A stretch of 64,000 nucleotides of DNA, taken from positions 185,001 through 249,000 of the forward strand of contig NZ_JAEQNE010000003.1 of NCBI RefSeq assembly GCF_016722785.1, in the 5' to 3' direction. The notes below the pieces were generated by a model. That model had not been told where the DNA came from. It saw only the letters and a program-made list of their open reading frames with translations, and made no database searches. Below are positions 1 to 64,000 of this stretch, piece by piece. How positions within the stretch are numbered: the stretch's first letter is position 1; every line of letters starts with the position of its first letter. Both the position numbers and the translations under genes were made by a program. Origin of the DNA: Ramlibacter monticola (GTDB lineage Bacteria > Pseudomonadota > Gammaproteobacteria > Burkholderiales > Burkholderiaceae_C).

Positions 1-1478
1 TGGCGGAATACCCGGACGGGCCGGCGCGGACCAACTTCCTCGTCACCGCGCTCAAGGTGGGCGTGCTGAGCCTCAAGGCCGCGCGCGGCACGCTGGACAG
101 CGACACGGTCCGGCGCGAGGGGGACCGCCTGATGGAGCAGCTGGGCGAGCGCCTGAACACCTGGCGCGGCAAGTTCGAGGAACGCGTCGCCGGCTCGCTG
201 TCGCACTACTTCGACCCGGGGCAGGGCCTGTTCGTGGAGCGGGTGAACCGCCTCACCCACTCCGACGGCGAGCTCGCGACCGTGGTGCGGCAGCAGGTGA
301 AGGAAGCCGAGCAGACCCTGCACAAGGTGTTCGAGCAGTTCATCGGCGAGAACAGCGACCTGCTCAAGGCGCTGGACCCGTCCGGCGACAACCAGCTGGT
401 CGCCAGCCTGCAGAAGACGCTGGATGCGGTGGTGCAGGCGCAGAACGCGAGCATCCTCAACCAGTTCTCCCTCGACAACAAGGATGGCGCCCTGGTGCGC
501 TTCCTGGCGGAGCTGGGCGCGAAGCACGGCGACTTGAACGAGGCCCTGTCGAAGAACCTGCAGCTGGTGGTCGCCGAGTTCAGCCTGGACAAGCCGGACT
601 CGGCGCTGAGCCGGCTCGTCGGCCGGGTCGAGGCCGCGCAGCGCAGCCTCACCAGCGAACTGAGCCTGGACAACGAGAACTCCGCCCTGCGCCGCATGTA
701 CGCGATGCTGCAGGAGCACCAGCGCATCACGGTGGAACACAACACGCGGCTGCAGGAGACGCTGAGCGCCGCGGTGCAGGCCCTGCAGGCCCGGCGCGAG
801 GAGGCCGCGCGCGGGACGCAGCACGGGCTGGAATTCGAGGAGGCGCTGGCGGCCAGCCTGCGCGCGCTGGTCGCCGCCGGCGGCGACATCGTCGAGGAGA
901 CCGGCGCCAGCACCGGCACCATCCCGAACTGCAAGGTCGGCGACCACGTGGTCACCATCGGCCCGGAGAAGCTCGCCGCCGGCGCGCGCATCGTCGTGGA
1001 AGCCAAGCAGCACGCCAGCTACGACCTGACCCGCTCGCTCAGGGAGGCCGACGAGGCGCGCCGCAACCGCAACGCGGGCGTGTGCCTGTTCGTGCATTCC
1101 ACCCGCACCGCGCAGGACAGCATCCCGGACTTCCGGCGCTTCGGCAACGACATCGTGCTGCGCTGGGACGCGGAGGACGCCGGCGGCGACGTGTGGCTGC
1201 GCGCCGGCCTGATGGTGGCCACGGCCCTGTCGGTGCGCGCCGCCAGCCACGACAAGCAGGACGCAGCCAGCTTCGCGAAGATCGACGGCGCCATCGAGCG
1301 CATGCGCAAGCACATCGAGGGCTTCGAGGAGATCAACACCTGCGCCGGCACGGCGCAGCGCGCGGCCGAAAAGATCCTCAAGCGCGCCCGCATCATGGAA
1401 GAAGGCCTGGCCGACCAGCTCGCCACCGTCATCGAGGAGGCGGTGAAGCTGAAGGCGCGGGGTCCGGAAGAGCCCTGA
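1..1478 (+). CDS. Coiled-coil protein with candidate PD-(D/E)xK nuclease domain, 5' end outside window
   Basis: The reading frame is open from base 3, so the gene starts upstream of the window. The GTG at 57 is only an internal candidate, and residues below are numbered from it. The N-terminal two thirds is charged and helical. It carries three spaced copies of a motif like FSLDNxxxAL/SLDxxxSALxRL (about residues 138, 180 and 220). The C-terminal part, about 265-400, has a core Asp296 (VGDHVV) followed by Glu315-x-Lys317 (VVEAKQ), the spacing of a PD-(D/E)xK nuclease. The overall plan recalls RmuC-like or restriction-endonuclease-like proteins with a coiled-coil arm. I do not recognise the exact family. 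Nuclease function is inferred from the motif only. Confidence 0.6.
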   Translation, partial: AEYPDGPARTNFLVTALKVGVLSLKAARGTLDSDTVRREGDRLMEQLGERLNTWRGKFEERVAGSLSHYFDPGQGLFVERVNRLTHSDGELATVVRQQVKEAEQTLHKVFEQFIGENSDLLKALDPSGDNQLVASLQKTLDAVVQAQNASILNQFSLDNKDGALVRFLAELGAKHGDLNEALSKNLQLVVAEFSLDKPDSALSRLVGRVEAAQRSLTSELSLDNENSALRRMYAMLQEHQRITVEHNTRLQETLSAAVQALQARREEAARGTQHGLEFEEALAASLRALVAAGGDIVEETGASTGTIPNCKVGDHVVTIGPEKLAAGARIVVEAKQHASYDLTRSLREADEARRNRNAGVCLFVHSTRTAQDSIPDFRRFGNDIVLRWDAEDAGGDVWLRAGLMVATALSVRAASHDKQDAASFAKIDGAIERMRKHIEGFEEINTCAGTAQRAAEKILKRARIMEEGLADQLATVIEEAVKLKARGPEEP

Positions 1479-1482
1479 GGGC

Positions 1483-3363
1483 TCAACCCCAGCCCAGCGC
1501 CGCCGCCACCCGGTACGTCACGAACGACGCCAGGTACGCCAGCCCGAACAGGTAGGCCGCCATCACCAGCGTCCATTTCCAGCCGCCGGTCTCGCGCTTC
1601 ACGATGGCGAGCGTGGCCATGCACTGCGGGGCGAACACGAACCACGCCAGCAGCGACAGGGCGGTGGCGAGGCTCCATTGCTGCGCGATGATCGGCGCGA
1701 GCGCGTCCGCCGCATCGGCCTTGCCCGTCGCCGACAGCGCGTAGACGGTCGCGAGCGCGCTGACCGCGACCTCGCGCGCCGCCAGCCCGGGCACCAGCGC
1801 GATGCTGATCTGCCAGTTGAATCCGATCGGGCCCAGCAGCAGGGCCAGGCCTTGCCCCAGCAGGCCGGCGAGGCTGTATTCGATGGCGGGACGGGTCGCG
1901 CCCACCGGCGGGGCCGGGAAGCTCGCCAGGATCCACAGCGCGATGGTCAGCACCAGGATGATCGTGCCCACGCGGCGCAGGAAGATCAACGTGCGCTGCC
2001 ACAGCCCCAGCCCCACGTTGCGCAGGCGCGGCAGGTGGTAGGTGGGCAGCTCCATCATCAGCGGCCGCACCTGGCCGTGCGCCGTGGTGCGCTTGAGCGC
2101 CCAGGCCACCGCCATGGCGCCGACGATGCCGGCGATGTAGAGGCCGAACAGCACCAGTCCCTGCAGCTCCAGCCCGGGGCCGACCGTGCGATGGGGGACG
2201 AAGGCGCCGATCAGGAGCGCGTACACCGGCAGCCGCGCCGAGCAGGTCATGAGCGGCGCGATCATGATCGTCACCAGCCGGTCGCGCGGATTGGCGATGG
2301 TGCGGGTGGCCATGATGCCCGGCACGGCACAGGCGAAGCTGGAAAGCAGCGGGATGAAGGAGCGACCCGACAGGCCCACGCCGCCCATGATGCGATCGAG
2401 CAGGAAGGCCGCGCGCGGCAGGTAGCCCGACTCCTCCAGCACCAGGATGAAGAGGAACAGGATCAGGATCTGCGGCAGGAACACGACCACGCCGCCAAGC
2501 CCTGCGACCAGGCCGTCGGCGACGAAGCTGCGCAGGTAACCTTCGGGCAGGAAGGCGCCGACCTGGCCGCCGGCCCACCGGGTCGCCTCCTCGATCAGGG
2601 ACTTCGGCCACTCGGCCCAGGCGAACACCGCCTGGAACATCAGGAACAGCAGCAGCGTGAGCAGCAGCGGCCCGAGCACGGGGTGCAGCACCACGCGGTC
2701 GATGCGATCGCTGGCGAGGTGCGGCGTGACTTCGTCGAGGCCCAGGCGCTGGAGGATGTCGCGCACCTGTTCGTGGTCGGGGCGCTCGTCCGTCGACGCG
2801 GGAGGCAAGGCGGGAAGGCCCTTCCAGATCCCGGGCTGCTCCAGCAGCTCGCGCAGGGCGGCGTCGCCGCCGCTGTGCACGGCCACCGTGCTGACCACGG
2901 GCACCCCGAGCTCGCGCGCGAGCGCATCGCAGTCCACGCGCATGCCGCGGCTGGCGGCCAGGTCCGCCATGTTCAGCGCCACCACGCAGGGCAGCCCCAT
3001 GCGCCGGATCCCCAGCACCAGCCGCAGGCCGCGCCGCAGGTTGGTCGCATCGAGCACGCAGACGACGAGGTCGGGCCGCTTCTCGCCGGCCGCATTGCCC
3101 TGCAGCACCTGGCAGGTGATCTGCTCGTCCGGCGAGCGCGGCGTGAGGCTGTAGGTGCCGGGCAGGTCCAGCACGCGCACGGTGCGGCCCGAGTCCAGCG
3201 TGAGCCGGCCTTCCTTGCGTTCGATGGTGACGCCGGCGTAGTTGGCGACCTTCTGGCGGCTGCCGGTCAGCCGGTTGAACAGCGCCGTCTTGCCGGCGTT
3301 GGGGTTGCCGACCAGGGCCGCCAGCCGGCCGGGCGGGTGCAGGTGGATGACCGCTTCGTTCAT
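1483..3363 (-). CDS. feoB: Ferrous iron transporter FeoB
   Basis: FeoB imports Fe(II) across the inner membrane through a membrane domain controlled by an N-terminal G domain. The G motifs are clear: G1 GNPNAGKT near residue 19, G2 in GVTIERKEG, G3 DLPGTYSL and G4 NMAD. A long polytopic region with Gate-type segments follows. At 626 residues it is shorter than the roughly 770-residue enteric form but within the family range. I chose the ATG at 3361-3363 because it overlaps the feoA stop as ATGA. An upstream in-frame start would extend 12 residues into feoA. No feoC-like gene follows. Confidence 0.95.
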   Translation of the reverse strand: MNEAVIHLHPPGRLAALVGNPNAGKTALFNRLTGSRQKVANYAGVTIERKEGRLTLDSGRTVRVLDLPGTYSLTPRSPDEQITCQVLQGNAAGEKRPDLVVCVLDATNLRRGLRLVLGIRRMGLPCVVALNMADLAASRGMRVDCDALARELGVPVVSTVAVHSGGDAALRELLEQPGIWKGLPALPPASTDERPDHEQVRDILQRLGLDEVTPHLASDRIDRVVLHPVLGPLLLTLLLFLMFQAVFAWAEWPKSLIEEATRWAGGQVGAFLPEGYLRSFVADGLVAGLGGVVVFLPQILILFLFILVLEESGYLPRAAFLLDRIMGGVGLSGRSFIPLLSSFACAVPGIMATRTIANPRDRLVTIMIAPLMTCSARLPVYALLIGAFVPHRTVGPGLELQGLVLFGLYIAGIVGAMAVAWALKRTTAHGQVRPLMMELPTYHLPRLRNVGLGLWQRTLIFLRRVGTIILVLTIALWILASFPAPPVGATRPAIEYSLAGLLGQGLALLLGPIGFNWQISIALVPGLAAREVAVSALATVYALSATGKADAADALAPIIAQQWSLATALSLLAWFVFAPQCMATLAIVKRETGGWKWTLVMAAYLFGLAYLASFVTYRVAAALGWG

Positions 3364-3632
3364 GGCTGCCCGCCGCCGCTCGGTTCGACCTGCACGCACG
3401 CGGCCTCGGCGCAGCGCAGGGCGAAGGTGGACTGCCCGACCCGCACGACCAGCGGATCGCCCCCGGGATAGCCCCGGGTCATCATGATCACCTGCTCGCC
3501 GGCCACGAAGCCGATTTCCTCGAGCTGGCGCGCCCGCTCCGGGACCTGCGGATCCTCCGTGACCTCGCGCACCGTGTACTTCCTGCCCCGTTCGGTCTGG
3601 TCCAGCCCTTGCACCGCCGCCACCTCATGCAT
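3360..3632 (-). CDS. feoA: Ferrous iron transport accessory protein FeoA
   Basis: This is a 90-residue SH3-like FeoA domain protein, the small cytosolic partner of FeoB. The typical core is visible: RARQLEEIGFVAGEQVIM, then a glycine-rich turn and VVRVGQSTFALRCAEA, which matches the usual 'G...ALR..EA' ending. It is the first gene of the feoAB operon and overlaps feoB by four bases, so translation is probably coupled. I looked for a Fur box in the 256 bases upstream and did not find one I would defend. Confidence 0.9.
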   Translation of the reverse strand: MHEVAAVQGLDQTERGRKYTVREVTEDPQVPERARQLEEIGFVAGEQVIMMTRGYPGGDPLVVRVGQSTFALRCAEAACVQVEPSGGGQP

Positions 3633-3888
3633 GTGATGGGCCCATTCTAGAAGGCAGATAGGACCTTCGTCTGATATCCCCGGCCGCGCGGGAAGACGGG
3701 AAGACCGGGAGGGAAAACTGGGGCCTCATGGGTCCAGTGCCCCAGCGCCTTCCCCACTTTCCCCACTGGAACGGGTGGAGTTTAAGTAGAAGCGTTTAGG
3801 AAAAGGAGGGAGTGGGCGGGCCCGCGTCTTGCGATTCCCTTCCCGTGCACCAAGCACACCATTAAATCAACCCCCACAGGAGTACCCC
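3633..3888. other. Divergent intergenic region between feoA and the 40-residue peptide gene
   Basis: This is a non-coding stretch between two divergent genes. It holds an inverted repeat CTGGGGC (3718-3724) / GCCCCAG (3739-3745) with a 14-base loop, then a pyrimidine-rich tract. Next is a purine-rich, locally AT-richer stretch (about 3775-3810) that could carry the peptide gene's promoter. I could not assign convincing -35/-10 boxes, a Fur box or a known riboswitch. Confidence 0.4.
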
Positions 3889-4011
3889 ATGAAGATCAAG
3901 TCCAATGTGCGCGCCGGCAAGGCCGCCGCCAAGTCCACCGGCAAGAACAGCAGCATCAACAACACCGTCGTCAGCTACGTGCCGCCGGTGAGCCGTTGCG
4001 TCGGGATCTGA
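3889..4011 (+). CDS. 40-residue peptide of unknown function, RiPP-precursor-like
   Basis: This is a very small gene starting at an ATG preceded by a clear Shine-Dalgarno (ACAGGAG, about 6 bases upstream). The product starts MKIKSNVRAGK, has a Ser/Asn/Lys-rich middle, and ends in VPPVSRCVGI with a single Cys four residues from the C terminus. It is followed within about 20 bases by a strong hairpin, so it looks like a complete transcription unit. The basic 'MKIKxNVxAG' start resembles abundant small peptides in proteobacteria that are sometimes treated as ribosomal-peptide precursors. No maturation enzyme lies nearby, so that reading is inference. An in-frame upstream ATG at 3829 has no good ribosome binding site. 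Confidence 0.65.
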   Translation: MKIKSNVRAGKAAAKSTGKNSSINNTVVSYVPPVSRCVGI

Positions 4012-4032
4012 GCGCACGCTCGGTCCCTCGCA

Positions 4033-4063
4033 GGGGGCGGATGGCTCACCGGCATCCGCCCCC
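4033..4063 (+). terminator. Strong hairpin terminator after the 40-residue peptide gene
   Basis: A perfect 11-bp stem, GGGGGCGGATG (4033-4043) with CATCCGCCCCC (4053-4063), and a 9-base loop are followed by a short T/C-rich tail. It lies between two convergent genes, the peptide gene and the minus-strand gene ending at 4079, and may serve both. Confidence 0.75.
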
Positions 4064-4078
4064 GATTCCTTTCCCGGC

Positions 4079-4396
4079 TCAGTGGACGATGGCCCGGTAC
4101 AGGTCGGTCCCGGTTTTCCCCACCTTGTAGCTGCCGGCCCGGATGTGTCCGGCCACGCGCTCCATGTCCAGCCAGGCGGACTCCAGGTCCACCACCAGAT
4201 CGTTCAGCAGGCGCTCTTCCAGCAGCAGCAGGTAGCAACGCCCGTCGTTGCGCCCCGCGAGACGGCGCGCCTGGGTCTTCATTTCTTCCATCCGCTGGAG
4301 CACGGGAATCCCGTGCTGGCCGACGGCCTGGAGTTCCCACGGGTCGACTTCCCCGAGGTTCATTGCGATCGGCTCCGGCGGCTGCATCTTTGCCAC
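4079..4396 (-). CDS. Conserved-looking hypothetical protein, 105 residues
   Basis: Unrecognised small soluble protein. The GTG start at 4396 is chosen because AAGGAG lies 8 bases upstream; an internal ATG three codons later is the alternative. The sequence is helical, with a hydrophobic, leucine-rich centre (CYLLLLEERLLNDLVVDLE) and a basic C-terminal part (HIRAGSYKVGKTGTDLYRAI). It has no signal peptide or membrane segment. It is convergent with the peptide gene and separated from it by a hairpin. I cannot assign a function. Confidence 0.6.
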   Translation of the reverse strand: MAKMQPPEPIAMNLGEVDPWELQAVGQHGIPVLQRMEEMKTQARRLAGRNDGRCYLLLLEERLLNDLVVDLESAWLDMERVAGHIRAGSYKVGKTGTDLYRAIVH

Positions 4397-4444
4397 GTCG
4401 TTTTCTCCTTCGTATGGAAGGAAGCCTACGGCGGCGCGGCCCCC

Positions 4445-4461
4445 GACATTTGAGAAATGTC
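4445..4461. promoter_or_regulatory. 17-bp palindrome upstream of the 105-residue gene
   Basis: A perfect inverted repeat, GACATTT-GAG-AAATGTC, lies about 50 bases upstream of the GTG start at 4396. On the minus strand its edge reads TTGACA, a -35-like hexamer, but no good -10 sits at 16-18 bases. It could be an operator overlapping a promoter, or a small hairpin. No regulator can be named. Confidence 0.35.
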
Positions 4462-4492
4462 AATCGCCCGACAGGACGGGGCGGGCCCGGGG

Positions 4493-5260
4493 TCAGGCGG
4501 TCAGGCTGCGCGCCAGTTCGGCGGCTTCCTTGGCGCCGGCGGCGGCGTTGCGGATGTGGCGCTGCGTCTCGACCGGCAGTTGCGCGGTGTTGAGGCCGTT
4601 CCACTTGTTGCGGCCCTTGATCGACAGGTTGTAGTGGACCGACACGCCTTCGCGCAGCTTGGCCGCGTACAGGGCCGGGTTGGACTTCAGGTGGCCGATC
4701 CTGCTGTCGGCCCACTGCGCGCCCAGCTTCATGTACTGCGCGGCCGCGAACACGGCCTGCACGGGGTCGCTGGGGTCCGTCAGGCCCAGGTCCTTGGCGG
4801 TCCGCGGCTCGAACTGCGCCAGGCCCAGGTTGGGCGTGCCGTCCTTGCTGGAACCGGTCCGCTGGATCCAGGAGGTTTCCGCTTCGATGATGCCGTACAC
4901 GTCCTGGTAGCTGAGGCCGAATTCGCGCAGGCCGGCCTGGTCGGCGGCGGCACGTGCCAGCAGCAGGCGCGAGCCCTCATCCAGCGTCTGCACGGGCTTG
5001 CCGCCCCAGCGCACGGTCTCGAACTTCATCAGCGAACGCAGGGTGGTGGGGGAGGCCGGCCTGGCCGCAGGCGCGGCCGGACGAAGCACGGGCGCGGGGG
5101 CCGTCTTCGCCTGGATCGCGGCCACTGCCGCGGCAGCGGCCGGCAGCTTCACGGCGGGGACGGGTGCAGCGCTGGAGACCTGGCTCGACAGGATGGCCAC
5201 GGCGCCGAAGGCGGCGACGGAAAAAGCGGTCCGGGCGGAGGTCTTGGCGAAGCTGCGCAT
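4493..5260 (-). CDS. Secreted lysozyme-fold (SLT/transglycosylase-like) protein
   Basis: This is a 255-residue protein with a Sec signal peptide (charged start, hydrophobic 12-27, AAP near 31-33) and an Ala/Pro-rich linker to about residue 72. It ends in a lysozyme-like domain. The domain has a candidate catalytic Glu in IIEAETSW (Glu126 or Glu128), the GLAQF segment (146-150) typical of the GLMQ motif of soluble lytic transglycosylases, and a closing YN...YA-like pattern. It probably acts in the periplasm on peptidoglycan. The AETSW motif departs from the usual ESxF, so activity is inferred. It is a single gene with no obvious operon partner. Confidence 0.7.
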   Translation of the reverse strand: MRSFAKTSARTAFSVAAFGAVAILSSQVSSAAPVPAVKLPAAAAAVAAIQAKTAPAPVLRPAAPAARPASPTTLRSLMKFETVRWGGKPVQTLDEGSRLLLARAAADQAGLREFGLSYQDVYGIIEAETSWIQRTGSSKDGTPNLGLAQFEPRTAKDLGLTDPSDPVQAVFAAAQYMKLGAQWADSRIGHLKSNPALYAAKLREGVSVHYNLSIKGRNKWNGLNTAQLPVETQRHIRNAAAGAKEAAELARSLTA

Positions 5261-5437
5261 CGTGCTGTAGGTCCTTCTTGATCAGGGTGTAGGAGACCTC
5301 TGATAGACCGGTAGGACGGCGCGAAGTTCGAAGCTCGGCGCGGGCCTATTTGCGCTTTTCCGGGGGCAATTCGCCCTTATTGGGCATGAGCGGTATGCGG
5401 ATGCTGACTCAGCCCATGGACTTGAGATCCGTCGCAG

Positions 5438-7312
5438 CTAGCCAAGTGCGCGCAGCTTCTTGAGGATGTCCGCGATGCGGTAGGGCTTGGCAAGAAACTC
5501 GAATCCCTTGAGGCTGCCGGCAGGTGTGGTGTAGCCGGACGCGAGCAGGATTCGGGTCCTGGGCGAGAGTTCCTGGGCCTTCTTCCCCAGCTCGACGCCG
5601 CTCAGGCCGGGCATGACCACGTCCGAAAAGAGCAGGTGGACGTCAGGCGTCCTTGAAAGGATCTCGAGGGCCTGGCGGCCCGAAGCCGCCGTGATGACGT
5701 CGAAGCCGAGCGTCCGGAACATCTCGGCGGCCATGTCGAGGACGTCGGGCTGGTCGTCGACGATCAGGACCTTGTCTCTCGGCGGAGGCTCCGGATCCCG
5801 GACGGCTTCCTCCCCGGAAACCGGGAAGTACAGCGCGATGGTGGTGCCCTGGGCCGGCTGCGACGTGATCCTCAGGTCGCCACCGAACTGTTGGACCATT
5901 CCGTAGACCTGGCTCAAACCGAGACCCGTTCCCTTGCCCGGCGCCTTGGTGGTGAAGAACGGCTCGATCGCGCGGGCGATCACCTCCTCGCTCATGCCGG
6001 ACCCCGTGTCCTGCACGGATACCACGACGTACCTTCCCGCGGGCAGGACGCCGATCCGGCCCCCTTCCAGCTCTTCGACGTGCGTGGTCACCCGGATGCT
6101 TCCGCCGTCGAGGGTGGCGTCGTTCGCGTTGACCACCAGGTTCAGGAGCGCGGTCTCGAACAGGGCCATGTCGATCTGGACCGCCGGCAATTCGCCGGCG
6201 AGCGCGAGCTCGAATTTCACCGAACTCCTGGTGCCGCGCCTGAGCACGGACTCGAAACCGGCAATCACCCTGTTCAGTTCGCGCGGCTCCGGGGTGACCG
6301 GCTGCTGTCGCGCGAACGTCAAGAGCTGGTTCGTCAAGGACGCGCCGCGCATGGCCGCCTTCTCCATGCTGCCGATCAGGCCCAGCCCCTCCGGATCCTT
6401 CACGATGGGACGCAGCAGGTCCAGCCCATTCGTGATGACGCTCAGAAGGTTGTTGAAATCGTGCGCCACGCCCCCGGTGAGCTTGCCGATGGCCTCCAGC
6501 TTCTGCGACTGGAACAGGATTTCCCGTGCCTTCTCGAGCGCCTGTGCCGCCTGCTGGCGCTCCGTGATATCGCGGGTGATCTTGGCGAAGCCAATCAGTT
6601 CACCGGCATCGTTGTGGATGGAATCGATCACCACGTGCGCCCAGAACTTCGTCCCGTCCTTGCGCACGCGCCAGCCCTCGGCCTCGAAACGGCCTCGTGA
6701 TGTGGCCTCGGCCAGGGCATTGGCGGGCTTGCCAGCTGCCCGGTCTTCTTCGGTGTAGAACCGCGAGAAGTGCGTGCCAAGCACCTCCTCCTGCTCGTAT
6801 TGCTTGATACGGTGCGCACCGGCGTTCCAGTTGGTGATCTCGCCCGTGGGAGACAGCATGTAGATGGCGTAATCGGTGACGCCCTGGACCAGCATCCGGA
6901 AGCGCTCCTCGCTTTCGCGCAGCGCTTCCTGCGCGGCGCGCTTGTCCGAGATATCGCGGGTGATCTTGGCGAACCCGACCAGCTCGCCAGACTCGTCGCG
7001 GATCGGGTCGATGACGACGCTCGCCCAGAACTCCGTGCCGTCCTTGCGCACACGCCACCCTTCCGCTTCGAACTTTCCGGTCTCCCGGGCCAGCCTCAAG
7101 GCCTTTTCCGGAATGCCCGCCGCGCGGTCCCGTGCGGTGTAGAACCGCGAGAAGTGCTGGCCGATGATTTCATCCGCGGCATAGCCCTTGAAGCGCTCGG
7201 CTCCGGCATTCCAGCTCGCGACCGTTCCATCCGGCGCCAACATGTAGATGGCGTAATCGGTGATGCGGCTGATGAAGAGCCGCAAGCGTTCTGCTTCGAG
7301 AGACGGATTCAA
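5438..7312 (-). CDS. PAS-PAS hybrid sensor histidine kinase with receiver domain
   Basis: This is a 624-residue soluble sensor kinase. Two closely related PAS/PAC domains lie at about 10-122 and 138-250; both contain a WNAGA-type core and a VRKDGT-FWA segment, so they look like a tandem duplication. A dimerisation/phosphoacceptor domain follows with His284 in GGVAHDFNNLL. A HATPase domain (NLVVNANDA, DTGSGMS, GKGTGLGLS) comes next, then a C-terminal receiver with phosphoacceptor Asp564 (LFSDVVMPG) and the conserved Lys in FLAKPY. No membrane segment is visible, so sensing is cytosolic. No dedicated output regulator is adjacent. Confidence 0.9.
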   Translation of the reverse strand: MNPSLEAERLRLFISRITDYAIYMLAPDGTVASWNAGAERFKGYAADEIIGQHFSRFYTARDRAAGIPEKALRLARETGKFEAEGWRVRKDGTEFWASVVIDPIRDESGELVGFAKITRDISDKRAAQEALRESEERFRMLVQGVTDYAIYMLSPTGEITNWNAGAHRIKQYEQEEVLGTHFSRFYTEEDRAAGKPANALAEATSRGRFEAEGWRVRKDGTKFWAHVVIDSIHNDAGELIGFAKITRDITERQQAAQALEKAREILFQSQKLEAIGKLTGGVAHDFNNLLSVITNGLDLLRPIVKDPEGLGLIGSMEKAAMRGASLTNQLLTFARQQPVTPEPRELNRVIAGFESVLRRGTRSSVKFELALAGELPAVQIDMALFETALLNLVVNANDATLDGGSIRVTTHVEELEGGRIGVLPAGRYVVVSVQDTGSGMSEEVIARAIEPFFTTKAPGKGTGLGLSQVYGMVQQFGGDLRITSQPAQGTTIALYFPVSGEEAVRDPEPPPRDKVLIVDDQPDVLDMAAEMFRTLGFDVITAASGRQALEILSRTPDVHLLFSDVVMPGLSGVELGKKAQELSPRTRILLASGYTTPAGSLKGFEFLAKPYRIADILKKLRALG

Positions 7313-7540
7313 CTTCGGGCCTGGTGGATCGCGCGACGACGTGCGCCGGAACGATTGTCGGCTTCGCAGCGTCCCAGCGGGGTGAGTGAATGAAGGTAAG
7401 CAGTGACCCTGAATCGTCGAACAGCGTCATTGCCGCAGGAAGCTGTAGGCGGGAAACTACAGGCGGATGTCCCGTCCGATGTGCGTCTTGCTGACCCACG
7501 CCTGGCGCCGCCCAAGCCGCTTCCGCTTCCTTGCCCAGTG

Positions 7541-8482
7541 CTAGTGGACGCCTGAGCCTTGCGCGTCGATGGCGCGCAGCGTCTCCGAATAGAGGGCCAG
7601 CCGCGGGCCGCCAAGCGCCACGGCACGACGTGCTGCCTCTGCAGCCTCGAGGGTGTGGCCCTGCTCGAACAGGGCCTGGGCGAGGTTGTTCCACGCGTCG
7701 CCGGATTGCGGGTGGTCCGTCGCGGCCTGCCTGAAGTGACTCGTCGCGCTCTCGAGCCGGCGCTCGCGGTACGCCGCGTTGCCCAGCGCCATGCGCGCGA
7801 ACAGGTTCCCGGGCCAGGCGCGCAGTGCCTCCGCGTACGCGCGCGCCGCGGCTGTTGGCGCGACGCGTTCGAGGGCGGCCGCGGCGGCCACGAAGTCTGC
7901 CTCGCGCGCGGTGGCCGGAAGGCGATCGGGCGGCAGCGCCACGAAAGCCCAGCGGCCGCCCTTCGCCCAGCTGCGATCGAAGGCGTCGAACGCCATCACC
8001 ATGCGCCGCACGGTACCGGAGCGCAGGGTGAGGGTCCTGGCACCCACGTCGTAGCCCACCACCACGGCGTAATGCCAGCGCGGCACGAGGGGCCAGCCCA
8101 CGTCCTGCAGCACGAGCACCGGATGGCCGGCGGCCACTTCGCGCAACAGGTCCTCGGGCGCGCTGCGCAGGACGTAGGGCAGCGCGCCGGCGCGGCGCGA
8201 GGCGCCGAGCAGTTCGGGCTGCAGGCTGCCTTGCCTCTGCGGGAGATAGACGTGGTCCACCAGGTCCTGCGGCGTGCGGGCGATTCCCGCGGCCTGCAGG
8301 AGCGTGGCCAGCGCCGCCGGGCCGCACTGGTAGTCCTCCTGGGGAAAGAAGGGAACGGCGGCCAGCTCCATCGCCGGTGGCGCGGCGCTGTCCTGCGGCG
8401 GCGGAAGCGAGGCGCATCCGGCCAGGGCGAGCAGGACCAGCGCGAGAGCCCGCGCGCAACCACGCGCCGACCAGGCCGGCAT
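7541..8482 (-). CDS. PA2778-family C39-like cysteine peptidase lipoprotein with TPR repeats
   Basis: This is a 313-residue outer-envelope lipoprotein. The signal peptide ends in a lipobox LAGC (residues about 21-24). A papain-like peptidase C39 domain follows, with catalytic Cys53 (YQCGPAALATLL) and His137 (RWHYAVVVGYD). The C-terminal part, about 200-310, is a run of TPR-like helices. The ATG at 8482 follows the preceding gene's stop by a few bases, and the frame upstream of it has no gene-like character. It pairs with the PA2779-type gene just upstream, an association known from Pseudomonas PA2778/PA2779. The natural substrate is unknown to me. Confidence 0.88.
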   Translation of the reverse strand: MPAWSARGCARALALVLLALAGCASLPPPQDSAAPPAMELAAVPFFPQEDYQCGPAALATLLQAAGIARTPQDLVDHVYLPQRQGSLQPELLGASRRAGALPYVLRSAPEDLLREVAAGHPVLVLQDVGWPLVPRWHYAVVVGYDVGARTLTLRSGTVRRMVMAFDAFDRSWAKGGRWAFVALPPDRLPATAREADFVAAAAALERVAPTAAARAYAEALRAWPGNLFARMALGNAAYRERRLESATSHFRQAATDHPQSGDAWNNLAQALFEQGHTLEAAEAARRAVALGGPRLALYSETLRAIDAQGSGVH

Positions 8483-8487
8483 GGGGA

Positions 8488-8850
8488 TCAGAGAATGAGC
8501 GCGACCAGGATCGCGATCAGCAGGATGATGATGATGTCCTGGTTGCTGAGGGCGCCGCCCGCGGGCATCGCGTCGATGCGTTCGGCCAGCGCGTGGACTT
8601 CGGCGTCGGTCAGGGAGGAGACGCGGTCGCCGGCGACCAGCCCGCTGACGCCCATCACCTGCAGCCTTTCCTTGACCTCCGCGCGCTCCATGAAGGAGCG
8701 CACCTTGGCCCGGTCCAGTTCGGCCTGGCTGGGGGCTTCCAGGGCATCGGTCTCGACGATGCCGGCCCGCGCCAGGGGCGCCTGCGTGGCGAGGGCCGCC
8801 GCGAGGATCACGGCCAATGCGCGGGACATGGAAAGGCGCGGCTTGTTCAT
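8488..8850 (-). CDS. PA2779-family small membrane-anchored protein
   Basis: This is a 120-residue protein with an N-terminal signal sequence (about 8-30), a charged helical middle and a very hydrophobic C-terminal helix (IIIILLIAILVALIL), so it is probably anchored in the inner membrane with its body outside the cytoplasm. It is the first gene of a two-gene unit with the PA2778-type peptidase, which starts 6 bases after its stop. The size, the LTDAEV..L..RID middle and the partner are all as expected for the PA2779 family. The function is not established. Confidence 0.85.
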   Translation of the reverse strand: MNKPRLSMSRALAVILAAALATQAPLARAGIVETDALEAPSQAELDRAKVRSFMERAEVKERLQVMGVSGLVAGDRVSSLTDAEVHALAERIDAMPAGGALSNQDIIIILLIAILVALIL

Positions 8851-8959
8851 GCGAGGGAGACCTTCGTTCTCTTTGTGAAGATGGGAAGCTCATCCTATCC
8901 CGCGCGGGGCTGGCGCCTGCGTAACAGTTGCCTCTACTTGCTGCGGGGAGGCCCCAGGC

Positions 8960-10240
8960 TCAGCCCGGGACGCTGGCGCCGTCGCGCCCCGAGGCAAGCG
9001 TCTCGACCTGCGCGCCGCGCCGGGGGCCGGCGTGCACGCCCAGCGCCCGCTTCACGATCATGGCCCGCAGCCGGTGGCGCCACGAGCGGCGGCACAGCGT
9101 CAGTTCGGCCAGGGACTCCGGCGCGCTGGTCAGGCGCTGCAGCCCGTCGCGGGTGACGAGGAAGGTGTCGGAATGCCGGTAGCCGCCGACGCCCGCCTGG
9201 TAGAGCCCCGGCTCGACGGACACCACCATGCCGGCCGCGAGGACGTCCGTGCTGCCCTCCGCGATCCACGGCGGCTCATGGTTGCTCAGGCCAAACCCGT
9301 GCCCCACGCGGTGCAGCCGCAGGGCGGGGCCCCAGCCCTTTTCCGCCAGGAAGCGGTTCACGCCGGCATCGATGTCGTGGCAGGACGCGCCCGGCCGCGC
9401 CAGGCCCATCGCCAGCTCGCGCGCGGCCTGCATCAGCGCGAAGCGCTCCCTGTCCTCGGGGGAGGGCGGGGCGGTGAAGAAGGTCCGCTCGCATTCGGCC
9501 GCGTAGCCGTTCACGCGCGTCAGCGCCAGCGCGACGTGCGGCCCGTGTTCGAGCCGCATGTGCACCGAGGGCACGGCATGCGGTTCGGCCGAGAGCGGCG
9601 CGGGCCAGGGCGCATAGATCGCGCGCGTCGCCAGGGCATCGAAATCGGCGACCTCGCGGATGATCTTGCGCTGCAGGCCACCGGCGGCGGCGAAGCATTC
9701 GGCCACGGTCGCGCCGAAATAGCTGGCCTCCAGCATCTTCGTCACGGTCCAGTCCGCATAGCGGGCCGCGCGCTGGATGCGCGCGATCTCCCAGTGCGAC
9801 TTGAGCAGCCGGATCGGCCCGAGCACGTCGGCCGCGATGCCCTGCGAGCGCGCGAGCAGCCCGGCGACCTCGAACGAGGGCTCGGGTTCGAACAGGAAGC
9901 GCGCATCCAGCAGGGGCAGGATGCGGTCGGCCCAGCCTTCGCCCGCCGGGGCCGGGAATTCGCGGTAGGCGTGGATGCCTTCCGGCCGGACGCCCCAGGC
10001 CTTGCGCAGGTGCGTCCGTTCCAGCAGCGGGACCAGCAGCTGGTAGTCGGGCCGTCCGGCGTCGACGAACAGGAACAGGGGGCGCTCCAGCGGCTCGCAG
10101 GTTGCGCCGGTCAGGTAGTAGATCGACTCCATCGAGGTGAGCACCAGCCTTTGCGCGCCGCGAGCCTGCAGGCCCTGCTGCACCGCGGCGCGGCGCCGCG
10201 CGAACTCGTCTCCCGTCTCCTCCGGCCAGATGGAGTGCAT
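8960..10240 (-). CDS. M24-fold (creatinase/Xaa-Pro peptidase-like) protein lacking most metal ligands
   Basis: This is a 426-residue pita-bread-fold protein. The N-terminal creatinase-like domain spans about 1-155 and the M24 catalytic domain about 160-400 (landmarks GYAAECERTFF, HRVGHGFGL, SVEPGLY). Aligning by eye to aminopeptidase P, the five metal ligands Asp, Asp, His, Glu, Glu correspond here to Leu238, Glu249, His314, Glu343 and Ser357. At least three are altered, so a normal dinuclear metallopeptidase is unlikely. A metal-free hydrolase of the creatinase type is more plausible, but the substrate cannot be read from sequence. It is divergent from the helicase gene, across 50 bases holding a palindrome. 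Confidence 0.8.
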   Translation of the reverse strand: MHSIWPEETGDEFARRRAAVQQGLQARGAQRLVLTSMESIYYLTGATCEPLERPLFLFVDAGRPDYQLLVPLLERTHLRKAWGVRPEGIHAYREFPAPAGEGWADRILPLLDARFLFEPEPSFEVAGLLARSQGIAADVLGPIRLLKSHWEIARIQRAARYADWTVTKMLEASYFGATVAECFAAAGGLQRKIIREVADFDALATRAIYAPWPAPLSAEPHAVPSVHMRLEHGPHVALALTRVNGYAAECERTFFTAPPSPEDRERFALMQAARELAMGLARPGASCHDIDAGVNRFLAEKGWGPALRLHRVGHGFGLSNHEPPWIAEGSTDVLAAGMVVSVEPGLYQAGVGGYRHSDTFLVTRDGLQRLTSAPESLAELTLCRRSWRHRLRAMIVKRALGVHAGPRRGAQVETLASGRDGASVPG

Positions 10241-10267
10241 TGCTTCCTCTCGCTGCGTGGAGCCACC

Positions 10268-10284
10268 ATCGTATCGAATACGAT
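10268..10284. promoter_or_regulatory. 17-bp perfect palindrome between divergent M24 and helicase genes
   Basis: ATCGTAT-CGA-ATACGAT, a perfect 7-bp inverted repeat with a 3-base spacer, fills the middle of the 50-base gap between two divergent start codons. It is AT-richer than its surroundings and has the size and symmetry of a GntR- or TetR-type operator. No such regulator is encoded beside it. It probably controls one or both genes; this is inference. Confidence 0.55.
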
Positions 10285-10290
10285 CCGGCG

Positions 10291-12618
10291 ATGCCGTATT
10301 CCGTAGCCGTTCGTGCCCTGTGCGAATTCAGCGCCAGGCGCGGCGACCTGGACCTGCGGTTCACCCCCACGCCCAGCGCGCAGGAGGGGATCGCGGGCCA
10401 CCAGCTGGTCGCCGGCCGCCGCGGCCCCGGCTACGAAACCGAGATCGCCCTGCGCGGGGAATTCGAACAGCTGCTGGTGCGGGGCCGCGCCGACGGCTAC
10501 GACCCGGTGCGCAATCGCCTGGAGGAAATCAAGACGCACCGCGGCGACCTCGCGCGCCAGCCGGCCAACCACCGCCATCTGCACTGGGCGCAGGCGAAGG
10601 TCTACGGCTGGCTGTTGTGCCAGGCGCGCGGCCTGGGCGAGCTGGACCTGGCCCTGGTTTACTTCGACATCGCCAGCCAGCAGGAGACGAGCTTCGTCGA
10701 GACGCACTCGGCCGCCTCCTTGCGCGAATTCTTCGAAGACCGCTGCCGCGACTTCCTGGCCTGGGCCGCCCAGGAGCAGGCGCACCGCGAGGCCAGGGAC
10801 CAGGGCCTCGCGGCGCTGGCCTTTCCGCATCCCTCCTTCCGCGCCGGCCAGCGCGAACTGGCCGCCGCCGTCTACAAGGGCGCGGCCACTGGCCGCTGCG
10901 TGCTGGCCCAGGCGCCCACCGGCATCGGCAAGACCGTCGGCACGATCTTCTCGATTCTCAAGGCGGTCGCGCCCTGCGCCCTCGACAAGGTGTTCTACCT
11001 CACCGCGAAATCGACCGGCCGCCAGCTGGCGCTGGACGCCGCGGCGCAACTGGGGCGCGGCGCGGCGGCACCGCGCCTGCGGGTGGTGGAGCTGACGGCG
11101 CGCGACAAGGCCTGCGAGCACCGCGACAAGGCCTGCCATGGCGACTCCTGTCCGCTGGCCCGCGGCTTCTACGACCGCCTGCCCGCCGCGCGCTCCGAGG
11201 CCCTGGCGGCGGGCTTCCTGGACGCCGCGGCGCTGCGCGAAGTGGCCCGCAGGCACGAGGTCTGCCCCTACTACCTGGCCCAGGAGGCCTCGCGCTGGGC
11301 CGACATCGTCGTCGGCGACTACAACTACTACTTCGACGGCAGCGCGATGCTGCACACGATGACGCTGGTGCACGAGTGGCGCGTCGGCGTGCTGGCCGAC
11401 GAGGCGCACAACCTCGTCGAGCGCGCCCGCGCCATGTACTCGGCGGAGCTGGACCAGGCTTCGCTGCGGGCCGCGCGCACGTCCGCGCCGGTAGCGATCC
11501 GCAAGGCGCTGGACAAGGTGAATCGCGGCTGGACCGCGCTGCGCAAGGCACAGGCCGAAGCGGACGGAGCGCTGGATTTGCTGCCCGCCGCCTTCCTAGC
11601 CGCGCTGAAGCAGGCCGGCAGCGCCCTGGAGGCCCACTTCGCCGAGGCGGCGCCGGGCGCGGCCGATGGCCCGCTGCAGGACGCCTGGTTCGACATCCTC
11701 GGCTTCCTGCGGCTCGCCGAGTCCTTCGGCTCGCATTCGGTGCTCGAATTCGCCGACGAGGCCGCCGGCTCGCGCAAGCCCTCGGCCCGCATCCGCATCC
11801 AGAACCTGATCCCCGCACCCTTCCTGAAGCCGCGCTTCGCGGGCGCCCGGACGGTCACGCTGTTCTCGGCGACCCTCAGCCCGCCGCGCTACGCGATGGA
11901 CATGCTGGGCCTGCCGGAAGACACCGCCTGGGTCGACGTGGAGTCGCCCTTCGGCCCCGAGCAGCTGCGGGTGCAGGTGGTCAGCAGGATCTCCACGCGC
12001 TACGCGGACCGGCAGCGCTCGGCCGCCCCCATCGCGCGCCTCATCGCGGAGCAGTTCGGGGCCCACGCGGGCAACTACCTCGCGTTCTTCAGCAGCTTCG
12101 ACTACCTGGAAATGGTGGCCTCGGAATTCCGGCGCCGCCATCCGGAGGTCCCGGTGTGGACGCAGGCGCGCGGCATGGACGAAGGCCAGCGCAAGGCCTT
12201 CCTCGATCGCTTCGTGCCCGGCGGGACCGGGGTCGCCTTCGCGGTGCTGGGGGGCAGCTTCGGCGAGGGCATCGACCTGCGCGGCGACCGCCTGGTGGGC
12301 GCCTTCGTCGCGACGCTGGGAATGCCGCAGGTGAACCCGCGCAACGAGCAGCTCAAGGCCCGGCTGGAGGGTGTGTTCGGCGCCGGCTATGACTATGCCT
12401 ACCTCTACCCGGGCCTGCAGAAGGTGGTGCAGGCCGCCGGGCGGGTGATCCGCACGCAGGAAGACCGCGGTGTCGTCTACCTGATCGACGATCGCTTCGC
12501 GCGGCCGGCGGTGCGCGAGCTGTTGCCCGCGTGGTGGCGGATCTCGCGCGCGCCGAACCTGCCTCAGGCGCGCCCGCGCATCAGCGAAGAGATGGCGCCC
12601 TCCGCATCCTCGAAGTAG
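10291..12618 (+). CDS. XPD/DinG-type iron-sulfur DNA helicase with N-terminal PD-(D/E)xK nuclease domain
   Basis: This is a 775-residue superfamily 2 helicase of the XPD/DinG/Rad3 group. The N-terminal ~110 residues look like a RecB-type nuclease domain: Asp68 in GRADGYDP, then Glu79-Ile-Lys81, then a helix with QAKVYGWLL. Walker A (PTGIGKT) lies at about 208-214. Four cysteines (Cys275, 282, 287, 325) are placed as the iron-sulfur cluster ligands, and the DEAH box is at 370-373. The C-terminal helicase lobe contains GGSFGEGIDL and the QAAGRVIR motif. The ATG at 10291 is chosen over an upstream in-frame start at 10240 because the latter overlaps the divergent gene's start. It probably acts on DNA repair intermediates. 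Its 3' end overlaps the convergent LysR gene by 55 bases. Confidence 0.9.
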   Translation: MPYSVAVRALCEFSARRGDLDLRFTPTPSAQEGIAGHQLVAGRRGPGYETEIALRGEFEQLLVRGRADGYDPVRNRLEEIKTHRGDLARQPANHRHLHWAQAKVYGWLLCQARGLGELDLALVYFDIASQQETSFVETHSAASLREFFEDRCRDFLAWAAQEQAHREARDQGLAALAFPHPSFRAGQRELAAAVYKGAATGRCVLAQAPTGIGKTVGTIFSILKAVAPCALDKVFYLTAKSTGRQLALDAAAQLGRGAAAPRLRVVELTARDKACEHRDKACHGDSCPLARGFYDRLPAARSEALAAGFLDAAALREVARRHEVCPYYLAQEASRWADIVVGDYNYYFDGSAMLHTMTLVHEWRVGVLADEAHNLVERARAMYSAELDQASLRAARTSAPVAIRKALDKVNRGWTALRKAQAEADGALDLLPAAFLAALKQAGSALEAHFAEAAPGAADGPLQDAWFDILGFLRLAESFGSHSVLEFADEAAGSRKPSARIRIQNLIPAPFLKPRFAGARTVTLFSATLSPPRYAMDMLGLPEDTAWVDVESPFGPEQLRVQVVSRISTRYADRQRSAAPIARLIAEQFGAHAGNYLAFFSSFDYLEMVASEFRRRHPEVPVWTQARGMDEGQRKAFLDRFVPGGTGVAFAVLGGSFGEGIDLRGDRLVGAFVATLGMPQVNPRNEQLKARLEGVFGAGYDYAYLYPGLQKVVQAAGRVIRTQEDRGVVYLIDDRFARPAVRELLPAWWRISRAPNLPQARPRISEEMAPSASSK

Positions 12619-13505
12619 CGCCGCACGATCGCGAAGGCATGTTCGGCCGCGGGTGGCAGCGTGCGCCGCGCGCGCCGCACCACTCCCAGGGACAGTTCCA
12701 GGTCCAGCGGCGGATCCACATCGAGCGGCAGCAGTCGCCCCGCCGCGACTTCCAGCACGGCCGAGATGCTGGTGCTGGGAAGCACCGCGTCGCTGGCCGC
12801 CAGCAGCGCATGGACAGTCGCCATGTCGTTGCTGTTGACCGCGAAATGATCTTCCAGCGGAAGCGACAGGCCGTACAGGCGGGCGAGGTGGCGCAGCATG
12901 CCCTCCTCGGCGAATCCGGGCAATACGCAGGGATAGGCAAGAAGGTCGGCGATCCGCACCCGGCGTCGTGCCGCCAGCGGATGGCCGGTGCGGACGAACC
13001 AGCCGAAGCTGCAGCGGTGCATGGACTCCACGGCCATGTCGTCGTCGTGCGCCGCCATGCGCACGTCGCCCACGAAGAAATCGATCTCCTCGCGCGCCAG
13101 CGCGGCGAACAGGACGTCCGAGCTCTGCACCATGGTGCGCAGCCGCACTTGCGGCGCGGCGGCCAGGAGCTGCAGCACCATCGGGGCGAGCAGGCCGTGC
13201 GCGAGCGAGGATCCCATGCCGAAGGCGAGCGGGCCGAGCTCGCCGGCGCGCATCAGGCGCAGCTCGCGCGCGGCTTCCTTCTCGTCGAACACGATGCGCC
13301 GCGCACGCTCCGCGTAGAGCCGCGCGTAGGGCGTGGGCGCGAGGCCGCGGCCCTCGCGGTCGAACAGCGGCACGCCGAGGCTGTCCTCCAGCGCCCGCAG
13401 GCTGCGCGAGAGCGCCGGCAGGCTCAGGTGCACCTGTTCGGCCGCGGCGCTGAGCGAGCCGAGCTCCATCACCGCCAGGAAGTGCCGAAGTTGCCGCGTG
13501 TTCAT
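12564..13505 (-). CDS. LysR-family transcriptional regulator
   Basis: This is a 313-residue LysR regulator. The winged helix-turn-helix lies at about 1-60 (MNTRQLRHFLAV...LSLPALSRSLRALEDSLGVPLFDR) and the two-lobed co-inducer domain at about 90-300. It is transcribed divergently from a GGH / DUF2817 / MFS operon, so by the usual LysR logic it should control that operon and itself. Two matching TTGC-N7-GCAA sites lie in the shared promoter region. The effector is unknown; a gamma-glutamyl compound or peptide is a guess from the operon content. Confidence 0.92.
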   Translation of the reverse strand: MNTRQLRHFLAVMELGSLSAAAEQVHLSLPALSRSLRALEDSLGVPLFDREGRGLAPTPYARLYAERARRIVFDEKEAARELRLMRAGELGPLAFGMGSSLAHGLLAPMVLQLLAAAPQVRLRTMVQSSDVLFAALAREEIDFFVGDVRMAAHDDDMAVESMHRCSFGWFVRTGHPLAARRRVRIADLLAYPCVLPGFAEEGMLRHLARLYGLSLPLEDHFAVNSNDMATVHALLAASDAVLPSTSISAVLEVAAGRLLPLDVDPPLDLELSLGVVRRARRTLPPAAEHAFAIVRRYFEDAEGAISSLMRGRA

Positions 13506-13512
13506 TGCTTTG

Positions 13513-13527
13513 TTGCAGGGAGTGCAA
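13513..13527. promoter_or_regulatory. Candidate LysR recognition site, proximal to lysR
   Basis: TTGC-N7-GCAA (TTGCAGGGAGTGCAA), containing the classical T-N11-A pattern, lies 8 bases upstream of the lysR start codon. A second copy with identical spacing is centred 31 bases away, about three helical turns, as expected for a LysR tetramer site. Confidence 0.6.
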
Positions 13528-13543
13528 TGTCCCTTTGAATATA

Positions 13544-13558
13544 TTGCAATTTACGCAA
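13544..13558. promoter_or_regulatory. Candidate LysR activation site, proximal to the GGH operon
   Basis: The second TTGC-N7-GCAA element (TTGCAATTTACGCAA) is followed 43 bases later by the first gene of the operon. It overlaps an AT-rich patch (AATATATTGCAA), a reasonable location for a LysR activation-binding site near the -35 region. Confidence 0.6.
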
Positions 13559-13601
13559 GATCGTCGGCTTCCTAGACTGCGGCGCACACCAAGGAGACTC
13601 C

Positions 13602-14390
13602 ATGCACCGCCCATCCGCGGAGCCGCGCGCCGTCGTGGCGATCTCGACCGACCGTGTGGACCGCCACGGCCACACCACCCACGCAGGCTTCCATGGCTAC
13701 GTGCATGCCGTCGCAACCGTCGGCGGCGCCTTGCCGCTGCTGCTGCCCTCCGCGCCCGAAGCGCTGGATGCGGACACGCTGATCGCCACCGTCGACGGCG
13801 TCCTGCTCACCGGCAGCCCCTCCAACGTCGACCCCGCGCGCTACGACGCGCCGCAGCCGCATGCGCCCATGCTGCTCGATCGCGAGCGCGATGCCACCAT
13901 CCTGCCGCTGCTGCCCCGGCTGGTCGAGGCAGGCGTGCCGCTGCTGGCCGTCTGCCGCGGCTTCCAGGAACTGAACGTCGTCTACGGCGGCACGCTGCAT
14001 CCCGCGATCCACACGCTGCCGAACCGCATGGACCACCGCGAGGGTGACCACCAGCGGCCCATCGAGCGCTGGTACGACGACAGCCACGCGCTGCACGTCG
14101 CCCCCGGCGGGCGGCTCGCGGAGATGGTCGGCGAGCGTCCGCTGCAGGTGAACTCGCTGCACCACCAGGGCATCGATCGCCTCGGGCAGGGCCTGCGGGT
14201 CGAAGCGACCGCGCCCGACGGGCTGGTCGAGGCCTTCAGCGTCGCCGGTGCGCCGGGATTCACGCTGGCGGTGCAGTGGCACCCCGAGATGCGAGTCGGC
14301 GATTGCCCGCTCGCGCGCGCCCTGTTCTCCGCCTTCGGCGAGGCCTGCCGTGCCCGCCGCGCCGAGCGCCTGCGCTCCCGTTTCCACTGA
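13602..14390 (+). CDS. Gamma-glutamyl-gamma-aminobutyrate hydrolase-like class I glutamine amidotransferase (C26)
   Basis: This is a 262-residue cytosolic hydrolase of the PuuD/C26 group. It has an N-terminal VAISTDRVDRHGH segment, an oxyanion region (DGVLLTGSPSNVDPARY), the nucleophile Cys118 in VCRGFQELNV, and His227/Glu229 in VQWHPEM. All three catalytic residues are present. PuuD-type enzymes cleave gamma-glutamyl-GABA; here the neighbours (a DUF2817 carboxypeptidase-like protein and an MFS symporter) suggest uptake and breakdown of a gamma-glutamyl or peptide-like compound. AAGGAG precedes the ATG. It is the first gene of a LysR-controlled operon. Confidence 0.88.
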   Translation: MHRPSAEPRAVVAISTDRVDRHGHTTHAGFHGYVHAVATVGGALPLLLPSAPEALDADTLIATVDGVLLTGSPSNVDPARYDAPQPHAPMLLDRERDATILPLLPRLVEAGVPLLAVCRGFQELNVVYGGTLHPAIHTLPNRMDHREGDHQRPIERWYDDSHALHVAPGGRLAEMVGERPLQVNSLHHQGIDRLGQGLRVEATAPDGLVEAFSVAGAPGFTLAVQWHPEMRVGDCPLARALFSAFGEACRARRAERLRSRFH

Positions 14391-14398
14391 GATCCAGC

Positions 14399-15511
14399 AT
14401 GAACCACGATTCCGTCCTGAAGTGCTTCAGCGCCAGCTATGCCGAGGCGCGGCGCAAGTTCCTCGACGCCGCCGCGCGGCGCGGGCTGGCGGTCGAGAGC
14501 GAGGTGCTCGACCTGCCGGGCGCCGAGGGTGAAACCCTGGCGATGGACGTCGTGCGCGACGGCCCGGCCGACGCGTCCCGCATGCTGGTCGTGATCAGCG
14601 GGGTGCATGGTGTCGAGGGCTTCTGCGGCTCCGCCATCCAGACCGGCCTGCTGGAGCAGGACGTGCGGCCAGCGGAAGCCGACATGGCCGTGCTGTACGT
14701 GCACGCCGTCAATCCCTACGGGTTCTCGCACCTGCGCCGCGCCACGCAGGAAAACGTGGACCTGAACCGCAACTTCGTCGACTTCGGCGGGCCGCTGCCG
14801 GTCAACGCGGGGTATGCCGAGATCCACGACGCGCTCCTGCCGCCCGCCTGGCCCCCGGCGGCGCGCGACGAGGCCGTGCTCGCCGACTATCGCGAGCGCC
14901 ATGGCGCGCGCGGACTCCAGCGCGCCATGTCCCTGGGCCAGCACTCGCATGCCGACGGACTGCACTATGGCGGCCTCGGCCCGGCCTGGAGCAACCGGGC
15001 CTTCCGGGCGGCACTGCGGCGCCACACCGCCGGCGTGCGCTTACTCGCCTCGGTGGACATCCACACGGGACTGGGCCCGTCCGGCCACGGCGAGCGGATC
15101 TTCGCCAGCTTCGATCCCGATCCCGCGGTGCTGGAACAGGCCACGCGCTGGTGGCGGCAGCTGACCAGCGTGACGACCGGCTCTTCGACCAGCGTTCCTC
15201 TCACCGGCCCCATCCAGACCGCGTTGCACGAGGAGTGCCCGCAGGCACGCCACGTCGGCATCTGCCTCGAGTACGGGACGCACCCGATGGAGCGCGTGAT
15301 GACCGCCCTGCGCGCCGAGCACTGGCTGCAGCGCGCCGGCACGGGCGCCTCCGCGACGCAAGCCGCCGCCATCCGGCAGCAATTGAAGGACGCCTTCTAT
15401 CCGCAGGCCGACGAGTGGAAGCTCGCCGTGTGGCGGCAGGGCCGCGAGGCCTGCCTCCAGGCCCTGGACGGCCTGCAGCAAGACACCTGCCCCCTCCCGC
15501 TCGCCGCCTGA
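14399..15511 (+). CDS. DUF2817 / M14-like metallocarboxypeptidase family protein
   Basis: This is a 370-residue protein of the DUF2817 group, related to zinc carboxypeptidases. The zinc-site landmarks are visible: GVHGVEGF near residue 65 (His and Glu), ENVDLNRNF in the substrate-binding stretch, SVDIHTGLG with the third ligand His, and CLEYGT near the C terminus with a candidate catalytic Glu. There is no signal peptide, so it is cytosolic. The ATG at 14399 lies 8 bases after the preceding stop; an ORF start further upstream lies inside the GGH gene. It probably removes an amino acid or acyl group from the compound handled by the operon. Confidence 0.85.
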   Translation: MNHDSVLKCFSASYAEARRKFLDAAARRGLAVESEVLDLPGAEGETLAMDVVRDGPADASRMLVVISGVHGVEGFCGSAIQTGLLEQDVRPAEADMAVLYVHAVNPYGFSHLRRATQENVDLNRNFVDFGGPLPVNAGYAEIHDALLPPAWPPAARDEAVLADYRERHGARGLQRAMSLGQHSHADGLHYGGLGPAWSNRAFRAALRRHTAGVRLLASVDIHTGLGPSGHGERIFASFDPDPAVLEQATRWWRQLTSVTTGSSTSVPLTGPIQTALHEECPQARHVGICLEYGTHPMERVMTALRAEHWLQRAGTGASATQAAAIRQQLKDAFYPQADEWKLAVWRQGREACLQALDGLQQDTCPLPLAA

Positions 15512-15526
15512 ATCCCTGGAGCCGCC

Positions 15527-16837
15527 ATGACTGCCACGACCCTCGAATCCCTCTCCGGTCATGCCGCCGGTGCGCCCGCACGCAGCGGCGCGATCAGCCG
15601 CAAGGCCATCGCCGCCGCCGTCGCCGGCAATGCGCTGGAGTTCTACGACTTCGTCGTCTACGCCTACTTCGCGGTCTACATCGGACGCACCTTCTTTCCG
15701 GTGGGCGGCGAATTCGGCAGCCTGCTCGCCGCGGTGGCGACCTTCGGCGTCGGGTTCTTCACGCGGCCGCTGGGCGGGGTGTTGATCGGCGCCTTCGCCG
15801 ACCGCGCCGGGCGCAAGCCGGCGATGATCCTCACGGTGGTGCTGATCACGATCGGCACCCTCGGCATGGCGGCGACGCCCGGCTACGACACGATCGGCAT
15901 CGCCGCGCCCATCATCGTGGTGCTGTGCCGGCTGGTGCAGGGCGTGGCCCTCGGCGGCGAGGTCGGCCCGGCCACCGCGCTGCTGATCGAGGCGGCGCCG
16001 CCCGGAAGGCGCGGCTTCTACTCCAGCTGGCAGATCGGCAGCCAGGGGCTCGCGGTCGCGGTGGGTGGCGTGTTCGGCGTCACGCTCTCGCTGCTGCTCA
16101 CGCCGGAGCAACTGGGGAGCTGGGGCTGGCGCGTGCCCTTCCTCGCCAGCCTGGCGCTGGTGCCCATCGCCGTGTACCTGCGGCGCCACCTGCCCGAGAC
16201 GCATGCGGCAGAGGACTCCAGCGGCACTCGCATCGTGGGAGACGTGTTCCGCCGCCACGGCCGCATCCTGGTGCTGGGCGTGCTGATCTCCGCCTCCGTC
16301 ACCGTCGCCTCGCAGGTGGGCAACTACATGGTGAGCTATGCCGTGCAGGTGTTGAAGCTGCCCGCGGCGGTGGCGCAGTCCAGCGTGCTGATCGGCGGCC
16401 TGGTGACCTTCGTCTTCGGCCTGCTGGGCGGCCTGCTGTGCGACCGCTTCGGCCGCAAGGCGATCAACCAGCTGCCCCGCATCGCGCTGCTGCTGATGAT
16501 CGTGCCGCTGTTCCTGTGGCTCACCGGCGCGCCCGGCATTGCCACGCTGCTGGGTGCGACCGCGGTCCTGGCGGCCCTGACCGCCATGGCGGGTGCCGCG
16601 GGCATGGTGACCGTGCCCGAGTTGCTGCCCATCGCGGTGCGCAGCACCGGCATGTCGGTGGTCTACGCGATCAGCACCGCGGTCTTCGGCGGCACCACGC
16701 AGTTCGTGGTGACCTGGCTGCTGGCCGTGACGCACGACCCCCTCGCACCGGCGTACTACGTGGCCGGCATGAGCATGCTCAGCGTGCTGGCGATGATGCT
16801 GCTGCCCGAAACGCGCGACGTGGACGTGCGCCGCTAG
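15527..16837 (+). CDS. MFS metabolite:proton symporter (ShiA/ProP-like)
   Basis: This is a 436-residue inner-membrane transporter with about 12 membrane segments. The N-terminal signature NALEFYDFVVYAYFAVYIGRTFFP and the loop DRAGRKPAMI are typical of the metabolite:H+ symporter subfamily, which carries carboxylates, betaines or amino-acid-like compounds. It is the third gene of the GGH / DUF2817 operon, so its substrate is probably the compound those enzymes process. Its TAG stop shares the palindrome CTAG with the convergent gene's stop. Confidence 0.9.
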   Translation: MTATTLESLSGHAAGAPARSGAISRKAIAAAVAGNALEFYDFVVYAYFAVYIGRTFFPVGGEFGSLLAAVATFGVGFFTRPLGGVLIGAFADRAGRKPAMILTVVLITIGTLGMAATPGYDTIGIAAPIIVVLCRLVQGVALGGEVGPATALLIEAAPPGRRGFYSSWQIGSQGLAVAVGGVFGVTLSLLLTPEQLGSWGWRVPFLASLALVPIAVYLRRHLPETHAAEDSSGTRIVGDVFRRHGRILVLGVLISASVTVASQVGNYMVSYAVQVLKLPAAVAQSSVLIGGLVTFVFGLLGGLLCDRFGRKAINQLPRIALLLMIVPLFLWLTGAPGIATLLGATAVLAALTAMAGAAGMVTVPELLPIAVRSTGMSVVYAISTAVFGGTTQFVVTWLLAVTHDPLAPAYYVAGMSMLSVLAMMLLPETRDVDVRR

Positions 16838-17667
16838 CGCTGCAGGCGCCGGTAGGCGTTGAAGTGGCGCAGGGCGCCGCGTTCGTCGCCTGCCTCCTCG
16901 CGCAGGCGCGCCAGGTTGAAGTGGGCATCGGCCAGCGTCTCGTCGAGTTCCAGGGCGCGCTCGTAGCTGGCCACTGCCTCGTCCAGCCGGTCCAGGTGGT
17001 CCAGCGCCACGCCGCGGTTGAAGTGCAGCAGCGCGCAATCGGCGCAGTGGGCCAGGGCGGCGTCCGACAGGCGCACCAGTTCGGCGAAGCGCTCCGCGTC
17101 GGCCCACATGGCGCCGAGATTCAGCCAGGCATCCTCCAGCCCGGGGTCCAGCGCCAGCGCCTGCAGGTAGGCCGACTCGGCGGCGCCGGGATCGCTGGCT
17201 TCCAGTGCCAGCGCGCGATCGAACAGCGCCCGCGCATCGGCCTCCCCGGATTTCGGCGCGGCCGCGTGGTCGAAGAACGTCACCGTGCCGGCCACCGGTG
17301 CGACGTCGAAGTCCAGCAGCAACTGGCCGCTGTCCGATTGCCACTGGCCGCTGCGATCGCGCACCGCGATGTCGGCGCCCATGGCGGTGATGCGCAGGCC
17401 GCTCAGGGGCAGCTCCGCCGGCAGCGTGGCCCGGAGCCGCGCCAGCGAGCGCAGGATGCGCCGCGCGGGAATGCTCTGCGCCTGCAGCGCGTGGGCCGTG
17501 CGCAGCAGCGTCAGGTCCTGGAAGGTGAAGCGCCACTCGTTGCGCCGGCCCCGCGCGGGCGTGACGAAGCCCGCGGCGACGAGCCCGGCGACGACATGGC
17601 GCGACAGGCCCAGCATCGCCTGGACGCGCCGCAGCGTGAAGGTGGAACCGTCGTCGGTCGCTGTCAC
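16834..17667 (-). CDS. MerR-type HTH protein with C-terminal TPR repeats
   Basis: This is a 277-residue protein. About residues 8-75 form a MerR-like DNA-binding domain (FTLRRVQAMLGLSRHVVAGLVAAGFVTPARGRRNEWRFTFQDL). About 155-277 form tandem TPR units (for example YERALELDETLADAHFNLARL). The start is taken as the GTG at 17667, which sits 4 bases after the stop of the Ku gene; longer readings run into Ku. Co-transcription with Ku suggests a link to end-joining repair, but that is inference. The stop codon overlaps that of the convergent MFS gene. Confidence 0.75.
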   Translation of the reverse strand: MTATDDGSTFTLRRVQAMLGLSRHVVAGLVAAGFVTPARGRRNEWRFTFQDLTLLRTAHALQAQSIPARRILRSLARLRATLPAELPLSGLRITAMGADIAVRDRSGQWQSDSGQLLLDFDVAPVAGTVTFFDHAAAPKSGEADARALFDRALALEASDPGAAESAYLQALALDPGLEDAWLNLGAMWADAERFAELVRLSDAALAHCADCALLHFNRGVALDHLDRLDEAVASYERALELDETLADAHFNLARLREEAGDERGALRHFNAYRRLQR

Positions 17668-17671
17668 GGGC

Positions 17672-18598
17672 TCACTTGCGGGCCCGGGACTTCGTGGGCC
17701 CGGGCGCCGGCGCCGCGACCGCCCGGACCGCGGCGGCCGTCCCCGCCGCGCGCTTCGCGCCCTTGCGTTCCTTGGGTGCGATCGCCGGCTGGGTCTCGAT
17801 CCTGGGCACCTTGGGCGCAGGCTGCTTGTTGGCAAGGCTCGCGCGCAGCGCTTCCATGAGGTCGATGACCTGCGCCGAGGCCGGCGCCTCGTCGCGCGGC
17901 GAACCCACCACCTGCTTGCCGGCGATCTTCTCGTCGATGGCCGCCAGGATGCGCTTCTTCTCTTCGTCCACGTACTGCGCGGGGTCGTAGCTGTCGGTCG
18001 AGATGTGCTCGATCAGCTGCAGGGCGAGCTGCAACTCGCCCTGCGACACGTCGACCCGCTCGATGCCCAGGTCCTTCAGCGAGCGCACTTCGTCTGCATA
18101 CAGCAGTTGCTGCAGCACCAGGCCGTCCTCCGCGGGGCGGATCTGCACGACGTATTGCTTCGCCTTCCACGCCCAGCGCGCCAGCGCGCAGCGCCCGCTC
18201 TGGCGCATCGCTTCGGCGAGCAGGGCGTAGGGCTTGGCGCCGCGCTTGTCCGGCGCCAGCAGGTAGGCCTTGTCGTAGAACAGCGGATCCACCGAGCTGG
18301 CGGGGATGAAGGCCATGATGTCGATGCTGGGGCTGCTGGACTCCTCCAGCGCCTTCAGCTCGTCCGGCGTGAAGAGCACGAAGCGGTCCTTCTCGAACTC
18401 GTAGCCCTTCACCATCTCCGACCGCGGCACCACGCCCTGGTCCTTCTCGGAGACGTACTGCTGCTTCAGGCGGGAGCCGTCCCGGGCCAGCAGGTGGAAC
18501 TTCACCGCGCCCGAGCTCTCGGTGGCGGAATAGAGCTTGACCGGGATCGACACGAGGCCGAAGCTCAGCGAGAGCGATGCGATCGAACGGGCGGCCAT
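17672..18598 (-). CDS. ku: Ku protein, non-homologous end joining
   Basis: This is a 308-residue bacterial Ku. It has the N-terminal MAARSIASLSLSFGLVSIPVKLY, the KFHLL and YEFEKDRFVLFTPDEL segments and the Ku core to about 255, then an Ala/Lys/Arg-rich tail ending in KSRARK. Bacterial Ku binds double-strand DNA ends as a homodimer and recruits LigD; basic tails aid DNA binding. The ATG at 18598 is used; the longer in-frame start adds 17 unrelated residues. No ligD gene lies in the window. Confidence 0.93.
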   Translation of the reverse strand: MAARSIASLSLSFGLVSIPVKLYSATESSGAVKFHLLARDGSRLKQQYVSEKDQGVVPRSEMVKGYEFEKDRFVLFTPDELKALEESSSPSIDIMAFIPASSVDPLFYDKAYLLAPDKRGAKPYALLAEAMRQSGRCALARWAWKAKQYVVQIRPAEDGLVLQQLLYADEVRSLKDLGIERVDVSQGELQLALQLIEHISTDSYDPAQYVDEEKKRILAAIDEKIAGKQVVGSPRDEAPASAQVIDLMEALRASLANKQPAPKVPRIETQPAIAPKERKGAKRAAGTAAAVRAVAAPAPGPTKSRARK

Positions 18599-18774
18599 GG
18601 GGAAACCTTTCTCGGGCCGCCAGGCGGGAAGACGGCAGGCGGCCAGCACTGCGGTGGGACGCCCATGGTAGGGCGGCGGGCGGCGCCTGTGAACCCTCCG
18701 CCCTGCGGTCGCGCTGGCGGGCGCCGCGCCTTGGACTTTCGTCCCATGGCCGAGGGGACGCCGGCGCGGAAAGA

Positions 18775-19185
18775 ATGCGCGACACCCCTTTCTCGCGGAT
18801 GGCCATGGCGACGAACATCAAGGTGATCCACCCCAGGGACTTCCTGCGGGCCCGCCCCGACGGGCAGATCGACCTCGAGAGCAGCAAGCACATGCTATCC
18901 GAGCTCGCGGCGGCCAGCGCGGAGCTCGAGCAGCTCCATGTGCTGATCGACATCCGCAACGTGACTGGCCGCCTGGGTGCGGACGAGCTGCATGAGCTGG
19001 CAAGCGCCCTGCCTTCCTTCGGCGAAACCTTCCTGAGTCGCACCGCGGTGCTGTGCCCCCGGGACCGGTTCGACAACGCGCGCTTCTTCAGCCTGCTGGC
19101 CGCGAGCCACGGCTTCCGCCAGCTGCGCGCCTTCCTGACCTACGAAGACGCGATGGAGTGGCTGGAGTCGCCGCTGGACACCTGA
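18775..19185 (+). CDS. STAS/SpoIIAA-like domain protein
   Basis: This is a 136-residue (or slightly shorter) cytosolic protein with the alternating strand-helix pattern of SpoIIAA-like/STAS proteins: LHVLIDIRNVTGRLGADELHEL, RTAVLCPRDRFDNARFF, then FRQLRAFLTYEDAMEWL. The last segment is the familiar 'vrvFtdeeeAlaWL' ending of that family. Possible starts are the ATG at 18775 or ATGs about eight to ten codons later; none has a strong ribosome binding site. It is divergent from Ku and followed by SRAP. The role is unknown. Confidence 0.65.
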   Translation: MRDTPFSRMAMATNIKVIHPRDFLRARPDGQIDLESSKHMLSELAAASAELEQLHVLIDIRNVTGRLGADELHELASALPSFGETFLSRTAVLCPRDRFDNARFFSLLAASHGFRQLRAFLTYEDAMEWLESPLDT

Positions 19186-19231
19186 ACGCCGCGCCCTGCG
19201 CCGGCGGCGGGGCCGCCGGATAATGCCGCCG

Positions 19232-19945
19232 GTGTGCAGCAACTACCAGCCGGTGACGCGCAAGGACCGCCTCCTGAACTTCTTCGGCGTCGAGCGCGAG
19301 CGCGACGACGAATCGGTCGATACCTGGCCCACCGGGCTGGCCCCTTTCATCCGCCTGGCGCAGGAGGGCTCGGGGCACCGGCGCATCGTGCATGATGGCG
19401 TGTTCGGCCTGCTTCCCGCCTTCGCGAAGGAACTCGCGTTCGGGCGCCGCACGTACAACGCGCGCAGCGAAACGGTCCACCAGCTGCCCAGCTTCCGCGA
19501 CAGCTGGCGCAACGGCTGGCGCTGCATCGTCCCGGCGGAGGTCATCTACGAGCCCTTGTACGCGGACGACGCGGCGAAGCCGGAGCGCTGGGCGATCTAC
19601 CAGCCGGGTGCGGTGCCCATGGGCATTGCCGGCATCTACACCCGCTGGAAGCACCCCGACGGCCACGAGCTCTTCTCGTTCGCGATGCTCACCGTCAACG
19701 CGGACGAGCACCCGTTCTACCGCCGCTTCCACCGCCCGGGCGACGAGAAGCGCATGCCCATCATCCTGGCCCCCGAGGAGTACGACGACTGGCTGGCCTG
19801 CCCCGTGAAGGACGCGTCCCGGTTCTTCAAGCCATGGGCCGGGGATCTGCACGCGGAAGCGGCGCCGCTGCCGCCCCGCGCGCCGGCGGCCAGCAGCGTG
19901 CGCACCAGCCGGCCCCGTCCGCCGGACCAGGAGCAGCTGTTCTAG
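19232..19945 (+). CDS. SRAP domain protein (YedK/HMCES-like) that crosslinks abasic DNA sites
   Basis: SRAP proteins protect abasic sites in single-stranded DNA by forming a thiazolidine link through Cys2. I set the start at the GTG at 19232 because it makes the conserved Cys (CSNYQP) residue 2; the ATG three codons earlier would bury it. Family landmarks: YNARSET (Asn and Arg), RCIVPAEVIYEP (Glu), and FHRPGDEKRMP near the active-site His. The usual HDRMP is interrupted by a short insertion. The 237-residue product ends in a Pro/Arg-rich tail. It may act with Ku in genome maintenance. Confidence 0.85.
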   Translation: MCSNYQPVTRKDRLLNFFGVERERDDESVDTWPTGLAPFIRLAQEGSGHRRIVHDGVFGLLPAFAKELAFGRRTYNARSETVHQLPSFRDSWRNGWRCIVPAEVIYEPLYADDAAKPERWAIYQPGAVPMGIAGIYTRWKHPDGHELFSFAMLTVNADEHPFYRRFHRPGDEKRMPIILAPEEYDDWLACPVKDASRFFKPWAGDLHAEAAPLPPRAPAASSVRTSRPRPPDQEQLF

Positions 19946-19994
19946 GAGATCGTCGGGCGGGCGAAAGATCGCGGCGCCGCCGCTCAAGCGAGTG

Positions 19995-20693
19995 TCAGCG
20001 CGCGGCGGGGGCGGTCACGTCCCAGGAGCCGAAGACCTCGCGCGGCGCCCGCGTTTCGGGCAGCACGTAGACGATGGCGCCGCCCTTGCGCACGGTGGGG
20101 CTGAGCACCTGTTCGTAGAACGGCTCGGGCAGGTTGATGCAGCCATAGGAAATCCGCCGGTCCTCGGCCTTGGGCGAGGCGAGGCGCTCCCGCCGGCGCT
20201 GGGCCGGGAAGGTGTCGATGACGCGGTGCATGGCGACGGCCGCGTCGTAGTCGATCCAGACCACGTCGACCCCGGAGTCGTCTTCGCCCGGCCGGGCGAC
20301 GAAGCGGCCGGCCGGCGTGGTGCGTTCGTGGTCGCGCACTTCCGCCAGGGGCTTGTTGGCGACGCCGGGCGCGGTGTCGTCGCCGACGGTCAGTCCGAGC
20401 AGCGCGGGCGCGGCCGCGACGAGCCGGCCTTCCGGGTCGAAGGCGTAGACGGTGGCGTTCTTCTTGTCCAGGATCACCACGGCGCGTCCCTGGTTGTCAC
20501 GGGTGAAGAAGGCCCAGTTCGCCACCTCGCGCACGGCGTCCGACACGGAGTTGCCTTCGAAGCGCGCCAGCGGACCGGGCTGGAAGCCGGCCGGCAGCGA
20601 TGGGTTCGCGGCCGAGGCGAACGCCGCGAAGCCGATCGACGCGGCGACCAGGACGGAGCGGAGGAATTCCGGGCGTGGCAATCGGGCTGGCAT
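19995..20693 (-). CDS. Periplasmic L,D-transpeptidase family (YkuD-like) protein
   Basis: This is a 232-residue exported protein with a signal peptide at about 10-28 (FLRSVLVAASIGFAAFASA). The C-terminal half is YkuD-like: TTPAGRF, a His in AVAMHRV, and the nucleophile Cys185 in SYGCINLP, a variant of the SHGCxR motif. Such enzymes form or remodel 3-3 peptidoglycan crosslinks or attach proteins to the wall. The Tyr-Gly-Cys-Ile-Asn variant is found in a YkuD subgroup, so activity is likely. The ATG at 20693 gives a clean signal peptide; the longer reading adds 35 unrelated residues. Confidence 0.83.
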   Translation of the reverse strand: MPARLPRPEFLRSVLVAASIGFAAFASAANPSLPAGFQPGPLARFEGNSVSDAVREVANWAFFTRDNQGRAVVILDKKNATVYAFDPEGRLVAAAPALLGLTVGDDTAPGVANKPLAEVRDHERTTPAGRFVARPGEDDSGVDVVWIDYDAAVAMHRVIDTFPAQRRRERLASPKAEDRRISYGCINLPEPFYEQVLSPTVRKGGAIVYVLPETRAPREVFGSWDVTAPAAR

Positions 20694-20889
20694 CTTCACG
20701 GACCTGGCTGGCGCGGCATGGGGACGACCGCCGCAGCTTAAGTTCCTCGACCGCGGACCCGTGGTTCGCGATTGCAGCGCCGCGCGGTAGGACACCATCC
20801 CGAGCTCGCCTGCGCTTCTTGCTGCCGGTCCGGGGCCTCGCTAGAGTCGTCCGCTGCCGCCCATCCCGCGGGCGCCACGGAGGCTCGAA

Positions 20890-21321
20890 GTGCCCAACCT
20901 CATCAAGCACATCGCGTTCAAGGTCCTGGACGCGGAGAAGGAGCGCGCGTTCTACGAGCAGGTCTTCGGCTTCAGGCACGTCAACACCGTGCGGCGCAAG
21001 GGCCAGCGGGGCGACCACGTCTCGCACCACCTCACGGACGGCTACATGGATCTCACCCTGATCCAGTACGACAGCGAGGATGCCGACGAGTCCGACTTCG
21101 CGGGACCGGCGCCCTGCATCCACCACATCGGCATGGAGGTGGAGGACCTGGAGGGCTTCATCGCCGCCATCGCAGCCAACGGCGGCCGCATCCTCACGGA
21201 ACCCGGGCACCTGCCGGTGAAGTTCCGTTCGCCGGGCGGGCCGGTGGCGGAGGTGGTTCCGGCGGGGCGTTGGGAGAAGAAGACGCTGGCCGCGGGCGTG
21301 CACGGGGAGGTGCTGTCCTGA
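20890..21321 (+). CDS. VOC (glyoxalase/dioxygenase superfamily) protein
   Basis: This is a 143-residue, single-domain vicinal-oxygen-chelate protein. The pattern is clear: IKHIAFKVLDAEKERAFYEQVFGF in the first module and CIHHIGMEVEDLEGFIAAIAANGG in the second, with His residues at the expected metal positions. It could be a lyase, dioxygenase or binding protein; the substrate cannot be deduced. The start is a GTG at 20890. Confidence 0.85.
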   Translation: MPNLIKHIAFKVLDAEKERAFYEQVFGFRHVNTVRRKGQRGDHVSHHLTDGYMDLTLIQYDSEDADESDFAGPAPCIHHIGMEVEDLEGFIAAIAANGGRILTEPGHLPVKFRSPGGPVAEVVPAGRWEKKTLAAGVHGEVLS

Positions 21322-21441
21322 GGTCCAGGGCCATGGCCAGGGTCGGGCGTTGAACGGATCGATCTCCGTGCCCGGCGACCTCCCTTCCGCAGGGATGTCG
21401 CCGGCACGTCCCGGGACCCGTTCACGCCCCGGAAAGGCGGA

Positions 21442-21648
21442 TCAGCAGCAGCGCGCCCCGCCCTTGCCCCCGTAGCGGCGCTCGATCGCGAGGGCGCAGT
21501 ACGCCTCGCGCGTGAGCACCGGCTGGCCCGGGTGGGTCACGGCGGCGTGGGCCAGGTAGCGCTCGTAGTCGGGCATGCCGAAGACGTTGCGGCAGGCCGA
21601 ACACAGCGCCTGCCAGCGCCCCATCCTGCCTTCGTCCGCGCTCGTCAT
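21442..21648 (-). CDS. YbdD/YjiX-family small protein (DUF466)
   Basis: This is a 68-residue protein typical of YbdD: a Cys pair near the N terminus (CSAC), GMPDYERYLAH, HPGQPVLTREAY, and a C-terminal RRYGGKGGARCC. These proteins are encoded directly after CstA-type transporters, as here, and are needed for or modulate transport in related pyruvate/peptide systems. Its ATG overlaps the cstA stop (ATGA), so it is translationally coupled. Confidence 0.9.
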   Translation of the reverse strand: MTSADEGRMGRWQALCSACRNVFGMPDYERYLAHAAVTHPGQPVLTREAYCALAIERRYGGKGGARCC

Positions 21649-23711
21649 TCCCCGCCTCCGGCCGGGGCGAACGTCTGCGGGATCTCCTGCGTGGTGGGCC
21701 GCGACTCGCGCAGGGCCTTCAGGGACGTGCGCGCCGCGAAGAAGCACATCGCGAGCACCAGCAGCACGAACAGGGCGCAGACCACCGCGTCCACGTAGTT
21801 GTTGAAGGCCACCCGCTGCATTTCGGCGACGGACTTGGCCGGCGCCAGCACGGTCCCCGCTTCCGCGGCGGCGCTGAACTTGTTGGCCAGCGCCAGGAAG
21901 CCGATATTCGGGTCAGGATGGAAGATCTTCTGCACGCCGGCCGTGAGGGTGGTGACCAGCAGCCAGACCGTCGGCACCAGGGTCACCCAGACGTAGCGCT
22001 CGCGCTTCATCTTCACGAGCACTGTGGTGCACAGCAGCAGCGCGATGCCGGCCAGCATCTGGTTGCCGACGCCGAACAGCTGCCACAGGCTGTTGATGCC
22101 GCCCAGCGGGTCGACCACGCCCTGGTACAGGAACCAGCCCCACATCGTCACGCACAGCACCGTGCACAGGAGGTTGGCGCCCAGGTTGTCGGTGTCGCCG
22201 AGCGGCTTGTACACGTGGCCCAGCATGTCCTGGATCATGAAGCGGCCCACGCGCGTGCCGGCGTCGACGGCCGTCAGGATGAACAGCGCCTCGAACAGGA
22301 TGGCGAAGTGGTACCAGAAGGCCATCATCGTCTGGCCGCCCAGGGCGGAGCCGAGGATCTGCGCCATGCCCACGGCGAGGGTCGGCGCGCCGCCGGCGCG
22401 CGCGAGGATGGTGGTCTCGCCGATGTCCTTGGCCATCTGCGTGATGGCGTCCGGAGTGATCACGAAGCCCCAGCTCGAGATGACCTGCGCGGCCTGCGCC
22501 GCGGTGCTGCCCACGACGGCCGCCGGCGCGTTCATCGCGAAGTAGATGCCCGGTTCCAGCACGCAGGCGGCGGTGATCGCCATCAGCGCGACGAAGGACT
22601 CGGTCAGCATGCCGCCGAAACCCACCAGCGGCATGTGCGATTCCTTCTCCAGCATCTTGGGCGTGGTGCCCGAGGAGATCAGCGAGTGGAAGCCGGACAC
22701 GGCGCCGCACGCGATGGTGATGAAGAGGAACGGGAACAGCTTGCCGGAGAACACCGGCCCGGTGCCGTCGACGAAGCGCGTGACCGCCGGCATCGCCAGC
22801 TTGGGCGCCACGAAGTAGATGCCCAGGGCCAGCGCCGCGATGGTGCCGATCTTGAGGAAGGTGCTCAGGTAGTCGCGCGGCGCGAGCATCAACCACACCG
22901 GCAGGCTCGCCGCCACCGCGCCGTAGACGATGATCGCCCAGGCGATCTGCGTGCCGGTCAGCGTGAACGCCGGGCCCCAGGTCGGGCTTTCGGCGATGCT
23001 GCGGCCGAACACGATGGCGAGCAGCAGCAGCACCACGCCGAAGGCGGACGCTTCACCGACGCGTCCGGGGCGGATGATTCGCATGTAGACGCCCATCAGC
23101 AGCGCGATGGGGATGGTGGCCGCGATCGTGAACAGGCCCCACGGACTGGAGGTCAGCGCCTTCACCACCACCAGCGCCAGCACGGCGAGGATGATGATCA
23201 TGATGGCCAGCACGCCCACCAGCGCCAGCGAGCCGGGTACGGGCCCCAGCTCCATGCGGATCAGTTGTCCGAGCGACTTGCCGTCGCGGCGCGTCGAGAC
23301 GAACAGCACGATGAAGTCCTGCACGGCGCCCGCCACCACCACGCCGACCAGGATCCACAGCGTGCCGGGCAGGAAGCCCATCTGCGCCGCCAGCACGGGG
23401 CCCACCAGCGGGCCGGCGCCCGCGATGGCCGCGAAGTGGTGGCCGTAGAGAACCCACTTGTTGGTGGGCACGTAGTCCATGCCGTCGTTGTGCCTCACGG
23501 CGGGCGTGGTGCGCGAGTCATCCAGGCGCAGCACGCGGTGCGCGATGAACTGTCCGTAGAAGCGGTAGGCGATGAGGTACACGCACAGGCCGGCCGTGAC
23601 CAACCACACCGCGTTGACCGATTGGCCGCGGCTCAGGGCCAGCGCCGCGAAGGAGAGGGCTCCCAGGGCTGCGAGTGCAGCCCAACCTGCCCAGGATCTG
23701 ATGGCTTTCAT
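21645..23711 (-). CDS. cstA: Carbon starvation protein CstA, pyruvate/peptide transporter
   Basis: This is a 688-residue polytopic inner-membrane protein. Recognisable CstA stretches include NAVWLVTAGLCVYLIAYRFY near the N terminus, PTNKWVLYGHHFAAIAGAGP, and ACGAVSGFHSLISSGTTPKM. CstA and its paralogue BtsT take up peptides and/or pyruvate under carbon limitation. It is followed by ybdD with a four-base overlap. The 218-base region upstream is fairly AT-rich near the start, but I could not identify a definite promoter or CRP site. Confidence 0.95.
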   Translation of the reverse strand: MKAIRSWAGWAALAALGALSFAALALSRGQSVNAVWLVTAGLCVYLIAYRFYGQFIAHRVLRLDDSRTTPAVRHNDGMDYVPTNKWVLYGHHFAAIAGAGPLVGPVLAAQMGFLPGTLWILVGVVVAGAVQDFIVLFVSTRRDGKSLGQLIRMELGPVPGSLALVGVLAIMIIILAVLALVVVKALTSSPWGLFTIAATIPIALLMGVYMRIIRPGRVGEASAFGVVLLLLAIVFGRSIAESPTWGPAFTLTGTQIAWAIIVYGAVAASLPVWLMLAPRDYLSTFLKIGTIAALALGIYFVAPKLAMPAVTRFVDGTGPVFSGKLFPFLFITIACGAVSGFHSLISSGTTPKMLEKESHMPLVGFGGMLTESFVALMAITAACVLEPGIYFAMNAPAAVVGSTAAQAAQVISSWGFVITPDAITQMAKDIGETTILARAGGAPTLAVGMAQILGSALGGQTMMAFWYHFAILFEALFILTAVDAGTRVGRFMIQDMLGHVYKPLGDTDNLGANLLCTVLCVTMWGWFLYQGVVDPLGGINSLWQLFGVGNQMLAGIALLLCTTVLVKMKRERYVWVTLVPTVWLLVTTLTAGVQKIFHPDPNIGFLALANKFSAAAEAGTVLAPAKSVAEMQRVAFNNYVDAVVCALFVLLVLAMCFFAARTSLKALRESRPTTQEIPQTFAPAGGGE

Positions 23712-23929
23712 GGAATGCCTTTGTTCCGATGCAGAAAAGGAAATTTCATTCTGCTCCCCGCGTTACATCCTCAAAAGCCCACACACGCGTCGAATGAAAC
23801 AAGCTTGATGCTTGACAGGGAAGGGGTTGCCGCGGGGGGGCGCGCCGCGCCGGAGTGCGGTGCGTGTGCGCGTGTTCGCATGTCCGGATCCGGCCGACCG
23901 CCGCTCCGGCGCGCCGCTACGCTGCCGGC

Positions 23930-24637
23930 ATGACGATGACCCTGCTGTCCCGCGACTGGCGAAGCATCGAAGCGGAGCTCGACGCTGATGGCGTGTCCGT
24001 GCTGCCCGGCCTGCTGGCGCCCGGGCGCTGCGATGCGCTCGCCGCTCTCTACGACGGGGCGGGCGAGAGTGCTTTCCGCAGCACCGTGGTGATGGCGCGC
24101 CACGGCTTCGGCAGCGGCGAGTACAAGTATTTCGCTTATCCGCTGCCCGAAGGGCTGGAGTCGCTGCGCTCGGCGCTGTATACGTCGCTCGTGCCGACCG
24201 CGAACCGCTGGAGCGCGGCGCTCGGGAGCGCGCAGCGCTTTCCCGAGTCGCACGCCGACTACCTGCAGCGGTGCCACGCGGCGGGCCAAACGCGCGCCAC
24301 GCCCCTGCTCCTGCGGTATGGACCTGGCGACTACAACTGCCTGCACCAGGACCTTTATGGCGACCACGTCTTCCCGCTGCAGGTCGTGGTGCTCCTGTCC
24401 GCGCCGGGGTGCGATTTCGACGGCGGCGAGTTCGTGCTGGTGGAACAACGCCCGCGCAGGCAGTCGAGGGCGATCGTGGTGCCGCTGGCAAAGGGCGATG
24501 CGGCCGTCTTCGCCGTCAGCCAGCGTCCGGTGCAGGGTGCACGGGGCGCCTACCGCGTCATCCTGCGGCACGGCGTGAGCCGCATCCGGCGCGGCACGCG
24601 CACCACCCTCGGGCTGATCTTCCACGACGCGGCGTGA
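23930..24637 (+). CDS. 2-oxoglutarate/Fe(II)-dependent oxygenase
   Basis: This is a 235-residue protein with the double-stranded beta-helix oxygenase signature: His139-Gln-Asp141 (CLHQDLYG), the distal His214 (VILRHGVS), and a following Arg in [13 protein letters not shown] that would bind 2-oxoglutarate. The N-terminal part ([21 protein letters not shown]) is typical of prolyl-hydroxylase-like or AlkB-related members. The C-terminal stretch ([25 protein letters not shown]) matches a group of small DUF-type 2OG oxygenases. The substrate is unknown. It stands alone, 47 bases before the DUF2200 gene. Confidence 0.82.
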
Positions 24638-24683
24638 CGCGGCGTCAGAATCGAACCTTCATCGAGACCCGGGAGGAACGACG

Positions 24684-25034
24684 ATGCCGGACCATCGAAT
24701 CTTCGCGATGGCCTTCGCGAAGGTGTATCCGATGTACGTCCAGAAGGCGGAACGCAAGGGACGCACGAAGGAGGAGGTCGACCAGGTCATCTGCTGGCTC
24801 ACGGGCTATGACCGGGCCGGACTGCAGCGGCAGATCGCGCTGGAGAGCGACTTCAGGACCTTCTTCGCGCAGGCCCCCGCCATCCACCCGAACAGTGCCC
24901 TCATCAAGGGTGTGGTCTGCGGTGTCCGCGTGGAGGAGATCGAAGACCCCCTGATGCGCAAGATCCGCCACCTGGACAAGCTGGTCGACGAACTCGCGAA
25001 GGGCAGGAAGATGGAGGCGATCCTGCGGCAATGA
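24684..25034 (+). CDS. DUF2200 family protein
   Basis: This is a 116-residue cytosolic protein matching the DUF2200 pattern: [39 protein letters not shown], then [35 protein letters not shown]. The family is widespread and small, with no established function. A good ribosome binding site (GGGAGGAACG) precedes the ATG. The 198 bases after it, before the next gene, are AT-richer than average but hold no terminator or promoter I can support. Confidence 0.85.
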
Positions 25035-25232
25035 ACTCCCGTGGCGCGAAAGTGCGTGCTTGCGCGAAGCGCACAGCGAAAGAGTAGTAACGCTTTACAC
25101 GCCGAACGCAAAGCGCTGGGGTTTTTCCAAGCCTATTACATTCGCTGGCGTTGCTTCGCAGAGCTTCGCCCCTCAACATCGCGACGACGGTGTAGCTGGT
25201 GACGCAACCCGTGCGGTTGCGGAGGAGGCGAA

Positions 25233-26087
25233 ATGGCGCATGGTTCCAAGGTCTGTTTTCTGGGGCTGCTGGTCCTCGCGGGCAGTGCATCGGCCACCAC
25301 GGTGGGGCCCGCCAAGGGCAGGCCGGTCGCGGGGCACCCGCTCGAAGTGAACATTCCGTTCGCGGTCGATGAACCCCGGGACCGTGCCTGCGCCATCGCG
25401 AACGTGCGCTACGGCAACGTGCTCGTGCCGCGCCTGACCCTCCATGTGCAGGGCCAGGGCGTGAAGAGGAATCTCCTGCTGACTTCGCGTGCGAGCGTGG
25501 GTGACGCACCGGTCACCGTCAACGTCCGCGTCGGCTGCGGCCCCAAGGCCGTCGCGCGCAGGTTCGTCATGACGGCGGACGTCCCCGCGGCCCGCAGCCC
25601 TTCGATCGCCAGGACGGCCAGCAGGGCGCCGTCTGCGCCGGAATTCGCCGCCGCCAGGCCGGAGCCGAGGTCGGTCGCCATGGCGGCGCCGGCCGAACCG
25701 CTGTTTCCCCCTCCGGAAGCCGCCCTCCAGGAGCACAGCGCTCCCAAGGCCGACACTGGGGTGACGGAGGAACTGCGCAAGGCCCGGGCCGAGGCCGCGA
25801 CCGCGCTCGCGCAGCTCGAGGGCGTGCGCAGGGAACTGGCGGCGATCCTCGATGTCGAGCGGCGCACGTCGCAGACCCTCATCAACGCCGAGCACCAGGT
25901 GATGGACGCGAAGTCGGAAGTCGCGCGCATGCGACTGCTGCTGAAGTGGGTCGGCGCCGTGCTCGCCCTCGCGGCGGCGGGCGCGATCTGGTTCGAGTTC
26001 AGCCGCGTGGCGTCCCGGATGCGCCTGGCGAGGGCCCAGCCCGAGCAGGAACCGACCATCTTTACCGGCAACGAAGTGCCGACCTGA
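25233..26087 (+). CDS. Exported membrane-anchored protein with FimV-like N-terminal domain
   Basis: This is a 284-residue protein with a signal peptide (about 1-22). A beta-rich domain (about 28-120) contains GHPLEVNIPF and VTVNVRVGCGPKAVARRFVM, which recalls the N-terminal periplasmic domain of FimV-type proteins. Next come a Pro/Ala linker, a coiled coil (about 175-235) and one membrane helix (VGAVLALAAAGAIWF, about 250). The last ~20 residues are charged. FimV-type proteins organise cell poles and type IV pili. No pilus gene is adjacent, so the role is inferred from fold resemblance only. Confidence 0.6.
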   Translation: MAHGSKVCFLGLLVLAGSASATTVGPAKGRPVAGHPLEVNIPFAVDEPRDRACAIANVRYGNVLVPRLTLHVQGQGVKRNLLLTSRASVGDAPVTVNVRVGCGPKAVARRFVMTADVPAARSPSIARTASRAPSAPEFAAARPEPRSVAMAAPAEPLFPPPEAALQEHSAPKADTGVTEELRKARAEAATALAQLEGVRRELAAILDVERRTSQTLINAEHQVMDAKSEVARMRLLLKWVGAVLALAAAGAIWFEFSRVASRMRLARAQPEQEPTIFTGNEVPT

Positions 26088-26093
26088 ACGCCG

Positions 26094-26132
26094 CCAGCGA
26101 GGGCGCCGGCTGACGATCCGGGCGCTCGCTGG
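26094..26132 (+). terminator. Hairpin after the FimV-like gene
   Basis: CCAGCGAG (26094-26101) pairs with CTCGCTGG (26125-26132), extended by CGCC/GGCG with a small bulge, immediately after the stop codon. There is no T tract, so it may be a weak terminator or an RNA-stabilising hairpin. Confidence 0.4.
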
Positions 26133-26216
26133 ACATAACCCCAAAGTCCAAGTTGCCGGGCTGCAGGGCTGCTCTGCAGAATTTACCTCGGCCGCAATGG
26201 GCCCGGGGGTATCGTC

Positions 26217-27407
26217 ATGCGACTGGATCCGCTCTCCTCCTTGCTGGCGGCCCTGGCGGTGCTGCTGGTGGGGACCCTGCTGAACCGGCGCATCGGCCTG
26301 CTGGCGCGCTACAACATCCCGGATCCCATCACGGGCGGGCTGCTGTTCGCCGCCATCGCCTCGGCCGTGCTCGCGGGCAGCGGCTGGAAGGTGGAGATCG
26401 ACCAGACCCTCAAGCCGGTGCTGCTGCTGCTGTTCTTCGCGGGGGTCGGCATGGGGGCGGACCTGCGGCTGCTCAGGCGTGGCGGCAAGGCGCTGGCGAT
26501 CTTCCTGGTCGTGCTGTTCCCGTACATCGTGCTGCAGAACGCGGTGGGCGTCGCCGGGGCCTGGCTGCTGGACCTGCATCCGATCTTCGGCCTGGTCTCC
26601 GGTTCGATCACCCTGGTCGGCGGGCACGGCACGGGCGCGGCCTACGCCGAGCGCTTCGCCGACGTCCACAACCTGCAGTCGGTGATGGACCTGAGCATGA
26701 CGGTGGCCACCGCCGGCCTGGTCCTGGGCGGCATCATCGCGGGGCCCGTCGCGCAGTTCCTGATCTCGCGCCACGGGCTGCGGTCCGAGGCGGCGCAGGA
26801 TGCCGCCGCGGAAGGCGAGCGGGTCGAGCCCGGCCAGATCACGACCGTGGGGGTGGTGGGCGCCCTGGCCGGCATGATCGCGGCCGTGCTCGCGGGGCGC
26901 TGGCTGGCCTCGGAGTTCTCGGGCGGGTCGATCACGATCCCGGCCTTCCTGTGGTGCATGCTGCTCGGCGTCACCATCCGCAACGTCGGCCCCTTCCTGG
27001 GCCTGCGCTTCGACGACCGCGCATCGGAACTGATGTCGGGCGTATGCCTGTCCCTGTTCCTGGTCATGACCATGATGGCCCTGGACCTGGTCGAGGTGGT
27101 GCAGGCGGCGGGTCCGCTGCTGCTGATCCTGGTGCTGCAGGTCGCGACCATCGCGCTGTTCGCCGTGTTCGTGTGCTACCGCTTCATGGGCCGCGACTAC
27201 GAAGCCGCGGTGACCTGCTCGGCCTTCATCGGCTTCTGCATGGGTTCCACCGCCACCGCCATGGCCAACATGCAGGCGATCACCGGCCGCTACGGGCCGG
27301 CGCCGCAAAGCTACCTGATCGTGCCCCTGGCGGGAGCGTTCTTCGTCGACCTGATGAACGCCTTCCTGCTCACCCTGACCCTGGCCCTGCCATTCATCGG
27401 AGGCTGA
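26217..27407 (+). CDS. gltS: Sodium/glutamate symporter GltS
   Basis: This is a 396-residue inner-membrane carrier of the ESS family. It has an N-terminal ending in RYNIPDPITGGLLFA, the loop SITLVGGHGTGAAYAE in the first half, and CSAFIGFCMGSTATAMANMQAIT in the second half; both are pore-loop repeats characteristic of GltS. It has about 10 membrane segments. The gene is separated by one base from a TAXI-type binding protein gene, an unusual pairing because TAXI proteins normally work with TRAP permeases. Confidence 0.92.
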   Translation: MRLDPLSSLLAALAVLLVGTLLNRRIGLLARYNIPDPITGGLLFAAIASAVLAGSGWKVEIDQTLKPVLLLLFFAGVGMGADLRLLRRGGKALAIFLVVLFPYIVLQNAVGVAGAWLLDLHPIFGLVSGSITLVGGHGTGAAYAERFADVHNLQSVMDLSMTVATAGLVLGGIIAGPVAQFLISRHGLRSEAAQDAAAEGERVEPGQITTVGVVGALAGMIAAVLAGRWLASEFSGGSITIPAFLWCMLLGVTIRNVGPFLGLRFDDRASELMSGVCLSLFLVMTMMALDLVEVVQAAGPLLLILVLQVATIALFAVFVCYRFMGRDYEAAVTCSAFIGFCMGSTATAMANMQAITGRYGPAPQSYLIVPLAGAFFVDLMNAFLLTLTLALPFIGG

Positions 27408-27408
27408 C

Positions 27409-28917
27409 GTGACGCGTGCCGGATGGCTCCTGGGCTTGCTGATGCTGCTGGCCGGCTGCGGTGGCGGCCCGGATGCGCCGGCCCTGCGGCGCGACGTGGA
27501 GGCGCGCGTGGCGCAGGCGCTGCCCGGCCAGGCGCTCGTGTTGCAGGAACTGCAGCGGCGCGGCTCGCAGGGCGACCCGAAGGCGCCGGCCGGGGAGACC
27601 CGGCGCATCGTCTACTACGACGCGACTTTCCGCGTGCAGAAGGACACCGACTTCGGCGCCTGGGACGCTCCCGGCATGGCCGCCCTGGTCTCGGCCCTGG
27701 GTGCGGGGCCCAAGGGCGTGAGCGGCGTCCAGTCGGGCGGCAACAAGGCGGGCGACATCGTGCGCGCGCATGGCACGGCGCTGTACAAGCGGGAAGGCGA
27801 GCAATGGGTCGCACAAGCGGGGGCCGGCTACCGCGCCAAGGAGGCTCCGGCCTATGCCACCAACACCGCCACCGGCCCGGCGGCCGTGCTGGACGCGATG
27901 CGCCAGGTGCTCGATTCGGTCTCCGAGGAGATGTCCCAGGCCCAGATGGCCATCGTCGAGGAGGAGCTGACCGTCGCGCAGACCTCCATTCGCGCGCGGC
28001 TCGCCCGCGCCAACGCGGGCTATGCGATCGCCGCCGGTCCCGAACAGGGCCAGTACCTGCGCTTCGCACGCGCGCTGGCCGAACCGGGCGCACCGCGCAT
28101 GCAGGCCCTGGTGACCTTCGGCGGCGAACAGAACCTGGAACTGCTGCGGGATGGCAAGGTGCAGGTCGCGCTCGCCCAGGCCGACGCCGCGCTGGCCGCG
28201 TACGAAGGCACGGGCCCGTTCGAGGAGCGCGGCGCGGCTCCGACGCTGCGCGCGATCGGCAGCCTGTATCCGGAAGGGGTGCACGTGATCGTGCGCGGCG
28301 ACAGCGGCCTGAGCTCGGTGTCCGGCCTGCGCGGCAGGATCGTGGCCGTGGGCGAACCCGGGGCCGCGTCGCGCACCACCGTCCTGCGGGTCCTCGAAGC
28401 GCATGGGCTGGGCGCGCGCGACGTGCAGTTGCGCGATCTCGGACTGGCCGACGCGCTCGTGGCGCTCGCGCGCAAGGAGGTGGACGCGGTGCTGCAGGTG
28501 ATCGGCATTCCCGCCGACAGCGTGCGGGACGCGATGACGGACGTGCCGCTGAAGCTGCTGCCGCTGTCGGAGCGCGCGATCGCGCAACTGGCGCGCAGCC
28601 GCACCGGCCTGTTCCCCTACACCATTCCGGCCGGGAGCTATCCGGGGCAGGGGGCGGAGGTGCGCAGCGTGGCCACGGCGGCCGTGCTGCTGGTGGGGGC
28701 GGATCTCTCCGAGGCCGAGGTGGGTGCGCTCACCAGCTTCGTCTTCCGCAAGGGGCGGGACTTCGCGGCGCGCGGCAGCGCGCAGGGCCTGCAGGTCTCG
28801 GCCGCGACGGCGCGGCAGGGGCTCACGGTGCCGTTGCACATCGCGGCGGCGCGGGCGCTGGCGCCATCGACCCCGCCGGCGCCGTCCGCGCAGGCGGCCG
28901 CGAGCTCGTCGCGGTGA
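27409..28917 (+). CDS. TAXI-family solute-binding lipoprotein
   Basis: This is a 502-residue lipoprotein with lipobox LAGC at about 13-16. The N-terminal region (to about 190) is unusual. About 195-440 match TAXI TRAP binding proteins: FGGEQNLELLRDGKVQVALAQADA, LYPEGVHVIVR, LRGRIVAVGEPGAASRTT and LFPYTIPAGSYPGQ. The C terminus is Ala/Pro-rich. It starts at a GTG one base after the gltS stop, so it is probably coupled to it. No TRAP 4TM-12TM permease lies in the window, so it may feed GltS or serve as a sensor; that is inference. Confidence 0.85.
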   Translation: MTRAGWLLGLLMLLAGCGGGPDAPALRRDVEARVAQALPGQALVLQELQRRGSQGDPKAPAGETRRIVYYDATFRVQKDTDFGAWDAPGMAALVSALGAGPKGVSGVQSGGNKAGDIVRAHGTALYKREGEQWVAQAGAGYRAKEAPAYATNTATGPAAVLDAMRQVLDSVSEEMSQAQMAIVEEELTVAQTSIRARLARANAGYAIAAGPEQGQYLRFARALAEPGAPRMQALVTFGGEQNLELLRDGKVQVALAQADAALAAYEGTGPFEERGAAPTLRAIGSLYPEGVHVIVRGDSGLSSVSGLRGRIVAVGEPGAASRTTVLRVLEAHGLGARDVQLRDLGLADALVALARKEVDAVLQVIGIPADSVRDAMTDVPLKLLPLSERAIAQLARSRTGLFPYTIPAGSYPGQGAEVRSVATAAVLLVGADLSEAEVGALTSFVFRKGRDFAARGSAQGLQVSAATARQGLTVPLHIAAARALAPSTPPAPSAQAAASSSR

Positions 28918-28924
28918 CGGCCCC

Positions 28925-29953
28925 TCAGGCCGCCGGGCCGGCGGCCACGCGGAACTGCGTGAGCCCGTGCTTCTTCAGGAGCTTGCCCAGGGCGCGCCGC
29001 TCCTTGCCGGCGAGCCGCGCGGCGTGCGTGACGTTGCCCCCGGCCGCCTTCATCACGCGCAGCAGGTACTGCTGCTCGAAGGAAGACAGCGCCGCCTCGC
29101 GCGCCTCGTTGTAGGAGCACAAGGGTGCACCCGGGGCCGCTGCGCCCGCCGGCGCCGCCGCCATCGCCATCGCCGGATGGGCCGAGGCGTCATCGGGCCG
29201 CAGGCGCAGGCCGTCGCCCTCCGACAGCAGCAGCGCGCGCTGGACCAGGTTGTCCAGTTCGCGCACGTTGCCGGGCCAGGCGTAGGAGCGCAGCCACGCG
29301 CGGTCGAGCGGGTCGAGTGTCCGCGGCGCCACGCCGTAGTGGCGCGCATAGCGCGCCACGAAGTGCTCGGCGAGCAGTTCCGCGTCGCCTTCGCGTTCGC
29401 GCAGCGGCGGCATCTCGAGCTCCAGCACCGTGAGGCGGAACACCAGGTCGTCGCGGAAGTCGCCGGCCTGCAGCAGGCGGTGCAGGCGCGGACTGGCCGC
29501 CGCGATCAGCCGCACGTTGCTGCGCAGCTCGCGGATGCCGCCGATGGGGCGGTAGATGCGGTCCTGCAGGTAGCGCAGCAGCGCGACCTGGGCGCGCGCG
29601 GGCAGCGCATCCACTTCGTCCAGGAACAGCGTCCCGCCTTCCGCCGCCGCCACCAGCCCCTCGCGCGAGTGCTTGGCGTCGGTGAAGGCGCCGCGCTCGC
29701 ATCCGAACAGCTCGGTCTCCACCAGCGCCTCGGGGATCGCCCCGCAATTCACCGGCACGAAGGCCGCGTCGCGCCGCGCCGAGCCATAGTGGATCGCGCG
29801 CGCGGCGAGTTCCTTGCCGGTTCCGGTTTCGCCTGCGATCAGCACCGGGGCCTCGAAGCGGGACATGCGCTCGATGAGGGCCAGCACGCGTAGCATGCCC
29901 CGCGACTGCGCGATGAAGCGCGGGGGACCTGTTGCAGGGATGGTGGGGAGCAT
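28925..29953 (-). CDS. Sigma-54-type AAA+ activator without sensor domain, GAFTDA variant
   Basis: This is a 342-residue enhancer-binding-protein-like regulator. The AAA+ domain begins almost at once (Walker A GETGTGKE 41-48; Walker B GGTLFLDEVDALP; arginine finger region WPGNVRELDNLV). A linker and a Fis-type helix-turn-helix (GNVTHAARLAGKERRALGKLLKKHGL, about 305-330) follow. The loop that contacts sigma-54 reads GAFTDA (88-93) instead of GAFTGA. There is no N-terminal receiver, GAF or PAS domain, as in PspF-like activators. It is divergent from the eCIS locus, where two sigma-54-like promoters occur, so it is the obvious candidate regulator. Confidence 0.88.
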   Translation of the reverse strand: MLPTIPATGPPRFIAQSRGMLRVLALIERMSRFEAPVLIAGETGTGKELAARAIHYGSARRDAAFVPVNCGAIPEALVETELFGCERGAFTDAKHSREGLVAAAEGGTLFLDEVDALPARAQVALLRYLQDRIYRPIGGIRELRSNVRLIAAASPRLHRLLQAGDFRDDLVFRLTVLELEMPPLREREGDAELLAEHFVARYARHYGVAPRTLDPLDRAWLRSYAWPGNVRELDNLVQRALLLSEGDGLRLRPDDASAHPAMAMAAAPAGAAAPGAPLCSYNEAREAALSSFEQQYLLRVMKAAGGNVTHAARLAGKERRALGKLLKKHGLTQFRVAAGPAA

Positions 29954-30040
29954 GGCGCCTCCATGGGCAGAAGCCTTAGCGACGTACCCTAGGGGTTTAC
30001 CGGGGCAGCGACAAGTGCATCGGGGTCCTGCTCAGTCCTT

Positions 30041-30063
30041 TAGGCGATTAAGTGAATTGCCTA
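30041..30063. promoter_or_regulatory. Inverted repeat, candidate enhancer site for the activator
   Basis: TAGGCGATT (30041-30049) and AATTGCCTA (30055-30063) form an inverted repeat (8 of 9 positions) with a 5-base spacer. It is centred about 160 bases upstream of the -24 element at 30210 and 100 bases from the activator's own start. This is a typical distance and architecture for an upstream activating sequence. Confidence 0.5.
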
Positions 30064-30208
30064 GAACCCGCCGCAGTCGCGCAGTCGCGCCGCGGGCGGG
30101 TGTCGGCCGACCCGGTGCGGCTCGCGAGGCGGGTTGCCATGGACCCTGACGAGACGCCGGATGGCAGCGCGGCCCTTGCGCGGAGCGGCCGTGCGCCGCG
30201 AGCAGCGC

Positions 30209-30224
30209 TGGCACGGCATTCGCA
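30209..30224 (+). promoter_or_regulatory. Sigma-54 promoter upstream of the first DUF4157 gene
   Basis: TGGCACG-GCAT-TCGCA matches the -24/-12 consensus TGGCACG-N4-TTGCA at 11 of the 12 defined positions. GG at 30210-30211 and GC at 30222-30223 are separated by exactly 10 bases. The predicted RNA start is near 30235, about 30 bases before the ATG at 30266. Confidence 0.7.
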
Positions 30225-30265
30225 TCCACGCCCTCCGGCGCGCGGCATGCGCGCTCCCACTTCCG

Positions 30266-32113
30266 ATGGCCAATCGCGCACAGCCAGGCAGCAAGGGCGA
30301 GGTCTCACGCGGACCGGAGTCGCCCACGCGTGACGCGGACAGCGCCGGCCCCGCGGCGGATGCGCGGCAGCAGTTGGCCGACGCGATGCAGGGCCGACTC
30401 GGCAACCGGCGCCTGCAGCACCTGCTGGGTTCGGCGGCGCAAGCCGCGGCGCTGCCGGCGACCGCGGCGCGCGCGCTGGCGGAACCCGGCAGCGGTCTGC
30501 CGCCTGCGTTGCGGGAGGCGGCGGAGGGGCACTTCGCGGTCGACCTCGGCGCGGTGCGCGTCCACAAGGGCGGGGCCGCTGCGCAGGCCAGCCGCGCCCT
30601 CGAGGCGCGCGCCTTCGCGGTCGGCCGCGACATCGTCCTCGGCGACGCGGCCGCCGCCAGCGACCGCCGCTTGCTCGCGCACGAGATCGCCCACGTGCTG
30701 CAGCCGGCGGCGCCGGGCGGCGCGCCCGCCGTCGCGGCGCACGGCGACGCGGCCGAGCGCGAGGCCGACGCCGCCGCGGCGCACTTTGCCGCCGGCCATG
30801 CGCGAGCGCGGTCGCCGCTGCGCACGCGGCGCGTGGCGCATATCCAGCGCGACGCGCGGCATCCGACCGCCACCGTGTTCGACGCCGACTACCTGCTCTA
30901 CGCACTGGACGGCACCGACTACGACGCGGCGACGCAGCACTACTATCTCTCGCCCTGGGACCGCGCCCACCTGCGGCGGCGCCATGGGCTGTACGCGCTG
31001 GAAACCAGTTCCGGCGTGTCGCTGGTCACCCCACCCGAGGTGCGCCGCGCCGCCGGCGGGCACGGGGTGCTGGTGCGCCTCGGCGCGTCCGAGGTCGCGG
31101 CGTGGTTCGCGGCGGGGCGCGGCGGCGCGGCGCAATTCGCCATCGACCTCGCGCAGCGGCGGCTCCGCGAGACCGTGTCCTCGGTCACGCTGTCCAGCGG
31201 CGCCGACCAGGACTTCACGCGGCCGGAGTTGCCGGCCGGCGTCCGCCGCGGCCTCGCGTCGCCGCTGGAGGGCGTGCAGGCGGCCGAGGCTCCCGCGGTC
31301 GAGGCGGCGCGCACGCGGGCGGCCTCGGCCCCGCAGGAACGCACGCTGAGCCTCGCCGCCACGCGGGGCGAGGAACTGCCGCTGCGCGAGCTCACCTCGT
31401 CGGACCTCATGGACGTGAACACGCTGCCCGCCGACGACGCGGGGCTCGCTTCCTGGTACGTGGAGCGGCTTGCGACGCTGCAGGCGCAACTTGCCGAAAG
31501 CGCGGCCAGCCACCGCCTGCCGATGCAGTTGCTGGCCGCCGTGATCCTCAACGAGCTGGCCGACATCGGCCGCCTGGACGTGCTCCAGAGCGGGCCGGCC
31601 AGCTTCGGGGGCTCGCTGGGGATCGCGCAGATCCAGGTGGAAACGGCGCGCCGCGATGCGCTGGTCGACCTGCCGCCCGGGGCGCACCGCACCGGCTGGG
31701 CCCGATCGGGCTTGCACGCGCACGACATCGACGCCCCTTCGATGGTCGCCATGGGCGAGCGCCTGCGCATCGGCCAGTTGCTGCAGGTGCCGCAGGTGGC
31801 GATCGAGGCCGCGGCTCGGGAGGTCGAAATGCTCCTCACGCGCATGGCCGCCAACACCACGCGGCCGTGGCAGGTCACGCATGGCTTCACGGCGACCGGT
31901 CCGCAGGGCGACGCCATCTACGCGCGCGTCGGGGCGGGCAACCAGCAGGACCGCGAAGGCATGCTGGCGGACGCCGTGTGCGGCGCCTACAACTCGCCGG
32001 ACGTCATCACCGCCTCCGACACCTCGCGCTTCAGCAACGCGCGCATCCACGGCGGCAACGCCAACGTCCTCGCGCGGGACCTGTACCGCTTCCGCCTCTA
32101 CCGCAGTGTCTGA
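30266..32113 (+). CDS. DUF4157 (eCIS core domain) protein with C-terminal lysozyme-like domain
   Basis: This is a 615-residue candidate eCIS payload. Residues about 75-150 form the DUF4157 domain, with the metallopeptidase-like motif HEIAHVLQ at 139-146. This domain marks proteins associated with contractile injection systems and is thought to act in loading or processing. A middle domain (about 210-330) contains a DADYLLYALDGTDYD segment I cannot name. The C-terminal ~190 residues look lysozyme/transglycosylase-like: a candidate catalytic Glu in AAVILNELADI, then GSLGIAQIQ. It could be a muralytic effector or a wall-clearing enzyme for particle release. The start at ATG 30266 lies downstream of the sigma-54-like promoter. 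Confidence 0.75.
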   Translation: MANRAQPGSKGEVSRGPESPTRDADSAGPAADARQQLADAMQGRLGNRRLQHLLGSAAQAAALPATAARALAEPGSGLPPALREAAEGHFAVDLGAVRVHKGGAAAQASRALEARAFAVGRDIVLGDAAAASDRRLLAHEIAHVLQPAAPGGAPAVAAHGDAAEREADAAAAHFAAGHARARSPLRTRRVAHIQRDARHPTATVFDADYLLYALDGTDYDAATQHYYLSPWDRAHLRRRHGLYALETSSGVSLVTPPEVRRAAGGHGVLVRLGASEVAAWFAAGRGGAAQFAIDLAQRRLRETVSSVTLSSGADQDFTRPELPAGVRRGLASPLEGVQAAEAPAVEAARTRAASAPQERTLSLAATRGEELPLRELTSSDLMDVNTLPADDAGLASWYVERLATLQAQLAESAASHRLPMQLLAAVILNELADIGRLDVLQSGPASFGGSLGIAQIQVETARRDALVDLPPGAHRTGWARSGLHAHDIDAPSMVAMGERLRIGQLLQVPQVAIEAAAREVEMLLTRMAANTTRPWQVTHGFTATGPQGDAIYARVGAGNQQDREGMLADAVCGAYNSPDVITASDTSRFSNARIHGGNANVLARDLYRFRLYRSV

Positions 32114-32185
32114 AGGGGCCGACCATGAAGCTTCGCGCCGTCGCCCGCGCCCGGGTCGGAGTCCACCCGGCGGGTCGCAGGGGGT

Positions 32186-32220
32186 GGGTCGCCATCGCCC
32201 CGCCTACTCTCCGGCGACCC
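32186..32220. promoter_or_regulatory. Inverted repeat upstream of the structural operon promoter
   Basis: GGGTCGCC (32186-32193) and GGCGACCC (32213-32220) form a perfect 8-bp inverted repeat with a 19-base spacer. It ends about 45 bases upstream of the -24 element at 32264. It could be an activator site or a hairpin ending the upstream transcript; a T tract is absent. It does not share sequence with the repeat at 30041. Confidence 0.4.
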
Positions 32221-32263
32221 AGGAACGACCTCGCAATTCGAGCGCCTGCCATGCAGGTCGCGC

Positions 32264-32279
32264 TGGCATGTGTTTCGCA
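32264..32279 (+). promoter_or_regulatory. Sigma-54 promoter of the eCIS structural operon
   Basis: TGGCATG-TGTT-TCGCA matches TGGCACG-N4-TTGCA at 10 of 12 defined positions. GG at 32265-32266 and GC at 32277-32278 have the required 10-base gap. The predicted transcript starts near 32290, so a ribosome binding site GGAG at 32301 and the TTG start at 32311 fall directly into place. Confidence 0.68.
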
Positions 32280-32310
32280 TTGGAGCCGCATCGGTAGGCC
32301 GGAGACGAGC

Positions 32311-32565
32311 TTGATCGAAGAGCCGGGTCCCGCGACTCAGCGGGCAATGCAAGCGATCGAGCGGTATGTCGCGCAACACCCCGCGGCCGCCGACAGTGCC
32401 GAGGGCATTGCGCAATGGTGGTTGCCTGCAATGGGGATCGATGCATCGATGGACGAAGTGACGCAAGCATTGGAAATCCTGGTGGACCGTGGCGCGCTGG
32501 AGCGCACGCCGCTGCCGGGCGGACAGGCCATCTACCGGGCCGCGCCGCAATCCTCCACGCCCTGA
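32311..32565 (+). CDS. Small winged-helix-like protein, first gene of the eCIS structural operon
   Basis: This is an 84-residue protein beginning at a TTG preceded by GGAG six bases upstream. Longer in-frame readings (ATG at 32251 or 32125) would start upstream of the predicted sigma-54 transcript start. The sequence (AMQAIERYVAQHPAAADSAEGIAQWWLPAMGI, then EVTQALEILVDRGALERTPLPGGQAIY) has the helix-helix-helix-strand-strand pattern of a small winged helix, with the wing at GALERTPLPGGQAIYR. It could autoregulate the operon or be a particle component. No named family was recognised. Confidence 0.6.
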   Translation: MIEEPGPATQRAMQAIERYVAQHPAAADSAEGIAQWWLPAMGIDASMDEVTQALEILVDRGALERTPLPGGQAIYRAAPQSSTP

Positions 32566-32580
32566 GATCCCCGCACACGC

Positions 32581-33141
32581 ATGAGCGACTTCACCGCCAT
32601 CGCCGCCGTCACCAGCACGCTGAAGGCACTGCTGTTGCAGCAGCTACCGGCGATTGCCGTGGAGGAAACCAAGACGCCGCTCGAACTGGGCGGCAGCACG
32701 CCGATGGTGGGCCTGTACCTCTATCGCGCGGAGATGAACCCCTTCACGGCCAACATGGACTGGAGGCCGGTCACCGGGACGCAGCTCTCCGCGCCGCCGT
32801 TCGGGGTGAACCTGCACTACCTGATCACGCCCTACGGTCCGGACGAACTCGAGATCCAGCGCACCCTGGGGGAGGTGATGCGCGCCCTGCACGACCACGC
32901 GGTCGTGCGCAGCGGCGATCCGCTCCTCACGGCGCCGCTGGCCGACATGACGGAGGAACTGCGCATCGTGCCGCGCATGCTGCCGCTGGGCGACATGATC
33001 GACCTGTGGCGTTCGTTCGACAAGATGTCGTACCGCCTGAGCGTGACCTACGAGGTCTCCACCGTCCTGATCGACAGCGGCCTCACGCGCAACGTCGCGC
33101 GCGTGCAGGAACGCGTCATCGACCTGAGGCCCGCCCGATGA
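32581..33141 (+). CDS. DUF4255 family protein (Pvc16/Afp16-like terminal cap domain)
   Basis: This 186-residue protein has the standard DUF4255 pattern: an N-terminal TAIAAVTSTLKALL, then PMVGLYLYRAEMNPF, the hydrophobic LNLHYLITPYG-like strand (here VNLHYLITPYGPDELE), and a C-terminal LSVTYEVSTVLI. In Afp/PVC particles the homologous domain caps the end of tube and sheath. Its stop overlaps the next gene's ATG (ATGA), so it is coupled to the ATPase. It is one of the best markers that this locus is an eCIS. Confidence 0.9.
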   Translation: MSDFTAIAAVTSTLKALLLQQLPAIAVEETKTPLELGGSTPMVGLYLYRAEMNPFTANMDWRPVTGTQLSAPPFGVNLHYLITPYGPDELEIQRTLGEVMRALHDHAVVRSGDPLLTAPLADMTEELRIVPRMLPLGDMIDLWRSFDKMSYRLSVTYEVSTVLIDSGLTRNVARVQERVIDLRPAR

Positions 33142-35387
33142 CCGCCGCGGCCCGCCATGCCCCGCACCCGGCCCGCACCCGCGCCCCGCGCGCGGCGCCG
33201 ATGCCGGCCACCTCTGCGTCCGTGCCATGGACCGACGTCCTGGTGGCGGAGGTCGATCGCCGCATCGCCGAACAGGTGGGCCGCTGGCGCGGCGAGCAGG
33301 CCGCCCCTACCGCGCTGAAGAGCCTGGTCATCACCGACGCCGAGGTCGACGAGCTGATGGCGCGCGCCAGCGAGCCTCCCGAGCCGGCGCTGCCCTGCGG
33401 CAGCCTGGCCGCGCAGGTGATCGACGCCGGCGCGCCGCGCGTGCTCGCGCTGCAGGCAGCGTTCGAGCTGTCGCCGTTCGAGCTCGACGCGGTGCTGCTG
33501 TGCCTGGCCAGCGAGCTCGATTGCCGTTTCGACCGGCTGTGGGCCTACCTGAACGACGACCTCACCCGCACGCGCCCGTCGGCCGACCTGCTGCTGCGGC
33601 TGCTGGCCCCGCCGCACGAACGCGTGTTCCTCCAGGGGCAACTCGCGAGCGACGCGCCGCTGCTGCAATGCGCCCTGCTGCTGGCCGACGATTCCAGCCG
33701 CCGCGGCGGCAATCCCCTGTACCGCGTCGCCGACGGCGTGCTGCGCCACCTGCTGGAACGCGGCGGCGTCGATGCGGCGATAGCCGATGCCGTGTGGGAC
33801 GACGACGTCGCCCCGCTCGCGCCGACGCTGTGGCGCGCCCGCCCGCAAGTGCAGGAGGTCCATGCCCTGCTGGCCGCGCAGGAGGGCGCATCGACGCCCT
33901 TGCTGGTCAACCTGCACGGCCGCGACGGCAGCGGCCGTGCCTTCGTTGCGCACGCCGCGTGCGGCCGCCTGCAACGGCGCTGCCTGTCGCTGGATGGCCG
34001 CAAGCTCAAACGCGGCGCCGACAGCCGCGCGGCGTGGCTGGCCGCGCTGCGCGACGCGCGGCTCGGCGGCGACCTGCTCTTCGTCCACCACGCCGACGCC
34101 GGTTTCGACGACGCCGAGCGCCGCCACGAATGGCGCACGCTGCTGCAGTCCTGGCTGCGCCGGTTCGGCGGCACAGTGCTGCTGGCCTCGGCCGAGGCCT
34201 TGCCCCTGGCGGCCTGGTTCCCCGCAGCCGACGTGGCCCACGTCGCCTTGCCGAACCTCGACATGGGCGAGCGCGAAGCCGCCTGGCGCGGCGTGCTGGC
34301 CGCCGTCTGCCCGCTGCCCGAAGGCGCGCGCGAATCGCTCGCGCACTCGCTGGCCGCCAAGTTCCGCCTGACCGAAGGCGAGATCGCCGTCGCCGCGCAG
34401 CAGGCGCGCACCGCGGCCCGCGGCATGGCCGACGAAGCGGGCTGGACCGCCGTGCTGCACGAAGTGGTCGCGCGCGTGGCCGCGCCGCGCCTGCACGAAC
34501 TCGCCGAGGCCGTGCCGGTGCGCCATTCGCTCGCCGACATCGTTCTGCCGCCCGACCGGCTCGAGGTGCTGAAGGACCTGGTGCGCCGCACGCAGCACCG
34601 CCGCACCGTGCTCGAGGACTGGCGCTTCGACGACGTCTCCGCGCGCGGCCGTGGCCTGGTGGCCCTCTTCCACGGCGCCTCGGGCACCGGCAAGACGATG
34701 GCGGCCGAAGGCATCGCCAGCACGCTGCGCATGCGCCTGTTCCGCATCGACCTGGCCGGCGTGGTGAGCAAGTACATCGGCGAAACCGAGAAGAACCTGC
34801 GCACGATCTTCGACGAGGCCGACCGCGCCGATGCGGTGCTGTTCTTCGACGAAGCCGATGCGCTCTTCGGCAAGCGCTCCGAGGTGAAGGACGCGCACGA
34901 CCGCTACGCCAACATCGAGATCAACTACCTGCTGCAGCGCATCGAGCTGTTCGACGGCATCGCGATCCTGGCGACCAACAAGCACAGCCACATGGACGAG
35001 GCGTTCATGCGCCGCATCCACGTGAGCCTGGAGTTCCCGCTGCCTCGCCCGCCCGAGCGGCTGCGCCTGTGGGACCGCAGCTTCCCGCGGGTCGCGCCGA
35101 TGGCCGGGGACATCGACTGGGACTTCCTCGCCCAGCGCTTCGAACTGAGCGGCGGCGCGATCCGCAACGCCGCGCTCGGCGCCGCCTATCTCGCGGCCGA
35201 GGGCGGTGACGCCATCGGCATGAAGCACGTCGTCAACGCGCTGCGCACCGAACTCGTGAAGGCGGGCCGCCGCATGCAGGACGGCGAGTTCGCGCCCCAC
35301 GCGCATCTTCTCACCCAGCCGGCCGCCGCGGCCCGCACCCACGCCGGCGCGCCATCCCCGCGGCGCCCCGGCCGACCGGAGGAATGA
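33138..35387 (+). CDS. AAA+ ATPase of the eCIS (Pvc15/Afp15-like)
   Basis: This is a 749-residue protein. After a basic, disordered N terminus (about 1-30), a helical region extends to about 470. The AAA+ module follows, with Walker A GASGTGKT at 513-520, Walker B LFFDEAD around Asp571-Glu572, a sensor-1 Asn in ILATNK, and an MRRIHVSLEF segment carrying the arginine finger. Such ATPases are conserved in eCIS loci and are linked to assembly or to loading and release of cargo. The ATG at 33138 is inside the DUF4255 stop; a longer in-frame reading back to 32415 lies across the upstream genes. Confidence 0.92.
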   Translation: MTAAARHAPHPARTRAPRAAPMPATSASVPWTDVLVAEVDRRIAEQVGRWRGEQAAPTALKSLVITDAEVDELMARASEPPEPALPCGSLAAQVIDAGAPRVLALQAAFELSPFELDAVLLCLASELDCRFDRLWAYLNDDLTRTRPSADLLLRLLAPPHERVFLQGQLASDAPLLQCALLLADDSSRRGGNPLYRVADGVLRHLLERGGVDAAIADAVWDDDVAPLAPTLWRARPQVQEVHALLAAQEGASTPLLVNLHGRDGSGRAFVAHAACGRLQRRCLSLDGRKLKRGADSRAAWLAALRDARLGGDLLFVHHADAGFDDAERRHEWRTLLQSWLRRFGGTVLLASAEALPLAAWFPAADVAHVALPNLDMGEREAAWRGVLAAVCPLPEGARESLAHSLAAKFRLTEGEIAVAAQQARTAARGMADEAGWTAVLHEVVARVAAPRLHELAEAVPVRHSLADIVLPPDRLEVLKDLVRRTQHRRTVLEDWRFDDVSARGRGLVALFHGASGTGKTMAAEGIASTLRMRLFRIDLAGVVSKYIGETEKNLRTIFDEADRADAVLFFDEADALFGKRSEVKDAHDRYANIEINYLLQRIELFDGIAILATNKHSHMDEAFMRRIHVSLEFPLPRPPERLRLWDRSFPRVAPMAGDIDWDFLAQRFELSGGAIRNAALGAAYLAAEGGDAIGMKHVVNALRTELVKAGRRMQDGEFAPHAHLLTQPAAAARTHAGAPSPRRPGRPEE

Positions 35388-35388
35388 C

Positions 35389-35727
35389 ATGGCCTGTCGT
35401 CTCGTGAACCTGCATGAGCAGCCGCTGCGCATCGACCTGCGCGGCGGCGGCGTCCTCGTGCTGCCGCCGGGCGCCCGTTCGCCGGCGCTGCGCGAGGAAC
35501 TGCTGTACGACAACCACCACCTCGCCGAGTGGGAACAGGCCGGCTGGCTCAAGCGGCTGGAGGCCCGCATGTCCGAGGTGCGCGCGGAAGCCGCGGCCCC
35601 GGAGAAGGCCGCCGCACCCCCGAAGACAGCCGCGCGCAAGACGGCGCCGGCCGCCTCGCCCCGCACCACGCCGGCCCGCAAAGCCGCCAGCAAGCCCACC
35701 CCCTCGCGCCGCGGCGGCCGCCGCTGA
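35389..35727 (+). CDS. eCIS-associated small protein with histone H1-like basic tail
   Basis: This is a 112-residue protein starting one base after the ATPase stop. Residues 1-60 form a compact domain (MACRLVNLHEQPLRIDL, GVLVLPPGARSP, LLYDNHHLAEWEQAGWLKRL). Residues 63-112 are Ala/Pro/Lys/Arg-rich, with repeated KTAARK/PARKAASK units and a final RRGGRR. It lies just before the sheath gene. No named family was recognised. The tail resembles nucleic-acid- or polyanion-binding sequences; another protein in this locus (ending at 59553) has a similar tail. Confidence 0.7.
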   Translation: MACRLVNLHEQPLRIDLRGGGVLVLPPGARSPALREELLYDNHHLAEWEQAGWLKRLEARMSEVRAEAAAPEKAAAPPKTAARKTAPAASPRTTPARKAASKPTPSRRGGRR

Positions 35728-35757
35728 CCCCCCAACACCACCGACAGGAGTTGCGAC

Positions 35758-38415
35758 ATGGCAGAGTACCTTCACCCCGGCGTGTACGTCGAAGAGAAGT
35801 CCAGCGGCGTGCGTCCGATCGAAGGCGTCAGCACGTCGACCGCCGGCTTCGTCGGCGTCACCGCCAAGGGGGTGCCGAACAAGGCCACGTTCATCACGAG
35901 CTGGCGCGCCTTCGTCACCAAGTTCGGCGACGTCTCGCGCGACGGCCCCTACCTGCCGTACGCGGTGGAGCAGTTCTTCGCCAACGGCGGCAAGCGCTGC
36001 TACGTCGTGCGGGCGCTGTCCGACGCGTCGTCGCGGCAGGCCGGCGTCGACCTGCCCTCGCGCGAGACCGCGGGGGCCCCGCGCAACACGCTGCGCGTCA
36101 GCGCCAGGGGCAAGGGCGGCTGGGGCAACGGCCTCAGCGTGCTGGTCGAGGACGGCACCGCGGCGCCGCTGGCCGGGTTCCGCCTCGTGGTGCTGATGGA
36201 AGGCGTGCCGGTGGAGGTGTTCGACGACCTGTCGATGGACGGGAATGCCAGCAACTACGTCGAGACCGAGATCAACGACGCCTCCGAATACATCGAGGTC
36301 GAGGACCTGCGCGCCGCCACGCCCCTGGACGGGGGCGCCGCGATCCCGGCCACGGCGGTCAGCAACGTCGCGCTGGCCGCACCCGTCGCCCTGGTGGCCG
36401 GCGACACGCTGACGCTCGCCGTGCCCGACGGCACGACCGTGCCCCCCATCCAGCTTGGCAGCCTGGTGGCGCCCGTGACGCCGCAGATGATCGTCGACGC
36501 GATCAACACCGCGTGGAGCCCGTTCAACCTGACGGCCTTCCTCACCCCGGCCGACGACCCGGCCGGTGCCGGCCGCATCCGCGTCAACCACAACACCGCC
36601 GGCTACGACAGCTACTTCGTCATCGGCGGCGGTGCCGTCGCCGCGGGCCGCCCGCTGCTCGGCATGACCGGCTTCCACCAGGGCAAGGGTGCGGCGATCG
36701 GGGCCACGCTGAAGAGCGATGCCGCGGCGACCTTCAACATCCCCGCCGGTCCGAACAACGTGCTCACGCTCACGGTGCACGGGGACGTGTTGCCCAACGT
36801 CACGCTGAGTCCGGGCGCGGCGGTGCCCATCGAGACCGTGCTGGCCGACCTCAGCGCGGGCCTGGCCACCGTGGCCCACGGCCTGGTGGTGGCCCGCCGC
36901 GAAGGCGATCGCATCGTGGTCAGCACGACCAACCTGGGTGCGGCGGACAGCCGGCTGCTGATCGCCGGCGGCGCGGCCGCGGCACTCAACTTCCGCCAGC
37001 TCGATGGCACCGCGCAACCCGCGGGCGGCGTCGACGGCTTCGGCCGGTCCGAGCCGGCCTTCGTGCAGAGCGACGTCGGCCCCTTCACGGTGGAAGAGGA
37101 CGCGACGCTCGAGTTCGTCACCAACAACGGCGCTGCCGGCGCCGAGGCGAACGAGGTGGTGGTGGAGTTCACGACCGGCGCGGCCTTCCAGAACCTGCAG
37201 CAGGTCACCGCCAAGGAACTCAGCGACGCGATCAATGCCGCCGCGGCCGCCACGGTGCCGGCCGGCCAGGTCACCGCCAGCGTCGTCAACAACCGCGTGC
37301 TGGTGCGCCAGTCGCGCCGCGGCAGCCAGTACTGGCTGGAAGTGCGCGACGGCCTCCTGAGCCCGAACGTGCGGCTGAAGTTCGACACGCCCCGCCGCAG
37401 CGGCTTCGAAGACGGCGACCCCGCGTCGCCCTACTTCCGCCCGGCGTTCAACCCCGTGGCCAACGCCAACGAGCCCCGCCCCCTCACCGGCGGCGACGAC
37501 GGCAGCCCCGTGTCGAACTTCGAACTCGTGGGCACCGCCGACCGGAAGACCGGCCTGCATGCCTTCGACGACGTCGGCGACGTGAACTTCTTCGCCATTC
37601 CCGGCGCGAGCGACCCGGCGGTCGTGAGCGCGGCCATCGGCTACTGCGGCATCCGGCAGGACTGCTTCTACATCGCCGACACGCCGGGCAAGCGCGATCG
37701 CAACACGCCCGTCACCGAACCGGTGCATGCACAGAACTTCATGCGCAACAAGGTGAGTCCCAAGAACAGCTACGGCGCGCTGTACTACCCCTGGCTGCAG
37801 ATCGCCGACCGCGCCGGCGCGGGCAAGAATCCCCGGCGCTACGTGCCGCCGTCGGGCTTCATCGCCGGCCTCTACGCGCGCATCGACAACCAGCGCGGCG
37901 TGTGGAAGGCCCCGGCCGGCACCGAAACGGGCCTGATCGGCCCCATCGGCCTCGAATACGCGGTGACCGACGCCGAGCAGGACATCCTCAACCCGATCGG
38001 CGTCAACTGCATCCGCCAGTTCGCGGACTCCGGCATCGTGGTCTGGGGTGCCCGCACCTTCGCCGCGCAGTCCGACCCCGAGTACCGCTACGTGCCGGTG
38101 CGCCGCTACACGATCTACCTGCGCCAGAGCATCTACCGCGGCACGCAGTGGGCCGTGTTCGAGCCGAACGACAAGCCGCTGTGGGACCAGCTCAAGGCCA
38201 ACATCGACGACTTCCTGATGGGCGAGTTCCGCAAGGGCGCGCTCGCCGGCGCCACGCCCGACGAGGCCTTCAGCGTGAAGTGCGACGCCGAACTGAACCC
38301 GCCGTCGGAGGTGAACGCCGGCCGCGTGAACATGGAGATCGCGTTCGCCCCGCTGAAGCCGGCGGAGTTCGTGATCATCCGCATCAGCCAGAAGTCGCAG
38401 CGGCCGCAGGGCTGA
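35758..38415 (+). CDS. Contractile tail sheath protein with large three-repeat insertion
   Basis: This is an 885-residue sheath. The N-terminal YLHPGVYVEEKSSGVRPIEGVSTSTAGFVG and the C-terminal subtilisin-like-fold domain (about 630-885, including YVPVRRYTIYLRQSIYRGTQWAVFEPN) are typical of eCIS/T4-type sheaths, which are often 350-550 residues. The excess lies between about 200 and 550. It appears to contain three ~90-100-residue repeats (about 205-305, 325-420, 435-545), each with a strand, a helix ending in DAINxA/ADLSAG/DAINAA, and a VxVxxxxxG strand. These probably decorate the outside of the particle. CAGGAG precedes the ATG. Confidence 0.93.
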   Translation: MAEYLHPGVYVEEKSSGVRPIEGVSTSTAGFVGVTAKGVPNKATFITSWRAFVTKFGDVSRDGPYLPYAVEQFFANGGKRCYVVRALSDASSRQAGVDLPSRETAGAPRNTLRVSARGKGGWGNGLSVLVEDGTAAPLAGFRLVVLMEGVPVEVFDDLSMDGNASNYVETEINDASEYIEVEDLRAATPLDGGAAIPATAVSNVALAAPVALVAGDTLTLAVPDGTTVPPIQLGSLVAPVTPQMIVDAINTAWSPFNLTAFLTPADDPAGAGRIRVNHNTAGYDSYFVIGGGAVAAGRPLLGMTGFHQGKGAAIGATLKSDAAATFNIPAGPNNVLTLTVHGDVLPNVTLSPGAAVPIETVLADLSAGLATVAHGLVVARREGDRIVVSTTNLGAADSRLLIAGGAAAALNFRQLDGTAQPAGGVDGFGRSEPAFVQSDVGPFTVEEDATLEFVTNNGAAGAEANEVVVEFTTGAAFQNLQQVTAKELSDAINAAAAATVPAGQVTASVVNNRVLVRQSRRGSQYWLEVRDGLLSPNVRLKFDTPRRSGFEDGDPASPYFRPAFNPVANANEPRPLTGGDDGSPVSNFELVGTADRKTGLHAFDDVGDVNFFAIPGASDPAVVSAAIGYCGIRQDCFYIADTPGKRDRNTPVTEPVHAQNFMRNKVSPKNSYGALYYPWLQIADRAGAGKNPRRYVPPSGFIAGLYARIDNQRGVWKAPAGTETGLIGPIGLEYAVTDAEQDILNPIGVNCIRQFADSGIVVWGARTFAAQSDPEYRYVPVRRYTIYLRQSIYRGTQWAVFEPNDKPLWDQLKANIDDFLMGEFRKGALAGATPDEAFSVKCDAELNPPSEVNAGRVNMEIAFAPLKPAEFVIIRISQKSQRPQG

Positions 38416-38446
38416 GGCCGGGACGCACCGCCGACCGGACGACGCC

Positions 38447-38932
38447 ATGGCCCCGCGCACTTCGCAGTTCGACCCGTACCGCACCTTCAAATTCCGGGTG
38501 CGGCTGGACGGCAAGGTCATCGCCGGCATCCAGAAGGTGTCGGCGCTGGGGCGCAGCGTCGCACCCAACGAGGTCAAGGAAGCCGGCGATGCGTTCGGTC
38601 CGCGCCACATGCCCGGCATGCTGAGCTTCGACGACGTCACGCTGGAACAGGGCTGGAGCGCCGACGCGACCCTCGAAGCCTGGGCCAACGAGGTGCTGAA
38701 GCTGCACTCCGACCCGGCCGGGTCCAGCAACTTCAAGCGCACCGTGTTCATCGACGCGTTCGACCTCGCCGGCATGCCTGCGAACCTGGGCGCGGCATCG
38801 CCGGTGCAGAGCTACAAGCTGCACGCCGCGTGGGTCATGAAGTACGTCGCCGTGCCCGAACTCGATGCGGAAAGCGGCGGCATCGGCATCCGCAGCGTGA
38901 CGCTGCGCCACGAGGGGTGGGAACGGGTCTAG
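38447..38932 (+). CDS. Tail tube protein 1 (T4 gp19-like)
   Basis: This 161-residue protein is of the gp19/Pvc1-Pvc5 family. Landmarks are the start TSQFDPYRTFKFRVRLDGKVIAGIQKVSAL, the LEQGWSADATLEAWANEV stretch after SFDDVT, and the end SVTLRHEGWERV. Tube proteins stack as hexameric rings inside the sheath. It is clearly paralogous to the next gene (same N and C termini) but diverged in the middle, as in particles with a main tube and a baseplate-adapting tube. Confidence 0.92.
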   Translation: MAPRTSQFDPYRTFKFRVRLDGKVIAGIQKVSALGRSVAPNEVKEAGDAFGPRHMPGMLSFDDVTLEQGWSADATLEAWANEVLKLHSDPAGSSNFKRTVFIDAFDLAGMPANLGAASPVQSYKLHAAWVMKYVAVPELDAESGGIGIRSVTLRHEGWERV

Positions 38933-38978
38933 CCCGACGCCGCCGCACCGCCACGCCATTCAACGACAAGGAGCCCCC

Positions 38979-39458
38979 ATGGTCGCCCGCACTTCGCAGT
39001 TCGATCCCTTCCGCGGCTACAAATTCCGTGTCCGGTTCAACAACCAGGTGGTCGCCGGCCTGACCAAGTGTTCGGCGCTGACGGTCAGCATCGAATCCAA
39101 GGAGTTCCGCACCGGCGACATGGACGGCTTCAAGCAGAAGCTGCCCGGCATGGTGTCGTTCGAGGCCATCACGCTGGAGCAGGGCATCACCACCGACAAG
39201 ACCTTCGAGGCCTGGGCCACGTCGATGGCCAACTACGTCGGCAACAAGGGGGCCGATTCGCAGAAGACGCCCGACGACTTCCGCAAGGAAATCGACATCG
39301 AGATCTACAACCTGAACAACGAGAAGGTGAAGGCCTATCGCGTCTACCAGTGCTGGGTCTCGAAGTACACCGCGCTGCCGGCGCTCGATGCCGCCTCCGC
39401 CGACGTGATGATCCAGACGATCGTGCTCGAGAACGAGGGCTTCCAGGTCCTGCAGTAA
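38979..39458 (+). CDS. Tail tube protein 2 (T4 gp19-like)
   Basis: This is a 159-residue tube paralogue. The N-terminal ARTSQFDPFRGYKFRVRFNNQVVAGLTKCSAL and C-terminal IQTIVLENEGFQVLQ match the gp19 family. The central LEQGITTDKTFEAWA corresponds to the same position in the preceding protein. It resembles the more usual major tube protein by its EFRTGD and FRKEIDIEIYN segments. It is preceded by a good Shine-Dalgarno (AAGGAG). Which paralogue forms the main tube is inferred, not shown. Confidence 0.92.
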   Translation: MVARTSQFDPFRGYKFRVRFNNQVVAGLTKCSALTVSIESKEFRTGDMDGFKQKLPGMVSFEAITLEQGITTDKTFEAWATSMANYVGNKGADSQKTPDDFRKEIDIEIYNLNNEKVKAYRVYQCWVSKYTALPALDAASADVMIQTIVLENEGFQVLQ

Positions 39459-39477
39459 TCACACCGGCGGACACGAG

Positions 39478-40415
39478 ATGGGCATGATGGAATCGCTCCC
39501 GACCCCCGGCCACGCTGCCTCCGGCGTGGCGGGTGAGTCCCTCGCCGAGCGCTGGCTGGTGCTGCCCGGGGGCGTGTTCGGCGCGCAGGGCACGCTGCAT
39601 CGGAGGGTGCGGGTGCGCGAGCTGACCGGCGCCGACGAGGAGCGCCTGTTCGACCGCGGCAGCCTGGCCTCCGGCCGGCGCGTGAGCGCCTTCCTCGCCT
39701 GCGCGATCGATGCGGTGGAGGGGCACGACGGCCCCATCGACGAGGCGTTCGCCGACGGCCTGCAACTGGGCGACCGCGACTACCTGCTGCTGCGCCTGCG
39801 CCAGCTCGATCTGGGCGATGCGGTGCACCAGGTGATGCGCTGCCCGGCGTGCCGGCAGAAGGTCGATGTCGACTTCCTGATCAGCGAACTGCCGGTTCGT
39901 CGCCTGTCCGAGCCGCAACGGGCGTGGGCCCTGCGCCTGGATGCGGGCCCGGAGCCGCTCGAAGTCCTCGTTCGGCTGCCGCGCGGTGACGACCTGGCGG
40001 CGATCGAGGCGCTGGCGCTGTCCAACCCCGCGGCCGCGAACACGCGCCTGTTCGCCCGGCTGGTGCTGGACGTCGAGGGCCGGGGCGCGCCCACCGAGGA
40101 CGAAGTGCGCGGCTGGCCCGTGGCCCGGCGCGCGCAGCTGTCGGCGTGGCTCGAAGCGCACGCCCCCGGCCCGGACCTGTTCCTCGACCTGGACTGCCCG
40201 CACTGCCACGCGGACATGAGCTACGTGTTCGACCTGCAAGGTTTTTTTTTGCCGAGCGCTCGGGGGACCTCGCCCGCCTCTACGAGGAGGTCCACGTGAT
40301 CGCGCTGCACTACCACTGGTCGGAGGCCGCCATCCTCGGCCTGCCGCGGCGCAAGCGGCTGCGCTACCTGCAGCTGCTGGCCGAGCACGTGCAACCCTCT
40401 TCCCGGGACATGTGA
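39478..40415 (+). CDS. gp26-like protein with -1 frameshift extension by a GpE/DUF6760-like domain
   Basis: The zero frame (39478-40299) encodes a 273-residue T4 gp26-like protein. It has two zinc-ribbon CxxC pairs, at MRCPACRQ and DCPHCHAD, the second just before the shift. At 40242-40251 the run T9G gives T TTT TTG in the zero frame. A -1 shift replaces the last 15 residues with 54 residues ending at 40415, including LARLYEEVHVIALHYHWSEA and a basic RRKRLRYLQLL helix. That is the recognisable DUF6760/phage GpE pattern, which elsewhere is a separate small gene. The -1 frame ends one base before the next gene's GTG, as expected if it is translated. The full -1 product is about 312 residues. 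Confidence 0.8.
40242..40251 (+). promoter_or_regulatory. -1 ribosomal frameshift (slippery) site, T9G
   Basis: TTTTTTTTTG contains, in the zero frame, both T TTT TTT and T TTT TTG heptamers. It is by far the longest A/T homopolymer I noticed in this GC-rich window and would normally be avoided in coding sequence. A shift of -1 here joins the two halves of the gp26-like/GpE-like gene. RNA polymerase slippage on the T run (adding one U) would give the same product. Confidence 0.72.
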
Positions 40416-40416
40416 C

Positions 40417-41580
40417 GTGAGCAACGCGCCCGCCACCCAGGAAGCCCTCGCGCTGTCGCGCCGCGGCCTGCCGTTGCCGCGCGCGGAAGCCGCCTTGCCG
40501 CGCGCGCCATGGTGGCCGGCGATGCTGCGCAGCCGCGCCGCGGCGGCGGGGACCCTGCCCGAGGCCAGGCCCGAGGTTGCCGAGGACGCCAGCGTCCTCG
40601 ACGCCCCGGCCGTCGAGGAAGGCGAAAGCAACTCGTGGCGCGACGAGGCGTTTGCACTGTCCTATCCCCATCGGGCCCGGCCGGCTGCGCAAGCGGCAGG
40701 CGAGGCGCCGTCTTTCCGCACGGCTGCGGCAGGCCCGTTGCCCCGCTCCGCTTCAACGCCGAGCGCGGCTAACGGGTCGGCCGCGCCGCGGCCGATGGCT
40801 AAGGCGGCTACGGACCCGGAAGGGCCGCCGCAGCAGCCTGCACGCATCGAGCGCCTTGCCGCGGCCGCGGAACCAATGGGCGTTCCGCACACCGCGACGA
40901 CAGGGGCGAACCCACTCGCAGTCCCACGCGCCGCGTCTGCCGCATCTGCCATCGCGCCGTCCCCGGCCGCCGCGCCCGTGCCTGCCGCTGCCGTGTCGCC
41001 GCGCAGTGGGGTCGTGCCGCCGGCCGAACGCTTGCCGCGCCCCGTGCTGGCATCGCTGCCGTTCACGCCGCCCACTTTGGCTCCAGCGCCCGTGCCGGTC
41101 GCAGCGGCCGCTGAATCCGAGCGCCCATCGTTTCCGCCCCACCACGAGGCCACACCGGCGCCGTCGGCCATGGTGCGCGCTTCCCTCCGCACGACAGGCG
41201 CCGCGCCGCGCATCGCGTCCGTCACTTCGCGCGCCACGGGATGGCCCGCCGCGGCGGCCCCGCCGCTCGTGATGCTTCCACCCACCGCCATGGGGTGGCC
41301 ACAAGTCCCGGACGAAGAGCGCCCGACGAGCGCGCCGCCCAGCGCCACCTCGCCCGCGCTCACCGAGGCTGAGCGCCAGGCCTTGCTGGCACCGCCACGC
41401 GCCGAGCCGCGGGGTGTGCACATCGGCCAGGTGCACGTCACCGTGCAGGCGCCGGCCACCGCGTCGCGCGGCCCCGCCGTCGTGGCACCTGCGCCGCAGT
41501 CGGCCGCACCCGCCGCGCAGGCATTGCAGCCCGCGCCCTTTCGCAACCCCTGGGCTGGCGCGTATCGCCGCCGCGACTGA
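40417..41580 (+). CDS. Ala/Pro-rich low-complexity eCIS protein, possible tape-measure or linker
   Basis: This is a 387-residue protein starting at a GTG one base after the -1-frame stop. Residues 1-80 have some order (ALSRRGLPLPRAEAALPRAPWW; WRDEAFALSYPHRARP). About 80-330 is Ala/Pro/Ser-rich and probably disordered. The C terminus has a conserved-looking strand, PRGVHIGQVHVTVQAP, then an Ala/Pro stretch ending in NPWAGAYRRRD. By gene order (tube, chaperone-like gene, this, then hub genes) it occupies the place of a phage tape measure, but it lacks the long helices of known ones. Function unknown. Confidence 0.55.
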   Translation: MSNAPATQEALALSRRGLPLPRAEAALPRAPWWPAMLRSRAAAAGTLPEARPEVAEDASVLDAPAVEEGESNSWRDEAFALSYPHRARPAAQAAGEAPSFRTAAAGPLPRSASTPSAANGSAAPRPMAKAATDPEGPPQQPARIERLAAAAEPMGVPHTATTGANPLAVPRAASAASAIAPSPAAAPVPAAAVSPRSGVVPPAERLPRPVLASLPFTPPTLAPAPVPVAAAAESERPSFPPHHEATPAPSAMVRASLRTTGAAPRIASVTSRATGWPAAAAPPLVMLPPTAMGWPQVPDEERPTSAPPSATSPALTEAERQALLAPPRAEPRGVHIGQVHVTVQAPATASRGPAVVAPAPQSAAPAAQALQPAPFRNPWAGAYRRRD

Positions 41581-41592
41581 ACACGAGGCGCC

Positions 41593-42117
41593 ATGAGCAT
41601 CGCCCAGCAGATCAGCCCCACGCTGGCCTCGCGCCAGGCCCGCGCCGCGGCCCTGGCGGCCGAACGGGCCGGACGCGACGCCTTCATCGAAGCGCAGTTC
41701 GCCGCCCTCGGCACGCGGTTCGACGGCTTGCTGCGCGAAGCACTGGGCGTGGACTCCCGCCTGCAGGTCACGGTGCAACCACTGGTCTACGCCGTGCAGG
41801 GCCGCAGCTTCACTACCTTGAGCGTGGACACCTGGGCCGCGCGCGCCACCTTCAACGGCACGCCGCAGACCGTGAGCTTCACGCCCCGTCTCGATTTCCG
41901 GCAACCCGACCAGTTCGGGCTGATCGAGTGCGCGCTCGACTTCGACTACGCGCCGGCGCGCAGCTTCGGCGACCGCTGCGCCCAGTCGCTGCTGCGAAAC
42001 GGCATCGTGATGCGCGGCAAGAGCCACGGCAGCCTGGTGGTGAGCATCGACGGCTTGACCATCGACCTGCGCGCGTCCGAACTGGAAGCGGCCTTCCGCG
42101 TCTGGTGGCTGCGATGA
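41593..42117 (+). CDS. eCIS-associated hypothetical protein, 174 residues
   Basis: Unrecognised. The N-terminal ~50 residues form a helix (ASRQARAAALAAERAGRDAFIEAQFAAL). The rest is beta-rich (LQVTVQPLVYAVQGRSFTTLSVDTW, VSFTPRLDFRQPDQFGLIECALDFDY, SLVVSIDGLTIDLRASELEAAF). There is no signal peptide or membrane segment. Its stop overlaps the next gene's ATG (ATGA). It lies between the Ala/Pro-rich protein and the hub genes, so it is probably a structural or assembly component. Confidence 0.65.
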   Translation: MSIAQQISPTLASRQARAAALAAERAGRDAFIEAQFAALGTRFDGLLREALGVDSRLQVTVQPLVYAVQGRSFTTLSVDTWAARATFNGTPQTVSFTPRLDFRQPDQFGLIECALDFDYAPARSFGDRCAQSLLRNGIVMRGKSHGSLVVSIDGLTIDLRASELEAAFRVWWLR

Positions 42118-42386
42118 ATCCCCGACCCACCGTTCCCGCGGTCTCGATCGGCCAGTTGCGCTTCGTGGCCGACCGCCCGATGTCGGCAGCCCAATCGGCC
42201 CGGGCCGCACAGCGCTTCGGCGCCGCGCTCGAACACGCGCTGGGCCCCGAGGGCACGAACGGCCCGCGTCCGCTGCGCATCGACGAACTGGTGGTCGAGG
42301 CCTGCGTGCAGTCGCTGGGCGACGACGCCGAATGCCGGCGCCTCGCCGCCACCGTGGCGCAACGCCTGGCCGCCCGCCCGCGCTGA
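42114..42386 (+). CDS. eCIS-associated hypothetical protein, 90 residues
   Basis: This is a small protein starting at the ATG that overlaps the preceding stop. Its core reads VSIGQLRFVADRPMSAAQSARAAQRFGAALEHAL, then RIDELVVEACVQSLGDDAECRRLAATVAQRL: one short strand and three helices. It is unrecognised. The tight overlaps on one side and the 16-base gap before the CIS-tube gene place it in the same operon. Confidence 0.65.
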   Translation: MNPRPTVPAVSIGQLRFVADRPMSAAQSARAAQRFGAALEHALGPEGTNGPRPLRIDELVVEACVQSLGDDAECRRLAATVAQRLAARPR

Positions 42387-42402
42387 AAGGACGAGGCCAG
42401 CG

Positions 42403-43065
42403 ATGTCCGACTTCATCCAACGCCCCAAGCTGTTGCGCGGCGCCTTCGTCGAATACGGACTGTCGCTGCCGCCGCTGCTGTTCGCGTTCCAGTTCAACCC
42501 CGAGACGCTCACCCGCAGCCGCACCGCCAGCTACACCGCGGGCGGCGCCGACGGCAGCGGCGAAGGCTGCCGCGACGGCAACGAGGCGCAGCAGCGGGCG
42601 TGCATGTCGCAGGTGCAGGTCAGCGAGGAAAGCATCGGCCTCACGCTGCAGCTCGACGCGACGGAGGCCCTGAACGACGGCGAGGGACTGGCCGGCCAGT
42701 TCGGCATCGGCCCGCAGCTGTCGGTGCTGGAGCTGATGATCTATCCGAAGACCGACCAGCTGTTCGGCTTCCCGATCGGCAACCTGCTGGGCGCCAGCGA
42801 CCAGTTCGGCGCCGCGCAGGCCAAGACCATTCCCATCCTGCTGTTCGTCTGGGGGCGCAAGCGCGTGATGCCGGTGGTGATGACGAGCCTGACGATCACC
42901 GAGCAGGAGTACTTCCCCGACCTGAACCCCAAGCGCGCGACCGTCGCAGTGCAGCTGAAGGTGCTCGAAGGCTTCAACCCGCCGTACCTGTATTCGCATG
43001 GCTGGCGCACGGCGCTGGCGGCGATGAACCTCGGCAACATCGGAGGATTCCTCAATGTTCTTTGA
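42403..43065 (+). CDS. CIS tube N-terminal domain protein (Pvc7/Afp7-like, without LysM)
   Basis: This is a 220-residue protein. The start (LLRGAFVEYGLSLPPLLFAFQFNPETLTRSR) and the end (ILLFVWGRKRVMPVVMTSLTITEQEYFPDLNPKRATVAVQLKVLEGF) match the contractile-injection-system tube-initiation domain that links the hub to the tube. In Pvc7/Afp7 this domain is followed in the same protein by LysM; here LysM is a separate gene overlapping by 11 bases. The middle contains a short cysteine-containing loop (GEGCRDGNEAQQRACM). Confidence 0.85.
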   Translation: MSDFIQRPKLLRGAFVEYGLSLPPLLFAFQFNPETLTRSRTASYTAGGADGSGEGCRDGNEAQQRACMSQVQVSEESIGLTLQLDATEALNDGEGLAGQFGIGPQLSVLELMIYPKTDQLFGFPIGNLLGASDQFGAAQAKTIPILLFVWGRKRVMPVVMTSLTITEQEYFPDLNPKRATVAVQLKVLEGFNPPYLYSHGWRTALAAMNLGNIGGFLNVL

Positions 43066-43339
43066 CGGCTCCCGCTACGAACGCGTGCCCGACGCGGCGT
43101 TCACCGACGGCCAGGGCCGCCCGGTCACCCTCAAGCGCACGCGCGAACCCGTGGCCACCGAGCTCGCGCTGGTCTACACGGTGCGCGAGGGCGACCGGCT
43201 CGACCAGCTCGCGAACAAGTTCTTCCACGACCCGCGCAAGTGGTGGCTGATCGCCGACGCCAACCCCGACGTGCTGGCGCCCGACCAGCTGCTGGTGCCG
43301 GGCCGCACGCTGCGCATCCCGAAGGACCGCCGCGCGTAA
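43055..43339 (+). CDS. LysM domain baseplate protein (tail protein X / gp53-like)
   Basis: This is a 94-residue protein with one LysM-type fold: YTVREGDRLDQLANKFFHDPRKWWLIADANPDVLAPDQLLVPGRTLRIP, the usual pattern in baseplate proteins related to gpX and T4 gp53. The first 30 residues include FDGSRYERVPDAAFTD. It overlaps the preceding CIS-tube gene by 11 bases, consistent with a split of the fused Pvc7 architecture. It probably sits at the top of the hub. Confidence 0.9.
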   Translation: MFFDGSRYERVPDAAFTDGQGRPVTLKRTREPVATELALVYTVREGDRLDQLANKFFHDPRKWWLIADANPDVLAPDQLLVPGRTLRIPKDRRA

Positions 43340-43360
43340 GGCGACCGCGGATTCGACGCC

Positions 43361-44572
43361 ATGCCCGCCCTGCCCACCGCTTCCGACCGCTCCTTCAGCT
43401 GCATCGTGCGCGTCAACGGCGAGGCATCGACGTCGCTGCTGCAGTGCATCCAGTCGGTCACGGTGGAGGAAGACCTGGACGTGGGCTCCTCGTGCGGCAT
43501 CCAGCTGCAGGCCTGCCGCCGCGAGGACGGCAGCTGGCCCTACCTGGAGGACGAGAACCTCCAGGTGTGGAACCGCGTGACCGTGTACGCCGCGTTCCCG
43601 AAGCAGACCGAGGTGGTGTTCGACGGCTACATCTCTCACGTCGACGCCCAGACCCAGCCGGAAGCCGGATCGATGACGGTGGACATCCGCGGCGTCGACG
43701 CCTCGTACCACATGAACCAGGAGGAGAAGGCGCGCATCTGGCGGGGCAAGACCTACGAGACCATCGTCGGCGAGATCTTCGCCGAGTACCAGTTCACGCC
43801 CTTCATCGGCGAGGCGCCCGCCGGCGTGGACCCGCCGCTGCAGGTGGCGCAGCGCGCGACCGACCACCGCTTCGTGCGCGACCTGGCGCGGCGCCGCGGC
43901 TACGAGTTCTACGTGCTGGGCGCCAATGCGTACTTCCGCCCGCCGCAGCTCGATGGCCAGCCGCAGAAGCTGATCGCCGTGAACTTCGGCGAGCAGAGCA
44001 ACTGCTCGCAGATCCGGTTCTCGGCCGACGGCACCGCGCCCACGCGCGCGCAGGTGAGCTACTTCGACGCGATGGAAGGCGTGGCGGCCGGCGAGACCGT
44101 CGAAGAGTCCGACCTGCCGGCGCTCGGCACCACCCGGCTGTCCTCGCTGCGCGGCGCCGTCGGGATGCCGCAGGCCACCAGCATCGCGCGCGGCCTGGGC
44201 ATCCACGGCCCGGCACAGGCGGCCGGCTATGCGGCCGGGGTCCTGCGCCGCAACGGCTGGTGGGTCGCGGCGCGGGGCACGCTCAACGGCCTGCGCTACG
44301 GCGCGGTGCTGCGCTCGCGCAAGACCGTGACGGTCAAGGGGGCGGGTGCGCAATACAACGGCAACTACTACGTGCGCAAGGTGCAGCACCGGCTCACGCA
44401 GCGGACCTACGAGATGCAGTTCGAGTTGATGCGCAACGCGGTCGGCCGGCTCGGCACCGAGCCCTTCGAAGGCGAATCGCCCGAATCGACCGTCCCCGCC
44501 GCCGTGGGTGCCGGCATGGATGCCGACGCGATCGAGGTCAGCGACCGCGGGCCGCGCGTGCTGCCTGCCTGA
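43361..44572 (+). CDS. Baseplate hub protein (phage late control D / gp27-like)
   Basis: This is a 403-residue protein related to gpD and the N-terminal hub of VgrG/Pvc8. It contains VWNRVTVYAAFPKQTEVVFDGYISHVDAQTQPEAGSMTVDIRGVDAS, the KTYETIVGEIFAEY helix, and ATDHRFVRDLARRRGYEFYV. It forms the trimeric hub on which the spike sits. The hub and spike are separate genes here, as in phages rather than fused as in VgrG. Confidence 0.9.
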   Translation: MPALPTASDRSFSCIVRVNGEASTSLLQCIQSVTVEEDLDVGSSCGIQLQACRREDGSWPYLEDENLQVWNRVTVYAAFPKQTEVVFDGYISHVDAQTQPEAGSMTVDIRGVDASYHMNQEEKARIWRGKTYETIVGEIFAEYQFTPFIGEAPAGVDPPLQVAQRATDHRFVRDLARRRGYEFYVLGANAYFRPPQLDGQPQKLIAVNFGEQSNCSQIRFSADGTAPTRAQVSYFDAMEGVAAGETVEESDLPALGTTRLSSLRGAVGMPQATSIARGLGIHGPAQAAGYAAGVLRRNGWWVAARGTLNGLRYGAVLRSRKTVTVKGAGAQYNGNYYVRKVQHRLTQRTYEMQFELMRNAVGRLGTEPFEGESPESTVPAAVGAGMDADAIEVSDRGPRVLPA

Positions 44573-44585
44573 ACCAGGAAAGAGG

Positions 44586-45494
44586 ATGTCGATGGACGCT
44601 GAACAAACCCTCTCCTCCGCAGCCGACAGCGAACGGGTGCAGCGGCTCGAAAGCCAGTACTTCGGCAAGTACCGCGGCGTGGTGATCGACAACCTCGACC
44701 CGCTCATGCTCGGCCGCCTGCGCGTGTGGGTGCCCAGCCTCTTCCCCACCGAAGACAACGCGCAGCCCGATACCGAGAGCCCGAGCGTGAGCGACTGGGC
44801 GTGGCCTTGCCTGCCCTTCGGCGGCGCGCCCGACCAGGGCTGGTTCTTCGTGCCCGAGATCGGCAGCAAGGTCTGGGTCGAGTACGAGGAGGGCAACCTC
44901 GACAGCCCGCTGTGGGTCGGCGTGTTCTGGTCGGCCCCCGGCGGCACGACCGAGATTCCGGCCGAGGCGCAGGAGATGGAAGCCGGCGACCCGAAGCGGC
45001 GCGTGCTCAAGACTTCGTCCGGCCACGTGCTGGAGTTCTGCGACGTCGACGGCAAGGAGACGATCACCTTGCGCCACAAGGACGGCGCGGTGCTGACCTT
45101 CGACGAGAAGGGCAGCGTCACGATCGGCAACAAGGAGGGCAGCTTCGTCTACCTGAATGCCGACCAGGGCGAGCTGTCGGTGGCCGACCAGGGCGGCAAC
45201 AACCTGCGCATGGGCGAGTCCAACGTGACCCTGACCAACAAGGACGGCACGGTGGTCGACCTCGCCGGCTCCGCGGTGCAGATCGTCGCCAAGAACGTGA
45301 TGCTGCGCTCCGACACCGTGGCGCTGGGCGAAGGCGCGATGGAGCCGGCGATCCTGGGCCGGGCGTTCGCGGCGATCTTCGATGCGCACACGCATCCGAC
45401 CGCGTTCGGCCCGTCCGGGCCGCCGATCCCGGTGCCGATGCCGCTGTCCTCGCCCATGCATCCGGCGATCTCCAAGTCCGTCACGGTGAAATGA
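44586..45494 (+). CDS. Baseplate spike protein (gpV/gp5-like, OB-fold plus beta-helix)
   Basis: This is a 302-residue spike. The N-terminal OB-fold part contains YRGVVIDNLDPLMLGRLRVWVPS, then DQGWFFVPEIGSKVWVEYEEGN, the gp5/VgrG core. The C-terminal part, about 155-260, has short repeats typical of the trimeric beta-helix: TITLRHKDGAVLTFDEKGSVTIGNK and NVTLTNKDGTVVDL. The protein closes with AHTHPTAFGPSGPP, the 'HTH' region where a PAAR-like tip usually docks. The start could be the ATG at 44586 or 44592. Confidence 0.9.
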   Translation: MSMDAEQTLSSAADSERVQRLESQYFGKYRGVVIDNLDPLMLGRLRVWVPSLFPTEDNAQPDTESPSVSDWAWPCLPFGGAPDQGWFFVPEIGSKVWVEYEEGNLDSPLWVGVFWSAPGGTTEIPAEAQEMEAGDPKRRVLKTSSGHVLEFCDVDGKETITLRHKDGAVLTFDEKGSVTIGNKEGSFVYLNADQGELSVADQGGNNLRMGESNVTLTNKDGTVVDLAGSAVQIVAKNVMLRSDTVALGEGAMEPAILGRAFAAIFDAHTHPTAFGPSGPPIPVPMPLSSPMHPAISKSVTVK

Positions 45495-45501
45495 ATGCGC
45501 C

Positions 45502-45837
45502 ATGAGCTGCGTCTGCAAGATCCCGTCGCTGCCGCTGCCGCAGCTGACGATTCCGCTGCCGATCCCGGCGTTGCCGGCGCTGCCCTCCCTGCCTGCGCTG
45601 CCCGCCCTGCCGGGCCTGCCCAGGCTGCCGTCGCTGCCCCTGCCGGCGCTGGTGATCCCGCTGCCGATCCCGTCCCTGCCGGCGTTGCCGTCCTTGCCTG
45701 CGCTGCCCGCCCTGCCGGCCCTGCCCAGGTTGCCGTCGTTGCCGCTGCCGGCGCTGGTGATCCCGCTGCCGATCCCGTCGCTGCCGGCGCTGCCGTCCTT
45801 GCCCGCGCTGCCGGCCCTGCCGCCGTGCCCGTGCTGA
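45502..45837 (+). CDS. Leu-Pro repeat protein at the spike-tip position
   Basis: This 111-residue protein is made almost entirely of Leu, Pro, Ala, Ser and Ile. Three 35-residue repeats (about 4-38, 39-73, 74-108) share the core LPSLPLPALVIPLPIPSLPA. Cysteines occur only at the ends (MSCVCK at the start, PPCPC at the end). It starts 7 bases after the spike gene, a place where eCIS loci often encode the PAAR tip protein. There is no signal peptide or membrane helix. It could be an extended polyproline-type or beta-helical tip, or a plug. I know of no experimentally described family with this exact form. Confidence 0.7.
   Translation: MSCVCKIPSLPLPQLTIPLPIPALPALPSLPALPALPGLPRLPSLPLPALVIPLPIPSLPALPSLPALPALPALPRLPSLPLPALVIPLPIPSLPALPSLPALPALPPCPC
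45511..45825 (+). repeat. Three in-frame tandem repeats of 105 bp
   Basis: Three copies with a period of exactly 105 bases start at about 45511, 45616 and 45721. The last two are nearly identical except for synonymous third-position changes; the first is more diverged. The period is a multiple of three, so copy-number change would lengthen or shorten the Leu-Pro protein in steps of 35 residues. Confidence 0.85.
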
Positions 45838-45853
45838 ATCGGGGAGTCACCAC

Positions 45854-46129
45854 GTGTTGAAGCCCGGAACCCTCCTCGGCGAGCTCCTGGAGCCCGCCAC
45901 GATGGCGCACGAAATCGAGCTCGCGATGATCGAGCAGGGCCTTCTCGTGCTCGACGACGAGACCCCCGAAGCCGCCGAGAACCGGCGCCGGAGCTTCATC
46001 GCCATTTCCACCGGGGTGATCGTGCACCTCAAGGCTGCCCTCGAGATCACGATCGCCGCCAACCGGATCAACGCGAGCCAGCCGCCCTCGGCGGTGAAGA
46101 TCCTCGGCGCGGCCGGCGAGATCGCGTGA
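45854..46129 (+). CDS. eCIS-associated hypothetical protein, 91 residues
   Basis: This is a small helical protein starting at a GTG (45854). Sequence features are PGTLLGELLEPATMAHEIELAMIEQ, a short acidic turn LDDETPEAAENRRR, and an amphipathic C-terminal part with GVIVHLKAALEITIAANRINASQPPSAVKI. It lies between the Leu-Pro protein and gp25, inside the baseplate block. No family was recognised. An in-frame ATG at 45902 is a shorter alternative start. Confidence 0.6.
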   Translation: MLKPGTLLGELLEPATMAHEIELAMIEQGLLVLDDETPEAAENRRRSFIAISTGVIVHLKAALEITIAANRINASQPPSAVKILGAAGEIA

Positions 46130-46139
46130 AGGGCCGAAG

Positions 46140-46529
46140 ATGACCGACGAACGCTACCTCGCCTTCCCCTTCCGGCTGACGCCGGCCGGCGGCACCGCGA
46201 GCACCGACCTGGACGGCGCCATCCGTGGCCGCATCGAACAGCTGCTGTTCACCGCGCCGGGCGAGCGGGTGATGCTGCCGGCCTTCGGCTGCGGTGCGCG
46301 CGACCTGGTGTTCCAGGGCAACAACGAGGTGCTGGCCGCCGCCACCGAGTTCACGATCGCGAAGGCCCTGCAGGCCTTCCTCGGCCACCTGGTGATGGTG
46401 CATGGCGTGCACGTCCAGCACGAGGAGGAAACGCTGCGCGTGGAGGTGGTCTATACCCGCAGCCGCGACCTGGAGCGCGAGCGCGTGGTCTACCAGCTGC
46501 TGCCGCAGGAGGGGGCCAACCGTGGCTGA
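46140..46529 (+). CDS. gp25-family baseplate wedge protein (GPW/gp25)
   Basis: This is a 129-residue protein typical of the gp25/gpW family: YLAFPFRLTPAGGTASTD near the N terminus, RIEQLLFTAPGERVMLPAFGCGARDLVF in the middle, and LRVEVVYTRSRDLERERVVY at the end. The EPR-like turn is degenerate (FTAPGERVMLPAFG). It joins the sheath to the baseplate. Its 3' end overlaps the next gene by 8 bases. Confidence 0.93.
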   Translation: MTDERYLAFPFRLTPAGGTASTDLDGAIRGRIEQLLFTAPGERVMLPAFGCGARDLVFQGNNEVLAAATEFTIAKALQAFLGHLVMVHGVHVQHEEETLRVEVVYTRSRDLERERVVYQLLPQEGANRG

Positions 46530-48414
46530 TTGCCTCGCCGTCGATTGCGGCCGCCCCGCGCCGTCGCCGGTCCCCGCGCCGCGCAGTTACGAGGGCGTGG
46601 AGTGGATGGCGCACGACTTCGACAGCCTGCTGCGCGCGCTGCTCGATCGCCTGCCCATGCTCGCGCCCGACTGGCGCGACCGCAGCGAGGCGGACCTCGG
46701 CATGGTGCTGCTGGAACTGTTCGCCTATGCCGGCGACCAGCTCTCGTACCTGCAGGACCGCGTCGCGCTCGAAGGTTTCCTCCGCACCGCCACGCAACAT
46801 GAATCGGTGCGCAAGCTGCTGCGGCTGGTCGATGCCGGGATCGACCCCGGCCAGGCCGCCCAGGCGTGGCTGCTGTTCGAGGTGCAGGGTGCGATGCCGC
46901 TGTGGCTGCCGCGCGGCGCCGCGGTGGCCACCGTCGCCGCTGGCAACGAAGAGCCGGTGGTGTTCGAGACCGCGACCGACGCCGTGCTGCACCCAGGGGC
47001 GAGCCGCATCGCGCTGGCCGCCGATGCGCCGTCCACTCTCGACGGCCTGCAGATCCAGTGCGCCGCGAACCTGGCCGGCGCGGTGGGCGTCGGCACACGG
47101 CTGCTGCTCCAGCAGAGCGACACCAGCGATCCGCACCGCGATGGCCAGCGTGCGCCCGCCGGCGAATGGGTCGAAGTGGCAGCGGCCGCCTATGGCGCCG
47201 TCACCACGCTGACGCTCGCGCAGCCGCTGCGAGGCAGCTACCTGGCGCTGGGCAATCCACAGGCCGGCATTCCGCCCGCGCGCGTGTATGGCAACGCCGT
47301 GCCGGCCACGCACGGCCAGTCGCAGGAAGCGCGCGAAGCCGGCACGGGCGGGCCGCGGCAGGCCATCGCGCTCGAACATGCGCCGGTCACGCAGGAGCCG
47401 GTCGCCGAAGGCGGCACGCGCATCGCGCTCGAAGTCCTCGTGGACGGCGAGGCCTGGGTCGAGGTCGACGACTTCATCGACAGCGAAGCCGCCGATCCCC
47501 ACTACCGCCTTGCGCGCGACAACGCGGGCCTGGTGAGCGTGCAATTCGGCGATGGCGTGGCCGGCGCCGCGCCGGCCGCGGGCGCCTCCATCGTGGTGCG
47601 CTATCGCGTCGGCAACGGCCTGGCCGGTCAGGTGGCGCCCGAGCGGCTGGTCGTGCCCGGCGCCGGCTGGACCTTTCCCGACGCCAGCCAGCGGGTGCTG
47701 GCCGTCCGCAACCCGGACGCGAGCTACGGTGCCCGCGAACCGCAATCGCTCGCGGAGGCCAGGCTGCTGGGGCCGATGCGCCTGCGCGAACCGCACCGCG
47801 CGGTGGTGCCGGCCGACTACGAAGCCGCGCTCGCGCAGGGCGTGACCGTCCAGGGCCGTCGCATCGTTCCGCTGCAGACGCACGCCCGTGTGCGCCACAC
47901 CGGCGCCTGGAACACCGTGTTCGTGAGCGTCGACCTGGTCGACCGGCGTCCGCTGGCCGCCACCCCCGGCCTGCGCGAGGCGCTGGAAGCGGTGCTGGAC
48001 GAACGCCGGATGGCCGGGGGCGACGTGCACGTGGAAGACGCGCGCTACGCCGCCCTGCACCTGGCGCTCGAAATCGACGTGCAGGCGGGGCACTTCGCGC
48101 GCGACGTGCGCCAGGCGGTCGAGCGCGCGCTGGTGGGCCCGCTCGTGCAGGGCCTGCCCTTCTTCGGGCCGGGCCGCTTCCGCTTCGGCCAGCCGGTGTA
48201 CCTGTCCGACCTGTATGCCGCCGTCACGGCGGTCGAAGGCGTGCGCAGCGTCTCGGTGGCCCGCTTCAAGCGCCTGGGCGACCGCTACCCCGACCGCGAG
48301 GCGCAGGGCGTCATCGAGGTCGGCGCGCTCGAGGTCGCGCGCTGCGACAACGATCCGGCCGCGACCGAGAACGGCGTCCTCTTCCTCCGCACGCGCGGCG
48401 GCAAGGAGGGCTGA
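46522..48414 (+). CDS. Putative baseplate assembly protein (gp6/J-like, Pvc11-type)
   Basis: This is a 630-residue wedge protein. The start is a GTG at 46522 after a strong AGGAGGGGG; a longer in-frame reading lies over gp25. The N-terminal part contains WMAHDFDSLLRALLDRLPMLAPDWRDRSEADLGMVLLELFAYAGDQLSYLQDRVALEGFLRTA, the classical start of this family. The C-terminal part contains LGPMRLREPHRAVVPADYEAAL, VHVEDARYAALHLALEIDVQAG and FFGPGRFRFGQPVYLSDLYAAVTAVEGVRSV, the gp6/J-like core. It stops as TGATG, overlapping the next start. Confidence 0.92.
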   Translation: MADCLAVDCGRPAPSPVPAPRSYEGVEWMAHDFDSLLRALLDRLPMLAPDWRDRSEADLGMVLLELFAYAGDQLSYLQDRVALEGFLRTATQHESVRKLLRLVDAGIDPGQAAQAWLLFEVQGAMPLWLPRGAAVATVAAGNEEPVVFETATDAVLHPGASRIALAADAPSTLDGLQIQCAANLAGAVGVGTRLLLQQSDTSDPHRDGQRAPAGEWVEVAAAAYGAVTTLTLAQPLRGSYLALGNPQAGIPPARVYGNAVPATHGQSQEAREAGTGGPRQAIALEHAPVTQEPVAEGGTRIALEVLVDGEAWVEVDDFIDSEAADPHYRLARDNAGLVSVQFGDGVAGAAPAAGASIVVRYRVGNGLAGQVAPERLVVPGAGWTFPDASQRVLAVRNPDASYGAREPQSLAEARLLGPMRLREPHRAVVPADYEAALAQGVTVQGRRIVPLQTHARVRHTGAWNTVFVSVDLVDRRPLAATPGLREALEAVLDERRMAGGDVHVEDARYAALHLALEIDVQAGHFARDVRQAVERALVGPLVQGLPFFGPGRFRFGQPVYLSDLYAAVTAVEGVRSVSVARFKRLGDRYPDREAQGVIEVGALEVARCDNDPAATENGVLFLRTRGGKEG

Positions 48415-51278
48415 TGGACCCCGTCGCCTTCGAATCCCTGCCGCTGACCGCCAGCGTCCGCCCCGCGCTGTCGCGCATCGACTATGCGGCCGACGACCCC
48501 GTTTCGCTGCGCGATCGGCTGCTCGAAAGGCTGCCCGCATCGCTGCCGGGGTGGAACGCCACGCTCGCCTTCGAAGGATCCGACCACGCGAGGTTGCTGG
48601 CCGAACTCTTCGCGCACCTGGGCGCGACCCTGTGCGCCTACGCCGACCAGCGCGCCAATGAGAGCTACCTGCGCACCGCGCAACTGCCGCGCTCGCTCAT
48701 CGACCTGTGCGAGCTGATCGACGTGCGCCTGGGGGCCGGCGCAAGCGCCACCGCGCTGCAGGCCTTCTTCGCCAAGCCGGGCACGTCCGGCACGCTGCCC
48801 AGGGCCTTCCGGCTGCAGGCGCCGCCGCCGCCCGGCACCGTGCCCGCCTCCGACCTCCTTTTCGAGACGCTCGCTGCCCTGGACGTGCACGCGTCGCGCA
48901 ACGCGATGCGGCTGGTCGGCCACGACCGTTCGGGCCGCAAGCTGCGCCTGCGCCACCTGTCCGCGTCGGACCAGGACCTGGGCGCCACGATGGACGCGGC
49001 GTATGCGGGCCTGAAGGCCGGCGCACCCCTCGTCTTCGACGACGGCGCCGCGCTGGCGGCGGTGCCGCTGTCGGCGGCCAGCGAGGTCGACGACGCCACC
49101 GTCCTGCGATGGGCGCCCGGCGCCGTGGTGGAGGACGCCGAGTTCCTGATCGCCGACACCCGGGTGCTTGGCCGCGCGAAGCAGGTGATGAAGATGGCCG
49201 CGGCCGAGCGTGCCGACGAGGTCACGCTGGGCCAGAACCGCCTGCCGGTCGCCAATGCGGCGATGTTCACCGTGGGCGCCGCGGCGCTGGTCGAGAGCGG
49301 CGGGCTCCTGATGCCCGTGCTCGTGATCGCCAAGGACGTGGCGGCGAAGACCATCACGCTCAATCGCGGCGTCGTCTCCTCGCTGCGACGCTCGGCGACG
49401 CGGGTGCTCGAAGGCACGGCCTGCGGGGCCATCACGACGACGATCCGCGCCGGCAGCACGCAGCTCTGGCGCGAGCCGCTGGGCAAGAAGAAGGACTTCC
49501 CGCACACCCCGCAGCCGGGGGACCTGCTGCTGGTCGCGGACGCCAGCGGCGTCGAATTGGCCACGGTGGCCAGCGCGGGCGGCCTGCTCATCACGCTCAC
49601 GCAGCCGCTGCTGCGCGCGATGCGTCCGACCGTGGCGCCGTTCGAGAACGTGGCACGCGTGCGCTACTACAGCATCGCGCCGGACGACCCGGCCACGCAC
49701 CAGACCTGGCTGCGTCCGCTGCGCCTCGATGAAGTGCCGGGCGCCTTCCCGGGCGGCGAGCGGACGCGGCTCACGCTCGACAAGTCCTACGACGGCCTCG
49801 CGCCCGGCACCGTCGTAGCGCTGTCCGACGGCCAGGCGACGCAGGCCTTTCGCGTCCTGCAGGCCGACAGCGTCGACGGCAAGACCGTGCTGACCCTGCC
49901 CGACGAAGCGTTGCCCAGCCTGCGGGTGGCCACGCTCGCCATCCATGGGCCGTTCGAGCACACGATGCACGTGGCGGGCCACGACCGCTCGGAGCAAACG
50001 CTGGCCGCCGGCGCGTCGCAGCTCGACCTGGCCGGCTCGCCCGCCGGCCTGTCCGCGGGCATGGACCTCGTGATCGCCGACGGCGCGCAGGCCGAAGGCG
50101 CCCGCATCGCGCAGGTGCAGGCCATCGCCGGCGGCGCGCGGGTGTCGCTCGCGCGGCCGCTGGAGCACGCCTACGCGATCGGCGACGCGGTGATCCATGG
50201 CAACGTCGCGGCCATCGGCCACGGCGCGGGTGGTCCCGACGAAGTCCTGGGCAGCGGCGATACGGCGGCGGCGCCGCAGCGCTTCATGCTGCGGCGGACG
50301 CGACTCGCGTTCGTGCCGGACCCGGCCGCCTCGCGCGGCGTGGCGCCCGCCGTCGAAGTGTTCGTCGGCTCGACCCGCTGGACCCTGGTGGAGACGCTGG
50401 CGTTCAGCGGCCCGCTGGATACGCATTGCGTGATCGAGATCGACGACCGCGAGCGCGCGACCGTGGTGTTCGGCGACGGCGTGCACGGCGCGACGCCGGC
50501 TTCGGGCCGCAACAACATCACCGCCCGCTACCGCGCGGGCCATGGCGCGGTGGCCAATCTCGCGGCCGGCGCCATCGTCCGGATGCCGCAGCCCGCCCAG
50601 TTCATCGCCCGCAGCCTCAACCCCATGGCCGCCAGTGGTGGCGCCGACCCCGAGACGCCCGAAGTCGCGCGGCAGCGTGCCGCGCACCGCGTGCGCACGC
50701 TGGACCGCGCCGTCGCGCTGTCGGACCACGCCGATCTCGCGCTCACCTACGCCGGCATCGCCAAGGCCCGTGCCGACGTGGAACTCGAAGGCCGTGGCGC
50801 CGGCGCGCGCCGCGTCGTGGTGGTCACCTGTGCGGCCACCGGCGGCGCCGCGCTGTCGACGCCGCAGAAGGACGGCCTGCTGGCCTTCCTCTCCGCGCGC
50901 AGCGCCGACCCGGTGCGCCTGCGCGTGCGGGACCACCGGCGCTGGCCGATCCACCTGGCGCTGCGCGTCCACGTGCTTCCCGACGTGCTGCAGGCCGCGG
51001 TGCAGCGCGCGCTGCTGGTCGCGTTCGGGCCCGGCGGCTTTTTCGCCTTCGGCACGCGCGCCCTGGGCACCGACCTGGCGTTGAGCGAGGTGTACGCCGC
51101 CGGGGAGGCCGTCGAGGGGGTGGACCACGTGCTCGCGACCGCCTTCCACGTCGAAGGCGAAGCGACCCGCGTCGTCGACGCGATCGCCGTCCCCGCGGAC
51201 GCGTTGGCCACCGGCGGCGCGGCGACCGATGCCACCGTCGGCCGCTTCAGCGTGCAACTGATCGGAGGCCTGACGTGA
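48414..51278 (+). CDS. Second, larger baseplate assembly protein (gp6/J-like, Pvc12-type)
   Basis: This is a 954-residue paralogue of the previous protein. The N-terminal IDYAADDPVSLRDRLLERLPASLPGW and the segment LLAELFAHLGATLCAYADQRANESYLRTAQ match. The C-terminal core is again J-like: GDGVHGATPASGRNNITARYRAG, VALSDHADLALTYAGIAKARADVEL and FFAFGTRALGTDLALSEVYAAGEAVEGV. The ~300 extra residues in the middle are beta-rich repeats (for example ITLNRGVVSSLRRSATRVLEG). The ATG at 48414 overlaps the previous stop. Paired wedge proteins of different size are usual in eCIS baseplates. Confidence 0.9.
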   Translation: MDPVAFESLPLTASVRPALSRIDYAADDPVSLRDRLLERLPASLPGWNATLAFEGSDHARLLAELFAHLGATLCAYADQRANESYLRTAQLPRSLIDLCELIDVRLGAGASATALQAFFAKPGTSGTLPRAFRLQAPPPPGTVPASDLLFETLAALDVHASRNAMRLVGHDRSGRKLRLRHLSASDQDLGATMDAAYAGLKAGAPLVFDDGAALAAVPLSAASEVDDATVLRWAPGAVVEDAEFLIADTRVLGRAKQVMKMAAAERADEVTLGQNRLPVANAAMFTVGAAALVESGGLLMPVLVIAKDVAAKTITLNRGVVSSLRRSATRVLEGTACGAITTTIRAGSTQLWREPLGKKKDFPHTPQPGDLLLVADASGVELATVASAGGLLITLTQPLLRAMRPTVAPFENVARVRYYSIAPDDPATHQTWLRPLRLDEVPGAFPGGERTRLTLDKSYDGLAPGTVVALSDGQATQAFRVLQADSVDGKTVLTLPDEALPSLRVATLAIHGPFEHTMHVAGHDRSEQTLAAGASQLDLAGSPAGLSAGMDLVIADGAQAEGARIAQVQAIAGGARVSLARPLEHAYAIGDAVIHGNVAAIGHGAGGPDEVLGSGDTAAAPQRFMLRRTRLAFVPDPAASRGVAPAVEVFVGSTRWTLVETLAFSGPLDTHCVIEIDDRERATVVFGDGVHGATPASGRNNITARYRAGHGAVANLAAGAIVRMPQPAQFIARSLNPMAASGGADPETPEVARQRAAHRVRTLDRAVALSDHADLALTYAGIAKARADVELEGRGAGARRVVVVTCAATGGAALSTPQKDGLLAFLSARSADPVRLRVRDHRRWPIHLALRVHVLPDVLQAAVQRALLVAFGPGGFFAFGTRALGTDLALSEVYAAGEAVEGVDHVLATAFHVEGEATRVVDAIAVPADALATGGAATDATVGRFSVQLIGGLT

Positions 51279-53986
51279 TCGACGCGCGTCCGCCCACGCG
51301 GGCCGAAGTGCTGGAGCAGCTGTGGCGCTGGCTGCCCGGCGTCTACCGCGCCCGCGATACCGAAGGCCGGCTGCACGCCTTCCTCGGCGTGTTCGCCGAC
51401 GAACTGTGGCGCCTGCGCGGGCTGATCGAGCAGCAGTACGCCGACCACTTCATCGACTCGGCGCAGGACTGGGTCATCCCCTACCTCGCCGACCTCGTGG
51501 GCACGCAGGTGCTCTTCACGGGCGAAGCGGCCCGGCTGCGCGAGATCGCCGCGCGCAACCGCGCGGACGTGAAGAACACGCTGCACTGGCGCCGGCGCAA
51601 GGGCACGCTGGCCGGGCTGGAAGGGGTGGCACGGGACATCAGCGGGCTGGGTGTCCATGCGGTGGAGATGTTCGAGCGCACGGCGTGGATGGTGCCGCTG
51701 ACGCACGTCAGGCGGGATGCGCATTCGGCGCTCGACCTGCGCCGGGGCGAAGCCATCGCCGCACTGCGCACGCCGTTCTCCACCGCGCGTTCGCTGATCG
51801 ACATCCGGCCGGCCGATGGACGCGCGGGCTGGCACAGGCCGACGAACGTCGCGCTGTTCGGCTGGCCGATCGAGTCGTTTCCCTTGCAGGCGGTGACGCC
51901 GTTCGAGGTAGGACCCGTCCTCTACCGCTTCGACCCGCTGGGCAGCGACACGGCGCTGCACGCGGGCGGCGCGACCGAGCCCCTGCGCCAGCGCATCGCG
52001 CGCCGCAGCGGCGCGGCGGGCGCCGACATCGCGCACGCCAACAGCGACGACGTGCCGATCCGCACGCGGGACCTGCGCGCGCATCCGCGCGCCTACGTGG
52101 ATTCGCCCCTGGGCTTCTCGATCCGCGAGGACGGGATTGCGCTGATCGGCGAAGCGCCGGACGGTCCGCCCTCGGTCGCTCCCGCGCTCGACTTTGCCGA
52201 GCTCGGGAGCGACGACGGGCTGCTCGCGCCGGACCACGGCGTGGTCCCGGCCGGGCGCGAGTTCGAGCTGCGCGCGGTGCGCCTGGGCGCGGTGATCCTG
52301 ATGGTGGACCACGATGCCGATCCGGGCACGGCCGACGTGCCCACGCCCGTCCCCTATTCGCCCGGCGTGGCCTGGAGCGCGCAACTGCAGCTGCGCAACC
52401 CGCACGGCCGGCTGGCCCTCGACACGGTGGCGCCGGACTTCGGCTACGTGCCCGGCGTGGCGCCGTACGAACCGGACGAAGGCGAGTTCCACCACCCGGT
52501 GCTGCTGCTCGAAGTCGCGCAGGGGGGCGCCGCCGCCAGCACCTTCCCGCAAAGCGAAGTGATCGTGCGCAATGCGCGCGGGCTCGCGCTGCAGGTGGTG
52601 CTGCCCGCGGTGCCGGCATTGGCGCCGGGCGATTCCGTCTTCTTCTACGTCGCGGCCGACGGTTCCAGCTACTACGCGCGCGGCGACCACGGCCCGGGCG
52701 ACCCGGACCGCAACCCCGACACCGGCCTGTTCGGCGCCTATTCGGCGCTGCATCTCGCACGCGCCTCCGAAGGCCAGCGGCGCATCCGCCCCGGCCACCC
52801 GGCCGGCGATGCGCGCTGGCGCCGCGTGGTGGCACGCGACCTGTGCTGCTGGGACCGGCCGCTGGTTCCCGCGCTGCTGCCCGGCCAGGTGGCCGTGGAC
52901 CCCGAACGCGGACGCATCGCCTTCCCTGCGGGGGAGGCGCCGGCCGGCCGCCTGAGCGTGGACTTCCGCTTCGGCCGCACCGCCGCCATCGGCGCGGGGC
53001 CGTTCGCGCGCCCTGGTTTGCCGGCGACGCTGCGCACCGTGGCGCGCGACCGCAATGCCAGATACGACTCGCTGCAAGCCGCCATCGCCGATGCACCGGA
53101 AGGCCTGAGCGAGCCGGTGGTGATCGAGGTGCTCGACAGCGCGGTCTACGACGAAGCGCTCTCCATCGCCGGCCGCAACTTCCCCGGCGGCCTCGTCCTG
53201 CAGGCCTCAGCGCTCCAGACGCCCTTCATCGTCAAGCCCGCAGCCGCCGCGCGGGCGCTGGACGTCCAGAACTCCACCCTCGGCCTGCTGCGGCTCGACG
53301 GGCTGGTGTTCGCCGGCGGGCCGCTTCGCGTCGACGGCGGCGTGCCGCGCGTCGAGCTGGCGTACTGCACGCTGCAGCCGGAGACCGCGTCGCTGCAGGT
53401 CACGGGAGCGATGGCCTGCTCCGTCACCTTGCGCTCGTGCATCAGCGCTCCGGTGAGCCTCGCGGCCGCGGCCGGCAGCGCGGTGGCCGCCGAGGACAGC
53501 GTGCTGCAGCATCCGGGCGCCACGGTCGAAGCGACCGGTGGCGTCCCCGCACTCACCGTGGCGGTGGGCAGCGCGAGCCTCGCGCGCTGCACCGTGTTCG
53601 GCGACGTGCAGGCGGACCGCGTGAGCATCTCCAACAGCTTGTGCGCCGGCGGACTGGTCGTGGCCGACACGGCCGGCAGCTGCCTGCGCTTCTCGCGCCT
53701 GCCCCGCAGCTGGGTCGCCGCCGCCTTCCGCTGCACCGCCGCGACGGCCATCTTCGTGTCCACGCGCTGCGCCGATCCCGGCTACATGCACCTCCATCCG
53801 CATTCGGCCGCCGCACTGCGCCGCGGCGGCGAGGAGGGCGGCGAGATCGGCGCCTTCCATTCCGCCGGCCTGCCGTGGAGGCTGCAGAACGCCGGCCTGC
53901 GCTGGCAGGAATCGATCCCCGCGGGCCTGGCGCCGGTGCAGGTGCCGGTGCTGCCGCAGCTTCGCTTCAAAGGAATACGCCGATGA
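51275..53986 (+). CDS. gpI-like tail protein with long beta-helical C-terminal extension
   Basis: This is a 903-residue protein. The N-terminal ~170 residues match phage tail protein I: LWRWLPGVYRARDTEGRLHAFLGVFADELWRLRGLIEQQYADHF, then WVIPYLADLVGTQVLF and the NRADVKNTLHWRRRKGTLAGLEGVARDISG motif. The remainder, about 240-900, is beta-rich. From about 600 on it resembles a parallel beta-helix with short repeated turns (LDGLVFAGGPLRVDGGVPRVELAYCTLQPE; SVTLRSCISAPVSLA). Such extensions occur in tail spikes. The GTG at 51275 follows GGAGG and overlaps the previous stop. Confidence 0.85.
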   Translation: MIDARPPTRAEVLEQLWRWLPGVYRARDTEGRLHAFLGVFADELWRLRGLIEQQYADHFIDSAQDWVIPYLADLVGTQVLFTGEAARLREIAARNRADVKNTLHWRRRKGTLAGLEGVARDISGLGVHAVEMFERTAWMVPLTHVRRDAHSALDLRRGEAIAALRTPFSTARSLIDIRPADGRAGWHRPTNVALFGWPIESFPLQAVTPFEVGPVLYRFDPLGSDTALHAGGATEPLRQRIARRSGAAGADIAHANSDDVPIRTRDLRAHPRAYVDSPLGFSIREDGIALIGEAPDGPPSVAPALDFAELGSDDGLLAPDHGVVPAGREFELRAVRLGAVILMVDHDADPGTADVPTPVPYSPGVAWSAQLQLRNPHGRLALDTVAPDFGYVPGVAPYEPDEGEFHHPVLLLEVAQGGAAASTFPQSEVIVRNARGLALQVVLPAVPALAPGDSVFFYVAADGSSYYARGDHGPGDPDRNPDTGLFGAYSALHLARASEGQRRIRPGHPAGDARWRRVVARDLCCWDRPLVPALLPGQVAVDPERGRIAFPAGEAPAGRLSVDFRFGRTAAIGAGPFARPGLPATLRTVARDRNARYDSLQAAIADAPEGLSEPVVIEVLDSAVYDEALSIAGRNFPGGLVLQASALQTPFIVKPAAAARALDVQNSTLGLLRLDGLVFAGGPLRVDGGVPRVELAYCTLQPETASLQVTGAMACSVTLRSCISAPVSLAAAAGSAVAAEDSVLQHPGATVEATGGVPALTVAVGSASLARCTVFGDVQADRVSISNSLCAGGLVVADTAGSCLRFSRLPRSWVAAAFRCTAATAIFVSTRCADPGYMHLHPHSAAALRRGGEEGGEIGAFHSAGLPWRLQNAGLRWQESIPAGLAPVQVPVLPQLRFKGIRR

Positions 53987-56900
53987 AAAACGACATCGCC
54001 AAGATCTCGTTCGACGAGCTGAACCACTTCGTCGGCGTGTTCCACCAGATGGGCCGCCCCTCGGCCGAGTGGGACTTCAACGAGCAGAACGAGCTGGTGC
54101 TGCGCATGCTGCAGCGCCTTGCCGGCGATACGGTGCACACCGGCAGCCCAAACGACGGCTTCCACGTCGACACGCACGTGGTCCTCGACAGGTTCGAGTC
54201 GCGCAAGGACTGGGCGACGCTCCCCGCGGGAACCTCGTCCTCGTTCATCGACTACTTCGACCACCGCGTGGGCGACGGCAGCCTGGTGGTGATGGGCGCC
54301 ACCTCCGCGCGCAGGAAGCTCGCAAAGCCCATCGACCTGACTCTCGTGCAGGAAGTGCTGCTGGCGGTCAAGACCGTGCCGGCCTCGATGCCCGTGTTCG
54401 AGGTGACCGACGGCACGACGGTGCACGCCTTCACGATGAACGAGATTGCCGTCGACGACGGCTGGCGTGTGTTGCGCGGTGTGCCGGGCGCATGGCCCTC
54501 CGGTTTCGCGGCCGACCGCATCACGGGCTACGGCTTCTCGGGGCTCAACGCCGCGACGCGCTACAGCTTCGACGTGCTGAAGGCCGACCTGCCGCAATTC
54601 ACCACCATCGCGCGCACCGACGCGAGCGACCGGTATGCCGCGCTGCCGGCCACGGCGGCGCTGACGGCGGACGACGATTTCCGCGTATGGGGCGGTACGG
54701 CCGTGCGCGTGGCCCAGGCCACCGCGGTGTCGGCCACCTTCGAGGCGCCGGTGGACGCCTCGCGCGCGCGGCGCCTGCGGGTCGCGCTGCGACGCGTCCC
54801 GGCGGCCGCGCCGATGGCGCTGATGCTGCGCGACGACGCGGTGCCGGCCAACACGATCACACTGGCCGCCAGCCAGACCGCCAGCGCCGGCGGCTGGGAC
54901 TTCATCCGCTTCGACCTGCCGCAGGCCGGCGCGTTCAACTGGGCCGGCATCACGCAACTGGCCTATACGGCGCTGGACGCGACCGCGGTCTACCATCTCG
55001 GTCCGGTGCGAATCGAAGCCGACCCGGCGCGCGACCTGGTGATCATGGGCGGCGACGGCACCTCCGCCGGGGCGGGTCGCTTCTACGGCGACGGCCTGGC
55101 GGCCACGCGCGAAGCGCACGGCACCTATTTCACGCAGGCTGACTTGCCGCAGGCCGACCCGGCCGCGCTGGCGCCGCTCGCCAGCGAGCAGAGTCGCCGC
55201 ATCGACTGGGCCTACCTCGATCTCTGGGAACGCCCCCTGTCCTATGCCGAGCGGCCGGAGTTGCGCGATGTCGCTCTCGACGGCATCGACACCTGCACGC
55301 GCACGCAACTCGTGGCGCAGGTGCGATTGTTGAAGGGCGCGGAGGTTCCCCTGGGCGACACCGCGGTGCCGCCGGCCGACGCCTTTGCGATGCTGCCGCG
55401 CATCGGCCGCGGCGTGCTCACCACCAAGGACAAGCCCGCTGCCGCGCTCGACCCTTGCGCCGACCCCTGCGAACCCGTCCTAGCCGGCCCTTACCTCGGC
55501 GAAGAGAACCGGCTGTTCCGGGTCGAGATCCACCGCGCGGGCGGCGTCGGCCTGGCGGGTGCGGCCACCACGGCCTGGTTCAAGTGGTCGCGGGACAACG
55601 CGGGGGTGATGTGCCCGTTGCTCGAAGACGCGCCGGCCGGCGCGACTTCGGCCGTGGTCGAAAAGCCCGAGCTGTTCGCGATCGGCGACCTGGTCGAGGT
55701 CTCGGACGACCTGGTGGAGCTGGCCACCGGCGCCTACGAAGACCGCGCCGCCCACGCCCGGCACCGCCGCGGCGAGCTGCGCAGGATCGCCAGCGTCAAC
55801 CTGCAGACGCGGCGCATCGGCTGGGAAGACCCGACCGTCGTCGATCCGTTCGAGGCCACGTTCCACGCGCCGCTGCCGCAGCCGATGCGGCTGGCCCATC
55901 ACGCCAAGCTCACGCGCTGGGACGCGCTGGCGGCCTGCATCGCCGGCGACATCGTGCTGGCCGACGGCGTGGTGATCGAGTTCGGCGGCGAGGCCCTGGT
56001 CGCGGGCGACCACTGGCTGTTCGCCACGCGCACGCGGGACCGCAGCGTGGAGCGGCTGATCGAAGCGCCGCCACGCGGCGTAGCGCACGCGTACTACCTG
56101 CTGGCCGCCCTCCGCCGCTCGCGCGGCGCCGCGCCGGCGCCGGAAATCGTCTTCGCCGAGGACCTGCGCCCGCGCTTCGCGGCGCTGCCCTCGCTGGACG
56201 CGAGCCGCGTCGCCTACGACCCCGGGGCGTGCGTGGCCGAGCATGGCGAGCACGTGCCCGGCTGGGCCGAAGTCGGCACGGTGCAGGAAGCGATCGACGC
56301 GCTGTGCCGCGCCGACCTGACCGGCGACCTGAAGCTGCACAACAAGCTGCTGCACGGCATGGGCGTGATCTGCGGCCTGAAGCTGCGCTGCTCGAAGGAC
56401 CGCAAGGAGATCATCCTCGGCAAGGGCTATGCGCTCGACGGCGACGGCGAACTGATGCACGTGGCCGGCGACGAGCCGGTGCCGCTGGTGACGCAGGCCG
56501 GCGCGCAGGGCCTGCTCGACGCATCGGGCAACGGGAAGGTGAACCTGTGGATCGAGCCGGGCGCCGGCGGCGTCGACATCCAGATCGAGCCGCACGTGCC
56601 GCAAGGCTTCTGGGACACGGTGCTCGAAGGCACGCTGCTGAAGGACTTCTACGAGGACGTGATCCTCGCGCTGGTCAACTTCGTGAAGGCGCAGTTCACG
56701 CCTTTCCCGGACACCACGCTGCCGCTGTCGGACCAGCACAAGCGCCTGGTGGCGCTGCTGAACCTGCTGTGGCAGGTCGTCAACTCGGCCAACGGCCCGT
56801 ACATGTACGTGTCCAGGTCCGAGCACGACCTGCTGGAGCAACTGCACGAGGACCTGCAGGAGTTGCTGGCCAGCAAGACCTACTGCGCGATGTTCGACAA

Positions 56901-58284
56901 CCTGCAGGTCTTCCCGGCCTATCCGTACCCGGTGCCCAACGGCATGGACACGATGTTCGGCATGTGGCTGCTGCATCGCAGGGTCAAGCTCGATCCGACC
57001 GGCCGCTATGCCGTGACCTACGGCTTCGGGCCGAAACTGCAGGTCTTCGACGTGGAGGCGCGCACCGCGGTGGCGGTGACCGATTTTCCCGGCGCCACCA
57101 ACCTGAACGTCGAGGACATCGCGTTCAACGCCGCGGGCACCGAGATCTACGCGGTCGGCACGATCTCGCACCCCCCGAACGTCGATTCGGTGTTCGCGAC
57201 GCTCGCCCTCACGCCGGCCGGCGCGCCGGGCGGGGCGCCTACGCTGTCGTGGAGCGGCTCGACGGTGGTGTGCGACATCCGTTTCGTCGCGCTCGCCACG
57301 CACACGGCGCAGGCCGGTGCGCTCTTCGCGATCGGGCGCAGCGCCACCGATGCCAGCAAGCGCGGCTTGTACCGCTTCAACCCGCTGGCGATCCCGCTGG
57401 TGCCCAGCCCGGCGATCCAGTTCAACGCGACGGGCCTGTTCGCGATCGACACGGCCGGCGTGGACGCGGTCGCGACGGAGGAGACCGGCGGCTCGCAGTC
57501 CGGCGCCTTCAACAGCCTGCGGCGCATCAACCTGGGCACGCTGGTGCACTCGACGATCCCGTTCGCGGTCGCCGGCGACACCCTCCGCAACGACCTGGCG
57601 GTGGGCAACGGCATCGTCTACCTCACCGGAAACAACGGCTTCGCCAGTTTCCTGACGCGCATTTCGCTCAATCCGCAGAACCTGCTGGGCACCCTGTCGC
57701 TTGGCAACGTGGGGACGTACCGGCTGGGCCTGATGCCCTCGCGCAACGTGCTCGCCTTGAGCGAAGCCGAGACCTACCGCATGCGACTGCTGGACACCGG
57801 CACCGGCATCCTGTCGACCGTCGGGCGCATTCCGCTGCAGATCATGCCGCTGTCCGTGGCGGTGCGGAGCGACGACCGCGAGATGTACGCCCTGAACATG
57901 GGTTCGACCCTGAACGCCATCAACGTGGGCGAGCTGATCGCGAACACACCCAGCTTCACCAACGAGCCGCCGGTGACGCTGGCCAATTACCGGCAGCAGA
58001 TGCTGGCGGCCTACCTCGACCTGGGCAGCGTGCTGATCCAGTACCTGAAGGACGGCTGGTGCGACAAGTTCCTGGTGGAGTGCCCGAACTCCGGCCGCGA
58101 GGAAAAGGTCTACCTGGGAACCATCGACATCCAGGGCGGCAAGGTCCACAGCATCTGCAACTTCAGCAAGCGCCACTACGCGAAGTCGTTCCGCACCTGG
58201 GGCTACTGGCTCTCGGCGGTGCCGATCCTGCCCGTGCTCAAGACGGCGTTCGCCAGGTTCTGCTGCCTGAAGCTGGTGCCCTGA
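53983..58284 (+). CDS. Giant DUF6519-type eCIS protein with C-terminal beta-propeller-like domain
   Basis: This is a 1,433-residue protein, the largest in the locus, starting at the ATG that overlaps the gpI-like stop. The N-terminal part (IAKISFDELNHFVGVFHQMGRPSAEWDFNEQNELVLRMLQ) and a later DWAYLDLWERPLSYAER-like stretch (here RIDWAYLDLWERPLSYAERPELRDVALDG) match DUF6519 baseplate-associated proteins. Residues about 770-960 contain HNKLLHGMGVICGLKLRCSKD and KGYALDGDGELM, seen in similar tail proteins. From about 980 the sequence looks like a beta-propeller (VKLDPTGRYAVTYGFGPKLQVFDVEARTAVAV; IAFNAAGTEIYAVGTI). It may replace a tail fibre in target binding. Confidence 0.8.
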   Translation: MKNDIAKISFDELNHFVGVFHQMGRPSAEWDFNEQNELVLRMLQRLAGDTVHTGSPNDGFHVDTHVVLDRFESRKDWATLPAGTSSSFIDYFDHRVGDGSLVVMGATSARRKLAKPIDLTLVQEVLLAVKTVPASMPVFEVTDGTTVHAFTMNEIAVDDGWRVLRGVPGAWPSGFAADRITGYGFSGLNAATRYSFDVLKADLPQFTTIARTDASDRYAALPATAALTADDDFRVWGGTAVRVAQATAVSATFEAPVDASRARRLRVALRRVPAAAPMALMLRDDAVPANTITLAASQTASAGGWDFIRFDLPQAGAFNWAGITQLAYTALDATAVYHLGPVRIEADPARDLVIMGGDGTSAGAGRFYGDGLAATREAHGTYFTQADLPQADPAALAPLASEQSRRIDWAYLDLWERPLSYAERPELRDVALDGIDTCTRTQLVAQVRLLKGAEVPLGDTAVPPADAFAMLPRIGRGVLTTKDKPAAALDPCADPCEPVLAGPYLGEENRLFRVEIHRAGGVGLAGAATTAWFKWSRDNAGVMCPLLEDAPAGATSAVVEKPELFAIGDLVEVSDDLVELATGAYEDRAAHARHRRGELRRIASVNLQTRRIGWEDPTVVDPFEATFHAPLPQPMRLAHHAKLTRWDALAACIAGDIVLADGVVIEFGGEALVAGDHWLFATRTRDRSVERLIEAPPRGVAHAYYLLAALRRSRGAAPAPEIVFAEDLRPRFAALPSLDASRVAYDPGACVAEHGEHVPGWAEVGTVQEAIDALCRADLTGDLKLHNKLLHGMGVICGLKLRCSKDRKEIILGKGYALDGDGELMHVAGDEPVPLVTQAGAQGLLDASGNGKVNLWIEPGAGGVDIQIEPHVPQGFWDTVLEGTLLKDFYEDVILALVNFVKAQFTPFPDTTLPLSDQHKRLVALLNLLWQVVNSANGPYMYVSRSEHDLLEQLHEDLQELLASKTYCAMFDNLQVFPAYPYPVPNGMDTMFGMWLLHRRVKLDPTGRYAVTYGFGPKLQVFDVEARTAVAVTDFPGATNLNVEDIAFNAAGTEIYAVGTISHPPNVDSVFATLALTPAGAPGGAPTLSWSGSTVVCDIRFVALATHTAQAGALFAIGRSATDASKRGLYRFNPLAIPLVPSPAIQFNATGLFAIDTAGVDAVATEETGGSQSGAFNSLRRINLGTLVHSTIPFAVAGDTLRNDLAVGNGIVYLTGNNGFASFLTRISLNPQNLLGTLSLGNVGTYRLGLMPSRNVLALSEAETYRMRLLDTGTGILSTVGRIPLQIMPLSVAVRSDDREMYALNMGSTLNAINVGELIANTPSFTNEPPVTLANYRQQMLAAYLDLGSVLIQYLKDGWCDKFLVECPNSGREEKVYLGTIDIQGGKVHSICNFSKRHYAKSFRTWGYWLSAVPILPVLKTAFARFCCLKLVP

Positions 58285-58302
58285 TTCGAAGGAGCCTTTG
58301 CC

Positions 58303-59553
58303 ATGGCCACCTCTGCTTCCGTGCTCGTCGCCCAACCCGAATACGTGATCCGCGGGCGGGTGATCGACCGCGCCACCAAGGCCGGGGTGCGCGGCGTGCG
58401 CGTCGACGCCTGGGACCGCGACACCCGCTACCACGACCTGCTGGGCCAGGCGACCACCGATGACGAGGGCCGCTTCACCATCGGCTACGACAGCGTGTAC
58501 TTCGGCGACTTCGCGCCCGACCGCTCGCCGGACGTGTACTTCAGGCTCTACCTCGACGGAACGGAAGTGCTCAGCACGTTCGACAAGCCGCGGAAGAACA
58601 CCGCTCGCGGGGCAACGGACGTGGTGCTCGAGCTCGACATGCCGCAGCTGCGGCCTGCCGGGCGGGACTACGTCAGCGTGACGCAGGCGCTGAAGGTGGC
58701 CGACTGGTGGCAGGCATCCGACTTCAGGGGCGCGTGGCGCGAAGGCACCGACAAGGCCCGGACCATCGGCTCGCTGCTCGGGGGATTGGGCGGCGACGCG
58801 CTCAAGAACTTCGATCTCGCGCCGGTTCGCACCCGGGGCACGACCGAGCGCGAGGTCGTCAACCAGCCGGTGGCCGCCGCGCAGCAGGCGCTGGCACTGA
58901 AGCAGGTGGAAGTGACCGAAGTGAAATCGGTCAGCGAGGCCGGGCGCCGCGAGACGCTGAAGACGCTGGCCGACTATCCGCTGCAGCTGAAGGCCGGCGA
59001 CAAGGTGCAGCTCTATCAGGAGAACGGCGTCGTCAAGTACTACACGCGCGTGCCGGCGGCCGATGCGAACGCCGTCGACGGGCAGGCGGTGCAGAAGCTC
59101 GACGAGGACGTGCAGTCGCTGAAGACCCGGGTGCAGCAGGCCGAGACGCTGCGTGCCGAAGTCGAAAGCCTGAAGGGCTCCGGCAGCGCGCTGGAGCAGC
59201 GGCTTTCGACGGATGCGGAGGCCCTGCGCGCGCAGACCGACGAAGTGGCGGCGCTGAAGGCCGAACTGAGCGCGCTGCGCAAGTCCACGGCGGCCAAGGA
59301 GGCGGAGATCGTCAAGCTGCAGACCGATCTGGTGCAGGTGCGGCAGTCGCAGGACCAGCTGATCGCCCGGCTGCCGCTGGACCGATTGAGCCGGCTCGAA
59401 CAGCAGCTGGGCCTGCTGGCGCCCGGCGCGGGGGAACGTCCGGCCGTTCGCGCTGCCGGCACGCGGAAGGCCGCGGAGGCCGGGGTCGCGGGCAAGACGG
59501 CCACCAAGACGCCCCGGGCGAAGAAGGCCCCGACCCGCAAGAAGCCTCGCTGA
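58303..59553 (+). CDS. Transthyretin-like domain, coiled-coil and histone H1-like tail protein
   Basis: This is a 416-residue protein. Residues about 10-120 form a transthyretin/carboxypeptidase-regulatory-like beta-sandwich (YVIRGRVIDRATKAGVRGVRVDAWDRDTRY, TTDDEGRFTIGY). A linker region (about 130-250) contains LKTLADYPLQLKAGDKVQLYQENGVVKYY. A coiled coil spans about 265-375 (VQSLKTRVQQAETLRAEVESLK; LQTDLVQVRQSQDQLIARL). The last ~40 residues are Ala/Lys/Arg-rich (KTATKTPRAKKAPTRKKPR). It lies between the giant protein and the cargo block. It could be a connector or a cargo-handling protein. Confidence 0.7.
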   Translation: MATSASVLVAQPEYVIRGRVIDRATKAGVRGVRVDAWDRDTRYHDLLGQATTDDEGRFTIGYDSVYFGDFAPDRSPDVYFRLYLDGTEVLSTFDKPRKNTARGATDVVLELDMPQLRPAGRDYVSVTQALKVADWWQASDFRGAWREGTDKARTIGSLLGGLGGDALKNFDLAPVRTRGTTEREVVNQPVAAAQQALALKQVEVTEVKSVSEAGRRETLKTLADYPLQLKAGDKVQLYQENGVVKYYTRVPAADANAVDGQAVQKLDEDVQSLKTRVQQAETLRAEVESLKGSGSALEQRLSTDAEALRAQTDEVAALKAELSALRKSTAAKEAEIVKLQTDLVQVRQSQDQLIARLPLDRLSRLEQQLGLLAPGAGERPAVRAAGTRKAAEAGVAGKTATKTPRAKKAPTRKKPR

Positions 59554-59595
59554 CGCGGTGCCGGGGCACCATGGAAAGCACCAGGCCCGTGCCGC

Positions 59596-60144
59596 ATGAA
59601 CAGATCGACGACTGAGGCCACCGTGACCGGTCCGCAATGGACGGACGTGCTGCGCACCGTGCCGGGCGCACGCCTGCGCCTGTCGCTCGCGCTCAAGCCC
59701 GCGTGGCGCGAGCTGCTGCAGCGCTGGCTTTCCACGCGCGGCCTCGAACTCGAGCCGCTGGAGGGCGCCGCGGCGGAGGTCGTGCGCCTCGACGCGCAAG
59801 GCGGCCTGTTGCGCCTGTGCGCCGCATCGACCGACATCGAGGTCGAACTGCATCACGGCGACGACGGCGTGCCGGCGTTGCGCGGCCGCGCGCGGCACGG
59901 CTCGCGCGACTGGTCGTTCGACGTGCCGCGGCTGTCGCTGCAGCGCGCGGGTTCGCGCGAGGCTTTCGTGTCGCGCACGGTGGACGGGGCGCGCCTGCCG
60001 TGGCTGAAGTTCAGCCACGCCCGCGACGGCCAGGGCTTTGCGGTGACCGTGTTTCCCGGCGCGATCGAGGCGCCGGTGAGTAGCGGCTGGCGCGCGCTGT
60101 TGCCCAGCGCAATCGAATTGCTGTCCGTGCGCATCGAGGCCTGA
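59596..60144 (+). CDS. eCIS-associated hypothetical protein, 182 residues
   Basis: Unrecognised. It is a mostly beta-rich protein with an N-terminal helix (ARLRLSLALKPAWRELLQRWLSTRG) and strands such as LLRLCAASTDIEVELHH and RDWSFDVPRLSLQRAGSREAFVSRTVDG. It ends FPGAIEAPVSSGWRALLPSAIELLSVRIEA. There is no signal peptide. It overlaps the following DUF4157 gene as TGATG, so the two are coupled. It might be a chaperone or adaptor for that cargo; this is inference from position. A GTG at 59623 is an alternative start. Confidence 0.6.
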   Translation: MNRSTTEATVTGPQWTDVLRTVPGARLRLSLALKPAWRELLQRWLSTRGLELEPLEGAAAEVVRLDAQGGLLRLCAASTDIEVELHHGDDGVPALRGRARHGSRDWSFDVPRLSLQRAGSREAFVSRTVDGARLPWLKFSHARDGQGFAVTVFPGAIEAPVSSGWRALLPSAIELLSVRIEA

Positions 60145-61757
60145 TGTCCCCCACGCGCCTCCGCGCCGAGCGGGCCCGCACCCACGACGACGCGAGAGCG
60201 CCGGGGCCGACGCAGGCCATTGCTTGCGCGGATGCGGCGACCGGGAATCGGGCGCTGGCGCTGTGGCTGTCGCGCGATGCCGCCCTGCCGCTGGAAGCCG
60301 AGGCCGACCGCGCGGCCGCCGCCACCGTGCGCGAGGGCGTTGCGACGTCGCGCAGTGTGCCCCCGGACACCAACTCGCTGGCAGGCCAGCCGCTCGACCG
60401 TGCGACGCGGGCCCGTTTCGAAGACGCCTTCGGTCACGACTTCTCGCAGGTGCGCGTCCACCAGGACGCGGCCATGCAGCGGCGCCTGCAGGACGTGCAC
60501 GCCCACGCGCTCACTGAAGGAACCCGCATCGGCTTCGCGCCCGGCGCGTACCGCCCCGACACGCCGGACGGCCAGCGCCGGCTCGCGCACGAACTGGCGC
60601 ACGTCGTGCAGCAGCGGGGCGGAGTCCCGGCGGCGAGCGGTCGGCCGGGCCTGAGCCGTGCGCCCGCCGGGCCGCAGGCGGACACCAACCGCGATGCGCT
60701 GAACGCGCGGCTGAAGGTGGTACGCGAACGCCTGGCCACGCTGCGTGCGCAATACCAGGCGCTGAACGACGAGTTCGCCGGCTCGGTGATGAGCGAACGG
60801 CTGGAAGAGTCGCTGCGCAAGGGCACGGCGGACCTGCATGCGCAGGCGCGCTCGGAAAGCGCCGGGCCGGCGCTGTGGGGCGGCACGTTCGCGATCAGGG
60901 CCATCAGGAAAGCCGCGTCGGCCACCGTCCAGGGGCAGTCCGCGACCATCAACGCCAGGCTGGAGCTGAGCTACCTGGCTCTGAAGGACAAGGAGGCCGA
61001 GGCCAGGGCAGCGACCGACATCCCGCGCATCGACAAGGCGATCCGCGACGTGTGGCAGGTGAAGATCGCCAACGGCGAGTACGCCGGCATGGATTTCAAG
61101 CTGGTGCCCGCCATCACCTGGCGCCGGAAGAAGGACAAGGCGGCCGAAGACGCCTTCCAGATCGAGGTGCGCGGACCGGACAAGGAGCCGTCCTCGGGCG
61201 ACTCGGTGCACGGCAGCATCAGCCTCGCACCCGCCCACCTGGAAGGTTCGCGCGTCATCGTGGTGGCGCACGAGCTGGCGCACGTGTTCGGCTTCACGGA
61301 CGCGTACCTGAAGATGGAGATTCCCGCCGGCAAGGGCAAGCCGGCCAGCGAGCAATGGTCGGTGGGCCGCGGCGACGCGGCGGGGCGGACCGACCTGCTG
61401 GGCATGATCGACCCGGTGGTGCTGCAACGCCTCAAGAAGAAGGGTGCCGTCACCGAGGCGGACTTCCAGCGCCAGAGCGGCACGGTGCACATCTGGGAGG
61501 AGGACGCGAGCACCGTCCTACGGACGTTCGGCGTCGCACCGCCGCCGCCGAAGCCCTTGACCATCGACGACGACGAGTTCGACCCCGGCGCCGACCTGCA
61601 GCGCATCGAGCGCGAAGGCGAAGGGAAGCTCGCCAGGATCCGGAAGAAGCGCCGCCGCGCCGACAACGCGATCGAGTCGCTGGACCTGGCCGAGGCGATC
61701 ATGAAACTCGAGGCCGAAGAGAAGAGCCTGGACAAGCAGCTCGGGGCCGCGCCGTGA
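60144..61757 (+). CDS. DUF4157 cargo protein with second zincin (HELAHVFGFTD) domain
   Basis: This is a 537-residue candidate effector. The N terminus (about 75-157) is DUF4157 with HELAHVVQQ at 149-157. A helical region (about 180-300) follows. A second, separate metallopeptidase-like motif, HELAHVFGFTD, lies at 376-386, preceded by a strand VIVVAHELAH and followed by DLLGMI. The HExxHxxGxxD spacing fits metzincin-type zinc binding (His376, His380, Asp386). The C-terminal ~60 residues are charged and coiled-coil-like. It is probably a protease delivered by the particle. The target is unknown. Confidence 0.78.
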   Translation: MSPTRLRAERARTHDDARAPGPTQAIACADAATGNRALALWLSRDAALPLEAEADRAAAATVREGVATSRSVPPDTNSLAGQPLDRATRARFEDAFGHDFSQVRVHQDAAMQRRLQDVHAHALTEGTRIGFAPGAYRPDTPDGQRRLAHELAHVVQQRGGVPAASGRPGLSRAPAGPQADTNRDALNARLKVVRERLATLRAQYQALNDEFAGSVMSERLEESLRKGTADLHAQARSESAGPALWGGTFAIRAIRKAASATVQGQSATINARLELSYLALKDKEAEARAATDIPRIDKAIRDVWQVKIANGEYAGMDFKLVPAITWRRKKDKAAEDAFQIEVRGPDKEPSSGDSVHGSISLAPAHLEGSRVIVVAHELAHVFGFTDAYLKMEIPAGKGKPASEQWSVGRGDAAGRTDLLGMIDPVVLQRLKKKGAVTEADFQRQSGTVHIWEEDASTVLRTFGVAPPPPKPLTIDDDEFDPGADLQRIEREGEGKLARIRKKRRRADNAIESLDLAEAIMKLEAEEKSLDKQLGAAP

Positions 61758-61803
61758 GCCGGGACCGAGGCGGGATCGGCCGCGGCCCGTGAACGGACAA
61801 GCC

Positions 61804-63798
61804 ATGAACCAACGCGAAGCACGCGAGCCTCGCTCCGGCGCCCGACGCAGCGGCGCGCCCTCCACCGGGCCCGCGGCCGATCCACTGCGCGCCCCGCCGC
61901 CCGTGCGCCTCGGCAACCGCGCCTTCGGGGAGTGGCTGCAGGGCCGCCTGGAAGGTGGGCCGCCGCCGCGCCCCAGCCCGGTGGCTGCCGCGGCGCGGGA
62001 CGGACTGCCCGCTGCGCTGGGTTCGGGCCGCCCCCTCGATGTGCGCACGCGCGCCAGTTTCGAACCGCTGCTGGGGCAGGACCTGGGCGCCGTGCGCGTC
62101 CATGACGACGCGGCCGCCGCCGCGCTGGCGGGAAGTCTCGGCGCACGCGCCGCGACGCTGGGGCGGCACCTCGTTTTCGCCGGCGGCCAGTTCGCCCCGG
62201 ATGCACCGGCCGGCCGCCACCTCCTGGCGCACGAACTGGCGCACGCGGTGCAGTTGGCGCACCTGGCGCCGAGCCTGGCCGCACCGTTGACTCGGCGCGG
62301 CTCCGCGCTCGAATGCGACGCCGAGGCCAGCGCCGAGCGCACCGCCCGGGGGCTGCCCGCGGCACCGCGCCTCCGCGCGCAGGCGCCGGTCATCGCGCGC
62401 GTTCCCGACGGACTGAAGAACCAGTCGGAGCGCGACGCGGAGGCCTACAACCACAAGCGCGTGGCCGAAGCCCTGTCCTCCCTGAGCTGGGCCGAAATCA
62501 AGAAGCGCATGTACGCCGCGATGATCGGCGGCTTGCGCTCGGCGCAGAAGGCCGCGTTCGACGCGCTGCGCGCCAGCGTGGCCGCGATGGACGACGGCCC
62601 GGGAAAGAGTGCGCTGGAGGAGCTCGTCACCGTGTTCGACGAGTTCGTCGGCGTCCTCATCACGCTGGTGCTGGCGGTGGCGGGCATCGTGGTGGGCTTC
62701 GGCGAGGGCGTGGTCGACATGGTGAAGGGCCTGTTGCAGCTGGTGGTCGGCATCCTCAAGTGGATCGGCCTGGTGCTCTACGGCTTCATCGACGACATGG
62801 AGGCGTTCAAGCAATACAACGAAGAGATCGTCGCGGCGGCACGGAACCTGGTGCCGGGGCTGAAGAAGATCGTGAAGGACTGGATCGAGCGCTTCGAGAA
62901 GTCCTCGATCGACGAGGGCACCCTCATGATCGGCGAGCTCACCGGCCAGATCCTGGCGCTGATCGCCAGCTGCGGGTTCGCGGCGTCGAAGGCGGGGCAG
63001 GTCCCCAAGCTCGCGCTGGCCGCCGACATCCCGATCATGACGGCGCGCGGCGAGTTGGTGCTGTCGAAGGTGGCCGTGGTGGTCGACGTCTCGTCGCCCG
63101 TGGCGGCGTCGGGCCTGGTCGGCACGCAGGCCATGCGCGTGACCGGAGGCCCCGGGGACGGGCCCCCCAGCGGCGGCGGCAGCAGCGGCGGCAGCGGCGA
63201 CAACCCGGACTTCAAGGACCTGAGCGACAAGGAGATCGACAAGGCGCTCGAGCCGCTGCAGGACAAGGGGCCGAAGAGCGGGGGCAAAGGTGGCGGCAGG
63301 AAGGCACCGCCCGGCGTGCCGGCGCTGCCGGTGGAGGAGGTGGTCGCCGAGGGCGTCAAGCGCCTGAAGGCGCAGGGGGTCTCGGGCCTGGGGCCGCGGG
63401 AATACGGCACCAAGCTGCACGCCGCGGTGCGCGACATCGTTCTCGAGCGCACGGGGCAACCCGCCAACGGCTGGACGGTCGCGGCCGAGGAGCAGCTGGG
63501 CAAGGTCGTCAAGCTGCGCCCCGAGTTCGCCGATCTCACGGTGGAGAAGTACATGGAGGTCTGGGGCATGACCAAGCGCTATCCCGCGCTGCCGGAGAAG
63601 TTCCGCGGCACGGTCATCAAGAACCTCAAGCCCGATGTCTTCGTGCGCGCGCCGAACGGCCGGGCGCTGGTGTGGGACCTCACCTCCAAGCTCGATAGCG
63701 TGCACCTCGCCAAGACCATGTTCTACGCCGAGTTGATCGGGCGCGAGCTGGGGGGCTTCTTCCGCATCGCCGAGTCCTACTGGCGCAAGATCTTCTGA
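61804..63798 (+). CDS. DUF4157 cargo protein with hydrophobic central region and nuclease-like C-terminal domain
   Basis: This is a 664-residue candidate effector. The N-terminal Pro/Ala-rich leader is followed by DUF4157 (HELAHAVQ at 143-150). A central region (about 280-330) has long hydrophobic helices (VGVLITLVLAVAGIVVGFGEG; LLQLVVGILKWIGLVLYGF). A Gly/Ser linker (GGGSSGGSG) leads to a C-terminal domain of about 130 residues with KLHAAVRDIVLERTG, KPDVFVRAPNGRALVWDLTSK and a closing helix. The PDVFV...LVWDLTS pattern resembles a PD-(D/E)xK fold in which Lys is replaced. No immunity-type gene follows. The ATG at 61804 is used; a GTG at 61789 is possible. Confidence 0.75.
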   Translation: MNQREAREPRSGARRSGAPSTGPAADPLRAPPPVRLGNRAFGEWLQGRLEGGPPPRPSPVAAAARDGLPAALGSGRPLDVRTRASFEPLLGQDLGAVRVHDDAAAAALAGSLGARAATLGRHLVFAGGQFAPDAPAGRHLLAHELAHAVQLAHLAPSLAAPLTRRGSALECDAEASAERTARGLPAAPRLRAQAPVIARVPDGLKNQSERDAEAYNHKRVAEALSSLSWAEIKKRMYAAMIGGLRSAQKAAFDALRASVAAMDDGPGKSALEELVTVFDEFVGVLITLVLAVAGIVVGFGEGVVDMVKGLLQLVVGILKWIGLVLYGFIDDMEAFKQYNEEIVAAARNLVPGLKKIVKDWIERFEKSSIDEGTLMIGELTGQILALIASCGFAASKAGQVPKLALAADIPIMTARGELVLSKVAVVVDVSSPVAASGLVGTQAMRVTGGPGDGPPSGGGSSGGSGDNPDFKDLSDKEIDKALEPLQDKGPKSGGKGGGRKAPPGVPALPVEEVVAEGVKRLKAQGVSGLGPREYGTKLHAAVRDIVLERTGQPANGWTVAAEEQLGKVVKLRPEFADLTVEKYMEVWGMTKRYPALPEKFRGTVIKNLKPDVFVRAPNGRALVWDLTSKLDSVHLAKTMFYAELIGRELGGFFRIAESYWRKIF

Positions 63799-63935
63799 AC
63801 AGCCCGACGGATGGCATCGAGGCCGTCCACGGGACCTACGCGAAAAGGTGCTTGTGGCCGGCGCATCCACGACCGTACCCTGATCGCTCTCACCCGCGGC
63901 CTTCGCGCCGCGCCCTCACGCAAAGGGGACTCACC

Positions 63936-64000
63936 ATGCCAAGCGCGTTCTCCGGCCGGGTATTCGACTTCACGCAACCCGATGGCACGCCCATCCGCCT
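63936..64000 (+). CDS. Start of an M6-family metalloprotease-like protein, cut by the window end
   Basis: Only the first 21 residues are inside the window (MPSAFSGRVFDFTQPDGTPI...). They match the usual beginning of M6 (immune-inhibitor-A-like) family proteins, where a strand with 'FTQPDG' precedes the protease domain. The ATG has a strong AAAGGGGA ribosome binding site. The preceding 137 bases are non-coding and hold no clear terminator or promoter. Its position after the cargo genes makes another eCIS-associated protease possible, but with so few residues this is tentative. Confidence 0.5.
   Translation, partial: MPSAFSGRVFDFTQPDGTPIR

Follow-up and report, generated by a model that had tools for sequence, protein, structure and literature searches.

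The question raised by this locus is whether a gene of an eCIS, a contractile injection system, that carries a run of nine T near its end encodes one protein or two. The gene lies on the forward strand at positions 39478–40415 of the window, i.e. the whole stretch of 64,000 nucleotides of Ramlibacter monticola that was analysed. We attribute it, with a probability of about 0.78, to an eCIS tail assembly chaperone made as a short form and, by a slip on the sequence T9G, as a long form. The synthesis of both products, their ratio and their function as chaperones are what we infer from the evidence below.

The initial annotation had placed the gene in an eCIS, and the sequence of the locus bears this out, with genes for eCIS_core, Pvc16-like, AAA ATPase, sheath, tube, hub, spike and gp25-like proteins on the + strand. 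An eCIS_core protein (30263–32113, start codon putative; PF13699, E 6.1e-20) is followed by a Pvc16-like protein (32581–33141; PF14065, E 2.5e-33), the AAA ATPase (33141–35387, start codon putative; PF00004, E 3.9e-30) and a sheath protein of 885 residues (35758–38415; PF04984 and PF17482). In the latter, the recognised sheath domains are confined to the part from residue 595 on, behind a long N-terminal part. Two genes for tube-like proteins follow (38447–38932 and 38979–39458; PF06841, E 1.5e-26 and 6.1e-33), the second directly upstream of the slip gene. Directly downstream of the slip gene, a Pro/Ala-rich protein of 387 residues (40417–41580) was without a match in Pfam or NCBIfam under the limits applied; it occupies the place of the tape measure in phages. 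Further on, the locus encodes a CIS_tube family protein (42403–43065; PF19266, E 1.1e-6), a LysM protein (43055–43339; PF01476, E 5.2e-6), a GPD-like baseplate hub protein (43361–44572; PF05954, E 2.6e-9), a spike or OB-domain protein (44508–45494; PF04717, E 1.1e-14) and a gp25-like baseplate wedge protein (46140–46529; PF04965, E 1.2e-14). Two overlapping frames lie at 45495–45860, one of which encodes a repeat protein of the LPALPSLPALP type without a Pfam match.

The zero frame of the slip gene (39478–40299, stop TGA at 40297–40299) encodes a gp26-like protein of 273 residues. Near its end, T9 (40242–40250) and the following G (40251) are read as GGT TTT TTT TTG CCG, which contains the heptamer T TTT TTG. 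The −1 frame reads FFF and then 54 residues including LYEEVHVIALHYHWSEA (54 codons and a stop, 40251–40415; stop at 40413–40415), and the GTG of the next gene (40417) lies one base beyond. Both the heptamer and this second frame, ending one base short of the next start, had been described in the initial annotation and were confirmed. T9 occurs once in the 64-kb window, both strands considered, as compared to 0.00 expected from 100 shuffles, and the whole genome of 6.1 Mb gave 15 matches corresponding to 14 runs. Among 15 eCIS ORFs scanned over 5403 codon steps, T TTT TT[AG] was found in frame a single time, at the slip site.

The closest homologues found are encoded on an IMG/VR contig (L009, 64% identical to the window protein) and in a Burkholderiales MAG (L026, 51%). 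A scan of viral contigs for the slip-site pattern recovered, besides the L009 contig, a single unrelated match (L088), and scans of genome contigs with P0001 alone and of plasmids returned zero relatives. Alignment of the two homologues with the window, as the initial annotation had suggested, revealed that exactly T9G, both frames and the frame order are kept in each, the zero frame ending 5 and 6 codons past the last TTT. A short form with a C-terminal extension in another frame across a slip site, the arrangement that marks the frameshifted chaperones of phages, is thus found in 3 of 3 loci. In L009 and L026 a start codon is also present just past the slip gene, at the same place as 40417 in the window.

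Upstream of the run, 151 of 239 zero-frame residues are identical between the window and L009. In the 42 codons downstream, the pairwise identities of the −1 frame amount to 31 (window and L009), 24 (window and L026) and 27 of 42, compared to 15–27 of 41 in the two other frames; the contrast is small between the window and L009 (31/42 vs. 25 and 27/41) and clearer with L026. All three sequences are identical over the run and the eight bases that follow. Column shuffling produced an identical stretch of at least 17 in 46 of 10000 trials, and the alignment holds a second stretch of this length, which is coding. Only 1 of 232 aligned codons has T at the third position in all three sequences, namely the codon that opens the run (GGT/GCT/GCT), so that a run length of nine is conserved beyond the heptamer itself.

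These comparisons bear on two alternative explanations. Homopolymers are prone to error and the frame is unbroken in more distant relatives, and both would suit an error of sequencing or assembly or a recent decay of the gene. Still, T9G and both frames are common to three independent records, and the downstream residues are conserved in the −1 frame above the other two frames; we judge this explanation unlikely and give it almost no credence. Homopolymer runs also mutate readily, and T9 is rare in the genome. Slippage of the DNA itself could then toggle the long form among cells, but a contingency run should vary, whereas all three loci, each from a different organism or sample, have exactly nine T (n = 3 is few), and fixed, short slip-like sites occur in other clades. 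Phase variation of this kind is considered very unlikely. A slip during expression of a fixed T9G sequence is the preferred reading.

Wider searches detected matches in 8 of 197, 18 of 369, 5 of 296, 10 of 300, and 24 of 199 genomes, the centre genome being included each time. We dropped 11 duplicates (including L065, counted with L032), L007 and L018, which have a gp26 match and no DUF6760 match (the match in L018 ends within 15 bases of the contig end), and L008, L024, L025, L043 and L088, where the gp26 match is absent. Both domains are present in each of the 59 distinct loci that remained, 44 having them in a single frame, six in a −1 and nine in a +1 relation, proportions that are not population frequencies, the loci having been drawn by similarity searches (P0001, alignment A1, P0005). 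The seed profiles were built with the fused, T9G, and +1 classes represented and the T TTT TTA class left out. Three of the six −1 loci are those with T9G; the others (L041, L068, L069) have AAT TTT TTA, and two of them are near-copies. All nine +1 loci show TTT C 3–4 codons ahead of the stop; UUU C is described as the tetranucleotide of a P-site +1 slip in influenza PA-X (PMC3498833). TTT is an uncommon Phe codon in the ORFs of seven loci, L028–L034 (31 of 483, the slip site itself perhaps counted), and is not rare in L026 (25 of 108). In the +1 locus of Streptomyces L028, the gene at 6843–10040, which follows the DUF6760 frame, encodes a protein of 1065 residues that has NlpC/P60 and SLT domains and matches tape measure PHROGs.

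Each slip type forms a single supported clade (99/95, 100/100, 100/99) in an unrooted tree, the remainder being fusions. According to the initial annotation a phage-style chaperone of this kind would be unusual for a contractile injection system. Recoding as such is supported, but its singularity is not: T TTT TTA and TTT C are two further slip-like sites, both from actinobacterial eCIS and at the same junction as T9G. Relatives with an uninterrupted frame, which had been expected to speak against recoding, do occur and form the majority of the 59 loci, but they all fall outside the T9G clade. They show the fusion protein to be real and do not refute recoding inside the T9G clade. As a separate observation, the slip site of L041, L068, and L069 contains TTA, a codon used once among 90, 64 and 79 Leu codons of the ORFs scanned. 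In S. coelicolor, TTA is described as decoded only by the bldA tRNA, which is needed in some development (PMC2000904), and the chaperone ratio of this type could be tied to development through TTA.

The split loci also allow a third explanation to be weighed, i.e. that internal or coupled initiation yields DUF6760 as a protein of its own and that T9 is incidental. Possible internal starts are present in each T9G locus: GTG 40296 after GAGGAGG in the window, ATG 3109 with GGAG upstream in L009, and an ATG overlapping the TGA in L026. Several +1 loci (L030, L032, L040) have start codons at or past the stop, and in the +1 loci other than L066 start codons of the extension frame are scattered in position. 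However, the candidate starts are non-homologous, that of the window sits within the conserved domain, and conservation of T9G would be left without explanation. In L066, the extension frame lacks ATG, GTG, and TTG up to 60 bases beyond the stop. Moreover, 44 of the 59 loci encode a fusion, and the open frame of the extension starts ahead of the gp26 stop in 15 of 15 split loci. A separate gene is disfavoured by this overlap, and we regard it as unlikely, if less so than phase variation.

If the two frames are joined by a slip on T9G, either the ribosome or the RNA polymerase may be responsible. T TTT TTG is an in-frame X XXY YYZ heptamer, as known for −1 ribosomal frameshifting. The T run, nine long in three loci, likewise reaches the minimum for transcriptional slippage, a coding-strand run of nine or more T or A; transcripts of altered run length would then encode the long form with no ribosomal event. 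Nine is also the length at which, according to PMC1088944, many of 108 bacterial genomes show selection against runs of A or T, and type III secretion genes are among those said to use transcriptional slippage in PMC5009743. A downstream stimulatory RNA structure, raised as a possibility in the initial annotation, was not found, as the folds were no better than shuffles (z of 0.86, −0.65 and 0.98 for three 89-nt folds; z of −0.86 for a 44-nt fold of the window). A slight lean towards the polymerase comes from this absence and from the conservation of length past the heptamer. Still, the argument from length is based on three sequences, the frame of the heptamer suits a slip of the ribosome, and a stimulatory structure is described as dispensable in some tailed phages (PMC5009743). 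In addition, phage P2 has T6 at the equivalent site with an annotated −1 translational shift, and the run in the T TTT TTA clade is no longer than T6. Polymerase slippage on T9 is rated somewhat below even odds; the two mechanisms explain T9G about equally well and could act together. Because their runs are short, the clades with T TTT TTA and TTT C more probably rely on slips of the ribosome. Nine-base slippage runs within the coding region are likewise known from Thermus dnaX and Shigella mxiE, whose proteins are unrelated to the eCIS protein; the longer product of mxiE is described to require the slip (PMC1088944).

The gp26-like nature of the zero frame, part of the initial annotation, is upheld by a match to PF12322 (T4_baseplate) above the cut-off (E 1.3e-7, 31.9 bits vs. 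24.5). The tail assembly chaperone family phrog_508 is matched by L009 (1.7e-6), L027 (9.8e-6), L026 (4.6e-4) and L028 (0.0052), and less well by L030 (0.03) and the window (0.3), L034 being without a listed match; the baseplate hub family phrog_150 outscores it in each protein. In structural comparisons, the HK97 chaperone is the top PDB row for the window model and the second for the L027 model. Foldseek on the PDB gave none at E ≤ 0.001 for the L027 model, YqbN is absent among the matches listed in a second PDB comparison of the window model, and a PDB sequence search with A2 returned a single row at chance level. The short form is probably a tandem of two chaperone-like domains. Results from PHROG, fold and synteny lend some support to the assignment as chaperone and, together with the conservation of T9G, the proposal that this eCIS has kept an assembly chaperone of the phage type.

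The extension is less easily classified. It had been called GpE/DUF6760-like, and the second name stands in a qualified form: PF20546 (DUF6760) matches the window extension with E 5.7e-5 and a score of 23.5 bits below the cut-off of 27, hence “DUF6760-like”. With E values up to 10, DUF6760 was matched by 8 of 17 eCIS extensions and PF06528 (P2 GpE) by 0 of 17. PF06528 gave two matches in 61 genomes, both loci being set aside and neither lying in the genome of the window, and NCBIfam returned nothing for either half of the gene. In a PHROG search with the 17 extensions, two match P2 E′ families and one matches phrog_634; no PHROG match was obtained for the window extension. The extension of L029 matches phrog_6416 (2.9e-4) and phrog_1756 (2.1e-3), which P2 E′ itself also matches (2.5e-20 and 2e-29). 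Aligned with hhalign against eight P2 E′-type domains, the 17 extensions gave a probability of 79.8 over 34 columns, W on W.

Taken together, standard decoding would produce the short gp26-like chaperone, and a fraction of expression would slip on T9G, through a −1 shift of the ribosome on T TTT TTG or slippage of RNA polymerase on T9, to give a long form of ~312 residues with the DUF6760/E′-like domain. By analogy with lambda G/GT and P2 E/E+E′, the short form may hold the hub or a tape-measure-like component and the long form may recruit tube subunits, with their ratio setting assembly. For the fusion-only majority of relatives found, the short form is either not universally needed or made in another way. 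A broader proposal, for and against which we see the odds as balanced, is that a short and long pair of gp26-family assembly chaperones belongs to the ancient common equipment of contractile machines, encoded by two genes in T4 and recoded at one junction, possibly with separate origins, in three eCIS clades (−1 on T9G, −1 on T TTT TTA, +1 on TTT C). A ratio set by decoding would then control the assembly of injection systems as it does in phages, and recoding would be a hidden, unannotated layer of eCIS genetics. Among the matches listed from the open-licence PMC literature, no report described recoding of a gp26/DUF6760 gene in an eCIS. A description based on structure easily overlooks assembly factors that do not stay in the completed particle, and annotation misses a product of a shifted frame as well. 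If the proposed slip is real, eCIS would gain an assembly chaperone with a name and a ratio open to testing, tied to T4 gp26/gp51 and P2 E/E+E′, and the need for an intact short overlapping frame in a working cluster would be explained. An apparent frame slip that is conserved and of the kind used by tailed phages points to a shared building route for phage tails and injection machines.

Known systems resemble the eCIS gene to different degrees. The likeness to lambda G/GT is one of organisation, a short and a shifted long form, and the slip sites differ. In lambda, the short form is described to bind the tape measure protein and the long form to link tube subunits, at a set ratio, and shifts of −1, −2 or +1 are reported depending on the phage (PMC5009743). 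The varied direction in the eCIS clades (−1 and +1) fits this pattern. T4 gp26 and gp51 both belong to PF12322, like the eCIS zero frame, and cover positions 14–235 and 13–280 of the 282 in phrog_150, again a short and a long form, although T4 uses two genes on opposite strands and the eCIS one recoded gene. The extra C-terminus of gp51 resembles DUF6760 by eye, and DUF6760 of L041 matches the other family of gp51, phrog_634 (E 9e-7); hhalign of eCIS profiles against the single gp26 and gp51 sequences was weak. Both T4 proteins are listed as hub assembly chaperones in PMC3004832, where gp51 is given as absent from the finished particle and gp26 is placed in the hub by work cited there. Finally, P2 E (91 residues) is smaller than the eCIS protein (273), its run is T6 and not T9, its slip gene is followed by a tape measure gene and not by one without a family match, and its extension family PF06528 is not matched by eCIS extensions. 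Conversely, P2 and the window share the gene order sheath, tube, chaperone, an HW motif in the extension, similar residues after the slip (FFVAE in P2, FFFAE in the window), and a −1 shift on T TTT TTG, annotated in P2 at GGT TTT TTG (AF063097), as the initial annotation had correctly stated, and read here at GGT TTT TTT TTG.
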